DNA from: a virus
DNA: 41,111 nucleotides
Reading direction: 5' to 3' (one strand)
Virus record (IMG/VR): IMGVR_UViG_3300025289_000055
Span: 1 to 41,111 of that record
Below are positions 1 through 41,111 of this stretch, one piece after another. Numbering within the stretch: the first letter of the stretch is position 1; every line of letters begins with the position of its first letter. Both the position numbers and the translations under genes were made by a program. The notes under the pieces are model-generated. The model was not told the DNA's origin and did no database searches. It saw only the letters and a program-made list of their open reading frames with translations.

Positions 1-627
1 CATAATACCTTAGCATACAATACCGTTCCTTCTAATCATTTGATCCTGTTCGATGTAGAGATAGGGGATCAGATATACATGCCCTATGCAGAAAAGAAGG
101 CAGAGGCGGCTAGGCTAGGTATTGATTGTGTGCCACTTCTGTACGAGGGGTTTGTAACATCACCTGAAATGCTAATGACCTTTATGGATACTGAAAGCAT
201 CCTGGGGGGAACAAAGATCGAGGGAATAGTAATCAAAAGCTACTTCAAGTTTACTGAGCATGAGAAGAAGGCCATGATGGGTAAATATGTATCCGAGTCA
301 TTCAAGGAAAAGCATTCTACATCATGGAAGATGAACAATCCGAGCGGTAAGGAAAGCATTCAGGTTTTGATTGATAACCTTACTACTGAGGCTCGATGGG
401 AAAAGGCGGTCCAGCATCTTCGGGATCAGGACAAGCTAGAGGGCTCTCCCAGAGACATCGGCGGCTTGATTAGAGAGGTCCCAGATGATATACTCAAGGA
501 GTGTGAGGACGAAATCAAAGACGCTCTTTTCAAGAGGTTTTGGCCGGACATTAGGCGGGGCGTAACAAGGGGCCTGCCTGAGTGGTACAAGAACAAACTC
601 ATGGAGGAGGGATTTACTGATGGATAA
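1..627 (+). CDS. RNA ligase, 5'-truncated by window edge
   Basis: The frame is open to the first base of the window, so only the C-terminal 208 residues are visible. The sequence shows a covalent nucleotidyltransferase signature: an FDV segment near 49-57 (motif III-like), EGIVIK at 220-237 (motif IV) and SWK at 322-330 (motif V-like, with the phosphate-binding lysine). The KxxG adenylated-lysine motif must lie upstream and cannot be checked. Established role of the family: ATP-dependent sealing of RNA ends, typically repairing host tRNA cut by anticodon-nuclease defences. The next small gene overlaps its end by 8 bases. An internal TTG at 40 could be mistaken for a start but lies inside the conserved region. 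A DNA ligase of the same superfamily is less likely given the motif V form. Confidence 0.75.
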   Translation, partial: HNTLAYNTVPSNHLILFDVEIGDQIYMPYAEKKAEAARLGIDCVPLLYEGFVTSPEMLMTFMDTESILGGTKIEGIVIKSYFKFTEHEKKAMMGKYVSESFKEKHSTSWKMNNPSGKESIQVLIDNLTTEARWEKAVQHLRDQDKLEGSPRDIGGLIREVPDDILKECEDEIKDALFKRFWPDIRRGVTRGLPEWYKNKLMEEGFTDG

Positions 628-829
628 TAAAGATAAGATCATTATTAGAAATTCATTTTCATGGGGAGTGCCTTGGCTGTTTGGGTTTATGTTCACCGTG
701 GGATACTGGATATCCCTAAACCCTGGAAAGGCCCTGATCGTCGGGCATTGGACTGAGCAGGTTTCCTATGGTATACTTTTGTATATCTTGTGGCCTGTAA
801 TATTGGGCCATATGTTAGGGGTAAACTAA
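620..829 (+). CDS. small two-helix membrane protein
   Basis: A 69-residue protein of unknown function. Two hydrophobic stretches are clear, at about residues 15-33 (rich in W, F and G) and 48-66. A short charged N-terminus (DNKDK) precedes them and a loop separates them. It starts inside the last codons of the RNA ligase gene, so it is probably co-translated with it. A candidate extended -10 promoter for the next gene lies within its 3' part. Small phage membrane proteins of this shape may act in superinfection exclusion or lysis control, but nothing in the sequence decides between these. Confidence 0.55.
   Translation: MDNKDKIIIRNSFSWGVPWLFGFMFTVGYWISLNPGKALIVGHWTEQVSYGILLYILWPVILGHMLGVN
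748..777 (+). promoter_or_regulatory. candidate extended -10 promoter
   Basis: TTGGAC at 748-753, an 18-base spacer, then TATACT at 772-777 preceded by TGG (TGn extended -10). It lies 66 bases upstream of the gene at 844. The same TGnTATACT form recurs at 2741-2749. Confidence 0.4.
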
Positions 830-843
830 CTTGGAGGTAGGTT

Positions 844-1719
844 ATGAGTAAGGGACTTATGGTACTAGATGAGATACAGAAGGCTCTAGCTAAGGCTGAG
901 AGCGTCTATGAGGTCCTAGAAGTCAAGGATAGGGCTAAGGCTCTTGAGGTATATATGGCGGCTAAGGGGGCCTCGGAGATCGCCGCTCAGGCCAAAGAGC
1001 TACAGCTTAGGGCCGAACGTAAGGCCGGGCAGTTTTTCAGGGGTATGGAGAAGAATAAGGGGGGTAGGGGAAACCCGTCTGGAGGTCAAGACGAGTTTAC
1101 GCAGGTTTTGGAGGAGCTTGGTCTTTCTCATAAGACCGTGGCTACGGAGTGGTACCCTCTGGCTAATATGCCGGATAAGGTATTTGAGGCCTGGATAGCT
1201 CAGGCTAGGGCTACTGGAGACCTGTCCAGGCGAGCAGCCATTCGCCATGGTAAAGAATGGTTTACTGAGCAGGATCGCAAGGAGGCTCGCAAGATCGTAG
1301 AAAAGGACCTACCAAAGTCTGCGCTCCCTGTTTACGATAAGGGTCTTTTTAGTAGCGATGAGGTTGACGTATGGGTGGACCATTATCAGCGGGCATCTAA
1401 TGACACGCAACGACGGCAGATCATTAATCTTCCTGCTGAAATCGGAATTAAAAGCAATGACAGTTTTTCCACTGCATTAGAAATGCGTAGCAAAGAAATC
1501 ATTGGCCCGGCTCCTACAACCTTACCCGGATGGGCAGTAGATATTACGGACGCTGGTTCAGAGTATGTGGAATGGGTACAAGAATTGTATGATATGATGG
1601 GAAATAAGGATGCTCGTATTGAGGAGCTTTCTAGAGACCAAAAGACAATGCTATATTCTCATGTTAGAGAAGTAAGGGATATTCTGGAAATGCTGATTGA
1701 TGGCATGAGGAAATGGTAA
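844..1719 (+). CDS. ParB/KorB-like helix-turn-helix phage protein
   Basis: A 291-residue protein with a strong ribosome site (TTGGAGG) before the ATG. The N-terminal 60 residues are Ala/Glu/Lys-rich and helical, ending in a basic stretch (LRAERKAGQFF). This pattern is common in phage and actinobacterial proteins that carry a ParB-type helix-turn-helix. A likely HTH follows at about residues 88-135 (EELGLSHKTVATEW, then LSRRAAIRHG). The C-terminal half has no recognised motif. Base composition differs between halves: the first ~450 bases are GC-rich with many gcc, ggg and agg codons, and the rest is AT-rich like its neighbours, which suggests a mosaic gene. A DNA-binding role is inferred; partitioning is not supported by any neighbour. 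Confidence 0.5.
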   Translation: MSKGLMVLDEIQKALAKAESVYEVLEVKDRAKALEVYMAAKGASEIAAQAKELQLRAERKAGQFFRGMEKNKGGRGNPSGGQDEFTQVLEELGLSHKTVATEWYPLANMPDKVFEAWIAQARATGDLSRRAAIRHGKEWFTEQDRKEARKIVEKDLPKSALPVYDKGLFSSDEVDVWVDHYQRASNDTQRRQIINLPAEIGIKSNDSFSTALEMRSKEIIGPAPTTLPGWAVDITDAGSEYVEWVQELYDMMGNKDARIEELSRDQKTMLYSHVREVRDILEMLIDGMRKW

Positions 1720-1964
1720 TGGCTAGGTATATAGATAAGACAGGTAACACAAGAGAGATAGATTTTGATGCAATAGCCAAAGCACTCAGAGAAAGGGACG
1801 CCAAAGACGTAAGTAGCACGTCAGACTGGTTTTTCGATTTCGATAGTCGTACAGCTAAATACGATCCATCTGTATCTAGATTGGACCTTGTAAGAATGGG
1901 GTATACTTACGACGATGAAATATCTATGTGGGTACTTAGACCAGAAAGGACAGATGATGAATAA
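1719..1964 (+). CDS. hypothetical protein
   Basis: An 81-residue acidic protein, not recognised. Two in-frame ATGs exist, at 1713 and 1719. The second is preferred: it overlaps the upstream stop as TAATG, and GAGG at 1707-1710 then sits 8 bases away, whereas it would be only 2 bases from the first. The protein contains a DWFFDFD segment and is rich in Asp, Arg and Tyr. It is part of a tightly packed run of small genes. Confidence 0.5.
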   Translation: MARYIDKTGNTREIDFDAIAKALRERDAKDVSSTSDWFFDFDSRTAKYDPSVSRLDLVRMGYTYDDEISMWVLRPERTDDE

Positions 1965-2229
1965 GCAGAACAGAAAAACGCTAAGACGCATATTAAATGA
2001 GAACGAGGTCATATTTGAGGATATGTGCGACAGTGAGGAATGGCATGAAGTCCTTAAGCATGTAATAGAAATGTATGCGATTGAGGGTGAAGACGTAGGG
2101 ATACCAAATCTTTGTGCTCGTATGTGGATATTGGGGGCACTATCTTTTGACGATGATTCAGATGCGGGTGGGGAATTCAATCGTCTGCTTTCTGATTTAG
2201 GTATGGAAGAGGAAGAAGATGACGAGTAG
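1954..2229 (+). CDS. hypothetical acidic protein
   Basis: A 91-residue protein beginning at tandem ATGs (1954 and 1957) behind AAAGGA. The frame continues upstream to an earlier ATG at 1915, but that start has no ribosome site and overlaps the previous gene. The C-terminus is strongly acidic (MEEEEDDE). A short basic N-terminus (NKQNRKTLRR) gives a polar charge layout. It is not recognised. It overlaps both neighbours by about 10 bases, typical of translational coupling. Confidence 0.5.
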   Translation: MMNKQNRKTLRRILNENEVIFEDMCDSEEWHEVLKHVIEMYAIEGEDVGIPNLCARMWILGALSFDDDSDAGGEFNRLLSDLGMEEEEDDE

Positions 2230-2581
2230 GCTCGATCTAGTAAAATTTGAGGAGCGTATCAGAGAGGTCATAAAAAGGAACGGGGGGCCGGGCAATTTCG
2301 ATGAGACAGCGGCCCTGTTTGAAAGTAGCTCTGGCCTTACTTGTATAGCTGTAACAGTAATGGCAGAAAACGCCCTGTCTGGACTGACTATGGCGGATAA
2401 ACTATATGCTACCTTTATCTTGGGGTGGCTACTGGCTAATAAGTTTAGGGACGGAGACGACGAATTGAAAGCTATTATAGCCGATGCTCCAGCATCTAAA
2501 GAATTCAGTACCTATGTTCGTAATTCTATATCCCAGCTTTTGGAGGCACAGACGAATGAAAAGCGTATACTTAAGATTTGA
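2219..2581 (+). CDS. hypothetical protein
   Basis: A 120-residue protein that starts inside the last codons of the preceding gene, whose GGAAGAAG can serve as ribosome site. It is predicted mostly helical, with a hydrophobic middle (about residues 40-70: CIAVTVMAENALSGLTMADKLYATFILGWLL). That stretch is interrupted by polar residues and is more likely a buried core than a membrane span. Its function is not recognised. Confidence 0.45.
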   Translation: MTSRLDLVKFEERIREVIKRNGGPGNFDETAALFESSSGLTCIAVTVMAENALSGLTMADKLYATFILGWLLANKFRDGDDELKAIIADAPASKEFSTYVRNSISQLLEAQTNEKRILKI

Positions 2582-2807
2582 GGAATGCGTAACTGATCCG
2601 GTGCAGTATAAGCCATACTCTCCGAGGTTGGTTGGGGAAAACATCTATGTGAAGTTTGACATACCGGATGACACCGTGTTAGTAGGGGCATCCGAGTTAC
2701 CTCCAACGGCGGCAGTCGTTTTGACTCCAGAGGGAGTTTGTGCTATACTTAGTCAAATGGCAAAAGCCATAAGATTTAATATCTCAGCAAAATACGAAAC
2801 CGACTAG
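2556..2807 (+). CDS. hypothetical protein
   Basis: An 83-residue protein. The ATG at 2556 is chosen because GGAGG at 2542-2546 precedes it at a suitable distance; a longer reading from 2484 has no such site and lies inside the previous gene. The protein is predicted beta-rich in the middle (NIYVKFDIPDDTVLVG) with a helical C-terminus. It is not recognised. Its 3' half contains a good promoter candidate for the gene at 2817. Confidence 0.5.
   Translation: MKSVYLRFEECVTDPVQYKPYSPRLVGENIYVKFDIPDDTVLVGASELPPTAAVVLTPEGVCAILSQMAKAIRFNISAKYETD
2721..2749 (+). promoter_or_regulatory. sigma70-type promoter with extended -10
   Basis: TTGACT at 2721-2726 is five of six to the consensus. A 17-base spacer follows, then TATACT at 2744-2749 with TGC directly before it (TGn). 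It lies within the preceding gene, 68 bases upstream of the gene at 2817, which also has a strong AGGAGG ribosome site. Confidence 0.55.
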
Positions 2808-2816
2808 GAGGATACA

Positions 2817-3464
2817 ATGGCAATTAGTACCAAGAAAAACTCGAAAAGGCGGTCCAAGATTTCTGGGGCTGCGACGTATAGAAAGACAGGTAACGATCTA
2901 GTAGTAGTAATCGACGATCTGGATGAGGAGCTTACCTTTCAGGCAGGTTCCGATAAGGTTCTTTTCGATCCTGCTACTACCCTAGATGGTAGGGTTTTCG
3001 TTGACATTTCATCTGATAAAGAAAAACTTATGAGTGTCAGGCCGCTTGTTGGAACCTTTTTCGTCAAGGTAAAGGAGTTTGCAAAGGGTCCAGATCAGCT
3101 ACCATCACCCCGCCATTATGAAATTCCCGTGGATGGGGGAAAGCGTTTATGGGTATATGATGCTTATACCGTTCTACTTGAGGTAGTGACTGGAGCATGG
3201 ACTGGTACAGTCGTTCCGGTGAATGTTCACTACACTTTTGTTGATTCAGGAGACGGGGAGAGTGCATCCCTAGAGCTTGGCGGAAAGCATAACTCTACAG
3301 CAGTAGTATTCTTGGAGTGTGCAGGGCTGGATTTCGATACTGATACAATTCCTCTAAGCGAGAATATTTTACCCTGGCTTGAGAAGGTTATTGTAGAGCG
3401 GGGCAGAACCTTTATGGCAATTGTAAACGATGGGTACGTCTCAGCGTTTGCCTTTGCTCCGTAG
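2817..3464 (+). CDS. hypothetical protein behind promoter
   Basis: A 215-residue protein with a very basic N-terminus (STKKNSKRRSK), followed by what looks like a beta-rich globular protein ending in a hydrophobic segment (DGYVSAFAFAP). AGGAGG precedes the ATG and a good promoter lies just upstream, so strong expression is expected. It is not recognised. The layout (basic tail, acidic beta-rich body) would suit a nucleic-acid-associated protein, but no single-strand-binding motif can be identified and this remains a guess. Confidence 0.5.
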   Translation: MAISTKKNSKRRSKISGAATYRKTGNDLVVVIDDLDEELTFQAGSDKVLFDPATTLDGRVFVDISSDKEKLMSVRPLVGTFFVKVKEFAKGPDQLPSPRHYEIPVDGGKRLWVYDAYTVLLEVVTGAWTGTVVPVNVHYTFVDSGDGESASLELGGKHNSTAVVFLECAGLDFDTDTIPLSENILPWLEKVIVERGRTFMAIVNDGYVSAFAFAP

Positions 3465-3490
3465 TCCGTGTCATAACCTAGGAGGTTAAA

Positions 3491-3745
3491 ATGGCTAAAG
3501 CATTAGAGTTTTCTGAACAGATTTACGTTTTATGGGACGATGAGGATGATCCTAAGTTTGCTACTCTTTTGTGCTTTAGGGACGCTAAAGAGTTACAAAG
3601 TTTTACAGCAGATGATTTTACAGGAGAGGGTAGGAAGGTAGCTATATATAAATTGGTAGAGCAGGGAACGATGAAGACGGAAGTAAAAATAGCTATCGAG
3701 ATTGATGATCCTAAAAAGGCTAGAGCTAAGAAGGATGTAGTATAG
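3491..3745 (+). CDS. hypothetical small protein
   Basis: An 84-residue protein with TAGGAGG ahead of the ATG. It has an acidic loop (WDDEDDPK) and alternating hydrophobic strands, and ends in a basic tail (KKARAKKDVV). It is not recognised. It is separated from the previous gene by 26 bases and nearly touches the next. Confidence 0.5.
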   Translation: MAKALEFSEQIYVLWDDEDDPKFATLLCFRDAKELQSFTADDFTGEGRKVAIYKLVEQGTMKTEVKIAIEIDDPKKARAKKDVV

Positions 3746-3746
3746 A

Positions 3747-4127
3747 ATGTTGTATAATTCTCTAACAGAAAAAGAAAGACAAGAGTGCATAGCCGAGGGG
3801 ATGAAGCGAGAAAGAGAAATATGGCAGGGCTTCATCCTCGGCATGTCCTTTCCAGAGGATGTTAAGAAAGCCTGGGAGGAGTACGGAAATGGAGGCGAAC
3901 TATCAGCAGATGATGCTGCCCTATGGATTTCTGGATTACTACAAGAACGTAAGAGACTTAGGGCCATAATTGTAACCCTTTCAAGTAGACTACAGAATGC
4001 TAAGGATGATCGTGTATACTTAGCTTATTGGCTTACCAAGAAATTACGTATATCAAATGATGTTTTATTTAAGGCTATCGTGGACGCTAGAAAAATAATG
4101 AGAGAGCGGAGAAAAAATGAAGATTAA
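3747..4127 (+). CDS. hypothetical helical protein
   Basis: A 126-residue protein, strongly charged and predicted almost entirely helical. It carries KERQECIAEGMKRERE near the N-terminus and a basic C-terminus (ARKIMRERRKNED). No known domain is recognised. It starts one base after the previous stop and overlaps the next gene by 11 bases. Confidence 0.5.
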   Translation: MLYNSLTEKERQECIAEGMKREREIWQGFILGMSFPEDVKKAWEEYGNGGELSADDAALWISGLLQERKRLRAIIVTLSSRLQNAKDDRVYLAYWLTKKLRISNDVLFKAIVDARKIMRERRKNED

Positions 4128-4713
4128 AATACTGCAAGAAGTATTAAACTCGGATGCAAGTATATCGTTTGTAGAGACATGGGTGGATAGCGAGGAGCTT
4201 GTATCATCTACAACGGACCCTACCCCAATTCCTACCGGCACTACGGAAATGCTAAATCTGTCGTCTAAGTTTTCTCTTTTGACTAGAGGAGGGGCCGTCA
4301 TTCCCTGCTACAAACTTATTCAGGGAGTTTTAGATGGCCCGGAAGCTAGAATACAGGGACGCATTACTATAAATGGTACGTACTCAGAAGATGAAGATGA
4401 CAATGAATTGCCGGGTGGAGAATGGGCACTAAAGTTTGTTGGAGACCTAAAACCGGAAAGAAAGTATGATGTGTATAAATGCGCTGTTGGGGCAATGAAA
4501 ATCAATAGAGGCTACCATCAGCGCGGTGTGTCTGGAGGCAATGTTCATCTACAGATTTTTGACGAGAATGATGCAAACTCAGAGATTTATATGGAGCCTG
4601 TATTTGGAATGCTTGAGACGAGTCAGTGGAACAGACTTGAGAATAACTACCCAATCAAATGGGAAAGGGGAGATAGCTTTACTTTTGAGTTACGTTTCCA
4701 GCGCATAGTATAA
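4117..4713 (+). CDS. hypothetical beta-rich protein
   Basis: A 198-residue acidic protein with alternating hydrophobic and polar residues, suggesting a beta-sandwich. It has an acidic loop (SEDEDDNELPGGE) at about residues 88-100. GAGCGGAG precedes the ATG. It is not recognised. It lies directly upstream of the primase-like gene and may belong to the replication operon. Confidence 0.45.
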   Translation: MKIKILQEVLNSDASISFVETWVDSEELVSSTTDPTPIPTGTTEMLNLSSKFSLLTRGGAVIPCYKLIQGVLDGPEARIQGRITINGTYSEDEDDNELPGGEWALKFVGDLKPERKYDVYKCAVGAMKINRGYHQRGVSGGNVHLQIFDENDANSEIYMEPVFGMLETSQWNRLENNYPIKWERGDSFTFELRFQRIV

Positions 4714-4722
4714 GGAGATAGG

Positions 4723-5577
4723 GTGGTTAAAAAGATAGACATACTTCCTATGTTGGTTGATGGACATGACTATGGACACTATGCCATGGGTTTATGTCCC
4801 TTTCACGAAGACCATAATCCATCTTTACAGGTAACGGACAGGGGTTATAAATGTAAGTCATGTGGGGCCAAAGGAAACTTATCGTCCCTGCAAGATAAGC
4901 TAAGTCCAATGTCTATGCGGGCGGATAAACCATTAGAGAAGCATGGACGTAAAAGTATGTTCCCAGGATACGATGATCTGGACGCCATTTCCGATCTGCT
5001 TCTATCTGCACATGATCGTTTAATGGCATCTTCACACCTTCATTACTACCTACAGAAGCGCGGAGTAGACGATCTTAGTGTGTTGTGTAAGTTAGGGTGG
5101 TATAATAATATGTATACTATCCCAGTATTAGATAAAGATGGGGGGTTGATAGGTGGTATAGCTCGGGCCGGATCAAATTGTACGGACAAGAAAATGCGGT
5201 TTGATACTCCACATGGTCAGCCTCCCATGCTATATGTTCCAGACTGGAAATTGTTAGAGCAGTCTAATCATCTATTTTTAACCTTTGGTATTTTCGATGC
5301 CCTTACTGTGCGGAGTCTGGGGTTTGCTTCTTGCACCCCAACCGTAGGTAAGGATTCGGTAAACTCTAGATGGTTTGATGGGATCAATAAGGTGATCCAT
5401 ATTATACCAGATAAAGGGGAAGAAAAAGACGCCCTAATACTGGTAAGTAGGCTGGGACTTAGGGGCAGAATACTGGAGATAAATTACGATGGCACAAATA
5501 CCAAGGACCCGAACGACTTCGCTACAACCATGGGAAAGGGAAAGCTTACAAAGCTGCTACAAGCAGCCGGAGGGTAG
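4723..5577 (+). CDS. primase-like protein, CHC2 zinc finger, degenerate Toprim
   Basis: A 284-residue protein starting at GTG behind AAGGAGA. A CHC2 zinc finger is complete: C25, H28, C44, C47. A Toprim-like fold follows at about residues 180-260, with LTFGIFDAL where active primases have the EGxxD motif. The catalytic Glu is replaced by F188, while G189 and D192 remain. The second acidic motif, normally DxD, reads D230-K-G232. Established knowledge: the Glu and both Asp bind metal in phage and DnaG primases. The protein may therefore bind template without making primers, or use a shifted acidic site. The DnaB-type helicase follows, which supports a replisome role. Confidence 0.75.
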   Translation: MVKKIDILPMLVDGHDYGHYAMGLCPFHEDHNPSLQVTDRGYKCKSCGAKGNLSSLQDKLSPMSMRADKPLEKHGRKSMFPGYDDLDAISDLLLSAHDRLMASSHLHYYLQKRGVDDLSVLCKLGWYNNMYTIPVLDKDGGLIGGIARAGSNCTDKKMRFDTPHGQPPMLYVPDWKLLEQSNHLFLTFGIFDALTVRSLGFASCTPTVGKDSVNSRWFDGINKVIHIIPDKGEEKDALILVSRLGLRGRILEINYDGTNTKDPNDFATTMGKGKLTKLLQAAGG

Positions 5578-5737
5578 GTATGCCTTCGCTATTTACATTA
5601 ACGTAGATCAGTGCAGCTATTGGTATGGTATAATGTTGATAGCGGTCGTAGAGGGGTTTCTTAGGGCCGCTAAGCTAGGTAGTGTAGGACTTATAACTCG
5701 TTACATAGAAAACCCGACGGAGGAGAAGTTTTAGAGT
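5578..5737 (+). promoter_or_regulatory. 160-base gap with extended -10 element
   Basis: This gap separates the primase-like and helicase genes. It holds TGGTATAAT at 5626-5634, a perfect -10 hexamer with TGn extension; no convincing -35 is present at 16-18 bases. The helicase ribosome site GGAGGAG (5719-5725) is at its end. A 33-codon frame from ATG 5633 to 5734 lacks a ribosome site and is not called. Confidence 0.4.
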
Positions 5738-6892
5738 ATGAATAAGGATGAGTATAGCGAGGTTATCGCAGGTAAAATACTTTTAGGTAAGATAATACCA
5801 ACATCAGTAGACACAAAAGACGTATCAGCACCGTTTGATAGAATAGTAGAGCTAACACAAAAATCTAACTGGACTCCAGAAATGATACTTGAGGAGGTAG
5901 GATTTTTTATTTATAACAAGGCTATAGAGGCGGCAACAAGCGTTGAAACATTAGATGCAGACTGGGCTAAACTACTTAGACAATCTTCTATCCGATATGA
6001 AGTAGGTAAAGACTTTAAGGATGCGGCGGATTCTCTTATACGGGGGGAACATATAGATGTAGGAAGACTTATACATACAGCGTATAGGCTGGATCAATCA
6101 GAGTTTCGTATCATAAAAGGCAATGAAGTTGATCCCGGTATAGTACCATTTAGAAAGACATATTGGGACCCTATTGATGTGCATATAGGAGGAATACCAG
6201 AATCGGGCTTGACAGTAATCGGGGCACCGCCTGGGGTTGGTAAGACATCCCTTCTTATTCGTATGGCTATTCAGGCGGCTAAGAATGGGAAACCTACTAT
6301 GTTGTTTTCTATGGAAATGACGAACAGACAATTGATGTATCGTTTTTTGCAGCTTGATAGCTCCATAACAGAGGAGCAAAAGTCTCTCATTAGCATTTGT
6401 GACGATATCATATCTCCCACTGAGCTTTCTACATTGGCGGCAACGGTAGGTAAAGATATATGGTTTATTGGCGTTGACTTTGCAGAACTAATGTTTGGGG
6501 GCGGGGGGAAAAATAGTAGCTCAGAGTCTATAATGGCAGAGGTATATAGAATTCTAGCTACAACGGCTAAGATGCTAAACGTTCCTATTGTACTTCTCTC
6601 TCAATTAAATAGGGACTACCAAGATTCGATTCCGCAAATTACACACTTACGCTATACTGGAATGGCAGAGGCACTAGCTAGTCTGATCTTGCTTATCTAC
6701 AATCCCTCGGCAGTTTTTGTGGCACAGGATAGTAAGGGGGCCTTACCTAGAAAGCCTAATACTGGCTACATCATCATGGGAAAGTCCAGATATGGGCATA
6801 ACTATCCAGGCTACGGAAGGTTTGCCATAGAGGTCCAGTGGGATGGAATCGCAGGTTGGGGTACATCCCCAGGACAGATGAGGCCACTATAG
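5738..6892 (+). CDS. DnaB-type replicative helicase
   Basis: A 384-residue RecA-fold ATPase. The N-terminal ~130 residues are helical. Walker A GAPPGVGKT spans residues 162-170, with K169 and T170. FSMEM follows (DnaB motif H1a). Walker B carries D247 (FIGVDFAE), and LLSQLNRD is the Q-containing motif H3. KSRYG near the C-terminus matches the DNA-loop and arginine-finger region. Role from family knowledge: a hexameric helicase that unwinds DNA at the phage fork. The length is shorter than bacterial DnaB (~450-470), as is common in phages. The start is ATG after GGAGGAG at a rather long spacing. It lies directly after the primase-like gene. Confidence 0.88.
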   Translation: MNKDEYSEVIAGKILLGKIIPTSVDTKDVSAPFDRIVELTQKSNWTPEMILEEVGFFIYNKAIEAATSVETLDADWAKLLRQSSIRYEVGKDFKDAADSLIRGEHIDVGRLIHTAYRLDQSEFRIIKGNEVDPGIVPFRKTYWDPIDVHIGGIPESGLTVIGAPPGVGKTSLLIRMAIQAAKNGKPTMLFSMEMTNRQLMYRFLQLDSSITEEQKSLISICDDIISPTELSTLAATVGKDIWFIGVDFAELMFGGGGKNSSSESIMAEVYRILATTAKMLNVPIVLLSQLNRDYQDSIPQITHLRYTGMAEALASLILLIYNPSAVFVAQDSKGALPRKPNTGYIIMGKSRYGHNYPGYGRFAIEVQWDGIAGWGTSPGQMRPL

Positions 6893-6900
6893 GAGGCTCA

Positions 6901-7155
6901 ATGGATAACAGATTGATTGTACGAACGAGAAAAGAGGTAGATAAGGCTAGAGGGTTGAAAGCCTATCGCCCTATTTTAGTTGATATCATGGGGCGTGTAG
7001 AGAAGCCAGCTAGGCGCAGCTTTAAACGCTGTGCAGACGCTGAGATTTATGGAACGGCTGTAGTACTTCGTAAGTTTCGTATGGATTCTATGGAGAAAGG
7101 GTTAAAGAATGTCATCGAGTCAATTATTGAAGCGGGTGACAGTACTACCATATAA
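6901..7155 (+). CDS. hypothetical basic protein
   Basis: An 84-residue protein. ATG 6901 is chosen because ATAGGAGG precedes it; a longer frame from 6838 lies in the helicase gene and has no ribosome site. It is rich in Arg and Lys (RTRKEVDKAR; RRSFKR). It overlaps the polymerase gene by 47 bases and sits between helicase and polymerase, so a replication accessory role is possible but not shown. Confidence 0.5.
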   Translation: MDNRLIVRTRKEVDKARGLKAYRPILVDIMGRVEKPARRSFKRCADAEIYGTAVVLRKFRMDSMEKGLKNVIESIIEAGDSTTI

Positions 7156-8851
7156 TACGTTACCTGCATTAGCTATTGTAGGGTCGAGTGTAGCAATTGA
7201 TACTGAGCTTACCGGCATGGATAAGAATAGGTTGCATAGACCTACCGGCAATCTAGTTTGTGTTACCATGTCAGGCAAAGGATGGGTAACTCTATTTGAT
7301 GATATGAGTAGGGTACAGGAAGCACTAGACTCCATAAAAGATAGGATATGGATTTTCCATAATGCACCGTTCGATCTTTTCCACCTGCGAAGATGGTTTT
7401 CAATAGATGAGCGGAGTCCAGACAAGTTATGGGATACTATGATTTTTGAACGCTTACTATGGAGTGGGTATTATAAGTCTTTTGGATTAGGCGACCTAAC
7501 CAGAAGATATATAAAGATAGTGCTAGATAAGAAAGTAAGAGATCAGTTTGTACTAAAGGGAACAATCCTTACAAACGAACAAAGAGTGTATGCTATGGAG
7601 GATGCCGTAGCCACATTCCTTTGCCAAGAACATCAGGTGGAGCAGATTCTAAAACAAAAGGATGATAGTATATATAGTCTATGGAATGAGTTAGAAGGTC
7701 CCATGATTGAAATAGTGCAGATGTTTAAGGGATTTAGTATTAACGAAGACGAATGGAACAAGATGGCAGATATAAACGAACAAACAAAAAATGATATAGC
7801 CAAGGAGCTAGGATTTAATCCGGGCTCACCCAAACAGGTTATAAATGCACTGGCCCAGCAGAAAATTACTATGGGATCGACACAAGAAAGTGAGTTGTTG
7901 GCGTTTTCTGATGTTCCTATTGTGAAAAGAATATTAGAGTATCGCAAGGTATCAAAGTTAGCATCTACGTATGGTAGGAAATTCCTTGAGAGGTTTTGTG
8001 AGGACGGAAAAATATTTTCTCATTACTGGACCATCGGGGCAGATAGTGGGAGAACGGCGTCATCAAACCCCAACATGCAAAATATACCCTCCCTAGCTAG
8101 TTTTAGGGGTTGCTTTGTCGCGTCTCCAGGTAATGCATTAGGCATCTATGACTACCATCAACAGGAGCCGTGCATAACAGCCTACGAATCTCAGGACCAA
8201 GGTCTACTGGACGCAATAAAACATAATAGGGACCTGCATCTGGAAACTGCTATACGTATTTTCAACGATAAAAGTATAACCAAAGAAGATTACAGGAGAT
8301 TTTTAGGCAAGACATTGAATCTTGGTATTACATATGGTCTGGGTCCATCTGCTCTTAGAAAGGCAGTAAATTTATATTACAAAGAAAATAACATTGACAA
8401 AGTAATGTCCTATAAAGAGGCACTTGATCTTATTAACGCATACTTTAACACATACCCAGGTATAGCGGAATGGGTAAAGCACCAGCACTGGCTAGGAGAG
8501 AATCAGGGTTACGTAACTACCACCATGGGACGTAGGAGATACCTAAATCCATATTCATATAACTGGAAGAACGTATCTGTAAATGATCCCATACAGGGAG
8601 GGGCGGCAGATCAGGTAAAGTTAGCTATTGTAATGTTCTATAATAGCTGTAAGGCCTCCGGCATAGACTTCCCTATAGTGGCAGTAGTGCATGATGAAAT
8701 AGTAATAGACGTACCTGAGAACATGATAAGGTCGGTAGGAGGAATTCTAAAGTATTGTATGGAAGCTGCCGGAAATAAAATGTTTCCTGGCATTAAGTGG
8801 GTAGTAAGCTCCCCTAAAGATATTAAATATACCTGGGCTGGAAAGGAGTAG
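7109..8851 (+). CDS. family A DNA polymerase with 3'-5' exonuclease
   Basis: A 580-residue PolA-type polymerase without a 5'-3' exonuclease domain. Proofreading motifs are present: D31 and E33 (AIDTELTG, Exo I), HNAPFDLFHL (Exo II) and YAMEDAVAT (Exo III). Polymerase motifs: SGRTASSNPNMQNIP; motif A D348 in YDYHQQEP, unlike the usual DYSQIELR; motif B R-x6-K401 with Y409; motif C H528-D529-E530. All catalytic acids are kept. Position 762 of E. coli Pol I, usually Phe or Tyr, is Leu405 here. Established knowledge links this residue to nucleotide selection and, in viral surveys, to phage lifestyle. It would replicate the phage genome with the upstream helicase; the nearby RNase H could remove primers. 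Confidence 0.93.
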   Translation: MSSSQLLKRVTVLPYNTLPALAIVGSSVAIDTELTGMDKNRLHRPTGNLVCVTMSGKGWVTLFDDMSRVQEALDSIKDRIWIFHNAPFDLFHLRRWFSIDERSPDKLWDTMIFERLLWSGYYKSFGLGDLTRRYIKIVLDKKVRDQFVLKGTILTNEQRVYAMEDAVATFLCQEHQVEQILKQKDDSIYSLWNELEGPMIEIVQMFKGFSINEDEWNKMADINEQTKNDIAKELGFNPGSPKQVINALAQQKITMGSTQESELLAFSDVPIVKRILEYRKVSKLASTYGRKFLERFCEDGKIFSHYWTIGADSGRTASSNPNMQNIPSLASFRGCFVASPGNALGIYDYHQQEPCITAYESQDQGLLDAIKHNRDLHLETAIRIFNDKSITKEDYRRFLGKTLNLGITYGLGPSALRKAVNLYYKENNIDKVMSYKEALDLINAYFNTYPGIAEWVKHQHWLGENQGYVTTTMGRRRYLNPYSYNWKNVSVNDPIQGGAADQVKLAIVMFYNSCKASGIDFPIVAVVHDEIVIDVPENMIRSVGGILKYCMEAAGNKMFPGIKWVVSSPKDIKYTWAGKE

Positions 8852-8852
8852 A

Positions 8853-9203
8853 ATGAGAAAATTTAATTCCGGGGCAACAAGAAATGATAGCGACAACAAA
8901 TTAGATTACGAGGGGTTTTTCTCTCCACTTGTTATTTATAGGTACGCTCAGTATATGCACAGAAACAGGATACAGTCTGATGGAAGTGAGAGGGCGGCAG
9001 ATAATTGGCAGAAGGGCATGCCAAGGGATGAATACATGAAGTCTCTATACAGGCATTTCATGGCATTATGGACAATTCATCGCGGAGAGAATGCTATTGA
9101 TGAGGACACTGGCAGAAAGATAGATATTCAGGATGCAATATGCGGCATCATGTTTAATGCCATGGGGTATCTGCTAGAAGTTTTGATGAAAAGGAGTGTA
9201 TAG
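8853..9203 (+). CDS. dATP/dGTP diphosphohydrolase-type (DUF5664) protein
   Basis: A 116-residue protein matching the phage domain known as DUF5664, or dATP/dGTP diphosphohydrolase N-terminal domain. The recognisable pattern is: N-terminal RKFNSGATR, KLDYEGFFSPLV, a YAQYMHRNRIQSDG helix, DNWQKGMPRDEYMKSLYRHFM, and an AICGIMFNAMGYLLEVL helix near the end. In phages with 2-aminoadenine DNA a protein containing this domain (MazZ) turns dGTP into dGMP, but the domain is also widespread in phages with normal bases. AAGGAG precedes the ATG, one base after the polymerase stop. A purZ or datZ partner is not in this window. Confidence 0.75.
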   Translation: MRKFNSGATRNDSDNKLDYEGFFSPLVIYRYAQYMHRNRIQSDGSERAADNWQKGMPRDEYMKSLYRHFMALWTIHRGENAIDEDTGRKIDIQDAICGIMFNAMGYLLEVLMKRSV

Positions 9204-9206
9204 GAT

Positions 9207-9761
9207 ATGAAGGCAATATTAGATGTAGACGGAATCCTGTGGGACTTTCATAGGCCATTATTCAATAAGCTTAGTAAACGCTTTTCAGGTCTTCCTAAGT
9301 CACTGCCCGCGGAATGGAATTGGTTTAGGAAGTATATGACGGATCAGGAATTTTATGACTGTGTGTTTGATACCCACGTAGAACAGGTAGGATATTCTGT
9401 ATTTCCAGGCACAGATTTGCTGCTTCATGTGCTAGATGAAAAGAATATTGAGGTAATGATAGCGTCAAATAGAGACAGTGCATTAATATATAACCTATCA
9501 AGATGGTTATATACAAATAGGGTAGCTCCTATAAGTGGAATATATGCTGGATACGATAAAAGTTTTCTTATAGAGAGGGGCGACCTTCTCATAGATGATA
9601 ACCCTGGGACTATTAGATATGCCTCAAGTATTCGGGCCGCGAGTTTGACTTTGAAGTGGCCCTGGAATAACGAGGTTAAAGATTTGCCATATGTAGCTAG
9701 GTTCGATAGCTTATACTTTATGGCTAAGTGGATTGATGAAAATGTCCCTAACAACAAGTAA
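9207..9761 (+). CDS. HAD-type 5'(3')-deoxyribonucleotidase
   Basis: A 184-residue haloacid-dehalogenase-fold protein. Motif I is LDVDGILWDF, with nucleophile D6 and acid/base D8. Motif II is MIASNRDSA. Motif III is LLIDDNPGTI. This order and size fit the NT5C family, which removes the phosphate from deoxynucleoside monophosphates in the cytoplasm. Its position next to the diphosphohydrolase-type gene suggests the two act in sequence on the dNTP pool. Substrate preference cannot be read from the sequence. The cap region has FYDCVFDTHVEQVGYSVFPG, typical of these phosphatases. Confidence 0.8.
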   Translation: MKAILDVDGILWDFHRPLFNKLSKRFSGLPKSLPAEWNWFRKYMTDQEFYDCVFDTHVEQVGYSVFPGTDLLLHVLDEKNIEVMIASNRDSALIYNLSRWLYTNRVAPISGIYAGYDKSFLIERGDLLIDDNPGTIRYASSIRAASLTLKWPWNNEVKDLPYVARFDSLYFMAKWIDENVPNNK

Positions 9762-10248
9762 GAATAAGTGCCTAATATGTAAAAGAGAAATGGAACAACC
9801 ATATGGGTATAAGGATTCCAAGCTATTGGTAGTACTACATAAGCCATTCAGAGAGCTATATGGTTCTCTAAGTGCTGCCATAGAAACCACATTGCTTACA
9901 GAATTAACTAGGGCAGGATTTGGTTCAAGCGAAATAGGTATTACGTCTTTATTGAAGCACTCAATAGGACCAGAATTTTATAAGGAGACCAATCATTTTG
10001 AGTGGCACATACTTGAAACTATAAAAGAAATGAACTGTCACGAAAAGATTTTGCTGCTAGGTAGTGATCTTCCTAGAGTATTTATTGGGGACCACCTTAC
10101 AGATGCATCATCTATCTTTGGTATACCCATGTCCGATACCAAATATTTTAGGGAGAAGGTATTATTGTTTGGTCCATCACTAGAGGAGGCCGTTGCCACT
10201 GGTATAGGAGAATTAAGGGATGTCATCGAATTACGAAAATCCATCTAG
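9742..10248 (+). CDS. uracil-DNA glycosylase-like fold protein
   Basis: A 168-residue protein starting at ATG 9742, with upstream alternatives TTG 9733 and ATG 9736. An N-terminal CLIC pair is followed by strands resembling the UDG superfamily: KLLVVLHKPF, then a helix, then IGITSLLKHS, then EKILLLGSD. The equivalent of the catalytic GExPG motif is VLHKPF, which lacks the usual acidic residue. The four Cys of an Fe-S family 4 enzyme are also missing. It may be a divergent glycosylase or an inactive relative. The placement beside nucleotide-pool enzymes and polymerase suits base repair. The assignment rests on pattern only. Confidence 0.4.
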   Translation: MSLTTSKNKCLICKREMEQPYGYKDSKLLVVLHKPFRELYGSLSAAIETTLLTELTRAGFGSSEIGITSLLKHSIGPEFYKETNHFEWHILETIKEMNCHEKILLLGSDLPRVFIGDHLTDASSIFGIPMSDTKYFREKVLLFGPSLEEAVATGIGELRDVIELRKSI

Positions 10249-10744
10249 GATTAGTGCATTTTGCGATGGAGGTGGCAGCCAAGAATCTGGGTTTAGTTTG
10301 GCCTATGTAATGTATACAGAAGACGGTATACTTTTACGTAGACATGGAAAGAAGATAGAGTATCTTCCAATAAAGGCTCCTCAGAAGATTTATTCAAGTA
10401 ATCAGGCAGAGTATATGGCAGTAATAGAACTTCTGCTAAATATAGTTGAGTTAAGATATAGAGCTAAAAGGAGTTTTGATACTATTTCATTGTTAGGTAC
10501 GATAATGGACGCATCTAGTGTTAGGGTAAATATCTTTATGGATTCGCAGCTAGTAGTTAGGCAGATAAATAAGCAATACAAAACAAATGATGTAATATTA
10601 AAACAGTTGTTATGTTTTATAGGTGATACCACTATATTGCTAGATAACAATAATGTAAGTGTGAGATTTTATTGGGTACCAAGGGAAAGTAATAAAGTGG
10701 CCGATAAGCTACAGAAGGAGGCTATAAATGCCAAGGACGGCTAA
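10220..10744 (+). CDS. ribonuclease HI
   Basis: A 174-residue RNase H-fold protein with the full DEDD set: D16 in FCDGGGS, E64 in SSNQAEY, D108 in FMDSQLV and D162 in KVADKL. VRFYWVPRESNKVADKLQKEA is the typical C-terminal signature. The family cuts the RNA strand of RNA-DNA hybrids. Because the phage polymerase has no 5'-3' exonuclease domain, this enzyme is a natural candidate for Okazaki primer removal; this is inference. It overlaps the previous gene by 29 bases and the next by 17. Confidence 0.85.
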   Translation: MSSNYENPSRISAFCDGGGSQESGFSLAYVMYTEDGILLRRHGKKIEYLPIKAPQKIYSSNQAEYMAVIELLLNIVELRYRAKRSFDTISLLGTIMDASSVRVNIFMDSQLVVRQINKQYKTNDVILKQLLCFIGDTTILLDNNNVSVRFYWVPRESNKVADKLQKEAINAKDG

Positions 10745-11384
10745 AAGGACTACTAAGCAGATAGCTGGAATAACCGGAACGCACAGCCAATACAGAGAGG
10801 TAGCAGACTTTTATCCTACATGCTCAGAGGCAGTAACGTCTCTATTAGAAGTAGAAAAATTCTCGGGGCCTATTTGGGAACCGGCCTGCGGTGATGGAGC
10901 AATCTCTGCTGTATTAAAGGTCCATGGATATACAGTAATATCAAGCGATCTGTATGATTATGGTTATGCCGATGCAGTATCAGCTATAGATTTCATATCG
11001 CAGTACTCAAACTACAAGGCTCTTTTATATAGTGCGTGGCCCAATAGAACTAAGATACATCCTAGCACTCTCAATATAGTAACAAACCCACCATTTGCTC
11101 TTAGTCTAGAATTTGCGGAGAGGGCACTGGAAGTAACAAAAGATAACCCCGATGGAAAGGTAGCTATGCTAAATCGTTTACAGTGGCTAGAAGGAGTCAA
11201 GAGAGGCAAATTTTTCTCAAAGCATCCCCCATCCAGGGTTTGGGTGTACTCAAAAAGGCTTCCCAGAATGCATGCCAGGAATTGGGAGGGAAAGAAAACA
11301 TCCAGCATGATAGCCTTTGCATGGTTTGTTTGGGACATACACCATAAAGGCCCTACACTTTTAGGATGGTTAGATTATGACTAA
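10728..11384 (+). CDS. adenine-N6 DNA methyltransferase
   Basis: A 218-residue class I methyltransferase. Motif I is WEPACGDGAI at residues 50-59, and catalytic motif IV is NPPF at 120-123. SSDLYDYGYAD follows motif I as the acidic SAM-binding strand. HPPSRVWVYSKRLP and IAFAWFVWD near the C-terminus are typical of a phage adenine methyltransferase family found without a restriction partner. It probably methylates phage DNA against host restriction. No target-recognition domain is visible, and the site cannot be read from the protein. The N-terminus is basic (PRTAKRTTKQ). It is translationally coupled to neighbours by short overlaps. Confidence 0.8.
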   Translation: MPRTAKRTTKQIAGITGTHSQYREVADFYPTCSEAVTSLLEVEKFSGPIWEPACGDGAISAVLKVHGYTVISSDLYDYGYADAVSAIDFISQYSNYKALLYSAWPNRTKIHPSTLNIVTNPPFALSLEFAERALEVTKDNPDGKVAMLNRLQWLEGVKRGKFFSKHPPSRVWVYSKRLPRMHARNWEGKKTSSMIAFAWFVWDIHHKGPTLLGWLDYD

Positions 11385-12063
11385 TAAGATAGTGGTACAT
11401 GGTGGAGGGTTAGATCAGCCCCTACCTATATTTGAGGATGCGTTCGACTTAGCAGATGCAATAATAAAAAAGGCTTTAGAAGACGGGAACCCAGACGTGG
11501 CCCTAAGGATGGGAGCAGAGATCATAGAGTCTATACAGATAAGGGGCATAGCCCTTGCACATCTTCTTTATAGGCTATGGGAAGAATGGAATAAATTCGG
11601 TTTGGGTAGTACGTTCGAGGAGGCCATATTTGACAATTGGGGATTTAGTAAGCAAACAGTACAGAAGTATATCAGTATATGGAAGGCTACGTTTGCTAAT
11701 CCAAATGTACCAGATGAGATTAAGGCTAGTTTAAAAGAACGCCCTATAAATACCCTGCGGAGGGTTATACGTCCAGTCAATGACGGCTATCTTACAGATG
11801 GAAAGGACTGGAAAGAGTTAGCCGATACTGTAGATGACAGTGAATTCAAACAAAAGATTGAGGAGTTGTCTGGTAGTGCTGCTGCTGGGAGGCCGACCCT
11901 TAAGATTTTTCTTTATGCCGATGGAACATTAGTAGCAGTAGATAATGATTCTACTCACGTCAAATTAGGAATTTTAAGAACATCAACAAGGGACCTAAAC
12001 AATCCTATCCGTTTTAAAGCCATAGATCGTATAAAACGTAGTGCTGGCATACTACCAATATAG
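11377..12063 (+). CDS. helix-turn-helix protein, function unknown
   Basis: A 228-residue protein. The N-terminal half is helical and contains a likely helix-turn-helix at about residues 85-105 (DNWGFSKQTVQKYISIWK), followed by TLRRVIRPV. This arrangement resembles the HTH region of the protein at 844-1719 (LGLSHKTVATEW, then LSRRAAIR). The C-terminal part looks like a small beta domain (LKIFLYADGTLVAVD). DNA binding is inferred. It lies between the adenine methyltransferase and the recombinase and shares their operon. Confidence 0.5.
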   Translation: MTNKIVVHGGGLDQPLPIFEDAFDLADAIIKKALEDGNPDVALRMGAEIIESIQIRGIALAHLLYRLWEEWNKFGLGSTFEEAIFDNWGFSKQTVQKYISIWKATFANPNVPDEIKASLKERPINTLRRVIRPVNDGYLTDGKDWKELADTVDDSEFKQKIEELSGSAAAGRPTLKIFLYADGTLVAVDNDSTHVKLGILRTSTRDLNNPIRFKAIDRIKRSAGILPI

Positions 12064-12072
12064 GAGAAATTG

Positions 12073-12960
12073 ATGTCTAAACCGCTGGATAAGGAGAAGG
12101 AAATATTTTCTGTGGTATCGAGTGGAATTTATACTCTGGATCGTGCTCTCAATGGAGGCATGCCTCTAAGAAGTATCTACGAGATATATGGGTATACCAA
12201 TTCTTGTAAGAGTACTCTAGGGTATCATCTTGCTGGGGTTGCGGCAAGGGCTAAGTGTACGCTGATTGCCGACTTCGAGCATTTCGATCCTAACTATCTT
12301 GAGGCTGCTATTAGAAATGCTGGAGGATCGGGTCCTATAGAAATGGCTGATACCGACGATGGAGAATCTGCTGTGGGAGATATCAGGGACGCCCTAAAGG
12401 ATACCACATTTGGGTCTGTTATGCTAGATAGTGTTGGTGCCTTGATTCCAAAGGTCGAGTTAGAGGGTAAGGTTACAGATGCCAACATGGGAGTAAAGCC
12501 CAGGCTCATGGCTAAGATGATGCGTTATGCTTTGTATGGACTCAAGCGCAATAATGAGTGTATATTTCTTATTATCAATCATCTTCACCCTATCATGTCA
12601 TTAGGTTCTGGTGCTGCATCAACATCTGGAGGAGTAGCTATCCACAACAATTCCCATGTACGACTAAAGCTAAAGGCATTTGAGAAGGAAATAGAGTATC
12701 GTATTACGGAGGGTAAGGTTGATAAGTGTAGGTATGGCGGCGAGGGCGGCACATTCAGGTTTGCATCCGTAACTGGCCTGGGCATCCACCTGGGACTCAC
12801 AGCCGTTGTAGAGTGTCAATGGTTGGGCTTGGTAGACGAAGGAAGGACTGTAAAGCTAGATGGTAAGAGCTACGGATATCTAAAGAATTTGGTAACTGAG
12901 GCCGCATCTGGAAATGATGAGGTATTCCAGCCCTTTAGGAATAAATTACATGTCGTATAA
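12073..12960 (+). CDS. UvsX/RecA-like recombinase
   Basis: A 295-residue RecA-fold protein. The P-loop reads GYTNSCKS at residues 40-47: the usual last Gly is Cys45, and K46-S47 are kept. T4 UvsX likewise lacks that Gly (GPSKSFKS), which supports a UvsX-like assignment. Walker B is VMLDSVGALIP. The DNA-binding loop L2 region is visible as IINHLHPIM, then ASTSGG, then SHVRLKL, parallel to RecA. Role from the family: strand exchange and recombination-dependent replication or repair. ATG 12073 is chosen over TTG 12070 because TAGGAGA (12061-12067) sits at a good distance. A RuvC-like gene follows. Confidence 0.85.
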   Translation: MSKPLDKEKEIFSVVSSGIYTLDRALNGGMPLRSIYEIYGYTNSCKSTLGYHLAGVAARAKCTLIADFEHFDPNYLEAAIRNAGGSGPIEMADTDDGESAVGDIRDALKDTTFGSVMLDSVGALIPKVELEGKVTDANMGVKPRLMAKMMRYALYGLKRNNECIFLIINHLHPIMSLGSGAASTSGGVAIHNNSHVRLKLKAFEKEIEYRITEGKVDKCRYGGEGGTFRFASVTGLGIHLGLTAVVECQWLGLVDEGRTVKLDGKSYGYLKNLVTEAASGNDEVFQPFRNKLHVV

Positions 12961-13561
12961 TCATAGCTCTTTGGTAAGTTTGGGGTACCTTAAAGATGGG
13001 CAGGCTAAGAGGCTAGAGGATGCTGTGCTGAAACAGATATGGGATATTGATAGGTTTATGGAAATGGTACCGGAGGCATCTATAGCATCTTATCGAGGTC
13101 ATGTGGTGGTATTCCCGCAACCTATACTTCCAGAGGGCGGTATAGGAGCCGATCCAGGGGTACACCTTGGGTTAGCTTTTATTGAGGGTGGAGATACTGC
13201 ACATACGTTACGGCTATTTATCGAAAGGGGAGGCATTTCATCTGCCGATCTTCTATCTATTTTCTATAACGTACCTGTATTGTTCAATGGTAACGTATCA
13301 AAGATTACTCCTGTAGTTGTAGAGGGAGCGGCCTACGATGCTAAGTACGGTCAGCCCCTACTTGGAGAAATACGAGCGGCCCTAATTCTGGGGTTTTATA
13401 ATGCAGGATTTGAAAGCGTAATAGAAATGCAGCCTACTCAAATACGTCTTAGGGTATTTGGGTCTGGGGCTATCCAGCCTCTTAGTATTTGGAAGGACTT
13501 TATGAAAGTAGAAAAGGATGAAGCAGACGCCTTGAGCATGGCTATAGCCGCTGGAAGTTAG
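12950..13561 (+). CDS. RuvC-like Holliday junction resolvase
   Basis: A 203-residue RNase H-fold nuclease. The four catalytic acids of RuvC are matched: D68 in IGADPGVHLG, E125 in VVVEGAAY, and D190/D193 in DEADALSMAIA. Family role: paired cuts at Holliday junctions, here probably resolving branched replication intermediates before packaging. ATG 12950 is preferred over 12914 because AGGAA precedes it and the extra residues lack any motif. The first ~60 residues are an extension before the RuvC core. It overlaps the recombinase gene by 11 bases. Its TAG stop codon is the first part of the palindromic operator. Confidence 0.8.
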   Translation: MSYNHSSLVSLGYLKDGQAKRLEDAVLKQIWDIDRFMEMVPEASIASYRGHVVVFPQPILPEGGIGADPGVHLGLAFIEGGDTAHTLRLFIERGGISSADLLSIFYNVPVLFNGNVSKITPVVVEGAAYDAKYGQPLLGEIRAALILGFYNAGFESVIEMQPTQIRLRVFGSGAIQPLSIWKDFMKVEKDEADALSMAIAAGS

Positions 13562-13603
13562 AACACCTGTTCTATTGACATGATCCTATTTGGGGTATAT
13601 AAT
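13559..13603 (+). promoter_or_regulatory. palindromic operator plus consensus sigma70 promoter
   Basis: TAGAACACCTGTTCTA at 13559-13574 is a perfect inverted repeat (7-base arms, 2-base centre). It contains GAAC-N4-GTTC, the form of Gram-positive LexA boxes. TTGACA follows at once (13575-13580), then a 17-base spacer and TATAAT (13598-13603): both hexamers are perfect. The gene at 13626 starts 22 bases after the -10. A repressor bound here would cover the -35. Confidence 0.8.
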
Positions 13604-13625
13604 AATGCGTAGAGGATGGTGAGCA

Positions 13626-13988
13626 ATGGATGAAGCTGAGGCCCGTTATATTATTAGTAGTTTTTCAGATGCTAAGTCGTATCTTACCTGTAAGAAATAT
13701 CACGGCATGTATCTAAGGAGGGACCCATCCATCAATAAGGAGTCATATGCTTGTACTATAGTTGGTAACATAGATTCGGATGGCGTTGTAAATGTACTTA
13801 AATTTGGTATTGGGATAGATCTGGTAGCGGAAGTAACTAAGTGGAATACTCATTTTTTAGATAAGTTCATTTCAAATAAAAACTATATTGGTGAAGGATG
13901 GAGTCTGTGTACAGAGGCACAATTTAACGAAGCTGCCACTTCGTTCATCAACCATTTTTTAGGTATTATAGCTAAAAAACCTGACTGA
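13626..13988 (+). CDS. hypothetical protein, first gene of promoter block
   Basis: A 120-residue protein, not recognised. It is the first gene behind the strongest promoter in the window and begins 22 bases after the -10 element, with AGAGGATGG as ribosome site. It contains YLTCKKYHGMYLRRDP and a hydrophobic C-terminal helix (SFINHFLGIIAKK). If the palindrome is an SOS-type or repressor operator, this protein is its first product, but the sequence does not identify its function. Confidence 0.5.
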   Translation: MDEAEARYIISSFSDAKSYLTCKKYHGMYLRRDPSINKESYACTIVGNIDSDGVVNVLKFGIGIDLVAEVTKWNTHFLDKFISNKNYIGEGWSLCTEAQFNEAATSFINHFLGIIAKKPD

Positions 13989-13996
13989 GGAGATAA

Positions 13997-14245
13997 ATGT
14001 CTAAAAGAGGCAGACCTAAAAAAGAAGTAGTACGTTCTTATGAGAACATCGAATTCAAGGTCAACCATGTATATAAGCGTAAGTGTGCCGAATGCGATGT
14101 GGTGGGTGGATTGCATTATTACTATCCATATCTAAAGGGGGAGGATGTTAAGGCCGGAGCATTACTGTGTGATGCTCATAGACAGGTGGAGCCAGAGTTT
14201 ATAGACGATGTGCGCCTTGTACAGGTAGAATATGCCGAAACATAA
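13997..14245 (+). CDS. AT-hook and zinc-knuckle miniprotein
   Basis: An 82-residue protein. The N-terminus SKRGRPKKE has the RGRPKK core of an AT-hook, a minor-groove DNA-binding motif. A CAEC pair (about residues 29-32) and CDAH (about 57-60) form a possible CxxC...CxxH zinc site around a KGxLLCDAH-like turn. AGGAG precedes the ATG. Function unknown; DNA binding is inferred. It is the second gene behind the operator-controlled promoter. Confidence 0.5.
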   Translation: MSKRGRPKKEVVRSYENIEFKVNHVYKRKCAECDVVGGLHYYYPYLKGEDVKAGALLCDAHRQVEPEFIDDVRLVQVEYAET

Positions 14246-14855
14246 TAATTTTTTTCATCTTGACGATTACCATAGCCAACAATTTCTTAGCTGGAAACTC
14301 CCAGAGGGATGGTGGAGCAGACAGTATGAATATGCTTGGGCTTATTCGTTCTTGGATGACGGAGACATATCAGCCGATCTTGGTACAGGATATACATTCA
14401 GGCCATTTCGGCATGCCCTATCAATAGCGAGTAAAACTGTATATGCTATTGATGTGCATGTATCGGAGGACATAGATAGGTTTGCGCCAAACATGCATTT
14501 TATACAGGGAAGTTTTGTAGGCAGGCTTCCACTTGTGAATGACTCCATTGATAAGGTATTTTGTATTAGCGTACTTGAGGACGTTATAGGACTAGAAGAA
14601 ATGGGGCATGCACTAACAGAAATGAAAAGGATCGTTACTAAAGAGGGCCAGATTGTACTAACTTTTGATGTTCCGTATGATACTGATAAGCCACAACACG
14701 CACTATACAAGGGTGTGGATTTATCTAAATTCATTGCCACAGTAGATAGGGTTGGATTAAGATCGGATCAGCCCTTCTACAAAGAGTATAAGAAGGATAG
14801 GCTGTATAACCATGAATATAATCTTTGCGTATATCATTGTGTACTGAGGAAATAG
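14232..14855 (+). CDS. class I SAM methyltransferase, sugar-cluster type
   Basis: A 207-residue Rossmann-fold methyltransferase. SADLGTGYTFRPF is motif I. YAIDVH is the acidic strand, and GSFVGRLPLVNDSIDKVFCISVLEDV is the usual motif II/III region of Methyltransf_11 proteins. There is no NPPY or DPPY motif, so the target is probably a small molecule or sugar and not a DNA base. The next gene begins at its stop codon (TAGTG). Its position at the head of the glycosyltransferase block suggests O-methylation of a glycan; this is inference. Confidence 0.7.
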   Translation: MPKHNNFFHLDDYHSQQFLSWKLPEGWWSRQYEYAWAYSFLDDGDISADLGTGYTFRPFRHALSIASKTVYAIDVHVSEDIDRFAPNMHFIQGSFVGRLPLVNDSIDKVFCISVLEDVIGLEEMGHALTEMKRIVTKEGQIVLTFDVPYDTDKPQHALYKGVDLSKFIATVDRVGLRSDQPFYKEYKKDRLYNHEYNLCVYHCVLRK

Positions 14856-15769
14856 TGGACCGTCAGGAGCTTAACCATCGCATATATAGAGCCTGTTTTT
14901 GGCTTACTAAAAATGAATGCGCTCATGGTGGTGTGGCTGGAGACCAAGGCGGACTGCCCTACCCGGAAGTATCTGGGTATCTAATACCCGCTATGCTTGT
15001 ATTTGGCCTAGACGCTATGGCCTACCGTTCTGCCGATTGGTTAATAGATACTCAATGTCTAAAGTGCGGCGGCTGGCCCGGATGGAAAGAGAACAATTGT
15101 GAGAATGGGGGAGAATGCAGAGCCTTTGATACGTCTGCCGTTGTAGAGGGGTTGATGTACATAAGACAAAAGAATAATCTGATTACAGATAGATACTACC
15201 AGGCAATAAATACAGCCATAGATTGTTTGCTATCAATGCGTATTACTACGGACCAATCCTTGCAGTATATAGGCGTATCCAAAGCTGGAACATCCATGCA
15301 GGCATATAATCTTCGAAGTGCATCAATATTAAATGGCGGATATAGCGCATGGGCGCATCGTATTAGCAATACGAGGTGGGCATTTAACAACCCGGAAAGA
15401 ATACATTATATAGCCTATGCCTTGGAGGGCCTAAAAAAGATAGGACTTATGGATGAACATGAAAAAGTATTAAGCCAGCTAAGAGGACTACCCAGACCCT
15501 TTAATTGGTCCTATTATAGCGGTCCTGATGGATCAATACTTCCAACACAAACTGCTCTTTGTACTGTGGGTAACTTTCAAATGGCAATACAGCTTAATGA
15601 TGTTGAATTATTCGATTGGGCAGCTAGATCACAAACATCGGGTGGAGGATTTCCCTCTACACTTAATGGTAATTCTGTAACTAACGGTATGGAGATAGAT
15701 GAAATCTCTTGGCCCATTAAGTATTTCCTTGAGGGAGCTACATATTTCTATGGGGCGGGATTAAAATGA
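14855..15769 (+). CDS. alpha/alpha-toroid-like protein of sugar cluster
   Basis: A 304-residue protein with a GTG start at 14855 overlapping the previous stop; GAGG lies at a suitable distance. Repeated helix pairs with GG-containing turns (GGLPYPEVSGYLIPAM, QCLKCGGWPGW, LNGGYSAWAHR, GGGFPST) point to an alpha/alpha toroid, the fold of six-hairpin glycosidases and terpenoid cyclases. A Cys-rich patch (CLKC, then CENGGEC) may bind metal. Relatives with this GGLPYPEVSGY style occur in polysaccharide gene clusters, as far as I can recall. A role as glycan hydrolase, lyase or epimerase is possible; the catalytic residues cannot be assigned. Confidence 0.5.
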   Translation: MDRQELNHRIYRACFWLTKNECAHGGVAGDQGGLPYPEVSGYLIPAMLVFGLDAMAYRSADWLIDTQCLKCGGWPGWKENNCENGGECRAFDTSAVVEGLMYIRQKNNLITDRYYQAINTAIDCLLSMRITTDQSLQYIGVSKAGTSMQAYNLRSASILNGGYSAWAHRISNTRWAFNNPERIHYIAYALEGLKKIGLMDEHEKVLSQLRGLPRPFNWSYYSGPDGSILPTQTALCTVGNFQMAIQLNDVELFDWAARSQTSGGGFPSTLNGNSVTNGMEIDEISWPIKYFLEGATYFYGAGLK

Positions 15770-16620
15770 ACAGCGATATAAAAGTACTCGAACGAGAGCA
15801 TAGCGCATTCGATGTTAGCATAGATGCCTGGAAACGGGATAAGCCTCATGGCATTAGCGGATTGTTTCGCCTAAAGGATGAGGGACAATTCATGGAAGCG
15901 GCAATACTCTCGCATCTTCCCTGGCTAGATGAGGCCGTATTATTGGTACAGGAATCTAAAGATAATACCATTGACAAGGCCGTTGATCTACGTAACCGCT
16001 TTCCCAGTAAGATACGCATAGAGTGCTATCCATTTAATGTACATCCAATAGGGTCACAAGGGCATTTTGACTCACCAGATAATTCCGTATATACTATGAC
16101 GCATCTTACAAACTACGGAATTTCCATGTGCAGATACTCATGGGTAGCCAAGATAGAGGGCGACGTAATAGCTCTACCTACTTTTCAGCTAATTAAGGAC
16201 CTTGTTGATATGTTTCCGAATGAGCTACATCATTATGGAAGGGTAGGATTAAATCTTGCCGGACCAAACCTAGATATGATCTCTATGACTAATCCAAGGA
16301 ATGCGGGGTGGGATGAGTCTGTGTTCAATAATAAACCAGATTTCCATTGTGTGAAATCGGGTAAGTGGGAAAGTATAAATATGTCCGACTTTAGGAATGA
16401 CCCCGGTGTAATGTACTGCCCAGGCTTTAGCTTTATACACACAAAAAGATGTAAAGTCGGTAAGACGCCGGGATTAGAAGCATGGGCACCCTTTACAGAG
16501 GAGAATACTAGAAAGGCTTTGGAGGCATATGGCAGAGAACATCCCTATCCAGGTGGAGATAAAGATTATTGCCCCGCCTTTATTTTCGACGGAGACTGGA
16601 GGAAATACCTGCCCTACTGA
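15766..16620 (+). CDS. glycosyltransferase-like protein (GT-A fold)
   Basis: A 284-residue protein. The start GISGLFRLKDEGQFMEAAILSHLPWLDEAVLL, then QESKDNTIDKAVDL, matches the N-terminal nucleotide-binding half of GT2-like enzymes that begin with an SxxxRxKDEG motif. KIEGDVIA at about residues 128-135 is in the place of the metal-binding DxD. The C-terminal half has FSFIHTKR and PYPGGDKDYCPAF, possible acceptor-site elements. It starts at ATGA overlapping the toroid gene. It probably transfers a sugar within the same pathway. Donor and acceptor are unknown. Confidence 0.7.
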   Translation: MNSDIKVLEREHSAFDVSIDAWKRDKPHGISGLFRLKDEGQFMEAAILSHLPWLDEAVLLVQESKDNTIDKAVDLRNRFPSKIRIECYPFNVHPIGSQGHFDSPDNSVYTMTHLTNYGISMCRYSWVAKIEGDVIALPTFQLIKDLVDMFPNELHHYGRVGLNLAGPNLDMISMTNPRNAGWDESVFNNKPDFHCVKSGKWESINMSDFRNDPGVMYCPGFSFIHTKRCKVGKTPGLEAWAPFTEENTRKALEAYGREHPYPGGDKDYCPAFIFDGDWRKYLPY

Positions 16621-16813
16621 GGAGCAAGAGCTTGATAGAATTATGCATGCTATAGAGAGGTTTGGGGACAAATGCTCTTGCGAAGCCGTAATGATAAAAG
16701 TTATAAAAAGGACCGACGGTGTTATAGAATATGTCTATACACTTTCTTCTATGCATATGTGTCCAGAACATGGGACCCAATCTACATTTGTTATTGAATA
16801 TGGTATCGAATGA
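16529..16813 (+). CDS. small Cys/His protein overlapping glycosyltransferase gene
   Basis: A 94-residue protein. It has CSC (about residues 49-51) and CPEH (about 78-81), a possible zinc site. ATG 16529 has GGAGG just upstream but makes a 92-base overlap with the glycosyltransferase gene, long for this genome. ATG 16643 would give a 56-residue protein that keeps all the Cys and His residues but lacks a ribosome site. Function unknown. Confidence 0.4.
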   Translation: MAENIPIQVEIKIIAPPLFSTETGGNTCPTEEQELDRIMHAIERFGDKCSCEAVMIKVIKRTDGVIEYVYTLSSMHMCPEHGTQSTFVIEYGIE

Positions 16814-16814
16814 C

Positions 16815-17036
16815 ATGCGCATAACTATATGCAAATTAGGAATACATAAATGGGTCAGGCTGTGGCCTGCAAGACCGGGGTATAGGTTCTGTTTCCACTG
16901 TGCAAAGGCCCAGATGCAGGTAGATTCCTATCTCAGTGGTGGAAGTAGTTTTGAAACTTTGGATAGCGTGGAAGACCTTGTTAGGCGTTTTCGTGCCATT
17001 AGGCATTATGATATAATGGGATATAAGCATGGCTGA
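16815..17036 (+). CDS. zinc-ribbon miniprotein, DUF1660-like
   Basis: A 73-residue protein. The start ICKLGIHKW, followed by RPGYRFCFHC, is the pattern of small phage zinc-ribbon proteins such as DUF1660 (Cys, His, then CxxC). ATG 16815 places this motif at the N-terminus as in relatives; ATG 16800 is an in-frame alternative. No clear ribosome site is visible for either, so translation may be coupled to the gene ending at 16813. Function unknown. Confidence 0.5.
   Translation: MRITICKLGIHKWVRLWPARPGYRFCFHCAKAQMQVDSYLSGGSSFETLDSVEDLVRRFRAIRHYDIMGYKHG
17009..17017 (+). promoter_or_regulatory. extended -10 promoter candidate
   Basis: TGATATAAT: a perfect -10 hexamer (17012-17017) with TGn. No clear -35 is present. 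It lies 12 bases before the ATG at 17029, so a transcript would have little or no leader and would mainly serve the genes from 17309 on. Confidence 0.3.
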
Positions 17037-17307
17037 AAAGGGACATAACTATTTCTTTGGGGGGTGGCCTGAGGCACCCTGGAAAAGGGAAAAGCTAGAT
17101 ATGGTAAAATATATAGATCAGGAATGTGGGGAAATAGCCTTCTTCAAGACAGGCATACCGTGGTCATTTGGCGACCCTATTTACGCTAGTGATGTAGTTC
17201 TGTTGGATGGTACTACACCCGATCAATTTTCCCCCATTGTATGCGGATCATGTGGTAGGCATTTGAATATTCTTGAATTACGTTATGAGCCTACTAGAGG
17301 AGATTAG
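17029..17307 (+). CDS. zinc-knuckle protein, unknown function
   Basis: A 92-residue protein. It has an aromatic N-terminus (HNYFFGGWPEAPWKRE) and a C-terminal CGSCGRHLNILEL, a zinc-knuckle-like CxxC with nearby His; a further Cys occurs at about residue 33. It is not recognised. It overlaps the preceding gene by 8 bases and leads into the next at a one-base gap. Confidence 0.45.
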   Translation: MAEKGHNYFFGGWPEAPWKREKLDMVKYIDQECGEIAFFKTGIPWSFGDPIYASDVVLLDGTTPDQFSPIVCGSCGRHLNILELRYEPTRGD

Positions 17308-17308
17308 T

Positions 17309-17491
17309 ATGTCAAGGCCGACCGAAAAATGGGAGCGTAGAGAAAAGAAAATAGAGAAGCGCCGAAGAGGCATGGTAGTAGACGGCAAGAGCGTTAAGCT
17401 ACTAGAGGAGCTTTCAGATAAGCGTACCTTAGACATACTTAAGAAAAAGGATGATAGATTTGAGGGCAAATCTATTGGCAAAGAGGAATAG
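17309..17491 (+). CDS. small highly charged helical protein
   Basis: A 60-residue protein with alternating Lys/Arg/Glu blocks (EKWERREKKIEKRRRG and KRTLDILKKKDDR), predicted helical, with no Cys. ATG 17309 is chosen because AGAGGAGA precedes it. A longer frame from 17273 overlaps the previous gene without a ribosome site. Function unknown. Confidence 0.45.
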   Translation: MSRPTEKWERREKKIEKRRRGMVVDGKSVKLLEELSDKRTLDILKKKDDRFEGKSIGKEE

Positions 17492-17495
17492 TATT

Positions 17496-18278
17496 GTGAA
17501 TTCATCCAGTCTCGAAAAATATGATCTAACTAATAAGCCATGGTCATCCGGCGGTACGGCGCTTGTTATAGGCAATGGTCCATCTGCCAATATATTTTTC
17601 AAACAATTTCCTTGGTTATTTCAAAAACTTAAAAAGAGTTTTCCTGGTGGGTATAGTATAATAAGAATATTTATTTGTAATGATATAAGTAAACTACCAA
17701 AAGAAACGGCTAAAAAATTTGGGGATGCCTACAGGCCCTATACTACCCTAGTAGCCGTGTCTACCGCCTTTAATGATATTGACTACACACGAAAAGTATT
17801 ACATACCAATATGGCTAATCATGTTATTTCTAGTACAGAAACGTTTGATACCATTAGAGAGGTTATGTTAGAGGACGGGGGTCTAAAAAATTCCCTACGT
17901 TGGCATTCAGTATATGGTGTGGAGGAAAGTCCCATATCGTTTAACATGCGTCCACCTTTTTGTAGTTTTGCTATGTCACATTTAGTTACGTTTCAATTTA
18001 TAGCTATGACTAATTTTAGCAACGTACTGTTGGCAGGTTTTGATCTTGGGTATAAGCCATTGAACGCAGATGGAACCGACCCTAACCATTTTAGTAGTAA
18101 TTACTGGGGAGAGGATAAAATAGATAAGTTCACCACAGAGTATCTTAAGAGAATGGAAGAGGATCAGATGATTGCTCATTCTATGGTTTACGCCAACATG
18201 AAACGCAGAGGGATAAATGTATACAATACTACAAGAGGCCCATTGGATGCCTTTTATGGGGAGACGAGCATATGGTAG
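17496..18278 (+). CDS. DUF115/MptE-like Rossmann protein
   Basis: A 260-residue protein starting at GTG 17496 behind AGAGGA. The glycine loop ALVIGNGPSAN (G26 to S30) is the hallmark of DUF115/MptE-like proteins. Later, FCNDIS-like (IFICNDISKL) and VLLAGFDLGYKP segments also fit. Family knowledge: members include archaeal 6-hydroxymethylpterin pyrophosphokinase and bacterial Maf proteins that transfer nonulosonic acids such as pseudaminic acid to flagellin. Among glycosyltransferase genes, the Maf-like sugar-transfer role is more likely here. The motif resemblance supports the family but not the substrate. Confidence 0.65.
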   Translation: MNSSSLEKYDLTNKPWSSGGTALVIGNGPSANIFFKQFPWLFQKLKKSFPGGYSIIRIFICNDISKLPKETAKKFGDAYRPYTTLVAVSTAFNDIDYTRKVLHTNMANHVISSTETFDTIREVMLEDGGLKNSLRWHSVYGVEESPISFNMRPPFCSFAMSHLVTFQFIAMTNFSNVLLAGFDLGYKPLNADGTDPNHFSSNYWGEDKIDKFTTEYLKRMEEDQMIAHSMVYANMKRRGINVYNTTRGPLDAFYGETSIW

Positions 18279-19075
18279 GCTATGATCCCCGGTATAGGAT
18301 AGCAGTCATTATACCTAACTATAATATGCCAGAAGCGGCAGATGCAATAGTAGGTAGGATTAGGGCCAGTAGCGACGAGAGAATGTACGACCTCTTTTTA
18401 GTGGATAATGGCTCTGACCTAGTGGCCCCAGCTAAAAATACTACTGTCCTTTTGCCCACAAATTGTCAAACTACGGGCGCTATTCTTTGTGGAATGGCAG
18501 CAGCAGACCGGCATGTTAGAGATAATAAGTTAGAGCATGATTATATTGCTTATTGGATAATAATTACTAGCACTACACTATTGGAAGACACAGACTACAT
18601 TTCCTTTGGTATAAATTTAATGTCTACCAATAAAAATTTTGTTGGGCTCATGCCGACACTTACCGTAAAAAGTACGTCCGCATGGAAACATTTATTTACT
18701 AGAAAAGCTAATGCGGCATATCCCCGTAAGGTATTTTTAAGGTATGTTTGGATGCTGGATAATATAGCTACATTCTGGAGAAAGGATTGGCTAGATAGTA
18801 TAGGCAGGTTTGACCCAAAACTTACATATGCCTGGGGCATAGACCTGGAAGCCAGCTACTTAGCTAGACAACAAAATAAGGCACTGTTAGTTAGTGATTG
18901 GTTAAACGTAACTAAAACTACTGATATTGGGTATTACATGAGTAGAATGAATATGTCTGCTGATGATCGTAGAACAAAGGCTTATGCTAATATGAAAGAA
19001 ATACTTAGTCAAAGGTACGGCCCGGATTGGGAATACAAGATGAGAAACGAAAACGTAAAAGAGGAATGGAGATAA
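18272..19075 (+). CDS. family 2 glycosyltransferase
   Basis: A 267-residue GT-A protein. IAVIIPNYNMPEAADAIV, then YDLFLVDNGSD, is the classical GT2 nucleotide-sugar-binding start. TTGAILCGMAAADRHV follows, as in GT2 enzymes. In the middle, FDPKLTYAWGIDLEASYLA resembles the acceptor-site ED/DxE region. A canonical DxD is not obvious (IIITSTTLLED is in its place), which is a departure from the family. It overlaps the DUF115-like gene by 7 bases. Confidence 0.78.
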   Translation: MVGYDPRYRIAVIIPNYNMPEAADAIVGRIRASSDERMYDLFLVDNGSDLVAPAKNTTVLLPTNCQTTGAILCGMAAADRHVRDNKLEHDYIAYWIIITSTTLLEDTDYISFGINLMSTNKNFVGLMPTLTVKSTSAWKHLFTRKANAAYPRKVFLRYVWMLDNIATFWRKDWLDSIGRFDPKLTYAWGIDLEASYLARQQNKALLVSDWLNVTKTTDIGYYMSRMNMSADDRRTKAYANMKEILSQRYGPDWEYKMRNENVKEEWR

Positions 19076-19079
19076 AAGA

Positions 19080-19952
19080 ATGATACAGGATGACACCATA
19101 GAGGGCGGAGAGCTTAGACCAATAGTAGTACAATGCCCGCACTGTCTAGGTAAAATACCGCTTGAGATTAGACGGCCACACAATCTTGAAGACTCTGTAG
19201 TACTGGCAAACGGAGAGCGTAAGAATAGCATGGAGCTTTCTATTTTGTGTGTTACTAAGGCCGAAAAACGTACAGAGCCGTTTCTACTTAAGATGAGGAA
19301 TGCCGCAACCACTCTAGGCGCTCAGCTTGTATTAGCCTTCGATAGTATTGACGGCTCAGATAACCTTTCAAGATGCTATGAGTATGCTGATATGACCGCT
19401 ATTATGAAGTCATCTGGATACGTAGAAAGTATCCTACAAGAGGCTCATAGGTTCTGTCAGGGAACATGGATTCTTAGAATAGACGATGACGAGGAAATAT
19501 CTCCAGCGATGATGGAATGGCTCAAAAATAGGGAGTACATGATTGGAGGATCGCAAATATGGAGCTTCCCTACGGCGGCATTGTGGCCTGATGATATGCA
19601 CTTTATTACCAATCCGCCGCTGTGGCCCGACTACCACCCACGTTTATTTACTTGGAGATATAAGGACTGGAGGGAGGATGTGCATGCCGGAGCGCCCTAC
19701 GGCTTAGGAACAACGGCTCCGGTATCTATATTGCACCATAAATATATCGTAAAATCGTTTGAGGAAAGAGTAAAGATTTACGAAGAACGGGATGTTGCGA
19801 AGATGGGCGATAACGCATATGCACACATGCCCTTTACCCTTCCTGAGAGGTTCTTCAAGAGCATGAATGTCCTACAGGTAGCCAGGGGCAGGGTTGACAA
19901 TGCCGATTCTATTTGTAATGCTGGACAGAATACGGAAATCGTGCTAATATAG
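19080..19952 (+). CDS. glycosyltransferase with N-terminal zinc knuckle
   Basis: A 290-residue protein. CPHC at about residues 19-22 sits in an N-terminal extension of ~50 residues. The GT-A domain then begins with ELSILCVTKAEKR. RIDDDEEIS at about residues 137-145 supplies the metal-binding acidic motif of GT2 enzymes. YHPRLFTWRYKDWREDVHAG is typical of the acceptor loop of GT2 relatives. The zinc knuckle may come from fusion with one of the CxxC miniproteins nearby; this is speculation. It is the last gene of the sugar block before the membrane protein. Confidence 0.72.
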   Translation: MIQDDTIEGGELRPIVVQCPHCLGKIPLEIRRPHNLEDSVVLANGERKNSMELSILCVTKAEKRTEPFLLKMRNAATTLGAQLVLAFDSIDGSDNLSRCYEYADMTAIMKSSGYVESILQEAHRFCQGTWILRIDDDEEISPAMMEWLKNREYMIGGSQIWSFPTAALWPDDMHFITNPPLWPDYHPRLFTWRYKDWREDVHAGAPYGLGTTAPVSILHHKYIVKSFEERVKIYEERDVAKMGDNAYAHMPFTLPERFFKSMNVLQVARGRVDNADSICNAGQNTEIVLI

Positions 19953-19976
19953 TAGTATCCTTATAAGGAGGAACAC

Positions 19977-20351
19977 ATGAATTTTGACGAGTTTGTGAAA
20001 GCACTTGCTCTGAATCTGGACACTGTTCTTGCCCTGTCGGCCTTTATGGCCCTTGGGGTAGGTGCAATTGTGCAGGCGCTCAAGGTCTTCCGGGTGGTTA
20101 AAACGGAGGAATGGGCAGGGCGGGCGGCTATGATTGTAGCAGGCGTAGAGGGCGTTCTAGTTGTCCTCGGATACGTTTTCCCCGCATTCGTGCCGTTTGG
20201 GTTGATCGTATACGGTACGGCCCTGTCAGCCGCAAGCTCCGGGCTAGGCTACAAGTATGTGGCAAAGCCAGGACTCGAAAAGCTCTTTGGAAACCTGTTC
20301 TCTGTTTCTGATTTGAATAACGAGCCGCTTGTTATTAAGAGCAAGAAATAA
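19977..20351 (+). CDS. membrane protein, holin candidate
   Basis: A 124-residue protein with three hydrophobic stretches: about residues 16-38, 49-68 and 70-90. The C-terminus is charged and ends in KSKK. Ribosome site AAGGAGG is near perfect, and the gene uses more GC-ending codons (ctg, gcc, gtc) than its neighbours, like the capsid gene, which suggests high expression. Size and topology suit a holin or other phage membrane protein. However, the endolysin lies on the other strand with its own small membrane partner. A stem-loop follows the stop codon. Function is uncertain. Confidence 0.45.
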   Translation: MNFDEFVKALALNLDTVLALSAFMALGVGAIVQALKVFRVVKTEEWAGRAAMIVAGVEGVLVVLGYVFPAFVPFGLIVYGTALSAASSGLGYKYVAKPGLEKLFGNLFSVSDLNNEPLVIKSKK

Positions 20352-20365
20352 TCTAGGGTACTCTA

Positions 20366-20389
20366 GGGCCGGTTGTAACAGACCGGCCC
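20366..20389 (+). terminator. GC-rich stem-loop after membrane protein gene
   Basis: GGGCCGGT (20366-20373) and ACCGGCCC (20382-20389) form a perfect 8-bp stem with loop TGTAACAG. It lies in the 63-base gap between the membrane protein and metallophosphoesterase genes. No T-run follows, so it may be an RNA-stabilising hairpin or a factor-assisted terminator. Confidence 0.5.
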
Positions 20390-20414
20390 AACCTAACTTA
20401 GGAGAAAACAAACA

Positions 20415-21233
20415 ATGAGTGATATACTAGAACCTACAGATGTCCAAGAAGATCAAGTAAAAGGCAAGAAGAGGCTATTGATTGTCTCTGACTTCCATTG
20501 TGGGCATGAGGTAGGTCTAACTCCACCTGACTGGAATGTTATGGTGGGACACAACGATCCTATGCATGAGTACAGAGAAATTTTGTATAATAGCTTTAGT
20601 AGAATGGTAAATTTGTATAGGCCGTTCGATGTGTGCGTTGCAAATGGGGACCTGATTGATGGACGTGGAGAGAAGTCAGGCTCTACAGAATTAATCGTTG
20701 TTGATCGCCTCAAGCAGGCTAAGATGGCGACCGATATCCTTAAGTTTATCAATGCTGATAAACTGTACATTACTAGAGGCACAGACTACCACGTAGGTAA
20801 TACCGAATCCTTTGAGGACATAGTAGCTGCCGATGCTGGCGCTCTTAGGATAGGGGATATAGTTAATTTGAATATCAATGGCACTATCTTTAACTTTAGG
20901 CATCACATAGGAAGCTCTCAGACTCCTATCGGTAGGGCTACCCCACTGGCTAGGGAGATCGTCTGGAACGAGTTATGGAATCTGCGCAAGGGTTTTGTTC
21001 TTGCTAATGTACAGGTACGATCTCATGTACATTATCATACCTATGTAGGGCAACCTAATCATGTTGCTCTGACTACGCCCGCTCTGCAAGGCTACGGTAC
21101 ACGCTATGGGGAACGTAGAATGAGCGGCATAATTGACTTTGGCATTACCGTTTTCGATATTGATGAGTATGGTAGATATACTTGGGGGTCTGAGATTGTA
21201 AACTTTCCTACTGTTGCACCAGAGATAGTGTAA
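20415..21233 (+). CDS. calcineurin-like metallophosphoesterase
   Basis: A 272-residue protein with the metallophosphoesterase metal ligands in order: SDFHCGH (D26, H28), ANGDLIDG (GDxxD), RGTDYH in place of GNHD/E, a lone His pair in FRHHIG, and SHVH in place of GHxH. The family hydrolyses phosphomonoesters or diesters with two metals. Phage members are often annotated as phosphoesterases or nucleases of unknown substrate. The first ~18 residues form an acidic extension. GGAG precedes the ATG at a 10-base spacing. The gene is flanked by stem-loops on both sides, which suggests it is expressed as its own unit. Confidence 0.75.
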   Translation: MSDILEPTDVQEDQVKGKKRLLIVSDFHCGHEVGLTPPDWNVMVGHNDPMHEYREILYNSFSRMVNLYRPFDVCVANGDLIDGRGEKSGSTELIVVDRLKQAKMATDILKFINADKLYITRGTDYHVGNTESFEDIVAADAGALRIGDIVNLNINGTIFNFRHHIGSSQTPIGRATPLAREIVWNELWNLRKGFVLANVQVRSHVHYHTYVGQPNHVALTTPALQGYGTRYGERRMSGIIDFGITVFDIDEYGRYTWGSEIVNFPTVAPEIV

Positions 21234-21269
21234 TGAATTGGCATAGAGTAAGCGTGCCAGAAGTTTTAC

Positions 21270-21291
21270 AGGGCGTCGATTGGGACGCCCT
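21270..21291 (+). terminator. terminator-like stem-loop
   Basis: AGGGCGTC (21270-21277) and GACGCCCT (21284-21291) form an 8-bp perfect stem with a 6-base loop, followed by TTC. It lies between the metallophosphoesterase stop and the ATG at 21314. The short T-run makes it a weak intrinsic terminator or attenuator. Confidence 0.55.
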
Positions 21292-21313
21292 TTCAGATAG
21301 AGAGGAGACTAAA

Positions 21314-21535
21314 ATGGCAGACGTTGTATTAGTAAGAGACCTGGCTACATACTTTGATAGAGACAGGAGTAGCTTTTCAAAACTTCTTAAGCGCAATGGA
21401 ATACAAACAGTAGAGGTTCTGGATGTAAAGACTGACCAGAAAGTTAAGGCTATTACTAAGGAGGATGCTATCAGGGTAGCAAAGCTCCTAGAGCCTGAGC
21501 ATGTTGTACTCGATCCTAGTGAGGTTTTAGAATAA
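21314..21535 (+). CDS. small putative DNA-binding protein
   Basis: A 73-residue protein. ATG 21314 is preferred: GAGGAG (21301-21306) precedes it, and a stem-loop lies just upstream. ATG 21233, overlapping the previous stop as TAATG, would give 100 residues but puts the stem-loop in coding sequence. LVRDLATYFDRDRSSFSKLLKRNGI looks like a helix-turn-helix, and TKEDAIRVAKLL is a second helical element as in MerR-like winged helices. The acidic C-terminus touches the next ATG (AATAATGG). It may be a small regulator. Confidence 0.5.
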   Translation: MADVVLVRDLATYFDRDRSSFSKLLKRNGIQTVEVLDVKTDQKVKAITKEDAIRVAKLLEPEHVVLDPSEVLE

Positions 21536-22176
21536 TGGCCGGAGACTATGTTCTTAGCTGTGTAAAGGGAATCAATGCCGATCTGTTTCCCCATATCCTA
21601 AAGCTATATGTGCCGGAAGGTTCTGTAGTGTTGGATGCTACCTATGGTCTGGGGGCCTTTTGGAAGAACGTAGATACAAGTAAATATGATCTATACAGGA
21701 ATGATAAACATTTAGGAAGAGGCACCTACCACTACGACCTAACAAAGCTCCCCGTAAATTGGGACAACTGGTTTAATGCCGTAGTACTTGATCCCCCATA
21801 TCTGTATGTAGGCGGATTTAGAACCTTGAAGGATAGCATAGATAAGGGCTACCAGAACGCCGCCAGAGCCCTTGTGGACGGAATCTATGGGGTTGCGGCA
21901 GTAGATGCCCTATATTATGCGGGCATGAAAGAGGCACATAGAGTACTGGACGCTAATGGTATTCTAATAGTCAAGTGTATGGATCAGGTAATGAGTGGAA
22001 AGCAGGAATGGGGGCATATCAAATACCATAACTATGGTACGGAGCTAGGCTTCAAGGCAGAAGATTTGTTTGTTCTAATGCAGAATGGGCAACCTACCAT
22101 GAGGCATAAGCCGGAACAACAAAAGCATGCTAGACGTAACCATTCGTACTTTCTTGTAATGAGGAAAAAGAAATGA
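21535..22176 (+). CDS. DNA methyltransferase with DPPY motif
   Basis: A 213-residue class I methyltransferase. Motif I is VVLDATYGLGAFW (V31-W43), and catalytic motif IV is DPPY at 86-89. ANGILIVKCMDQV and SYFLVMRKK are the usual later strands. DPPY is found in adenine-N6 and cytosine-N4 enzymes. There is no separate recognition domain, so the target site is unknown. This is a second DNA methyltransferase besides the NPPF enzyme at 10728; no cognate endonuclease is next to it. Protection of phage DNA from restriction is the likely role. Confidence 0.78.
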   Translation: MAGDYVLSCVKGINADLFPHILKLYVPEGSVVLDATYGLGAFWKNVDTSKYDLYRNDKHLGRGTYHYDLTKLPVNWDNWFNAVVLDPPYLYVGGFRTLKDSIDKGYQNAARALVDGIYGVAAVDALYYAGMKEAHRVLDANGILIVKCMDQVMSGKQEWGHIKYHNYGTELGFKAEDLFVLMQNGQPTMRHKPEQQKHARRNHSYFLVMRKKK

Positions 22177-22700
22177 TCTATAACGAGAAAAAGGATATAC
22201 TATTAGACCTTGTAGACCAATCGCCGGATGGGCTTGTCGTAGAGATAGGCTGCATTCGCTATGCATCCGAAATGAGCAGTGAGGGTTTCAGTACCTTCTA
22301 TCTTGCTAAATACTGCCATGTAAATGGCCGGGTGTTCAGGAGCTTTGATAATATTTTAGATCATGTAGAGTTAGCTAATAGCATACTAAAGGAACGGGGC
22401 CTGCCGGAATCTGTAGTATGCAAAGACGGTTTGTATGCATTAGAGGAATTACGGGACGGTGCAATAGGTTTTCTGTATTTGGACTCATCGGATAATCCAG
22501 TGGATACCCTAAATCAGTACCATGCAGCTAAGGATAAACTTGTGCATGGGTCTATCATATTGATAGACGATGCTCACACCTACTGGGCAGGGGAGTATGG
22601 AAAGGCAACATATCTTATCAATGAGCTTGGACTAGAGAATGTAGAGCTTGTTGATGTAGGCCAGTCATACCGATCCTGTATAGTGAGAAAGGGGATTTAG
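22173..22700 (+). CDS. class I methyltransferase-like protein
   Basis: A 175-residue Rossmann-fold protein. LVVEIGCIRYASEMSSEGFSTFYLAK is a motif I region (ExG), and GRVFRSFD is the second strand. GAIGFLYLDSSDNPVDTLNQY followed by GSIILIDDAHTYW matches the Methyltransf_24 pattern (LDxxHxY...GG...DD), with the usual His replaced. Members are O-methyltransferases acting on sugars or small molecules. It starts 4 bases before the end of the DNA methyltransferase gene. It may complete the glycan-decorating set. Confidence 0.6.
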   Translation: MIYNEKKDILLDLVDQSPDGLVVEIGCIRYASEMSSEGFSTFYLAKYCHVNGRVFRSFDNILDHVELANSILKERGLPESVVCKDGLYALEELRDGAIGFLYLDSSDNPVDTLNQYHAAKDKLVHGSIILIDDAHTYWAGEYGKATYLINELGLENVELVDVGQSYRSCIVRKGI

Positions 22701-22701
22701 A

Positions 22702-22950
22702 ATGAGTGGACTTATGGTATTCGGCTTTATCCTTAGTGGTACCACTCTCCTAGTAAATGCAGGACTGGGCTGGAGTAGGGGAGCATGGTGGGTATGGGGA
22801 TTGCATACCATTAATGCTACTGCATGGCAGGTATACGTTATGCAGCCGGGAATGGAATCTGCATTAGGAATATCCGCATTGAATATCGTTACCATATGCG
22901 TAGATATAGTATCCGGCATTAGAGCATGGAGGAGACGAAATGAGAAATAG
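22702..22950 (+). CDS. small two-helix membrane protein
   Basis: An 82-residue protein with two hydrophobic segments, about residues 3-25 (including WW-rich GAWWVWGL after it) and 55-72. The C-terminus is basic (RAWRRRNEK), so positively charged residues probably face the cytoplasm. Start ATG 22702 follows GAAAGGGG. Function unknown. It could be an antiholin or an envelope protein. It overlaps the next gene by 11 bases. Confidence 0.5.
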   Translation: MSGLMVFGFILSGTTLLVNAGLGWSRGAWWVWGLHTINATAWQVYVMQPGMESALGISALNIVTICVDIVSGIRAWRRRNEK

Positions 22951-23089
22951 AAACGGATCGAGAATAGGAATAAAAAGATGCCAGTCATGTGGCTGGCATT
23001 ACGTGGGGAAGCAGCATGTATGCCCAGAAACTAAATGGGCACCGACTACCTATGAAGCTAAGGGCTGGAAGTCCACACGAAAACGATAA
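22940..23089 (+). CDS. 49-residue zinc-finger miniprotein
   Basis: A short gene that automated length cut-offs may miss. GGAGGAG lies 5-6 bases before ATG 22940. The product is basic and contains CQSCGWHYVGKQHVC at residues 14-28, a compact CxxC...HxC zinc site with further His residues, and ends in KSTRKR. It overlaps the preceding gene by 11 bases. Its stop at 23087-23089 directly abuts the stop codon of the convergent minus-strand gene. Function unknown. Confidence 0.6.
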   Translation: MRNRNGSRIGIKRCQSCGWHYVGKQHVCPETKWAPTTYEAKGWKSTRKR

Positions 23090-23320
23090 CTATACCCTAG
23101 AAGCTAGATTTACAACCAAGGTTATTACAGAGGCTACCGTTGCACCTACGAGTAGCCATTTTAGTTTATTCATACCAGCTATAAACTGCTCGGTATCTCT
23201 GACACGCTCTAACATGCCGGGCTTATCGGGTTCGTTAAGGCTTCCCAATAGTACATAAGTTATATGATCTACCTTATCTTCTATACGAGAAAGCTGTTCG
23301 TGCTCTGCTTTCGTTGCCAT
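23090..23320 (-). CDS. XhlA-like holin / endolysin partner
   Basis: A 76-residue protein. The N-terminal part is a charged helix (EHEQLSRIEDKVDHITYVLLG), suited to a short coiled coil. The C-terminal 22 residues (KWLLVGATVASVITLVVNLAS) form one transmembrane segment. This is the layout of XhlA/hemolysin-type phage proteins of Gram-positive hosts, which work beside the endolysin. Its start overlaps the last base of the endolysin gene, and it is the last gene of the minus-strand operon. A true holin usually has two or three membrane segments, so it may be an accessory. Confidence 0.6.
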   Translation of the reverse strand: MATKAEHEQLSRIEDKVDHITYVLLGSLNEPDKPGMLERVRDTEQFIAGMNKLKWLLVGATVASVITLVVNLASRV

Positions 23321-24066
23321 TAATCTAGCGCCTCTGATATCCAGTCCTTTATGCTTAGCGCCAATTCCTTCGGCATTTGTACAGTGCCATTATCGGGTAC
23401 CGGCGTGGAAACATTTGGGACGATTTGTATATTTAAATCTATAGCGTCACTTTCTGCTCCGTACTTTTTTCCTCTTCCATTTCCATCTGCCGAGAATTGC
23501 CAGCGTTTCCATTCTGACCAGTCCCGTATTTTAAACTTACCGTCCGACCATGGACCTTGCATAATCGGTTTATCGCTAGAATTAATAAGAACATAGCGAG
23601 CAATATGTAAGCCATATTTTTTCCAGTCTGAGTGCGGGGCCACAGCTACATTCCAGAACGATGTCCTGGTATAAATATCCCCGCCAGAAAGAAGAACACC
23701 ATTACTTGTCAGCCTCTTTAGAAAGGCCAACTGTGCGTTACAAACTTCTATAGGGGACCTGCCCCCGCTAAACTCAAAATCCGCTGCAAGCGGTTCGTTG
23801 TATACCTTAGTGGAGATTAGCTTGGTAAAATAATCAGCCTGCTTTTCTGCATTAAAGTTTGGCCTAAAGTACCAGTAATATCCTGTACGAACAAAAGCAT
23901 GTGCCTCGGATGAATTTCTTTCAAACTGAAAGTCTGTGTAATTCTCCCCCGTTATGTTGTCACATGATCCAGCTCGTATAATACCAAACTTGGCACCCGC
24001 ATCGGCAGCCTTTTTCCAATCCATTTTACCTTGCCACTTAGATACATCAACGCCAAGCTCTATCAT
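23320..24066 (-). CDS. GH25 muramidase endolysin
   Basis: A 248-residue lysozyme of glycoside hydrolase family 25. GVDVSKWQG at the N-terminus carries the conserved D7. GYYWYFRP, then the catalytic pair D96 and E98 in LAADFE, and the closing WQFSADG...DAIDLNI segment are all typical. Role: cuts the N-acetylmuramic acid-N-acetylglucosamine bond of host peptidoglycan at lysis. The catalytic domain fills about 205 residues. The last ~40 residues (PVPDNGTVQMPKELALSIKDWISEALD) form a short helical tail and not a recognised cell-wall-binding repeat. No signal peptide is visible, so export depends on a holin. Confidence 0.9.
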   Translation of the reverse strand: MIELGVDVSKWQGKMDWKKAADAGAKFGIIRAGSCDNITGENYTDFQFERNSSEAHAFVRTGYYWYFRPNFNAEKQADYFTKLISTKVYNEPLAADFEFSGGRSPIEVCNAQLAFLKRLTSNGVLLSGGDIYTRTSFWNVAVAPHSDWKKYGLHIARYVLINSSDKPIMQGPWSDGKFKIRDWSEWKRWQFSADGNGRGKKYGAESDAIDLNIQIVPNVSTPVPDNGTVQMPKELALSIKDWISEALD

Positions 24067-25554
24067 TTATCCTCCTAGTAAGATAACCCTATTAGCCGGT
24101 TTCACTGGCGTTATATACTCAAATATAAGGGTTCCTGTTCCAGTCTGTTGGTCTGGGTTTGTTACTACTACATTTACCTGTCCAGCGGCATGAGCAGGAG
24201 TAGTGCAGGTTAGTTGTGTAGCAGATGTAAAACCTACACCAGTAGCAGACGTACCTCCATATGTCACCGTTGGAGTGGCAACAAATCCTGTACCTGCTAG
24301 GTTGGTAATGCTTGTACCACCGGCAGTACTACCGCTATTGGGGGTAGAGCTAGTTACGGTGGGTGCGGGCAGAGTCTTAATCGCCAACATCCATCCTAGA
24401 GCCGCTACAGCATCGGCATCATCCATCTTGTGAGTCCAGCCATCAGCATCAAACGATACTACATCCATGAGAGCTATAAGTACAGCAGCAGAATCGTAAG
24501 TGGCACCTATTTCGTCTAGCTCTTGCCAATAAGATACTTGCACGCTTCCACCAGCTCCAGCCATCATCGCTCCGACGCATGATCTTGCCGTAGCCCCAAT
24601 ACCGCCGCCAATGGTCATAGAGCGTGTATCATCACCACCAGAAATGGTATTAATGTGTGCTCCAAATAAGGCCGTTGGAGCAAACCCAAATCCAGACTCG
24701 GGATGATCGTTAAGATCAGTAGCCGTTACATACTCGTCAACATATGCACCAGTTGCCTTTAACATTAGAACAAAATACTGTGTGCCTGTTGATGCCCTGG
24801 CTGTCCAGTTTAACGTAATTCCGTCTGCGTCCAGCGTTGTAAGGGATGCTTGTGCTACATCGGATTTGGCAACCTGCCGAACCAGGACGAGCGCATTAGA
24901 ATAGAAGTTAGTATCCTGTGCCGCACTAGATGAGTAGCCATTAGCACAACCTGTAACTACCTGACGAGTACCATCACCCGCCCCGATAAATAGTCCCTGA
25001 GCAACGCCATCATTGTCCACCACATTCAAGCCAGCATTGCCAGCACTAAAGATCATCGCGGCATTAGGTAGGAAAGATGATATATTGTACTCTTGACTTC
25101 CTGTAGCTGCTGGTTCCGTTATAGTTGCCAACTCAGCATTTGTAACAGATAATGCCAGATAGTGAATAATATACCCAGCCGAAAATTGATCGTCTATTAC
25201 TAATGTGAAGCCATCATTGTTGAAGGATACGAAATCTGCTAATCCGTCCAAGGCCGGAGTTCCACTAAGAGTACATATAGCTATACAAGCAGCATCATGC
25301 ATTATATTAGCGTGCCTGTCTGTATTTGTGGTAGCTCCGTCCACCCATCCAGAGAAGGTAGCTCTACGAGAGGACGAAGATACTGCTACTCCGAATCCAA
25401 TACCGGAGTTTCCATCAACTGCTCCATCCCCTCCAGTGGCAATAGAGTACCAAAACAATGCCAAATTCGGCTTGAAGGTTAGTCCAGTTACAGACTGTTG
25501 AGTAGTAGCTACTCCAGTAGATATGGCAAAGGTTCCCTGTGCTGAGCTTGCCAT
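24067..25554 (-). CDS. tail fibre/appendage protein with IPT/TIG domain
   Basis: A 495-residue Gly/Ala/Ser/Thr-rich protein without a signal peptide. The first ~400 residues are beta-rich and contain two similar segments: one near the start with SSSSRRATFSGW and one around GGGIGATARSCVGAM, suggesting an internal duplication. The C-terminal ~85 residues (PTVTSSTPNSGSTAGGTSITN to TGTLIFEYI) are an IPT/TIG immunoglobulin-like domain, common in phage tail proteins that touch the cell surface or glycans. The ATG overlaps the previous stop. Position between fibres and endolysin supports an adsorption role. Confidence 0.7.
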   Translation of the reverse strand: MASSAQGTFAISTGVATTQQSVTGLTFKPNLALFWYSIATGGDGAVDGNSGIGFGVAVSSSSRRATFSGWVDGATTNTDRHANIMHDAACIAICTLSGTPALDGLADFVSFNNDGFTLVIDDQFSAGYIIHYLALSVTNAELATITEPAATGSQEYNISSFLPNAAMIFSAGNAGLNVVDNDGVAQGLFIGAGDGTRQVVTGCANGYSSSAAQDTNFYSNALVLVRQVAKSDVAQASLTTLDADGITLNWTARASTGTQYFVLMLKATGAYVDEYVTATDLNDHPESGFGFAPTALFGAHINTISGGDDTRSMTIGGGIGATARSCVGAMMAGAGGSVQVSYWQELDEIGATYDSAAVLIALMDVVSFDADGWTHKMDDADAVAALGWMLAIKTLPAPTVTSSTPNSGSTAGGTSITNLAGTGFVATPTVTYGGTSATGVGFTSATQLTCTTPAHAAGQVNVVVTNPDQQTGTGTLIFEYITPVKPANRVILLGG

Positions 25555-26114
25555 TATATTAAGGTTTTAACTCCTCGTATGGATACAGCAACTATCTTTA
25601 CTGATGTAGGCACTCCTGTTACCTCACATCCGATCCAATCAAATTGTGAGACGGCAGTAGTCCATGTAGATAATGCTAGATCCTGGTTAGTGGTTGCCGC
25701 ACTTAGTAGGGCCGGTTCTGATCCATCTATATCAGACCATCCACCGGCGTATGTTCTTTTCTTGATGTTAAAAGTAATATTCCCTGATGTAGCATCTAGG
25801 CTTATAACCGACCATCCAGTAATGGTACCAGCAAAAGGCATTTCAGCCGCTAGAAGACTCGGTGCAGTAATTACGTTTGTAGCATCACCAAATACAAATG
25901 TTAGGGTAAAGTCGTCAATATTATTAAACTTGGTGTCTATATTATTTAATCGTATTACTACGGTATTGGAGCTGCCCGCTGGATCAACGCCCAATTCCGC
26001 CTCTATAGCATTGACCTCTTCTTGCACACTGTTCATATGAGCAGCCTGAACGGTGTCCACAAAATCGGTTTTATCTGTATATGTTTTTACTGCTGCCGGA
26101 TAACTTGCTGTCAT
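25554..26114 (-). CDS. tail fibre/appendage protein
   Basis: A 186-residue structural protein. The N-terminal SYPAAVKTYTDKTDFVDTVQAAHMNSVQEEVNAIEAELG is a widespread phage tail-fibre attachment segment, helical near residues 20-42. It is followed by GVDPAGSSNTVVIRLNN, a linker, and a beta-rich C-terminal domain (about residues 65-186). Such proteins usually sit at the tail tip as short fibres. It is probably assembled with the neighbouring appendage proteins. Confidence 0.65.
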   Translation of the reverse strand: MTASYPAAVKTYTDKTDFVDTVQAAHMNSVQEEVNAIEAELGVDPAGSSNTVVIRLNNIDTKFNNIDDFTLTFVFGDATNVITAPSLLAAEMPFAGTITGWSVISLDATSGNITFNIKKRTYAGGWSDIDGSEPALLSAATTNQDLALSTWTTAVSQFDWIGCEVTGVPTSVKIVAVSIRGVKTLI

Positions 26115-26123
26115 TTAAATTCC

Positions 26124-26753
26124 TTAGAAATAAAAGATACCTACTGATGTTGGGCTATTGCCCTGTATTGCTACTGCATTGAAAGTCTTAATAACGCCCC
26201 CGTATTGCCATCCAATAAGAGGGTCGGCATCTACTACGTAGCCAGAAGCTACTCGCAATTCTCCGCCTCCAGATCCCGTTTCCGTAGCTATAATAGCAGT
26301 AAGATCAGTAGATACTGCTAGGTCAGCAGATGCATGACAGATAGAGCTTATTAGTAATTGTCCCACAGTAGTTCCAGATACTACAAGAGAGTTTGTAGGA
26401 GACCCATCTTCCATCGCCGCCGCACCTACTGCCCATCCAGCGGAGGGTAATGCCAGTCCTATATATACACATACCCAACCACCAGACTGATTTGTATTAG
26501 TTATTAATTCATAGGTACCTTGGGCCTTATTTATCACATACAGCATTTTAACTGCGCTAGTGCCATTGAAAGCATAGGACCCGGTTACCTCAGTTAGTGC
26601 CGATCCATCTAAGGATATTTCCGTTGTAGAAAATTCGTTGTCTATACCCAAGCACAAAAGAAATAAATTACAGTTCGCTGGTATTGTAACATTTGCGGCG
26701 ACCCCCTCTAGGCCGTGATCGGTTCCTATAACAGTAGCGACATATCCAGACAT
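26124..26753 (-). CDS. tail appendage protein
   Basis: A 209-residue beta-rich protein with many Gly, Thr, Ser and Ala residues and few charges. It contains NCNLFLLCLGID and a repeating strand-turn pattern typical of tail or fibre jelly-roll domains. It ends FYF, and a terminal aromatic is frequent in trimerising phage structural proteins. No enzyme motif is seen. The assignment rests on composition and position between two fibre genes. Confidence 0.55.
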   Translation of the reverse strand: MSGYVATVIGTDHGLEGVAANVTIPANCNLFLLCLGIDNEFSTTEISLDGSALTEVTGSYAFNGTSAVKMLYVINKAQGTYELITNTNQSGGWVCVYIGLALPSAGWAVGAAAMEDGSPTNSLVVSGTTVGQLLISSICHASADLAVSTDLTAIIATETGSGGGELRVASGYVVDADPLIGWQYGGVIKTFNAVAIQGNSPTSVGIFYF

Positions 26754-26755
26754 TT

Positions 26756-27208
26756 TTAGGTCCTAGTTACATTCAAGAATAGAGTTGCCCTAGTAATGGT
26801 AGTGCAGCTATCTACGTTGATTCTTAGAATACTATTAGCCGCTATAGTGGTAGTCCACCCAGTTAGCGTAGAGTCCTGTGACTTTAATGCTGTAGTTATT
26901 GTAGGAGGGGCCGATGCAGTAATGCTATCTCCATCCGTAGGAGGAAAGTTAGCATAGGTATCCTTCCATATATCAATAACAATAGAGCCTGTTTGATCTG
27001 CTAACAGAGTAGCCATAGTAATTGTACAGCTATAGGGTACTGGAATATCGCCCTTAATTCCCGCTGTTATGGCACTACCCGCCCCGTCTATGATTATACC
27101 TAGACCAGTAGGTAGAAGTGCAATAGGGTTGGCTACTACATCCTGATTCCAAATAGCGGCAGTAATTAGGTCGCCGGTCGTTCTTGTAGAGGGCGTGGAC
27201 CAAGCTAT
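26756..27208 (-). CDS. tail fibre protein, apparent AUA start
   Basis: A 150-residue structural protein if read from ATA at 27208. The N-terminal IAWSTPSTRTTGDLITAAIWNQDVVANP matches the usual phage fibre start 'MAW(T/S)TP...TGD.ITAA.WN', in which Met occupies the position of this AUA. GGAGG lies 8 bases upstream. The first in-frame ATG, at 27016, would remove 64 conserved-looking residues. The body (LADQTGSIVIDIWKDTYANFPP, then TLTGWTTTIAANSILRINVDS) is a common fibre beta domain. The ATA overlaps the HNH stop (ATAG), so translation could also be coupled to it. Confidence 0.6.
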   Translation of the reverse strand: MAWSTPSTRTTGDLITAAIWNQDVVANPIALLPTGLGIIIDGAGSAITAGIKGDIPVPYSCTITMATLLADQTGSIVIDIWKDTYANFPPTDGDSITASAPPTITTALKSQDSTLTGWTTTIAANSILRINVDSCTTITRATLFLNVTRT

Positions 27209-27738
27209 GTTTGTATCCTCCGCGTAGAGTATCTAAAATTATCCGATACCCTAGTGCATAAATCAATAAATTCGCCTAAAGTTAAATTTCGTTTAGCTAG
27301 ATTGCAGGCGTAGCAACAGGGCACTACATTGTCTAATGTATACCCATAATTATTATCTAGTCTATCCAAACCATTTACAGCAATTGTTTTCTTGCTATTG
27401 TGTAGCGTTAACATTCTTTGTGGTTCGCTATCACAGTAATAACAGGGCTCCCTTACTAGATACATAAAGGTATCAATAGGTATGTCAAATTGCGTGTTTC
27501 TTTTCTTGGCACGGTGCTTATATTCAGCATATACATGCCTACCTAGACGTTCGCCCGTTTTACACCCACAGGATGTAGTAAACCCCCTACGCAGATTTGC
27601 TCCGGCAATTTCTTTTATGCATCCACAATCACATTTACATTTCCAATAAAAACTTCCAGACTTAGATTTAATAGTAGGCTCAATAGCTATAAGACGCCCG
27701 AATCTATTTCCAGTAATATCCTTAAGTTTCCATGCCAT
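27205..27738 (-). CDS. HNH homing endonuclease
   Basis: A 177-residue endonuclease of the free-standing homing type. The N-terminal LKDITGNRFGRLIAIE, then WKCKCDCGC and SCGC, form the zinc-binding DNA-recognition part of this family. The HNH core is CYYC, then NGLDRLDNNYGYTLDNVVPCCYACNLAKRN. It would cut at a fibre-gene allele lacking the insertion and copy itself by repair. Its first codons (Met-Ala-Trp) mirror the start of the downstream fibre gene. The gene lies between a conserved zinc protein and the fibre gene, with shared bases at both ends. Codon use is more AT-rich than neighbours. Confidence 0.85.
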   Translation of the reverse strand: MAWKLKDITGNRFGRLIAIEPTIKSKSGSFYWKCKCDCGCIKEIAGANLRRGFTTSCGCKTGERLGRHVYAEYKHRAKKRNTQFDIPIDTFMYLVREPCYYCDSEPQRMLTLHNSKKTIAVNGLDRLDNNYGYTLDNVVPCCYACNLAKRNLTLGEFIDLCTRVSDNFRYSTRRIQT

Positions 27739-28253
27739 TAATTTACATCCTTAATATGAGAAGTATTTTCCTTCTCTAATTTAGCTGGAGTTTCGTCTAA
27801 ATTCCAATTACGATTTATAACCTTGTTACGTTCTTTCAGTGCGGCCTCAATCCTATTTTTATCGACCTTCTTAGGAAACACTACCTTATATAGCTTTCCA
27901 GAATTTCCCTCGTTTTGACATGAGAAGCAATACATGAATAGGTCGTTTTCATCCACTACCTCTGCTCCGCCACATGGACAGTCAGCTACCCACCTATTAC
28001 GGTTTACGTAAGCATACAAAGTATTTTTAGCGGCAGTCTTATCCAAAGCAGTAGATAACCTATCCGGGGAAAATATTACATCCCCTCCTGGCGACCTGCT
28101 ACCCCGACGAAAGATAGTAGTAATGAAATCTGTCAGGGTAGCTTGTTTCTTTCCAGAAACCATTTCCCAGTGCTTATGACCCTGTTGTACATCGCTAATA
28201 TCTCTTTGATACTTATTGTATTTAAGGTTTTCTAGTCTATCTTCTTTTTTCAT
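27738..28253 (-). CDS. tail-module zinc protein, conserved hypothetical
   Basis: A 171-residue soluble protein. A zinc ribbon is clear: CPCGGAEVVDENDLFMYCFSC, at about residues 93-113. The pattern W-x-A-x-C-P-C...C-x-x-C followed by VVFP is a recurring small protein next to minor tail genes of siphophages. The N-terminus is charged (KKEDRLENLKYNKYQRD). It may act in tail-tip assembly, but no function is established. It starts one base before the hub gene ends. Confidence 0.5.
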   Translation of the reverse strand: MKKEDRLENLKYNKYQRDISDVQQGHKHWEMVSGKKQATLTDFITTIFRRGSRSPGGDVIFSPDRLSTALDKTAAKNTLYAYVNRNRWVADCPCGGAEVVDENDLFMYCFSCQNEGNSGKLYKVVFPKKVDKNRIEAALKERNKVINRNWNLDETPAKLEKENTSHIKDVN

Positions 28254-29822
28254 TTATGCTCCTAGTACCGTGTTAACGCCAATTTCGCCAAAATCTACCT
28301 GCCCTAGTAGCCATACCAATTCAGATGTAGCAATACGTAACCCATATATGGCTTTCAGTATGCTGCCAGGAAGTACGTTTATGGTTACGCTCTGAATAAA
28401 GAAATCATCTGCCAACCCCATATCTGGATTTGTTAGTGTGATTCTATCCCCAGGCTCAAGACTTACTATTTGGTTTATGATGGTGCCAGATTTTGCTACT
28501 ATAGATACTCCGTCAAATTGCTTTATAGGTTGTGCATAGGACGCAACAGTTACATCCCCAAAGTCCTTGGATGTGAGAGGGTCTGTTTGATACGGCAATG
28601 ATAATGCATATTCTCGTACACCATAGGATGCCTGACTGGCCGCATTTTCAGATATTACAGTAACAGGCTCGTAGATACGTATAGCGGTACCGCGGGCTCT
28701 TAGTAAGTTTACAAAACCATCCCCACCTGCATTATTTATAAGTGTGTACTCTACCTCATTTCCACCATAGTTAGCGGATATTCCTAAACTTGCATTAAGG
28801 TCCTCCACAGTTGGCCCTTCCGTAGTACCAAATTTATAGTCCGTACTTATTACAGGTGTAATCATTCCTATACCTGCAATTCTATCTGTACGTTGATCTG
28901 GGTCTACATATCTGCCTCTTAATATAGCAGTACCCCCGGCAGGGATTGATAAAGCATTTTGTAGGGTGAATAATGTCTCTGCCGATTCTCCAACCTCTCT
29001 AGGATATGATGTAGTAAGAATCCTATTGTATATATCTTCTATGGAAAATAATGTGGCAGGATATACGGTGTTTGATCCGCTAATATCGTACAAAGGATCG
29101 GTATTTACCCTGTGATGCCTGTCCTCGAATACTAACCTATCTCCACCATCCGTACCGCCTCTAATGTAGAAATACCCAAACTCGGACATTACGCACTTCT
29201 GCGCAGCACCAAGGGCAGTATTTCTCTCATCTTTTAGGTCATCGGCAGCATAAGTAAAGGTTTCCTGCCCCACGTTATAGTCCGTATTGGTGGGCGCTAA
29301 AGACATATTTCCTATGATGTCTCCAAATAAAAGGTCCGATCTTCTAGATAACTGAACATCCAGTAAATCTATTTTCTGCCGTCCCATTTCGTAAACAAAA
29401 TCATTAACCTCTACCCTTGATTTTCTATCTCCGTAACTTGCAGAATCTACAGTTATGGATGTTATCTTTCCATAGAATTTATACCAGGGGGAGCCATAAT
29501 GTATATCTCCGTACTCACCGTCCCCATAATAGGTACCGGCAGATATTACTACCCTAGTGGGACAACCTAAAGCAAAACCCGACCTACAGCTACTATGTCT
29601 GGGGTTATAGTATCCTAGAGTGGACGCGCTATTTTCTTGACTGTTGTTCAGTGCAAAAGAAAGTCTTCCAGTAGATGCAGAGCGGTCAGTAGGACTAAAT
29701 CCGGGTATGCCATAACTAAAGTTTATGCCATCCTGGCCCGATACATCAGCAGTTACATCAGTCCAATTAACTCCGTCCAGCTTCATTTCTATATGAACAT
29801 AATCTAACGAAACAATACTCAT
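28254..29822 (-). CDS. minor tail / hub protein
   Basis: A 522-residue protein placed directly after the tape measure gene, where siphophages encode the distal tail or hub proteins. It is beta-rich. The start SLDYVHIEMKLDGVNWTDVTADV is typical of minor tail proteins; FSYGIPGFSPTDRSASTGRLSFALNN is followed by a YKFYGKITSIT strand as in tail hub domains. There is no peptidase or lyase motif. It ends with a predicted beta domain (LEPGDRITLTNPDMGLADDFFIQSV), frequent in receptor-binding or hub proteins that overlay the tail tip. Confidence 0.65.
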   Translation of the reverse strand: MSIVSLDYVHIEMKLDGVNWTDVTADVSGQDGINFSYGIPGFSPTDRSASTGRLSFALNNSQENSASTLGYYNPRHSSCRSGFALGCPTRVVISAGTYYGDGEYGDIHYGSPWYKFYGKITSITVDSASYGDRKSRVEVNDFVYEMGRQKIDLLDVQLSRRSDLLFGDIIGNMSLAPTNTDYNVGQETFTYAADDLKDERNTALGAAQKCVMSEFGYFYIRGGTDGGDRLVFEDRHHRVNTDPLYDISGSNTVYPATLFSIEDIYNRILTTSYPREVGESAETLFTLQNALSIPAGGTAILRGRYVDPDQRTDRIAGIGMITPVISTDYKFGTTEGPTVEDLNASLGISANYGGNEVEYTLINNAGGDGFVNLLRARGTAIRIYEPVTVISENAASQASYGVREYALSLPYQTDPLTSKDFGDVTVASYAQPIKQFDGVSIVAKSGTIINQIVSLEPGDRITLTNPDMGLADDFFIQSVTINVLPGSILKAIYGLRIATSELVWLLGQVDFGEIGVNTVLGA

Positions 29823-32407
29823 TATCTAATCTCTGCTAATTGCATAGCCTCTGCTATTGCTCTAGCATTGTCTCTGGCGCTGCCGCCATTTTGTACGGCC
29901 ATAATTAGAGAGTCTATTTTGAATATCAATGCCTGATGCTGCTTCTCTCTTTCAGTCATTTCTAGGGATGCCCGCCTATCCTGGGACGATTGCAATGCAC
30001 CCGATAGGGAGTCCGCAATACCCTTATTGCCTACAGTTACGCTTCCATTAATATCTGGTATTACACTACCAAAGGATGATGCTATATTTGAAAGTACGGA
30101 GGATTCCCCCATTACACCCTGCTCCAGTCCTAGTACTAGGTTTTTGCCTATACCGGCAAATACACCGGAGGGAGAATGCTCATCAAATACATCCATTATG
30201 GCATCAATTATTTCTCTGGCTTTTTGTACGATCCAGTTCTTAAAGACGTTCCATCTTTCCTTTACACCGGCCCACAAGCCCCCTACCATATATTTGCCCG
30301 CCTCAAACCATTGATTATAAGTCTTTCTAATAGACTCAATAATTTCCTCTATTTTTGTTTTAAGCTTTCCAATAAACTCCATTATAAGGTCTGTTACCGT
30401 ACCAACAAATAGTGCTATAGCATCCTGTACCCAGGCTAATAGTGATTGTAGTTTTTCTCCAAGGGTTGTACCTGCTAACTCATTCCAAAAGGTTTCTATA
30501 TTTTGTATCAGGCCCAGTATATAAGAAAACACCTTCATTACAAATCCTAGTACTAGTACAGAAAGAGATAGAAGTATGCCTCCTATAAGTAGAAAACCTC
30601 CAGCTATAATAGCTATCATACCTACTACTACACCTGCTATGAAACTAAGAATCTTAATCCAGGTGGATATGTTTTCTTCCGTGAACAGTGTAGAAAGAGC
30701 ATCCTTAAGAAATTCTAGTGCTGGTTTTAGGATAACCCATATCATGGCACCAAACGATACAAATATAAGAAACGCTAGTTTCAGCGCCGTAACAAAAGAA
30801 TCAATGTCTGTCTTATGAGCCTTTATAAATTGCCCTATGGTTAGTATGCCCCTTCCTACCCAGTTTAGAGCATTTCCTACAGCAGTGGCTATACCTACCA
30901 GTTCCGGGGGCATAAAGTCTTCTAGGTCTATAGATGCCAATAATGTTGCCACTCTCTCAATAGGCCCCGTAGGAATAACGGACGCCCCCTCCATAGACCC
31001 TTCTTTTCCAGGTTTTTGTGGGGCAGCGGCCTGTCCAATTAAGCCCCCTAATGTTTGTAGTCCCTCCCCGGCCTTTTTAGCTATGCCCATTCCAACGATG
31101 AGATCATCTATAATAGCCCCTAGCTTTACCCAAGCGTTACCAGTATTCCATTCAGGATTTAGTAGCTTGTTATACCCAAGGCCCTGCTCAAATCCATAAC
31201 TCTTAATCCTATCTAGTATTATCGTAATCTCGTTTAGCGTAAAATCGAAATCGGCTATCCTACCATCCAACCAGGTTTTAATTTGTGCGCCTATTGCTTC
31301 TAATTTTCCACTAGACGCTAGTTCAGTAAGTACCCCAAACCATTTTTCTGCAAATTTACCAATCGAATCCGCCGCCGGGCCGAATAGCTTAGGCATGATT
31401 ACAAAGAAGAAGTCCTTTAGTGTAGACTGGATACCCGTAATAGTAAATGACATACGCTTGGCTGCGCCGCCAAACTGCTCGTCTGCCATAGTTTGAAATG
31501 CTGTAACAAAATCCTCCCATGTAACCTTACCGGAAGCCAGAGCAGCATTAAAGTCTAGGTGCGTCTTCATGGTAACGCCAGTCTGCTTCTCAAGCTGCTT
31601 TAGAACAGCATACAGATCAAATCCAGCCTTACCCAATTCCCAGAAGTCTCTAGCCATGATCTTACCTTGCATTTTAATTTGTGCAAAGTTAAAGGTCATG
31701 CGTTCTAGCATTTCGTTTGTAGCGCCTGTACCAGCAGCTACGTTAAGCATTCCCTCAGTCATCCTCATAGCTTGGTCGGATGTAAACTGAAAGGCAAGAG
31801 CTAATTTATATACAGCATTAGCATTTTCTAATGTGTATGGAGAAAAGATAGCAATTCTAGCAAGCTGGTCCATGGTAGCCTTAGCTTTAGGCTCTACCAC
31901 ATCAAATAATTCGCTTGCTGTTACCCAGGCTCCAGTACCCTGGTGCAGTACTTCTACCCAGCCCTCACCAGAATCCGTAGCACTCTTAAATACATTGGCT
32001 ATTCTCTGTACTTCATCCGGCATTCCGGCAAATACTTTTCTAACTTCCTCTAAGCTCAGGCGTAGTACAGTACCTTCTTTAGTTTGTCTCTGCATAATTA
32101 TTGCAGATTCCATACCAGCATTGATAAAGTTAGCCATTTCTCTGGCCTGTAGGGTTTGAATCTGTATAGCTAACCTCTGCATAACAGCTACAGCATTGAA
32201 GGAGGTACTAATGAATTTTTCAACAGCCTCCTTAGCCATATTGAATGCGCCAACAATGAGTTTACCGATAAGGAAGCCGGTTACAAACTCACTAATACGA
32301 GAAAATGCACCGCCTACACCAGACAAGGCTTGTCCTACCGCTCCTATAGCATGAACAGCAGGATTTGCGTTAGCCTGAATTAGGATTTCTAGTTTTGATT
32401 GCGCCAT
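29822..32407 (-). CDS. tail tape measure protein
   Basis: An 861-residue protein, the longest in the window. The N-terminal 350 residues contain the tape-measure domain: LARIAIFSPYTLENANAVYKLALAF, GMLNVAAGTGATNEMLERM, MARDFWELGKAGFDLYAVL. A hydrophobic region at about residues 540-625 has at least three membrane-type segments, including VVVGMIAIIAGGFLLIGGILL. The C-terminus is helical. Family role: sets tail length and may enter the host membrane at DNA delivery. At roughly 0.15 nm per residue the tail would be about 125-130 nm; this is an estimate from a general rule. It follows the two tail chaperone frames. Confidence 0.92.
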   Translation of the reverse strand: MAQSKLEILIQANANPAVHAIGAVGQALSGVGGAFSRISEFVTGFLIGKLIVGAFNMAKEAVEKFISTSFNAVAVMQRLAIQIQTLQAREMANFINAGMESAIIMQRQTKEGTVLRLSLEEVRKVFAGMPDEVQRIANVFKSATDSGEGWVEVLHQGTGAWVTASELFDVVEPKAKATMDQLARIAIFSPYTLENANAVYKLALAFQFTSDQAMRMTEGMLNVAAGTGATNEMLERMTFNFAQIKMQGKIMARDFWELGKAGFDLYAVLKQLEKQTGVTMKTHLDFNAALASGKVTWEDFVTAFQTMADEQFGGAAKRMSFTITGIQSTLKDFFFVIMPKLFGPAADSIGKFAEKWFGVLTELASSGKLEAIGAQIKTWLDGRIADFDFTLNEITIILDRIKSYGFEQGLGYNKLLNPEWNTGNAWVKLGAIIDDLIVGMGIAKKAGEGLQTLGGLIGQAAAPQKPGKEGSMEGASVIPTGPIERVATLLASIDLEDFMPPELVGIATAVGNALNWVGRGILTIGQFIKAHKTDIDSFVTALKLAFLIFVSFGAMIWVILKPALEFLKDALSTLFTEENISTWIKILSFIAGVVVGMIAIIAGGFLLIGGILLSLSVLVLGFVMKVFSYILGLIQNIETFWNELAGTTLGEKLQSLLAWVQDAIALFVGTVTDLIMEFIGKLKTKIEEIIESIRKTYNQWFEAGKYMVGGLWAGVKERWNVFKNWIVQKAREIIDAIMDVFDEHSPSGVFAGIGKNLVLGLEQGVMGESSVLSNIASSFGSVIPDINGSVTVGNKGIADSLSGALQSSQDRRASLEMTEREKQHQALIFKIDSLIMAVQNGGSARDNARAIAEAMQLAEIR

Positions 32408-32707
32408 CTATCGGCCTTCTACTCCTGATGAACCAGAGCTTGCCTTAGATTGTCCGTCTAGGACTCCAAGGATTTCTGTTATCTCTTTAAATTCTAGTTT
32501 GTCTATCTCTTTAGGTAGTACGGCAAATTTTAGCGCCAGGATTACCCTGAGAGCTTCCCACGGTATGGTTTCCCCGGCGCTAAACTTGCCCGCTATAAAA
32601 ACAGCCTTACTTATCTCCCTTGATTTTGCGAAAAAGCTCCTCCATGACATCGTTGAATGCAGCCTGCATATCAACAAAGTCAGAGAGTCCCATTTCCAGA
32701 ATGGCAT
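32408..32707 (-). CDS. tail assembly chaperone, frameshift extension (gpT-like)
   Basis: This frame overlaps the upstream chaperone gene by about 100 bases and ends directly before the tape measure. From SREISKAVF onward the translation is a plausible folded segment (FSAGETIPWEALRVILALKFAVL), ending in a Ser/Gly tail. The part upstream of the switch (PFWKWDSLTLLICR) looks like out-of-frame sequence. The real product is probably a fusion made by ribosomal frameshifting from the first frame, as in lambda gpGT. The offset needs a +1 or a -2 shift, not the usual -1. An ATG inside the frame has no ribosome site. Confidence 0.65.
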   Translation of the reverse strand: MPFWKWDSLTLLICRLHSTMSWRSFFAKSREISKAVFIAGKFSAGETIPWEALRVILALKFAVLPKEIDKLEFKEITEILGVLDGQSKASSGSSGVEGR

Positions 32708-32864
32708 CGTTTGTTATTTCATGCTTATAGGGCCATGATGTACAACTTCTTGCCATTATATCGACCGTTTTTGCTCCGGCATCCGGGTCATTTTCTTTGA
32801 AGGCGAGAATTTCCGAGTACTTGATCCTATTGAGATCGAAAGTAAACTTTACTTCATCTGCCAT
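32607..32864 (-). CDS. tail assembly chaperone (gpG-like)
   Basis: An 85-residue protein between major tail protein and tape measure, the standard place of the tail assembly chaperone. It is acidic and mostly helical (DAILEMGLSDFVDMQAAFNDVMEELFRKI), with a short beta N-terminus (EVKFTFDLNRIKYSEI). Family role: coats the tape measure during tail assembly and is absent from the virion. The second frame beginning within it supplies the longer frameshifted form. GGAGTG precedes the ATG. Confidence 0.72.
   Translation of the reverse strand: MADEVKFTFDLNRIKYSEILAFKENDPDAGAKTVDIMARSCTSWPYKHEITNDAILEMGLSDFVDMQAAFNDVMEELFRKIKGDK
32624..32636 (-). promoter_or_regulatory. probable frameshift site of tail chaperones
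   Basis: On the minus strand CTT TTT CGC AAA ATC lies 20-30 bases before the first-frame stop. CTTTTTC lets Phe-tRNA re-pair after +1 (TTT to TTC) or -2 (TTT to TTT), and AAAA allows a +1 on Lys-tRNA. All enter the second frame. Confidence 0.5.
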
Positions 32865-32887
32865 TATTTATACACTCCTTATATATT

Positions 32888-33316
32888 CTAGTATGCAGCA
32901 GTTCCACCGAACAGAACAGAACCAGACTTTTGGAAGGAAAGTTTGCAGACTACAACATCCGAATACGGATACTCTAGCCCAACAGACTTAACGATTGCAG
33001 CAAAACCTCTTTTTGGCTTTGTAGTGGCCGTACCACGAGGCGCATAGATAAGCGTCCCGGTCGTGCCCTCTGGTAGCGCAGCCTCAAACTGTGCGGCAGC
33101 GGTCCCACCCTGATCCAAAACTTCCATTTCGGCTGTACCGTCTTTTAACGATACGAGATAGGACTTATCCGCTTCGCTAGAGGCAGTGATATCAACGAGA
33201 TCGGATTCCCGATCTACAGTTAACGAACGCTGATCCCCAGACAAAACAATCGTTCCAGCAGCACAAATAAACTCTGCATACAGGTCTTTACCTGTATAGC
33301 GATTGGCTATTGACAT
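32888..33316 (-). CDS. major tail protein
   Basis: A 142-residue beta-rich protein in the position of the tail-tube protein, just upstream of the chaperones. YTGKDLYAEFICAAGTIVLSGDQRSLTVDRESDLVDITASS is typical of siphophage tube subunits with an early KDL/GxD strand, and KRGFAAIVKSVGLEYPYSDVVVCKLSFQKSG gives the final strands. Codons are richer in gcc and ggt than the tape measure gene, in line with high expression. It has no extra Ig-like domain. The N-terminal MSIANRYTGKDLYAEF fits a direct ATG start. Confidence 0.78.
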   Translation of the reverse strand: MSIANRYTGKDLYAEFICAAGTIVLSGDQRSLTVDRESDLVDITASSEADKSYLVSLKDGTAEMEVLDQGGTAAAQFEAALPEGTTGTLIYAPRGTATTKPKRGFAAIVKSVGLEYPYSDVVVCKLSFQKSGSVLFGGTAAY

Positions 33317-33342
33317 TGATAATTACTCCAGTATAATTTCTT

Positions 33343-33762
33343 TTATTGATTTTGAGCCGCTTTCACTGCATATAAGGCTCCGATATGAAAGGCTATCTTA
33401 CCGCCTCCCTGGTCCTCTATGAAATGAAGTCCCATGCTTCTAAAACAAGCATAGTCACTATAGCCATCAGTATTGACTCCTATACTTTGGCGATCTAGGG
33501 CATTACTTGCCATAAAATCTATGTTTTCTGCCGCCTGTAGATCGTTAGCTATAGCTTTTACCATATAGACAGCCTCTACATTTACTTTCGGGTTATCTGC
33601 TATGTGGCCCCCGCCCATCTTCTGAAAAACTAAGACAGGTAGTGTAACCCCTTGAGGTAGTATCGAATTGTAAATGCGAAAAGATGCTGTACCACCTACC
33701 AAGGCCGTAAGTGCTGTACTAGCTGTAAGAGTATTGTAGAGTGCTTTTTCTATGAAACGCAT
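33343..33762 (-). CDS. tail completion/terminator protein (DUF3168-like)
   Basis: A 139-residue protein. The N-terminal FIEKALYNTLTASTALTALVGGTASFRIYNSILPQGVTLPVLVFQKMGGG is the hallmark of the DUF3168/tail-terminator group: a helix, an Ala/Leu-rich 'tal..lvg' turn, then an 'ip.ga..P.ivf' strand. Role: caps the tail tube and joins it to the head. Order (connector, HK97 gp10-like, this gene, major tail protein) is the classic one. Confidence 0.72.
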   Translation of the reverse strand: MRFIEKALYNTLTASTALTALVGGTASFRIYNSILPQGVTLPVLVFQKMGGGHIADNPKVNVEAVYMVKAIANDLQAAENIDFMASNALDRQSIGVNTDGYSDYACFRSMGLHFIEDQGGGKIAFHIGALYAVKAAQNQ

Positions 33763-33768
33763 TTTTCC

Positions 33769-34233
33769 TTATCCAAACTTATAGTGCTTTACTATAGGAC
33801 GTCTAGATGCATACTGTGCTTCCAAGTCGGCCTTTATTGGTATATCTGATACACTACCAACAGATTCTACAGCAGGAATAAAAAAGGGCTGAGCACTATT
33901 ATTAACCGTACCAAATTCCTGGTGTATCGCATAGAATACTACAGAATATACCCAGGCCGAGTATTTATCTGGGGCCGTCTTTATATCTGCTTCTATAGTA
34001 CTGTTCTGCCTATATCTTTCTGCATCCGCTACAGTCTCATAATATGTATCTAATATTTTACTAGAAACAGCAATGGAATTATATAATGCCCCCGTTTCAA
34101 TAGGTGCATTATCTTCCGCCTCACTAGCTATGTCTACGGCTATCTCTGTAACTCCCCTGGATAGCCCATGTCTATGTATGGATTCAGCCAGTGGGGTAAG
34201 CAAATCTTCTATTATAAACTCTACAGCGATCAT
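33769..34233 (-). CDS. HK97 gp10-like head-tail connector
   Basis: A 154-residue protein. EAEDNAPIETGALYNSIAVSS is the typical motif of HK97 gp10-like proteins (A-x-x-PVxTGxLxxS). VVFYAIHQEFGTVNNSAQPFFIPAVE matches the conserved '.yA.y.EfGt....pfl.pA' end. Role: connects the completed head to the tail. It overlaps the preceding gene by one base and is followed by the tail terminator gene. Confidence 0.82.
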   Translation of the reverse strand: MIAVEFIIEDLLTPLAESIHRHGLSRGVTEIAVDIASEAEDNAPIETGALYNSIAVSSKILDTYYETVADAERYRQNSTIEADIKTAPDKYSAWVYSVVFYAIHQEFGTVNNSAQPFFIPAVESVGSVSDIPIKADLEAQYASRRPIVKHYKFG

Positions 34234-34634
34234 TATGTACTTATTACCTCTAGGACGGCCCTAGTGGACCCTTTCCAAGATTTAGCTCCATCAACAAAAC
34301 GTACTTCATAGGTTGTACTTCCTATAATGACGTGATCCGTAGATGCAATAGTTTGATCGTGCTTTAGTGTCAGCATCCACATATTTTCGGTTATCAAATA
34401 GTTTCTCATGGCACTGATAGCCTCATGTCCCATTAGGCCGACATTAGCTACAGGGTCCAGCCTACAAGAAATGGCGGTACCTCTATTAGTATAACTACGT
34501 GCCGGATATCCTATGGTATCGGATGTTTCCGTTACGTATTGAATAGTGCAGGTATCAGGAAGTAGCTGATTTATGTCACTTCGTATATCTGCAAGCTCTG
34601 TAGCAGTTAAGGCTATGTCGCTAGTGCTTCCCAT
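34233..34634 (-). CDS. head closure / stopper protein
   Basis: A 133-residue protein. The region LPDTCTIQYVTETSDTIGYPARSYTNRGTAISCRLDPV is a typical beta-barrel start of head-closure proteins (DxxxIxR-like strand). It is followed by TLKHDQTIASTDHVIIGSTTYEVRFVDGAKSW, the usual 'i...D.i.i.g..y.V..v' pattern. Role: seals the connector after DNA packaging. It lies between the adaptor and the gp10-like gene and shares bases with both. Confidence 0.72.
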   Translation of the reverse strand: MGSTSDIALTATELADIRSDINQLLPDTCTIQYVTETSDTIGYPARSYTNRGTAISCRLDPVANVGLMGHEAISAMRNYLITENMWMLTLKHDQTIASTDHVIIGSTTYEVRFVDGAKSWKGSTRAVLEVIST

Positions 34635-35296
34635 TAGGGTATCCGATCATACTTTATACGCTGAGGAGGCCAATCCTGAGTATCTATATCATCCCGTACC
34701 ATAGGAGACATAAAAATTTCTGGTGCCAATCCAGCCATTTGTTTTAGGACCTTGATTTGTTCTCTAACTGCCGCAGACTTCTGAGAGCGCCATACTCTCA
34801 TATTATCTGTTTGAAAGTCGGGCTGTCTAGCAAGCTCAGTAGACCAAGAAACCAAAATATCCATAGCTGCTTTGTAGGGATTATGCATCCATCCAGTGAA
34901 GAACCTAGCACTTCCTCTTTGGTCAGATGTAAATGCAATAAACCCATCTTCCGGGGTTAGAGTATAATTAGCTGTACCAATTATTGAGCCTTGGGAGTCT
35001 GATAGATTGCAGTTAGTGTTATTGCCGCCGCCTGCCGTATCCTCTAGCCATTTATATCCAACATAAGCATGCTGGAAGATAACAGTACTTCCAGAGGTAG
35101 AATATTCTTCTTCGTAGTCTACGGGATAGCGTGCAAGTCTAACTCGCCTAGAATCTAGTACTCGTTGTATCTGCTCGTCTGTAAAGTATGTTACGGTAGC
35201 CGCGGCCTGATTAACGATTGAATATTCGCTAGTCCCCGCTCCGGTCAGTCGTCTCACTTCCGCTACTAGGTAATCTATCCCCGCCCGTGTGGTCAT
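34634..35296 (-). CDS. head-tail adaptor protein
   Basis: A 220-residue protein. It begins with a helical segment (AGIDYLVAEVRRLTGAG) and FTDEQIQRVLDSRRVRL, a pattern of adaptor proteins in actinobacterial and related siphophages. FTSDQRGSARFFTGWMHNPYKAAMDILVSWS is conserved-looking in the middle. It binds the portal ring in known structures of the family. Its 5' end overlaps the 3' end of the glycosyltransferase gene by 68 bases. GAGGA lies a little far from the ATG. Confidence 0.65.
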   Translation of the reverse strand: MTTRAGIDYLVAEVRRLTGAGTSEYSIVNQAAATVTYFTDEQIQRVLDSRRVRLARYPVDYEEEYSTSGSTVIFQHAYVGYKWLEDTAGGGNNTNCNLSDSQGSIIGTANYTLTPEDGFIAFTSDQRGSARFFTGWMHNPYKAAMDILVSWSTELARQPDFQTDNMRVWRSQKSAAVREQIKVLKQMAGLAPEIFMSPMVRDDIDTQDWPPQRIKYDRIP

Positions 35297-36434
35297 TATT
35301 TAAATCTGTCCTCTGTTTTACCAATTCCAAACACTTCTTTAAAGCAGGCTCCATATAAGTGTCATAGACGTGGTCTAACTCATAATTTTTAGCGCCGTTC
35401 TTGGCGTTGAATTCATACTCAAGCCTATCTCCGGCGAAGATATTTTCAAATGCTTCCTCAATCTCATCAGAATGAGGGACCATTTGGTACTGCTCCTGAT
35501 CTGTCAAGAATAGAGTACCATTGACTACCTGACCAGAAAAACAAAGCTCCGGCATAGATGTAACATTAGTTACTACGACCGGAGTGCCACATGCTTGTGC
35601 CTCTACTATTGGTATTCCGAACCCCTCCCCCCTACTTGGGTTTGAAAGTACATCCATCATACAGTAGGCGTTCCGCATATAAGTTTCTGGAAGTCCCACT
35701 ATATATTTATAGGGGTCAACAAACCTTACACATTCATCCGGCACATCATTAAGTTTAAGAACATGGATAAGGTTTACTCCATCTGGAGTGTCGGCTGCCG
35801 CATGAAAATATAGTATAGCTTCTGGGTGCCTCTTATAAAACCTAGAAAATGCTTCTATTGTACTGCTAAAACTTTTTCTAGCCGGGCTTCCCTTATTAGC
35901 GCCTACTACACCGACAACAAATCTTCCTTCCATGCCCATAGACTTTTTTGCATCTAATCTATTACAAGCCTCAAAGTACACAGGATTTACTGCATGAGGC
36001 ACATATAGAGGATCAAAACCCGCCTCTTTAAGTGCAGTTTCTCCCGCCCTACTCATAGCTATGGGAATAGCTTTTCCGTCTCGTAGGGATTTTGCTACAT
36101 GCTCAGGAACCTTCACATGATCTATTGGTACCCAAGCGGCCCAAGGTATGTTTTTCCATTTATCTGGATTTAGTACCCAGGCATCTATTAATGATACTAC
36201 TAGCTCGCTTTCCGTAAAGAGTGCATGAGCTTCGATAATATCGTTTCCCCATGGATCATAAGCACCTGGAAGCAGGTTAATGCCTGACAGGTTCAAAGTG
36301 ATTCCATGAAGTCCGTAGAAACATGAGATTGTAACCTCATGCCCCCGCTCTACGAGTTTGTCCACAAAGATTTTTGTTTGCCCTCCGTATCCTGTTGGGG
36401 CGAAGGGGGCATTCGAGTGCCACAAAATCTTCAT
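35229..36434 (-). CDS. GT4-type glycosyltransferase in head operon
   Basis: A 401-residue GT-B enzyme. The N-terminal ILWHSNAPFAPTGYGGQT binds near the acceptor and contains the usual Gly loop. The C-terminal donor site reads PSRGEGFGIPIVEAQACGTPVVVTN, with the E-x7-E motif. The Lys of GANKGSPARKSF is in the usual nucleotide-binding area. It lies between the decoration protein and head-tail adaptor genes, so it is expressed with virion genes and is a good candidate to glycosylate a capsid or tail protein. The C-terminal ~20 residues (NNDHTGGDRLPSSGSETTDRSGD) come from sequence shared with the adaptor gene, suggesting a late insertion into the operon. Confidence 0.85.
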   Translation of the reverse strand: MKILWHSNAPFAPTGYGGQTKIFVDKLVERGHEVTISCFYGLHGITLNLSGINLLPGAYDPWGNDIIEAHALFTESELVVSLIDAWVLNPDKWKNIPWAAWVPIDHVKVPEHVAKSLRDGKAIPIAMSRAGETALKEAGFDPLYVPHAVNPVYFEACNRLDAKKSMGMEGRFVVGVVGANKGSPARKSFSSTIEAFSRFYKRHPEAILYFHAAADTPDGVNLIHVLKLNDVPDECVRFVDPYKYIVGLPETYMRNAYCMMDVLSNPSRGEGFGIPIVEAQACGTPVVVTNVTSMPELCFSGQVVNGTLFLTDQEQYQMVPHSDEIEEAFENIFAGDRLEYEFNAKNGAKNYELDHVYDTYMEPALKKCLELVKQRTDLNNDHTGGDRLPSSGSETTDRSGD

Positions 36435-36455
36435 CTAACCTCCCTAGCTTCTTAG

Positions 36456-36482
36456 GAGGGGAGAGGTAGTCCCCCTCCCCTC
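36456..36482 (-). terminator. GC-rich stem-loop between head genes
   Basis: GAGGGGAG (36456-36463) and CTCCCCTC (36475-36482) form an 8-bp perfect stem with an 11-base loop. It lies between the stop of the decoration-type gene and the start of the GT4 gene. No T-run follows on the minus strand. It may limit read-through from the abundant capsid message or stabilise its 3' end. Confidence 0.5.
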
Positions 36483-36514
36483 GATAAGTGCTATTATATT
36501 AGATTGTGTTCGGT

Positions 36515-36919
36515 TTAGTTACGGGCAGCGCCGAGGCCGTCAGTATACTCAACAGTAACGGTAAGATAACCAGGGGCTACCGTACCGGTTTCGGCATAGT
36601 CTAATACGAGAACCTGAGCCGCTGTAAGCCGACCTGAGCCAGCAGTGACAGCACCAGATTGAATCGTATTCGCTACCCATCCAGCAGTGCCGCCGATTGA
36701 CGACATGATGGACGTTTGGGCCGTGCCTGCCGTTCCACCGTTTTCCAGTGACAGATCGACATAGTTAACCGTAGAGCCGGAAAGCGTGCTAGTAAGAGCC
36801 GCGCTTAGCTTTTCTACCGTAATGCTATGATCGGAGGGTGCCACAAGAATGGGGATACGAGCATCCGCGGTCGGGTCGCTGATAACTACCGAGACAACTT
36901 TTCGAGAACCATTAAACAT
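36515..36919 (-). CDS. capsid decoration / head fibre-type protein
   Basis: A 134-residue protein directly after the major capsid gene, where decoration and fibre proteins are encoded. NYVDLSLENGGTAGTAQTSIMSSIGGTAGW is a pattern I associate with such phage structural proteins. The ending is GRLTAAQVLVLDYAETGTVAPGYLTVTVEYTDG, a beta-strand pair. It uses GC-rich codons like the capsid gene, in keeping with high expression. It may be a target of the adjacent glycosyltransferase. No enzyme motif is seen. Confidence 0.65.
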   Translation of the reverse strand: MFNGSRKVVSVVISDPTADARIPILVAPSDHSITVEKLSAALTSTLSGSTVNYVDLSLENGGTAGTAQTSIMSSIGGTAGWVANTIQSGAVTAGSGRLTAAQVLVLDYAETGTVAPGYLTVTVEYTDGLGAARN

Positions 36920-36933
36920 TTAAATTGTCTCCT

Positions 36934-37782
36934 TTACGCCGGTGCCGTAGCATCATGCGTGATTTTTACGCCGAAGGCATTGCGTCGAATACCAACTGCA
37001 TATCCGGCACTCATGTTGAGTTCCCAGGCGCGCAAGGAAGCGTCCCGCTCTGGTTCGAGTAGAGGAGCCTTGCGACTATCGAAGGCGATGGACTGAGGGT
37101 TAAAGAGCGCCCCAACAGCGTCATCACTGGCATCGACAGATATATTTGCACTTGTAAACCAAGCCGTAGCACCGAGCCAGCGCCCAACGAAAAACGAGCG
37201 CAGGGCCTCATTGGCTATATCGCCTTGCCAAGCAAGGTTCGATGCCGGAGTGCCGAGCAGGTCCCAAATGTCGTGCCATCCGTAGGGATGTAGAACAACG
37301 TACAGAGGATTTGGAGCAAGGGCGTTCCGCAAAAGCGAAATGCCTGCCGCAACCTTATCAATGGTCAATGCAGTGTTAGCAGTGCCTACACCAGTCGTGA
37401 AACTGGAGAAGGTACCAACTAGGTCCACATCAATCTTGGTAGCGATTGCGTTTCCAAGTTCGAGCGATGCGTCACGCCGAGCATCCTCAGGATCGGTTTC
37501 AATCCTGCGATCCGTTAGGACTACCTGAGCCATAACTTCACTCGGAGTAAGCGTTGCAGCGGTGGACTTCGAGAACGTTGTGGGGTTCGCGTAGTCTTCG
37601 GCTTCTGCTACTGCTTCTGCCGCTACCTGTGCATACTCTGGAATAACCCTATTCATCCAACCACGGGCTGAATAGTTTGTGACCAGTGCGGTCATCAGGT
37701 TATTCTCACGCGCTACGAACATGGAATCCTCGAAGATGGTATTAAACAGACTGTTGAGGTCTGCTTGAGTAGAATAAGCCAT
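36934..37782 (-). CDS. major capsid protein, HK97 fold
   Basis: A 282-residue protein. Features of HK97-fold capsids: a helical N-terminal arm (QADLNSLFNTIFEDSMFVARENNLM), a spine region with EVMAQVVLTDRRIETDPEDARRDASLELGNAIATKID, and an A-domain (PNPLYVVLHPYGWHDIWDLL). The end, RAWELNMSAGYAVGIRRNAFGVKI, is the usual last strand. Codons are distinctly GC-rich (gcg, cgc, gtc) against an AT-rich phage background, a sign of selection for high expression. The scaffold gene precedes it, and there is no protease gene in view. A start with GGAGTC-type ribosome site is present. Confidence 0.86.
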   Translation of the reverse strand: MAYSTQADLNSLFNTIFEDSMFVARENNLMTALVTNYSARGWMNRVIPEYAQVAAEAVAEAEDYANPTTFSKSTAATLTPSEVMAQVVLTDRRIETDPEDARRDASLELGNAIATKIDVDLVGTFSSFTTGVGTANTALTIDKVAAGISLLRNALAPNPLYVVLHPYGWHDIWDLLGTPASNLAWQGDIANEALRSFFVGRWLGATAWFTSANISVDASDDAVGALFNPQSIAFDSRKAPLLEPERDASLRAWELNMSAGYAVGIRRNAFGVKITHDATAPA

Positions 37783-37803
37783 TAAAAAGACTCCTGTTTA
37801 TAA

Positions 37804-38517
37804 TTACGAGTTTTCTTCTTTTATAATTCTTTGAACGCCTCGGCCTTTCCAGAATTCGTTACCCTGTTGGCCGAAATATTCACTTCTGCGTTCTTGTTCC
37901 GTCTTACCCTCCGAACCTTTTGGATCGTTGGGATTAGCAGGGCTAGTCGAAGAAACTGCCTTACGTTTTAGAAACGGATATTGCTCAGCAAGAGAAGCAA
38001 GGGCTGCTTCCACACCTTCAACGGTGCCGTCATCGCTGACGATAACTCCAGAGCGATCTAGAAGCCGAAAGGCTACTTCCGCATCTTGGAATCTACCGGC
38101 CGCCAAAGCCACTACCGAGGACTTTAGAAGCGCCTCTTTCGCTTTAACAGTTAGCTCTTTATTCCCTTGTTCTAGGGAGCTTGCTAAACTTCTGGCATCT
38201 TCCAATTCGGAATTCAGCCGTTCAAGCTCCGTCATTTTTTCTTGTGCGCTTGTTTTCTGTGCTTCTACAGCGGCTACCAATTCTTCGACCGTTTTTACAC
38301 CGGCCTTGCCCAAAACCTCGGCATATGCTTTCTTAGTAGCTGCGTCCCGCGCCTCTTGCCTTATTTTACCAGCCAGCTTATTAAAGTCATCTTGGCTGAT
38401 CGTTTTATCGCCCGCTAACCCTTCCGGCGTCGAAGTAAGTTCGTCCTCAAGTTCCTTATCAGTCTCAACAGGGTCGGAGTTTATACCCTCATCCGGGGAG
38501 GTAGCCTGTTTAGCCAT
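37804..38517 (-). CDS. capsid scaffolding protein
   Basis: A 237-residue protein, strongly charged, predicted largely helical. The central coiled coil spans about residues 75-130 (AQEKMTELERLNSELEDARSLASSLEQGNKEL). The N-terminal ~40 residues are acidic and disordered (SPDEGINSDPVETDKELEDEL). The C-terminus is basic, ending with RGVQRIIKEEN, likely to bind the capsid. Family role: guides procapsid assembly and is then lost or cut. AAGGAGA precedes the ATG. A TTGACA promoter with a palindrome lies just upstream. Confidence 0.82.
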   Translation of the reverse strand: MAKQATSPDEGINSDPVETDKELEDELTSTPEGLAGDKTISQDDFNKLAGKIRQEARDAATKKAYAEVLGKAGVKTVEELVAAVEAQKTSAQEKMTELERLNSELEDARSLASSLEQGNKELTVKAKEALLKSSVVALAAGRFQDAEVAFRLLDRSGVIVSDDGTVEGVEAALASLAEQYPFLKRKAVSSTSPANPNDPKGSEGKTEQERRSEYFGQQGNEFWKGRGVQRIIKEENS

Positions 38518-38546
38518 GAAAATCTCCTTGTTAGGTTTATATCATT

Positions 38547-38590
38547 ACATTAGCACATATTCCGAATTATGTCAAATTGAACAAGTGTTC
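38547..38590 (-). promoter_or_regulatory. second palindromic operator with TTGACA promoter
   Basis: On the minus strand GAACACTTGTTC (38590-38579) is a GAAC-N4-GTTC palindrome. Three bases later comes TTGACA (38575-38570), a 17-base spacer, then TAATGT (38552-38547) with TGC before it. The -10 is weak but extended. It precedes scaffold and capsid genes by 30 bases and overlaps the last codons of the GIY-YIG gene. Confidence 0.65.
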
Positions 38591-39025
38591 TAGTCTCTCT
38601 TGCCTTCTTTTAGCCCTGGTTTCTGGAGAAGTTTTATAGTGCCGTCCAATTCTGCCCCCTCCATGTCCCTTACCCTTACGATTCTTAGACATCTTAGCTC
38701 TAGTTTCTGCCGAGTGGGTCGCACCTAGACCCGGAGATCGGGCCGTACCCTTGGCATTGTATTCTGGTTTTAGGAAATCTAAGGCCCGCTGTTCAAATAA
38801 CAAACAATTGTTTGGATCACATAAAAATAATATATCAAACCTAAAAGCCCCCGCCCCATATTTATTCCATGAACGCTGTAAATAGGAGGTATGATGCGTT
38901 CCAGTATTTAGTCTATATTTATGCTCAGAAAATCTACGCTCTAAAGCAGTAGAAGAACCTACATAGGACTTGCCATTAGCCTTATTAGTTATCCTATATA
39001 TACCAGAAGAATATTTATTTTTCAT
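38567..39025 (-). CDS. GIY-YIG homing endonuclease
   Basis: A 152-residue nuclease. GIY at residues 8-10 and YVG at 21-23 give the name; ERRFSEH holds the catalytic Arg and the later FEQRALDF the metal-binding Glu. The C-terminal THSAETRAKMSKNRKGK and TSPETRAKR repeats are NUMOD3-type DNA-binding segments. It is a free-standing homing endonuclease set between a tiny basic gene and scaffold. Its last codons (EHLFNLT) run through the palindromic operator and the TTGACA. Direct repeats flank the gene, which records its insertion. Confidence 0.88.
   Translation of the reverse strand: MKNKYSSGIYRITNKANGKSYVGSSTALERRFSEHKYRLNTGTHHTSYLQRSWNKYGAGAFRFDILFLCDPNNCLLFEQRALDFLKPEYNAKGTARSPGLGATHSAETRAKMSKNRKGKGHGGGRIGRHYKTSPETRAKRRQERLEHLFNLT
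38570..38608. repeat. direct repeat copy A flanking GIY-YIG gene
   Basis: Begins TGTCAAATTGAACAAG on the plus strand. It matches copy B (39032-39070) at 14 of the first 16 bases, and both carry TCTCTTGC further on. The repeat carries the -35 hexamer and one palindrome arm. Confidence 0.7.
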
Positions 39026-39031
39026 CTAAAC

Positions 39032-39070
39032 TGTCAAGTCGAACAAGCATTACCGTCTCTTGCGCCGTCT
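39032..39070. repeat. direct repeat copy B flanking GIY-YIG gene
   Basis: Begins TGTCAAGTCGAACAAG on the plus strand. It covers the 3' end of the small basic gene and includes TTGACA on the minus strand, but the second palindrome arm has decayed (CATTA in place of TGTTC on the plus strand). Confidence 0.7.
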
Positions 39071-39175
39071 AACCCTTTTAGCAATTTTCGAGCCGTATTT
39101 CTTGGCCCATCTTTTAGCTATTTTAGGCTTCCTAGCATATAAGTACCTGCGCTGATTTTTTGACTTAAAGGGCAT
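39050..39175 (-). CDS. 41-residue basic head-module protein
   Basis: A very short gene of 42 codons. The product begins MPFKSKNQRRYLYARKP and is extremely basic throughout, ending VRRRKRR. Small proteins starting MPF(K/R)SKxQRRYL are common in phage head modules and are easily missed. The ATG overlaps the previous stop (TAATG at 39177-39173). The C-terminus resembles that of the GIY-YIG product at DNA level because of the direct repeat. Function is unknown; charge suggests nucleic acid or capsid-interior binding. Confidence 0.65.
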   Translation of the reverse strand: MPFKSKNQRRYLYARKPKIAKRWAKKYGSKIAKRVRRRKRR

Positions 39176-40146
39176 TAGGATAGTCCAGAGGTATAGATCG
39201 GTACTGGGGGATTCTTAGTGAGTGCCCCAGTAATGATGCGTCTTTGTAGCCACTCTGCTATTCTATAGGTTCCAGATGCCGTAACCTCTTGTAGGCCCGC
39301 TACGTGCATAGCCTGTTTTAGCGCCAGATCGGATTTTTGCGACCCTAACAAATCTCTTACCTCTCCTCGTATTGCTGTATCAGAAAGAGAGCTTAATTGC
39401 CCTATATATTTAAAATGACTGCGCCCCCTAGCTACCGCTCCTAATAGTCTAGTTTCCTGTACAGGATTTAGTGCTACAGCTATACTGGGTATACCCATTG
39501 TCCCTGACACGAAAAGACCCGCCCCAGGGGACGAAACTACAACATCGTAACTTGTGTATTGCTCCCAAAACTTTGTAGTATTTATAACATTAGCCCCAGT
39601 TAGATCAGATCGTAACGATATGCCCTCAGCGGATGTTATATTTCCGCCCGTCATAGCCGCTACCAATCCTACTAATCTTGATTGTGGGTCTAAGTCTAGT
39701 AAGATACCTACCTTACCAGGAATAATATTTCTGTGTATCGAGGACATCAGTTCTACGGGAAGTGGTACTACTGATTCTGATGTAGAAAAATCTCCTTGAG
39801 GATTAGTACCCTGAATTGCTAAAACATAGTCTGCATCACCAGACGCTTGCGCATCATTAATAGCTAGGTCCACTACGAACCCCTCAGCGGGTCGAGGGGG
39901 CCAATTACCTGAAAAGAAACATCTTAGAGTAATCTCATGGGTATGACTTGCCCCACTCATAAGCTCTACACCACTACCAAAAGATGTTATCCAGTCCTGC
40001 CCATAGGCATCTAGATAATCACTATCCATATGAGCACTAAAACCCCTGTTACGAAATTCCGTAACAACAGCTGCCATAAATACAACACTACTCATACCAA
40101 TGGTAAGAGACGATTCTGCCTGACAAAGGAGGCTATATACAGCCAT
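39175..40146 (-). CDS. GT28/PseG-like glycosyltransferase or sugar nucleotidase
   Basis: A 323-residue GT-B-like protein. The start SSLTIGMSSVVFMAAVVTEFRNRGFSAHM corresponds to the 'GxGHxxR...la..l..rG' loop of MurG and PseG, with the His lost. The C-terminal YDVVVSSPGAGLFVSGTMGIPSIAVALNPVQETR matches the donor-site 'D.vi..gG.t..E....G.P.i.vp....Q' pattern, again without the Glu. It may transfer a sugar, or be a PseG-like UDP-sugar hydrolase, or be degenerate. It lies between a lectin-like virion gene and the scaffold region, so a virion role is likely. Confidence 0.55.
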   Translation of the reverse strand: MAVYSLLCQAESSLTIGMSSVVFMAAVVTEFRNRGFSAHMDSDYLDAYGQDWITSFGSGVELMSGASHTHEITLRCFFSGNWPPRPAEGFVVDLAINDAQASGDADYVLAIQGTNPQGDFSTSESVVPLPVELMSSIHRNIIPGKVGILLDLDPQSRLVGLVAAMTGGNITSAEGISLRSDLTGANVINTTKFWEQYTSYDVVVSSPGAGLFVSGTMGIPSIAVALNPVQETRLLGAVARGRSHFKYIGQLSSLSDTAIRGEVRDLLGSQKSDLALKQAMHVAGLQEVTASGTYRIAEWLQRRIITGALTKNPPVPIYTSGLS

Positions 40147-40180
40147 TATAAAAGAATAACCTTTACGTCATCTATTATCA

Positions 40181-40810
40181 TTAAGTTGCTACAACTGTAA
40201 CGTCATCCCAACGTATAGAGTTATACGCAGCTGCATTGGAGAAGAAACCATACTTAGTGGCTGTCGCATGATCTGTAACAGTAGCTTGAACCTTCTGAGT
40301 ACCATTTACAAAGCCAGTAATAGTTGTTCCGCTTGCAGTCAGTTTTATAACATCGTTTGCAGCGAATACCACAGCCGCAGAGTCCGCCTGAGACCATGAT
40401 CCCGATACCTGTTTCCACAGGATCATAAAATTGGTTATACTGTCTACTACTAAAATCAAATAGTTACTTGCATCCACATAGCGAGCAACTATTCCGGCGT
40501 CCGATGCGGCCAGTACAGACCAAGTGGCTTGGAATATGACATCTGCTTGCCCAACATCAGTAACGGTTGTTTTTGACCCACCCGTACTCTCCCGTAATTG
40601 ATTATTTTGGATTGTCCAAGTGCCGCTGTTAGCAACCCATGGACCACCCTTCTCAGGAGTATGATCGGCTATTGCCACATCATTGCTGTCCGTCAGTGAA
40701 TCAAACAATAGGTAGCCAGCATATGGGTCAATTATTGCCGATGCCCCACCCCCACCCAATCCCTTAAAACTACTATCTAATCGCCCCATAGATTTTGTTA
40801 GTTTCCCCAC
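40181..40810 (-). CDS. lectin-like (ConA/LamG-type) structural protein
   Basis: A 209-residue protein. A 30-residue N-terminus with KGLGGGGASAIIDPYAGYLLFDSL leads into a beta-sandwich: NSGTWTIQNNQLRESTGG, DAGIVARYVDASNYLILVVDS, VIKLTASGTTITGFVNGTQKVQA, and a final YGFFSNAAAYNSIRWDDVTV. This order is typical of concanavalin A-like/laminin-G-type jelly rolls that bind carbohydrate on phage surfaces. It overlaps the previous gene by 13 bases. It may be a capsid or neck fibre. Receptor or mucus glycan binding is a guess. Confidence 0.65.
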   Translation of the reverse strand: MGKLTKSMGRLDSSFKGLGGGGASAIIDPYAGYLLFDSLTDSNDVAIADHTPEKGGPWVANSGTWTIQNNQLRESTGGSKTTVTDVGQADVIFQATWSVLAASDAGIVARYVDASNYLILVVDSITNFMILWKQVSGSWSQADSAAVVFAANDVIKLTASGTTITGFVNGTQKVQATVTDHATATKYGFFSNAAAYNSIRWDDVTVVAT

Positions 40811-41103
40811 TGATACTCTAGATCTGATGTAGCGGTTGCTTCTATAACTTTGATAGTCATTCCCTTTTCTATGTTGATGATAATAGGGGCATCCCCGGCC
40901 TTAAGAACAAAACCAGCCGAGGTAGTAGGCACCGACCCATCTAAGGTAAATCTTACGTTCTGTGTATTAGCCTGCATCAGGAGCTTTGTAGCCCCCGTAG
41001 CTGGCGTTAGTGTAACTGCGCTGGTGATTGTGGCCCCGCTTGAGTGCGATCCTATAGGGCGGAAAGCCCCCAAAACACTGGCCCATGACATATGTTGACC
41101 CAT
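40798..41103 (-). CDS. small virion structural protein
   Basis: A 101-residue protein starting 8 bases from the window edge. It is beta-rich and Ala/Thr/Ser-rich (GATITSAVTLTPATGATKLLMQANTQNVRFTLDGSVPTTSAGFVLKAGD), a pattern seen in small phage structural and decoration proteins. It ends LEYQWGN. No enzymatic motif. The ribosome site lies at or beyond the window end, so the start is provisional. Confidence 0.6.
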   Translation of the reverse strand: MGQHMSWASVLGAFRPIGSHSSGATITSAVTLTPATGATKLLMQANTQNVRFTLDGSVPTTSAGFVLKAGDAPIIINIEKGMTIKVIEATATSDLEYQWGN

Positions 41104-41111
41104 TTAATGAT

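Follow-up and report, generated by a model that had tools for sequence, protein, structure and literature searches.

LexA-form palindromes adjoin two promoters of a tailed phage, one of them opening the capsid operon

The virus record analyzed here, a linear stretch of 41,111 bases with 43% G+C that we call the window, carries two exact GAAC-N4-GTTC palindromes, the form of the Gram-positive-type LexA (SOS) box. Each lies 2-3 nt upstream of the TTGACA hexamer of a sigma-70 promoter, in the sense direction and before a gene block, and the second of these blocks starts with the scaffold and capsid genes. In the reading that we prefer, and to which we give about an even chance, a LexA-type dimer, probably the LexA of the host, represses these two distal or late promoters and is removed upon DNA damage or replication of the phage.

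The first 13.5 kb of the plus strand encode replication and recombination functions (RNA ligase, primase, DnaB-like helicase, DNA polymerase, UvsX and a RuvC-like protein). The block behind promoter 1 is co-directional, runs from 13626 to 23258, comprises several methyltransferases and genes without family (Table 1), and meets the minus-strand block convergently at 23.3 kb. An earlier note on this DNA had placed sugar genes (glycosyltransferases) behind promoter 1. We could not retain this assignment: Pfam, PHROGs, NCBIfam and PDB give only methyltransferases there, and the sole glycosyltransferase match (35229-36434) is on the opposite strand. Promoter 2 opens the head, tail and lysis genes, including a GH25 endolysin. 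The sequence could be extended on one side only, where contig L120 adds 7.4 kb past the window end. This extension encodes a ClpP-like protease and a Mu F-like protein. Right behind the window end (L120 1659-4189) are eight tRNA genes, with small ORFs and a gene for an HNH endonuclease among them. The extension also encodes a small predicted lipoprotein (L120 1106-1501) with a strong match (1.4e-48) to a PHROG labelled recombination directionality factor, a label that may differ from its function. Three near-identical sister contigs (L120-L122) lack around 950 bp of the window (39197-40147) with an ORF of 323 aa that belongs to no known family, which reads as an insertion/deletion polymorphism within the species. 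Among the genes scanned in the window and the extension (~48 kb), there was neither terminase nor portal. Hence, part of the genome is probably missing. We recognized neither an integrase nor a lysogeny module in the same sequences.

Table 1. Positions in the window of the two putative operator-promoter units and of the genes around them.
Feature	Position	Strand	Details
UvsX/RecA-like recombinase	12070..12960	+	phrog_97 3e-29; Pfam RecA 1.8e-24
RuvC-like resolvase	12914..13561	+	phrog_159 E 0.008 (weak family match); likely start 12950; next to UvsX also in relative L140
Operator 1 (putative)	13559..13574	+	TAGAACACCTGTTCTA, 7-bp arms, central CC; core GAACACCTGTTC at 13561-13572
Promoter 1 (predicted)	13575..13603	+	TTGACA 13575-13580, 17-nt spacer, TATAAT 13598-13603; predicted start ~13610
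First gene after promoter 1	13626..13988	+	120 aa, no family found
Class-I methyltransferase	14232-14855	+	promoter 1 block
DNA methyltransferase	21535-22176	+	promoter 1 block
Methyltransf_24	22173-22700	+	promoter 1 block
Major capsid protein	36934..37782	-	PHROGs match and relatives
Scaffold protein	37804..38517	-	first gene after promoter 2; PHROGs head scaffolding protein, E 3e-10
Promoter 2 (predicted)	38547..38575	-	TTGACA 38575-38570, 17 nt, TAATGT 38552-38547, extended -10 TGC; predicted start ~38540
Operator 2 (putative)	38577..38592	-	TAGAACACTTGTTCAA; core GAACACTTGTTC at 38590-38579; within last codons of GIY-YIG gene
GIY-YIG homing endonuclease gene	38567..39025	-	Pfam GIY-YIG 2.5e-9; PHROGs
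Right half of operator 2 with TTGACA, probable decayed copy	39032..39061	-	AAGAGACGGTAATGCTTGTTCGACTTGACA; 22/30 identical to sequence 462 nt downstream

We re-read the first unit (13559-13603, plus strand) and found the sequence and coordinates previously given for the palindrome, TTGACA and TATAAT to be correct. The palindrome had been described as a 16-base perfect inverted repeat; it does have 7-bp inverted arms, but its two middle bases (CC) are not symmetric. The 16-mer directly touches the TTGACA of promoter 1, and its core ends 2 nt before it. The centre of the operator is at -43.5 from the predicted start, given that the starts of both promoters were placed 7 nt after the -10, on which all our centring figures rest. 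The palindrome directly follows the UvsX/RecA-like and RuvC-like genes, as had been proposed, and its first bases overlap the stop codon of the latter; the UvsX assignment comes from phrog_97 and Pfam RecA, while the RuvC match is weak. Downstream of the promoter, the ATG at 13626 is preceded by a purine-rich ribosome site. Operator 1 is known from one record only. We rejected the possibility that its palindrome is a terminator, because it is not followed by a T run and is upstream of a promoter. TTGACA-N15-19-TATAAT occurs twice in the window, for 0.01 expected. The second occurrence, a perfect TTGACA-16-TATAAT at 33310-33337 (plus strand), lies between two tail genes of the minus strand, in a gap of 26 bp; we set it aside as it has no palindrome and its direction opposes the genes.

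The second site (38579-38590), overlooked in the earlier note, is, apart from the first, the sole GAACANNTGTTC of the window. Its minus-strand reading is TAGAACACTTGTTC-AAT-TTGACA-17-TAATGT, followed by AAGGAG and then by the start of the scaffold gene. Its core is 3 nt upstream of TTGACA, and its centre is at -44.5 from the predicted start. The site is unchanged in four near-identical contigs of the same species (L003-L006; 99.4-99.9% identity). Judged by its sequence, a late structural promoter of this phage carries a LexA-form box, a feature resembling that of phage GIL01 (see below).

To put these observations in perspective, GAACANNTGTTC is expected 0.024 times per window under a first-order Markov model, and GAACANNTGTTC-N1-5-TTGACA 5e-5 times, whereas each was observed twice. 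The GAACNNNNGTTC pattern was found twice in the window, compared with 0.33 times in shuffles. Scanning the window and the extension (~48 kb) for GAACA-NN-TGTTC beside TTGACA, as had been suggested, revealed two exact copies, both abutting promoters, and no scatter of copies at random coding positions. A degenerate third unit is present in L120 at 3737-3779, with the structure GAACAAACATTC (3737-3748)-TA-TTGACA-17-TATACT. It has two mismatches in the core and is only a candidate operator unit.

One might argue that these are chance palindromes, or remnants without regulatory role. The two promoters would then simply be good ones that stand where genes end, and the second palindrome would be tied to the insertion of the GIY-YIG gene. 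Both palindromes do overlap gene ends, and distant relatives lack them. Furthermore, the GIY-YIG gene sits between the intact and the probable decayed copy of the operator and -35, i.e., it is bounded by a direct repeat (22/30 nt) that includes the right half-site and TTGACA. On this strand, the window has no other direct repeat of that quality with its copies 300-700 nt apart. The gene probably entered at the capsid promoter. A GIY-YIG gene is also found in the relative G005 (L140 12997-13769), where it follows directly on the stop codon of RuvC, in the position that operator 1 has in the window. Yet, the two units share little outside the operator and the promoter hexamers, so that a recent duplication of one segment is not apparent. 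This, the excess of two units over 5e-5 expected, and the enrichment in other viral contigs described below all speak against chance or remnants, and we consider such an origin very unlikely.

We then turn to the relatives of the phage. The syntenic relative G005 (33 kb) has a capsid 78% identical to that of the window, a polymerase 46% and a RuvC 49% identical. The palindrome is absent from the matching places in G005/L140 and in other capsid relatives, all of which are distant. In L010 and L017, a TTGACA promoter without palindrome is found before the scaffold gene or at the matching place, which suggests that the promoter position is commoner than the operator. Searches of viral contigs with UvsX and the DNA polymerase gave no relatives, an alignment search with RuvC gave only an already known one, and megablast against phage records gave no match.

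The module itself is found elsewhere. We identified TAGAACANNTGTTC-N1-5-TTGACA in 35 stretches of IMG/VR viral contigs, against 2 for a permuted palindrome, the only control pattern used. By eye, the 35 stretches correspond to about two dozen independent contexts, including the present species. In several contigs (among others L091, L093, L104, L108 and L113), a complete -10 follows at 16-18 nt and the centring is again -43.5/-44.5; since these contigs were picked by the pattern, counts of their geometry are biased, and the permuted control provides the fair comparison. From these contigs, we conclude that the geometry of palindrome and promoter recurs in several unrelated phages. A 150 kb phage record (G023; L149 12764, 13707 and 14914) has 22 GAACANNTGTTC sites. 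In this record, one operator lies between the -35 elements of two divergent promoters that share it, and no LexA/S24 gene was detected.

The earlier note had assigned the core to the Gram-positive LexA (DinR) form, and both sites match GAAC-N4-GTTC exactly. Bacillus, Mycobacterium and Gram-positives generally (Firmicutes, Actinobacteria) have this LexA motif (PMC3323433), and the core is the same as in the known SOS boxes of this type (PMC3323433, PMC4234289), except that the genes behind the present putative boxes are viral. The statement that the window has no repressor gene is borne out as far as these families and the Pfam and PHROGs scans reach: LexA_DNA_bind and Peptidase_S24 (PF00717) were absent from the window and the 7.4-kb extension, and the Pfam and PHROGs matches there included no repressor. 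Hence, host LexA is the leading candidate for the binder, followed by a phage protein. We also searched for the host. Capsid homologues, all 37-39% identical, were found in 17 of 301 Chloroflexota genomes (L166-L169) and, in the phylum to which the Oscillospiraceae genome G036 belongs, in one of 299. Those of Chloroflexota are possibly prophages or gene-transfer particles. A scripted examination of the regions before the LexA-like genes of these capsid-bearing Chloroflexota, genes located through the S24 domain with UmuD as the family model, found no GAAC-N4-GTTC. A Ktedonobacterales genome does have such boxes beside its LexA-like genes. A scan of genome contigs gave six matches, three of them in Chloroflexota and none, by eye, before recA or lexA.

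A regulator of the phage itself, with LexA-like specificity and encoded in the missing part of the genome or by an unrecognized small gene, could bind both operators and time the late blocks without host LexA. Around 48 kb of the genome are known, and many small genes could not be assigned to a family. As terminase and portal are missing, a phage repressor could be missing too, which counts against host LexA. The 22 copies in G023, with divergent promoters on one operator and no detected LexA/S24, are also what one might expect of a dedicated regulon, although G023 could equally use host LexA. On the other hand, no helix-turn-helix or S24 regulator was found among the genes scanned in the window and extension, and the sequence closely fits the LexA box. 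We thus see a phage regulator as possible but only tentatively so.

In the preferred reading, the two matching units would govern two distal blocks: the plus strand from 13.6 to 23.3 kb and the minus-strand arm from the scaffold and capsid genes. The binder, a dimer of the LexA type and most probably host LexA, would occupy GAACA-NN-TGTTC ending 2-3 nt before the -35, and would sterically exclude sigma-70 RNA polymerase from an otherwise strong promoter. RecA, activated by DNA damage or by the replication and recombination of the phage itself, would then lead to LexA cleavage, and both blocks would be turned on together. The sequences show two sites that are placed alike and unlikely to be random, and the same module in other phages; we infer the binding, the identity of the binder, the repression and the coupling to SOS. 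The reading is favored by the position of both GAACANNTGTTC sites against TTGACA, far above expectation, by the conservation of site 2 within the species, by the excess in IMG/VR, and by the known LexA control of phage promoters in GIL01 and pBtic235. It is weakened by the lack of the palindrome in G005/L140 and the distant capsid relatives, by the single record of site 1, and by the lack of a recognized integrase or lysogeny module, which makes a host-LexA lock on late genes less expected. The position at -43.5 also suits a class II activator.

Such an activator, a LexA-family or other dimer touching RNA polymerase from around -43.5, is known in GIL01, a phage of Bacillus thuringiensis. There, host LexA controls promoters including the late capsid and lysis promoter, and at P3 the LexA-family activator gp6 uses a palindrome centred at -43.5 (PMC6182141), close to the -43.5 and -44.5 found here, where one of the operons downstream is also that of the capsid. 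The half-sites of the gp6 site (GaCACAnnTGTGaC) are however different, and there was no LexA_DNA_bind match in the window and extension (G000/G001, an incomplete genome). Consensus or near-consensus promoters need no activator. Promoter 1 has both consensus hexamers at 17-nt spacing and promoter 2 has TTGACA with an extended -10, so both should be strong unaided, which favors repression. We find activation rather unlikely. Of the proposal that host LexA or a similar repressor times the block, the LexA-form operator on a regulated promoter is well supported as a reading of the sequence, by the second copy at the capsid promoter and by the recurrence; host LexA is only the likeliest binder, ahead of a phage protein and an activator.

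The closest known systems differ from the present one in several respects. GIL01 P1/P3 (host LexA with gp7; activator gp6) also have GAAC-N4-GTTC-type boxes at a late capsid and lysis promoter, a palindrome centred at -43.5 and no dedicated phage repressor (PMC6182141, PMC4551915). But in P3 the LexA boxes are downstream of the -35, and the palindrome at -43.5 is that of gp6. GIL01 is a 15-kb tectivirus, whereas the present phage is tailed and has the LexA-form box itself at -43.5. The jumbo phage-plasmid pBtic235, likewise a tailed phage, has one LexA operator of the B. subtilis type, to which host LexA binds (PMC9700832). It is a known prophage, and its operator precedes an operon of seven ORFs whose function is another one than that of the capsid operon. 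In the CtrA-regulated phages ("lytic deferment"), sites for a host regulator at phage promoters arose independently in several lineages and a deferral of lysis was proposed (PMC9437464), but the regulator is another one, the signal is the cell cycle rather than DNA damage, and binding is experimental. Phages exploiting LexA are also known, with several independent origins (PMC9437464). The kind of system is thus already known, and the novel details are the LexA-form operator at the -35 of the capsid promoter and the recurrence of the module.

LexA control of phages has been documented for few systems (GIL01, pBtic235 and others). The fusion of a LexA-form operator to the -35 of a capsid promoter, repeated at equal spacing in several uncultured phages that are not related, provides a searchable signature for SOS-timed late expression, which a simple promoter assay can test. 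One may speculate, although we think it doubtful, that in a tailed phage without lysogeny genes the host SOS repressor directly controls both the capsid operon and a second distal block, so that the damage or replication signal of the infection itself would be the late-gene clock, an SOS form of lytic deferment, and that the same module arose in several unrelated environmental phages. With a switch of the DNA-damage type before two strong promoters, one of them driving the capsid genes, the timing of the life cycle may partly follow the damage response of the host.
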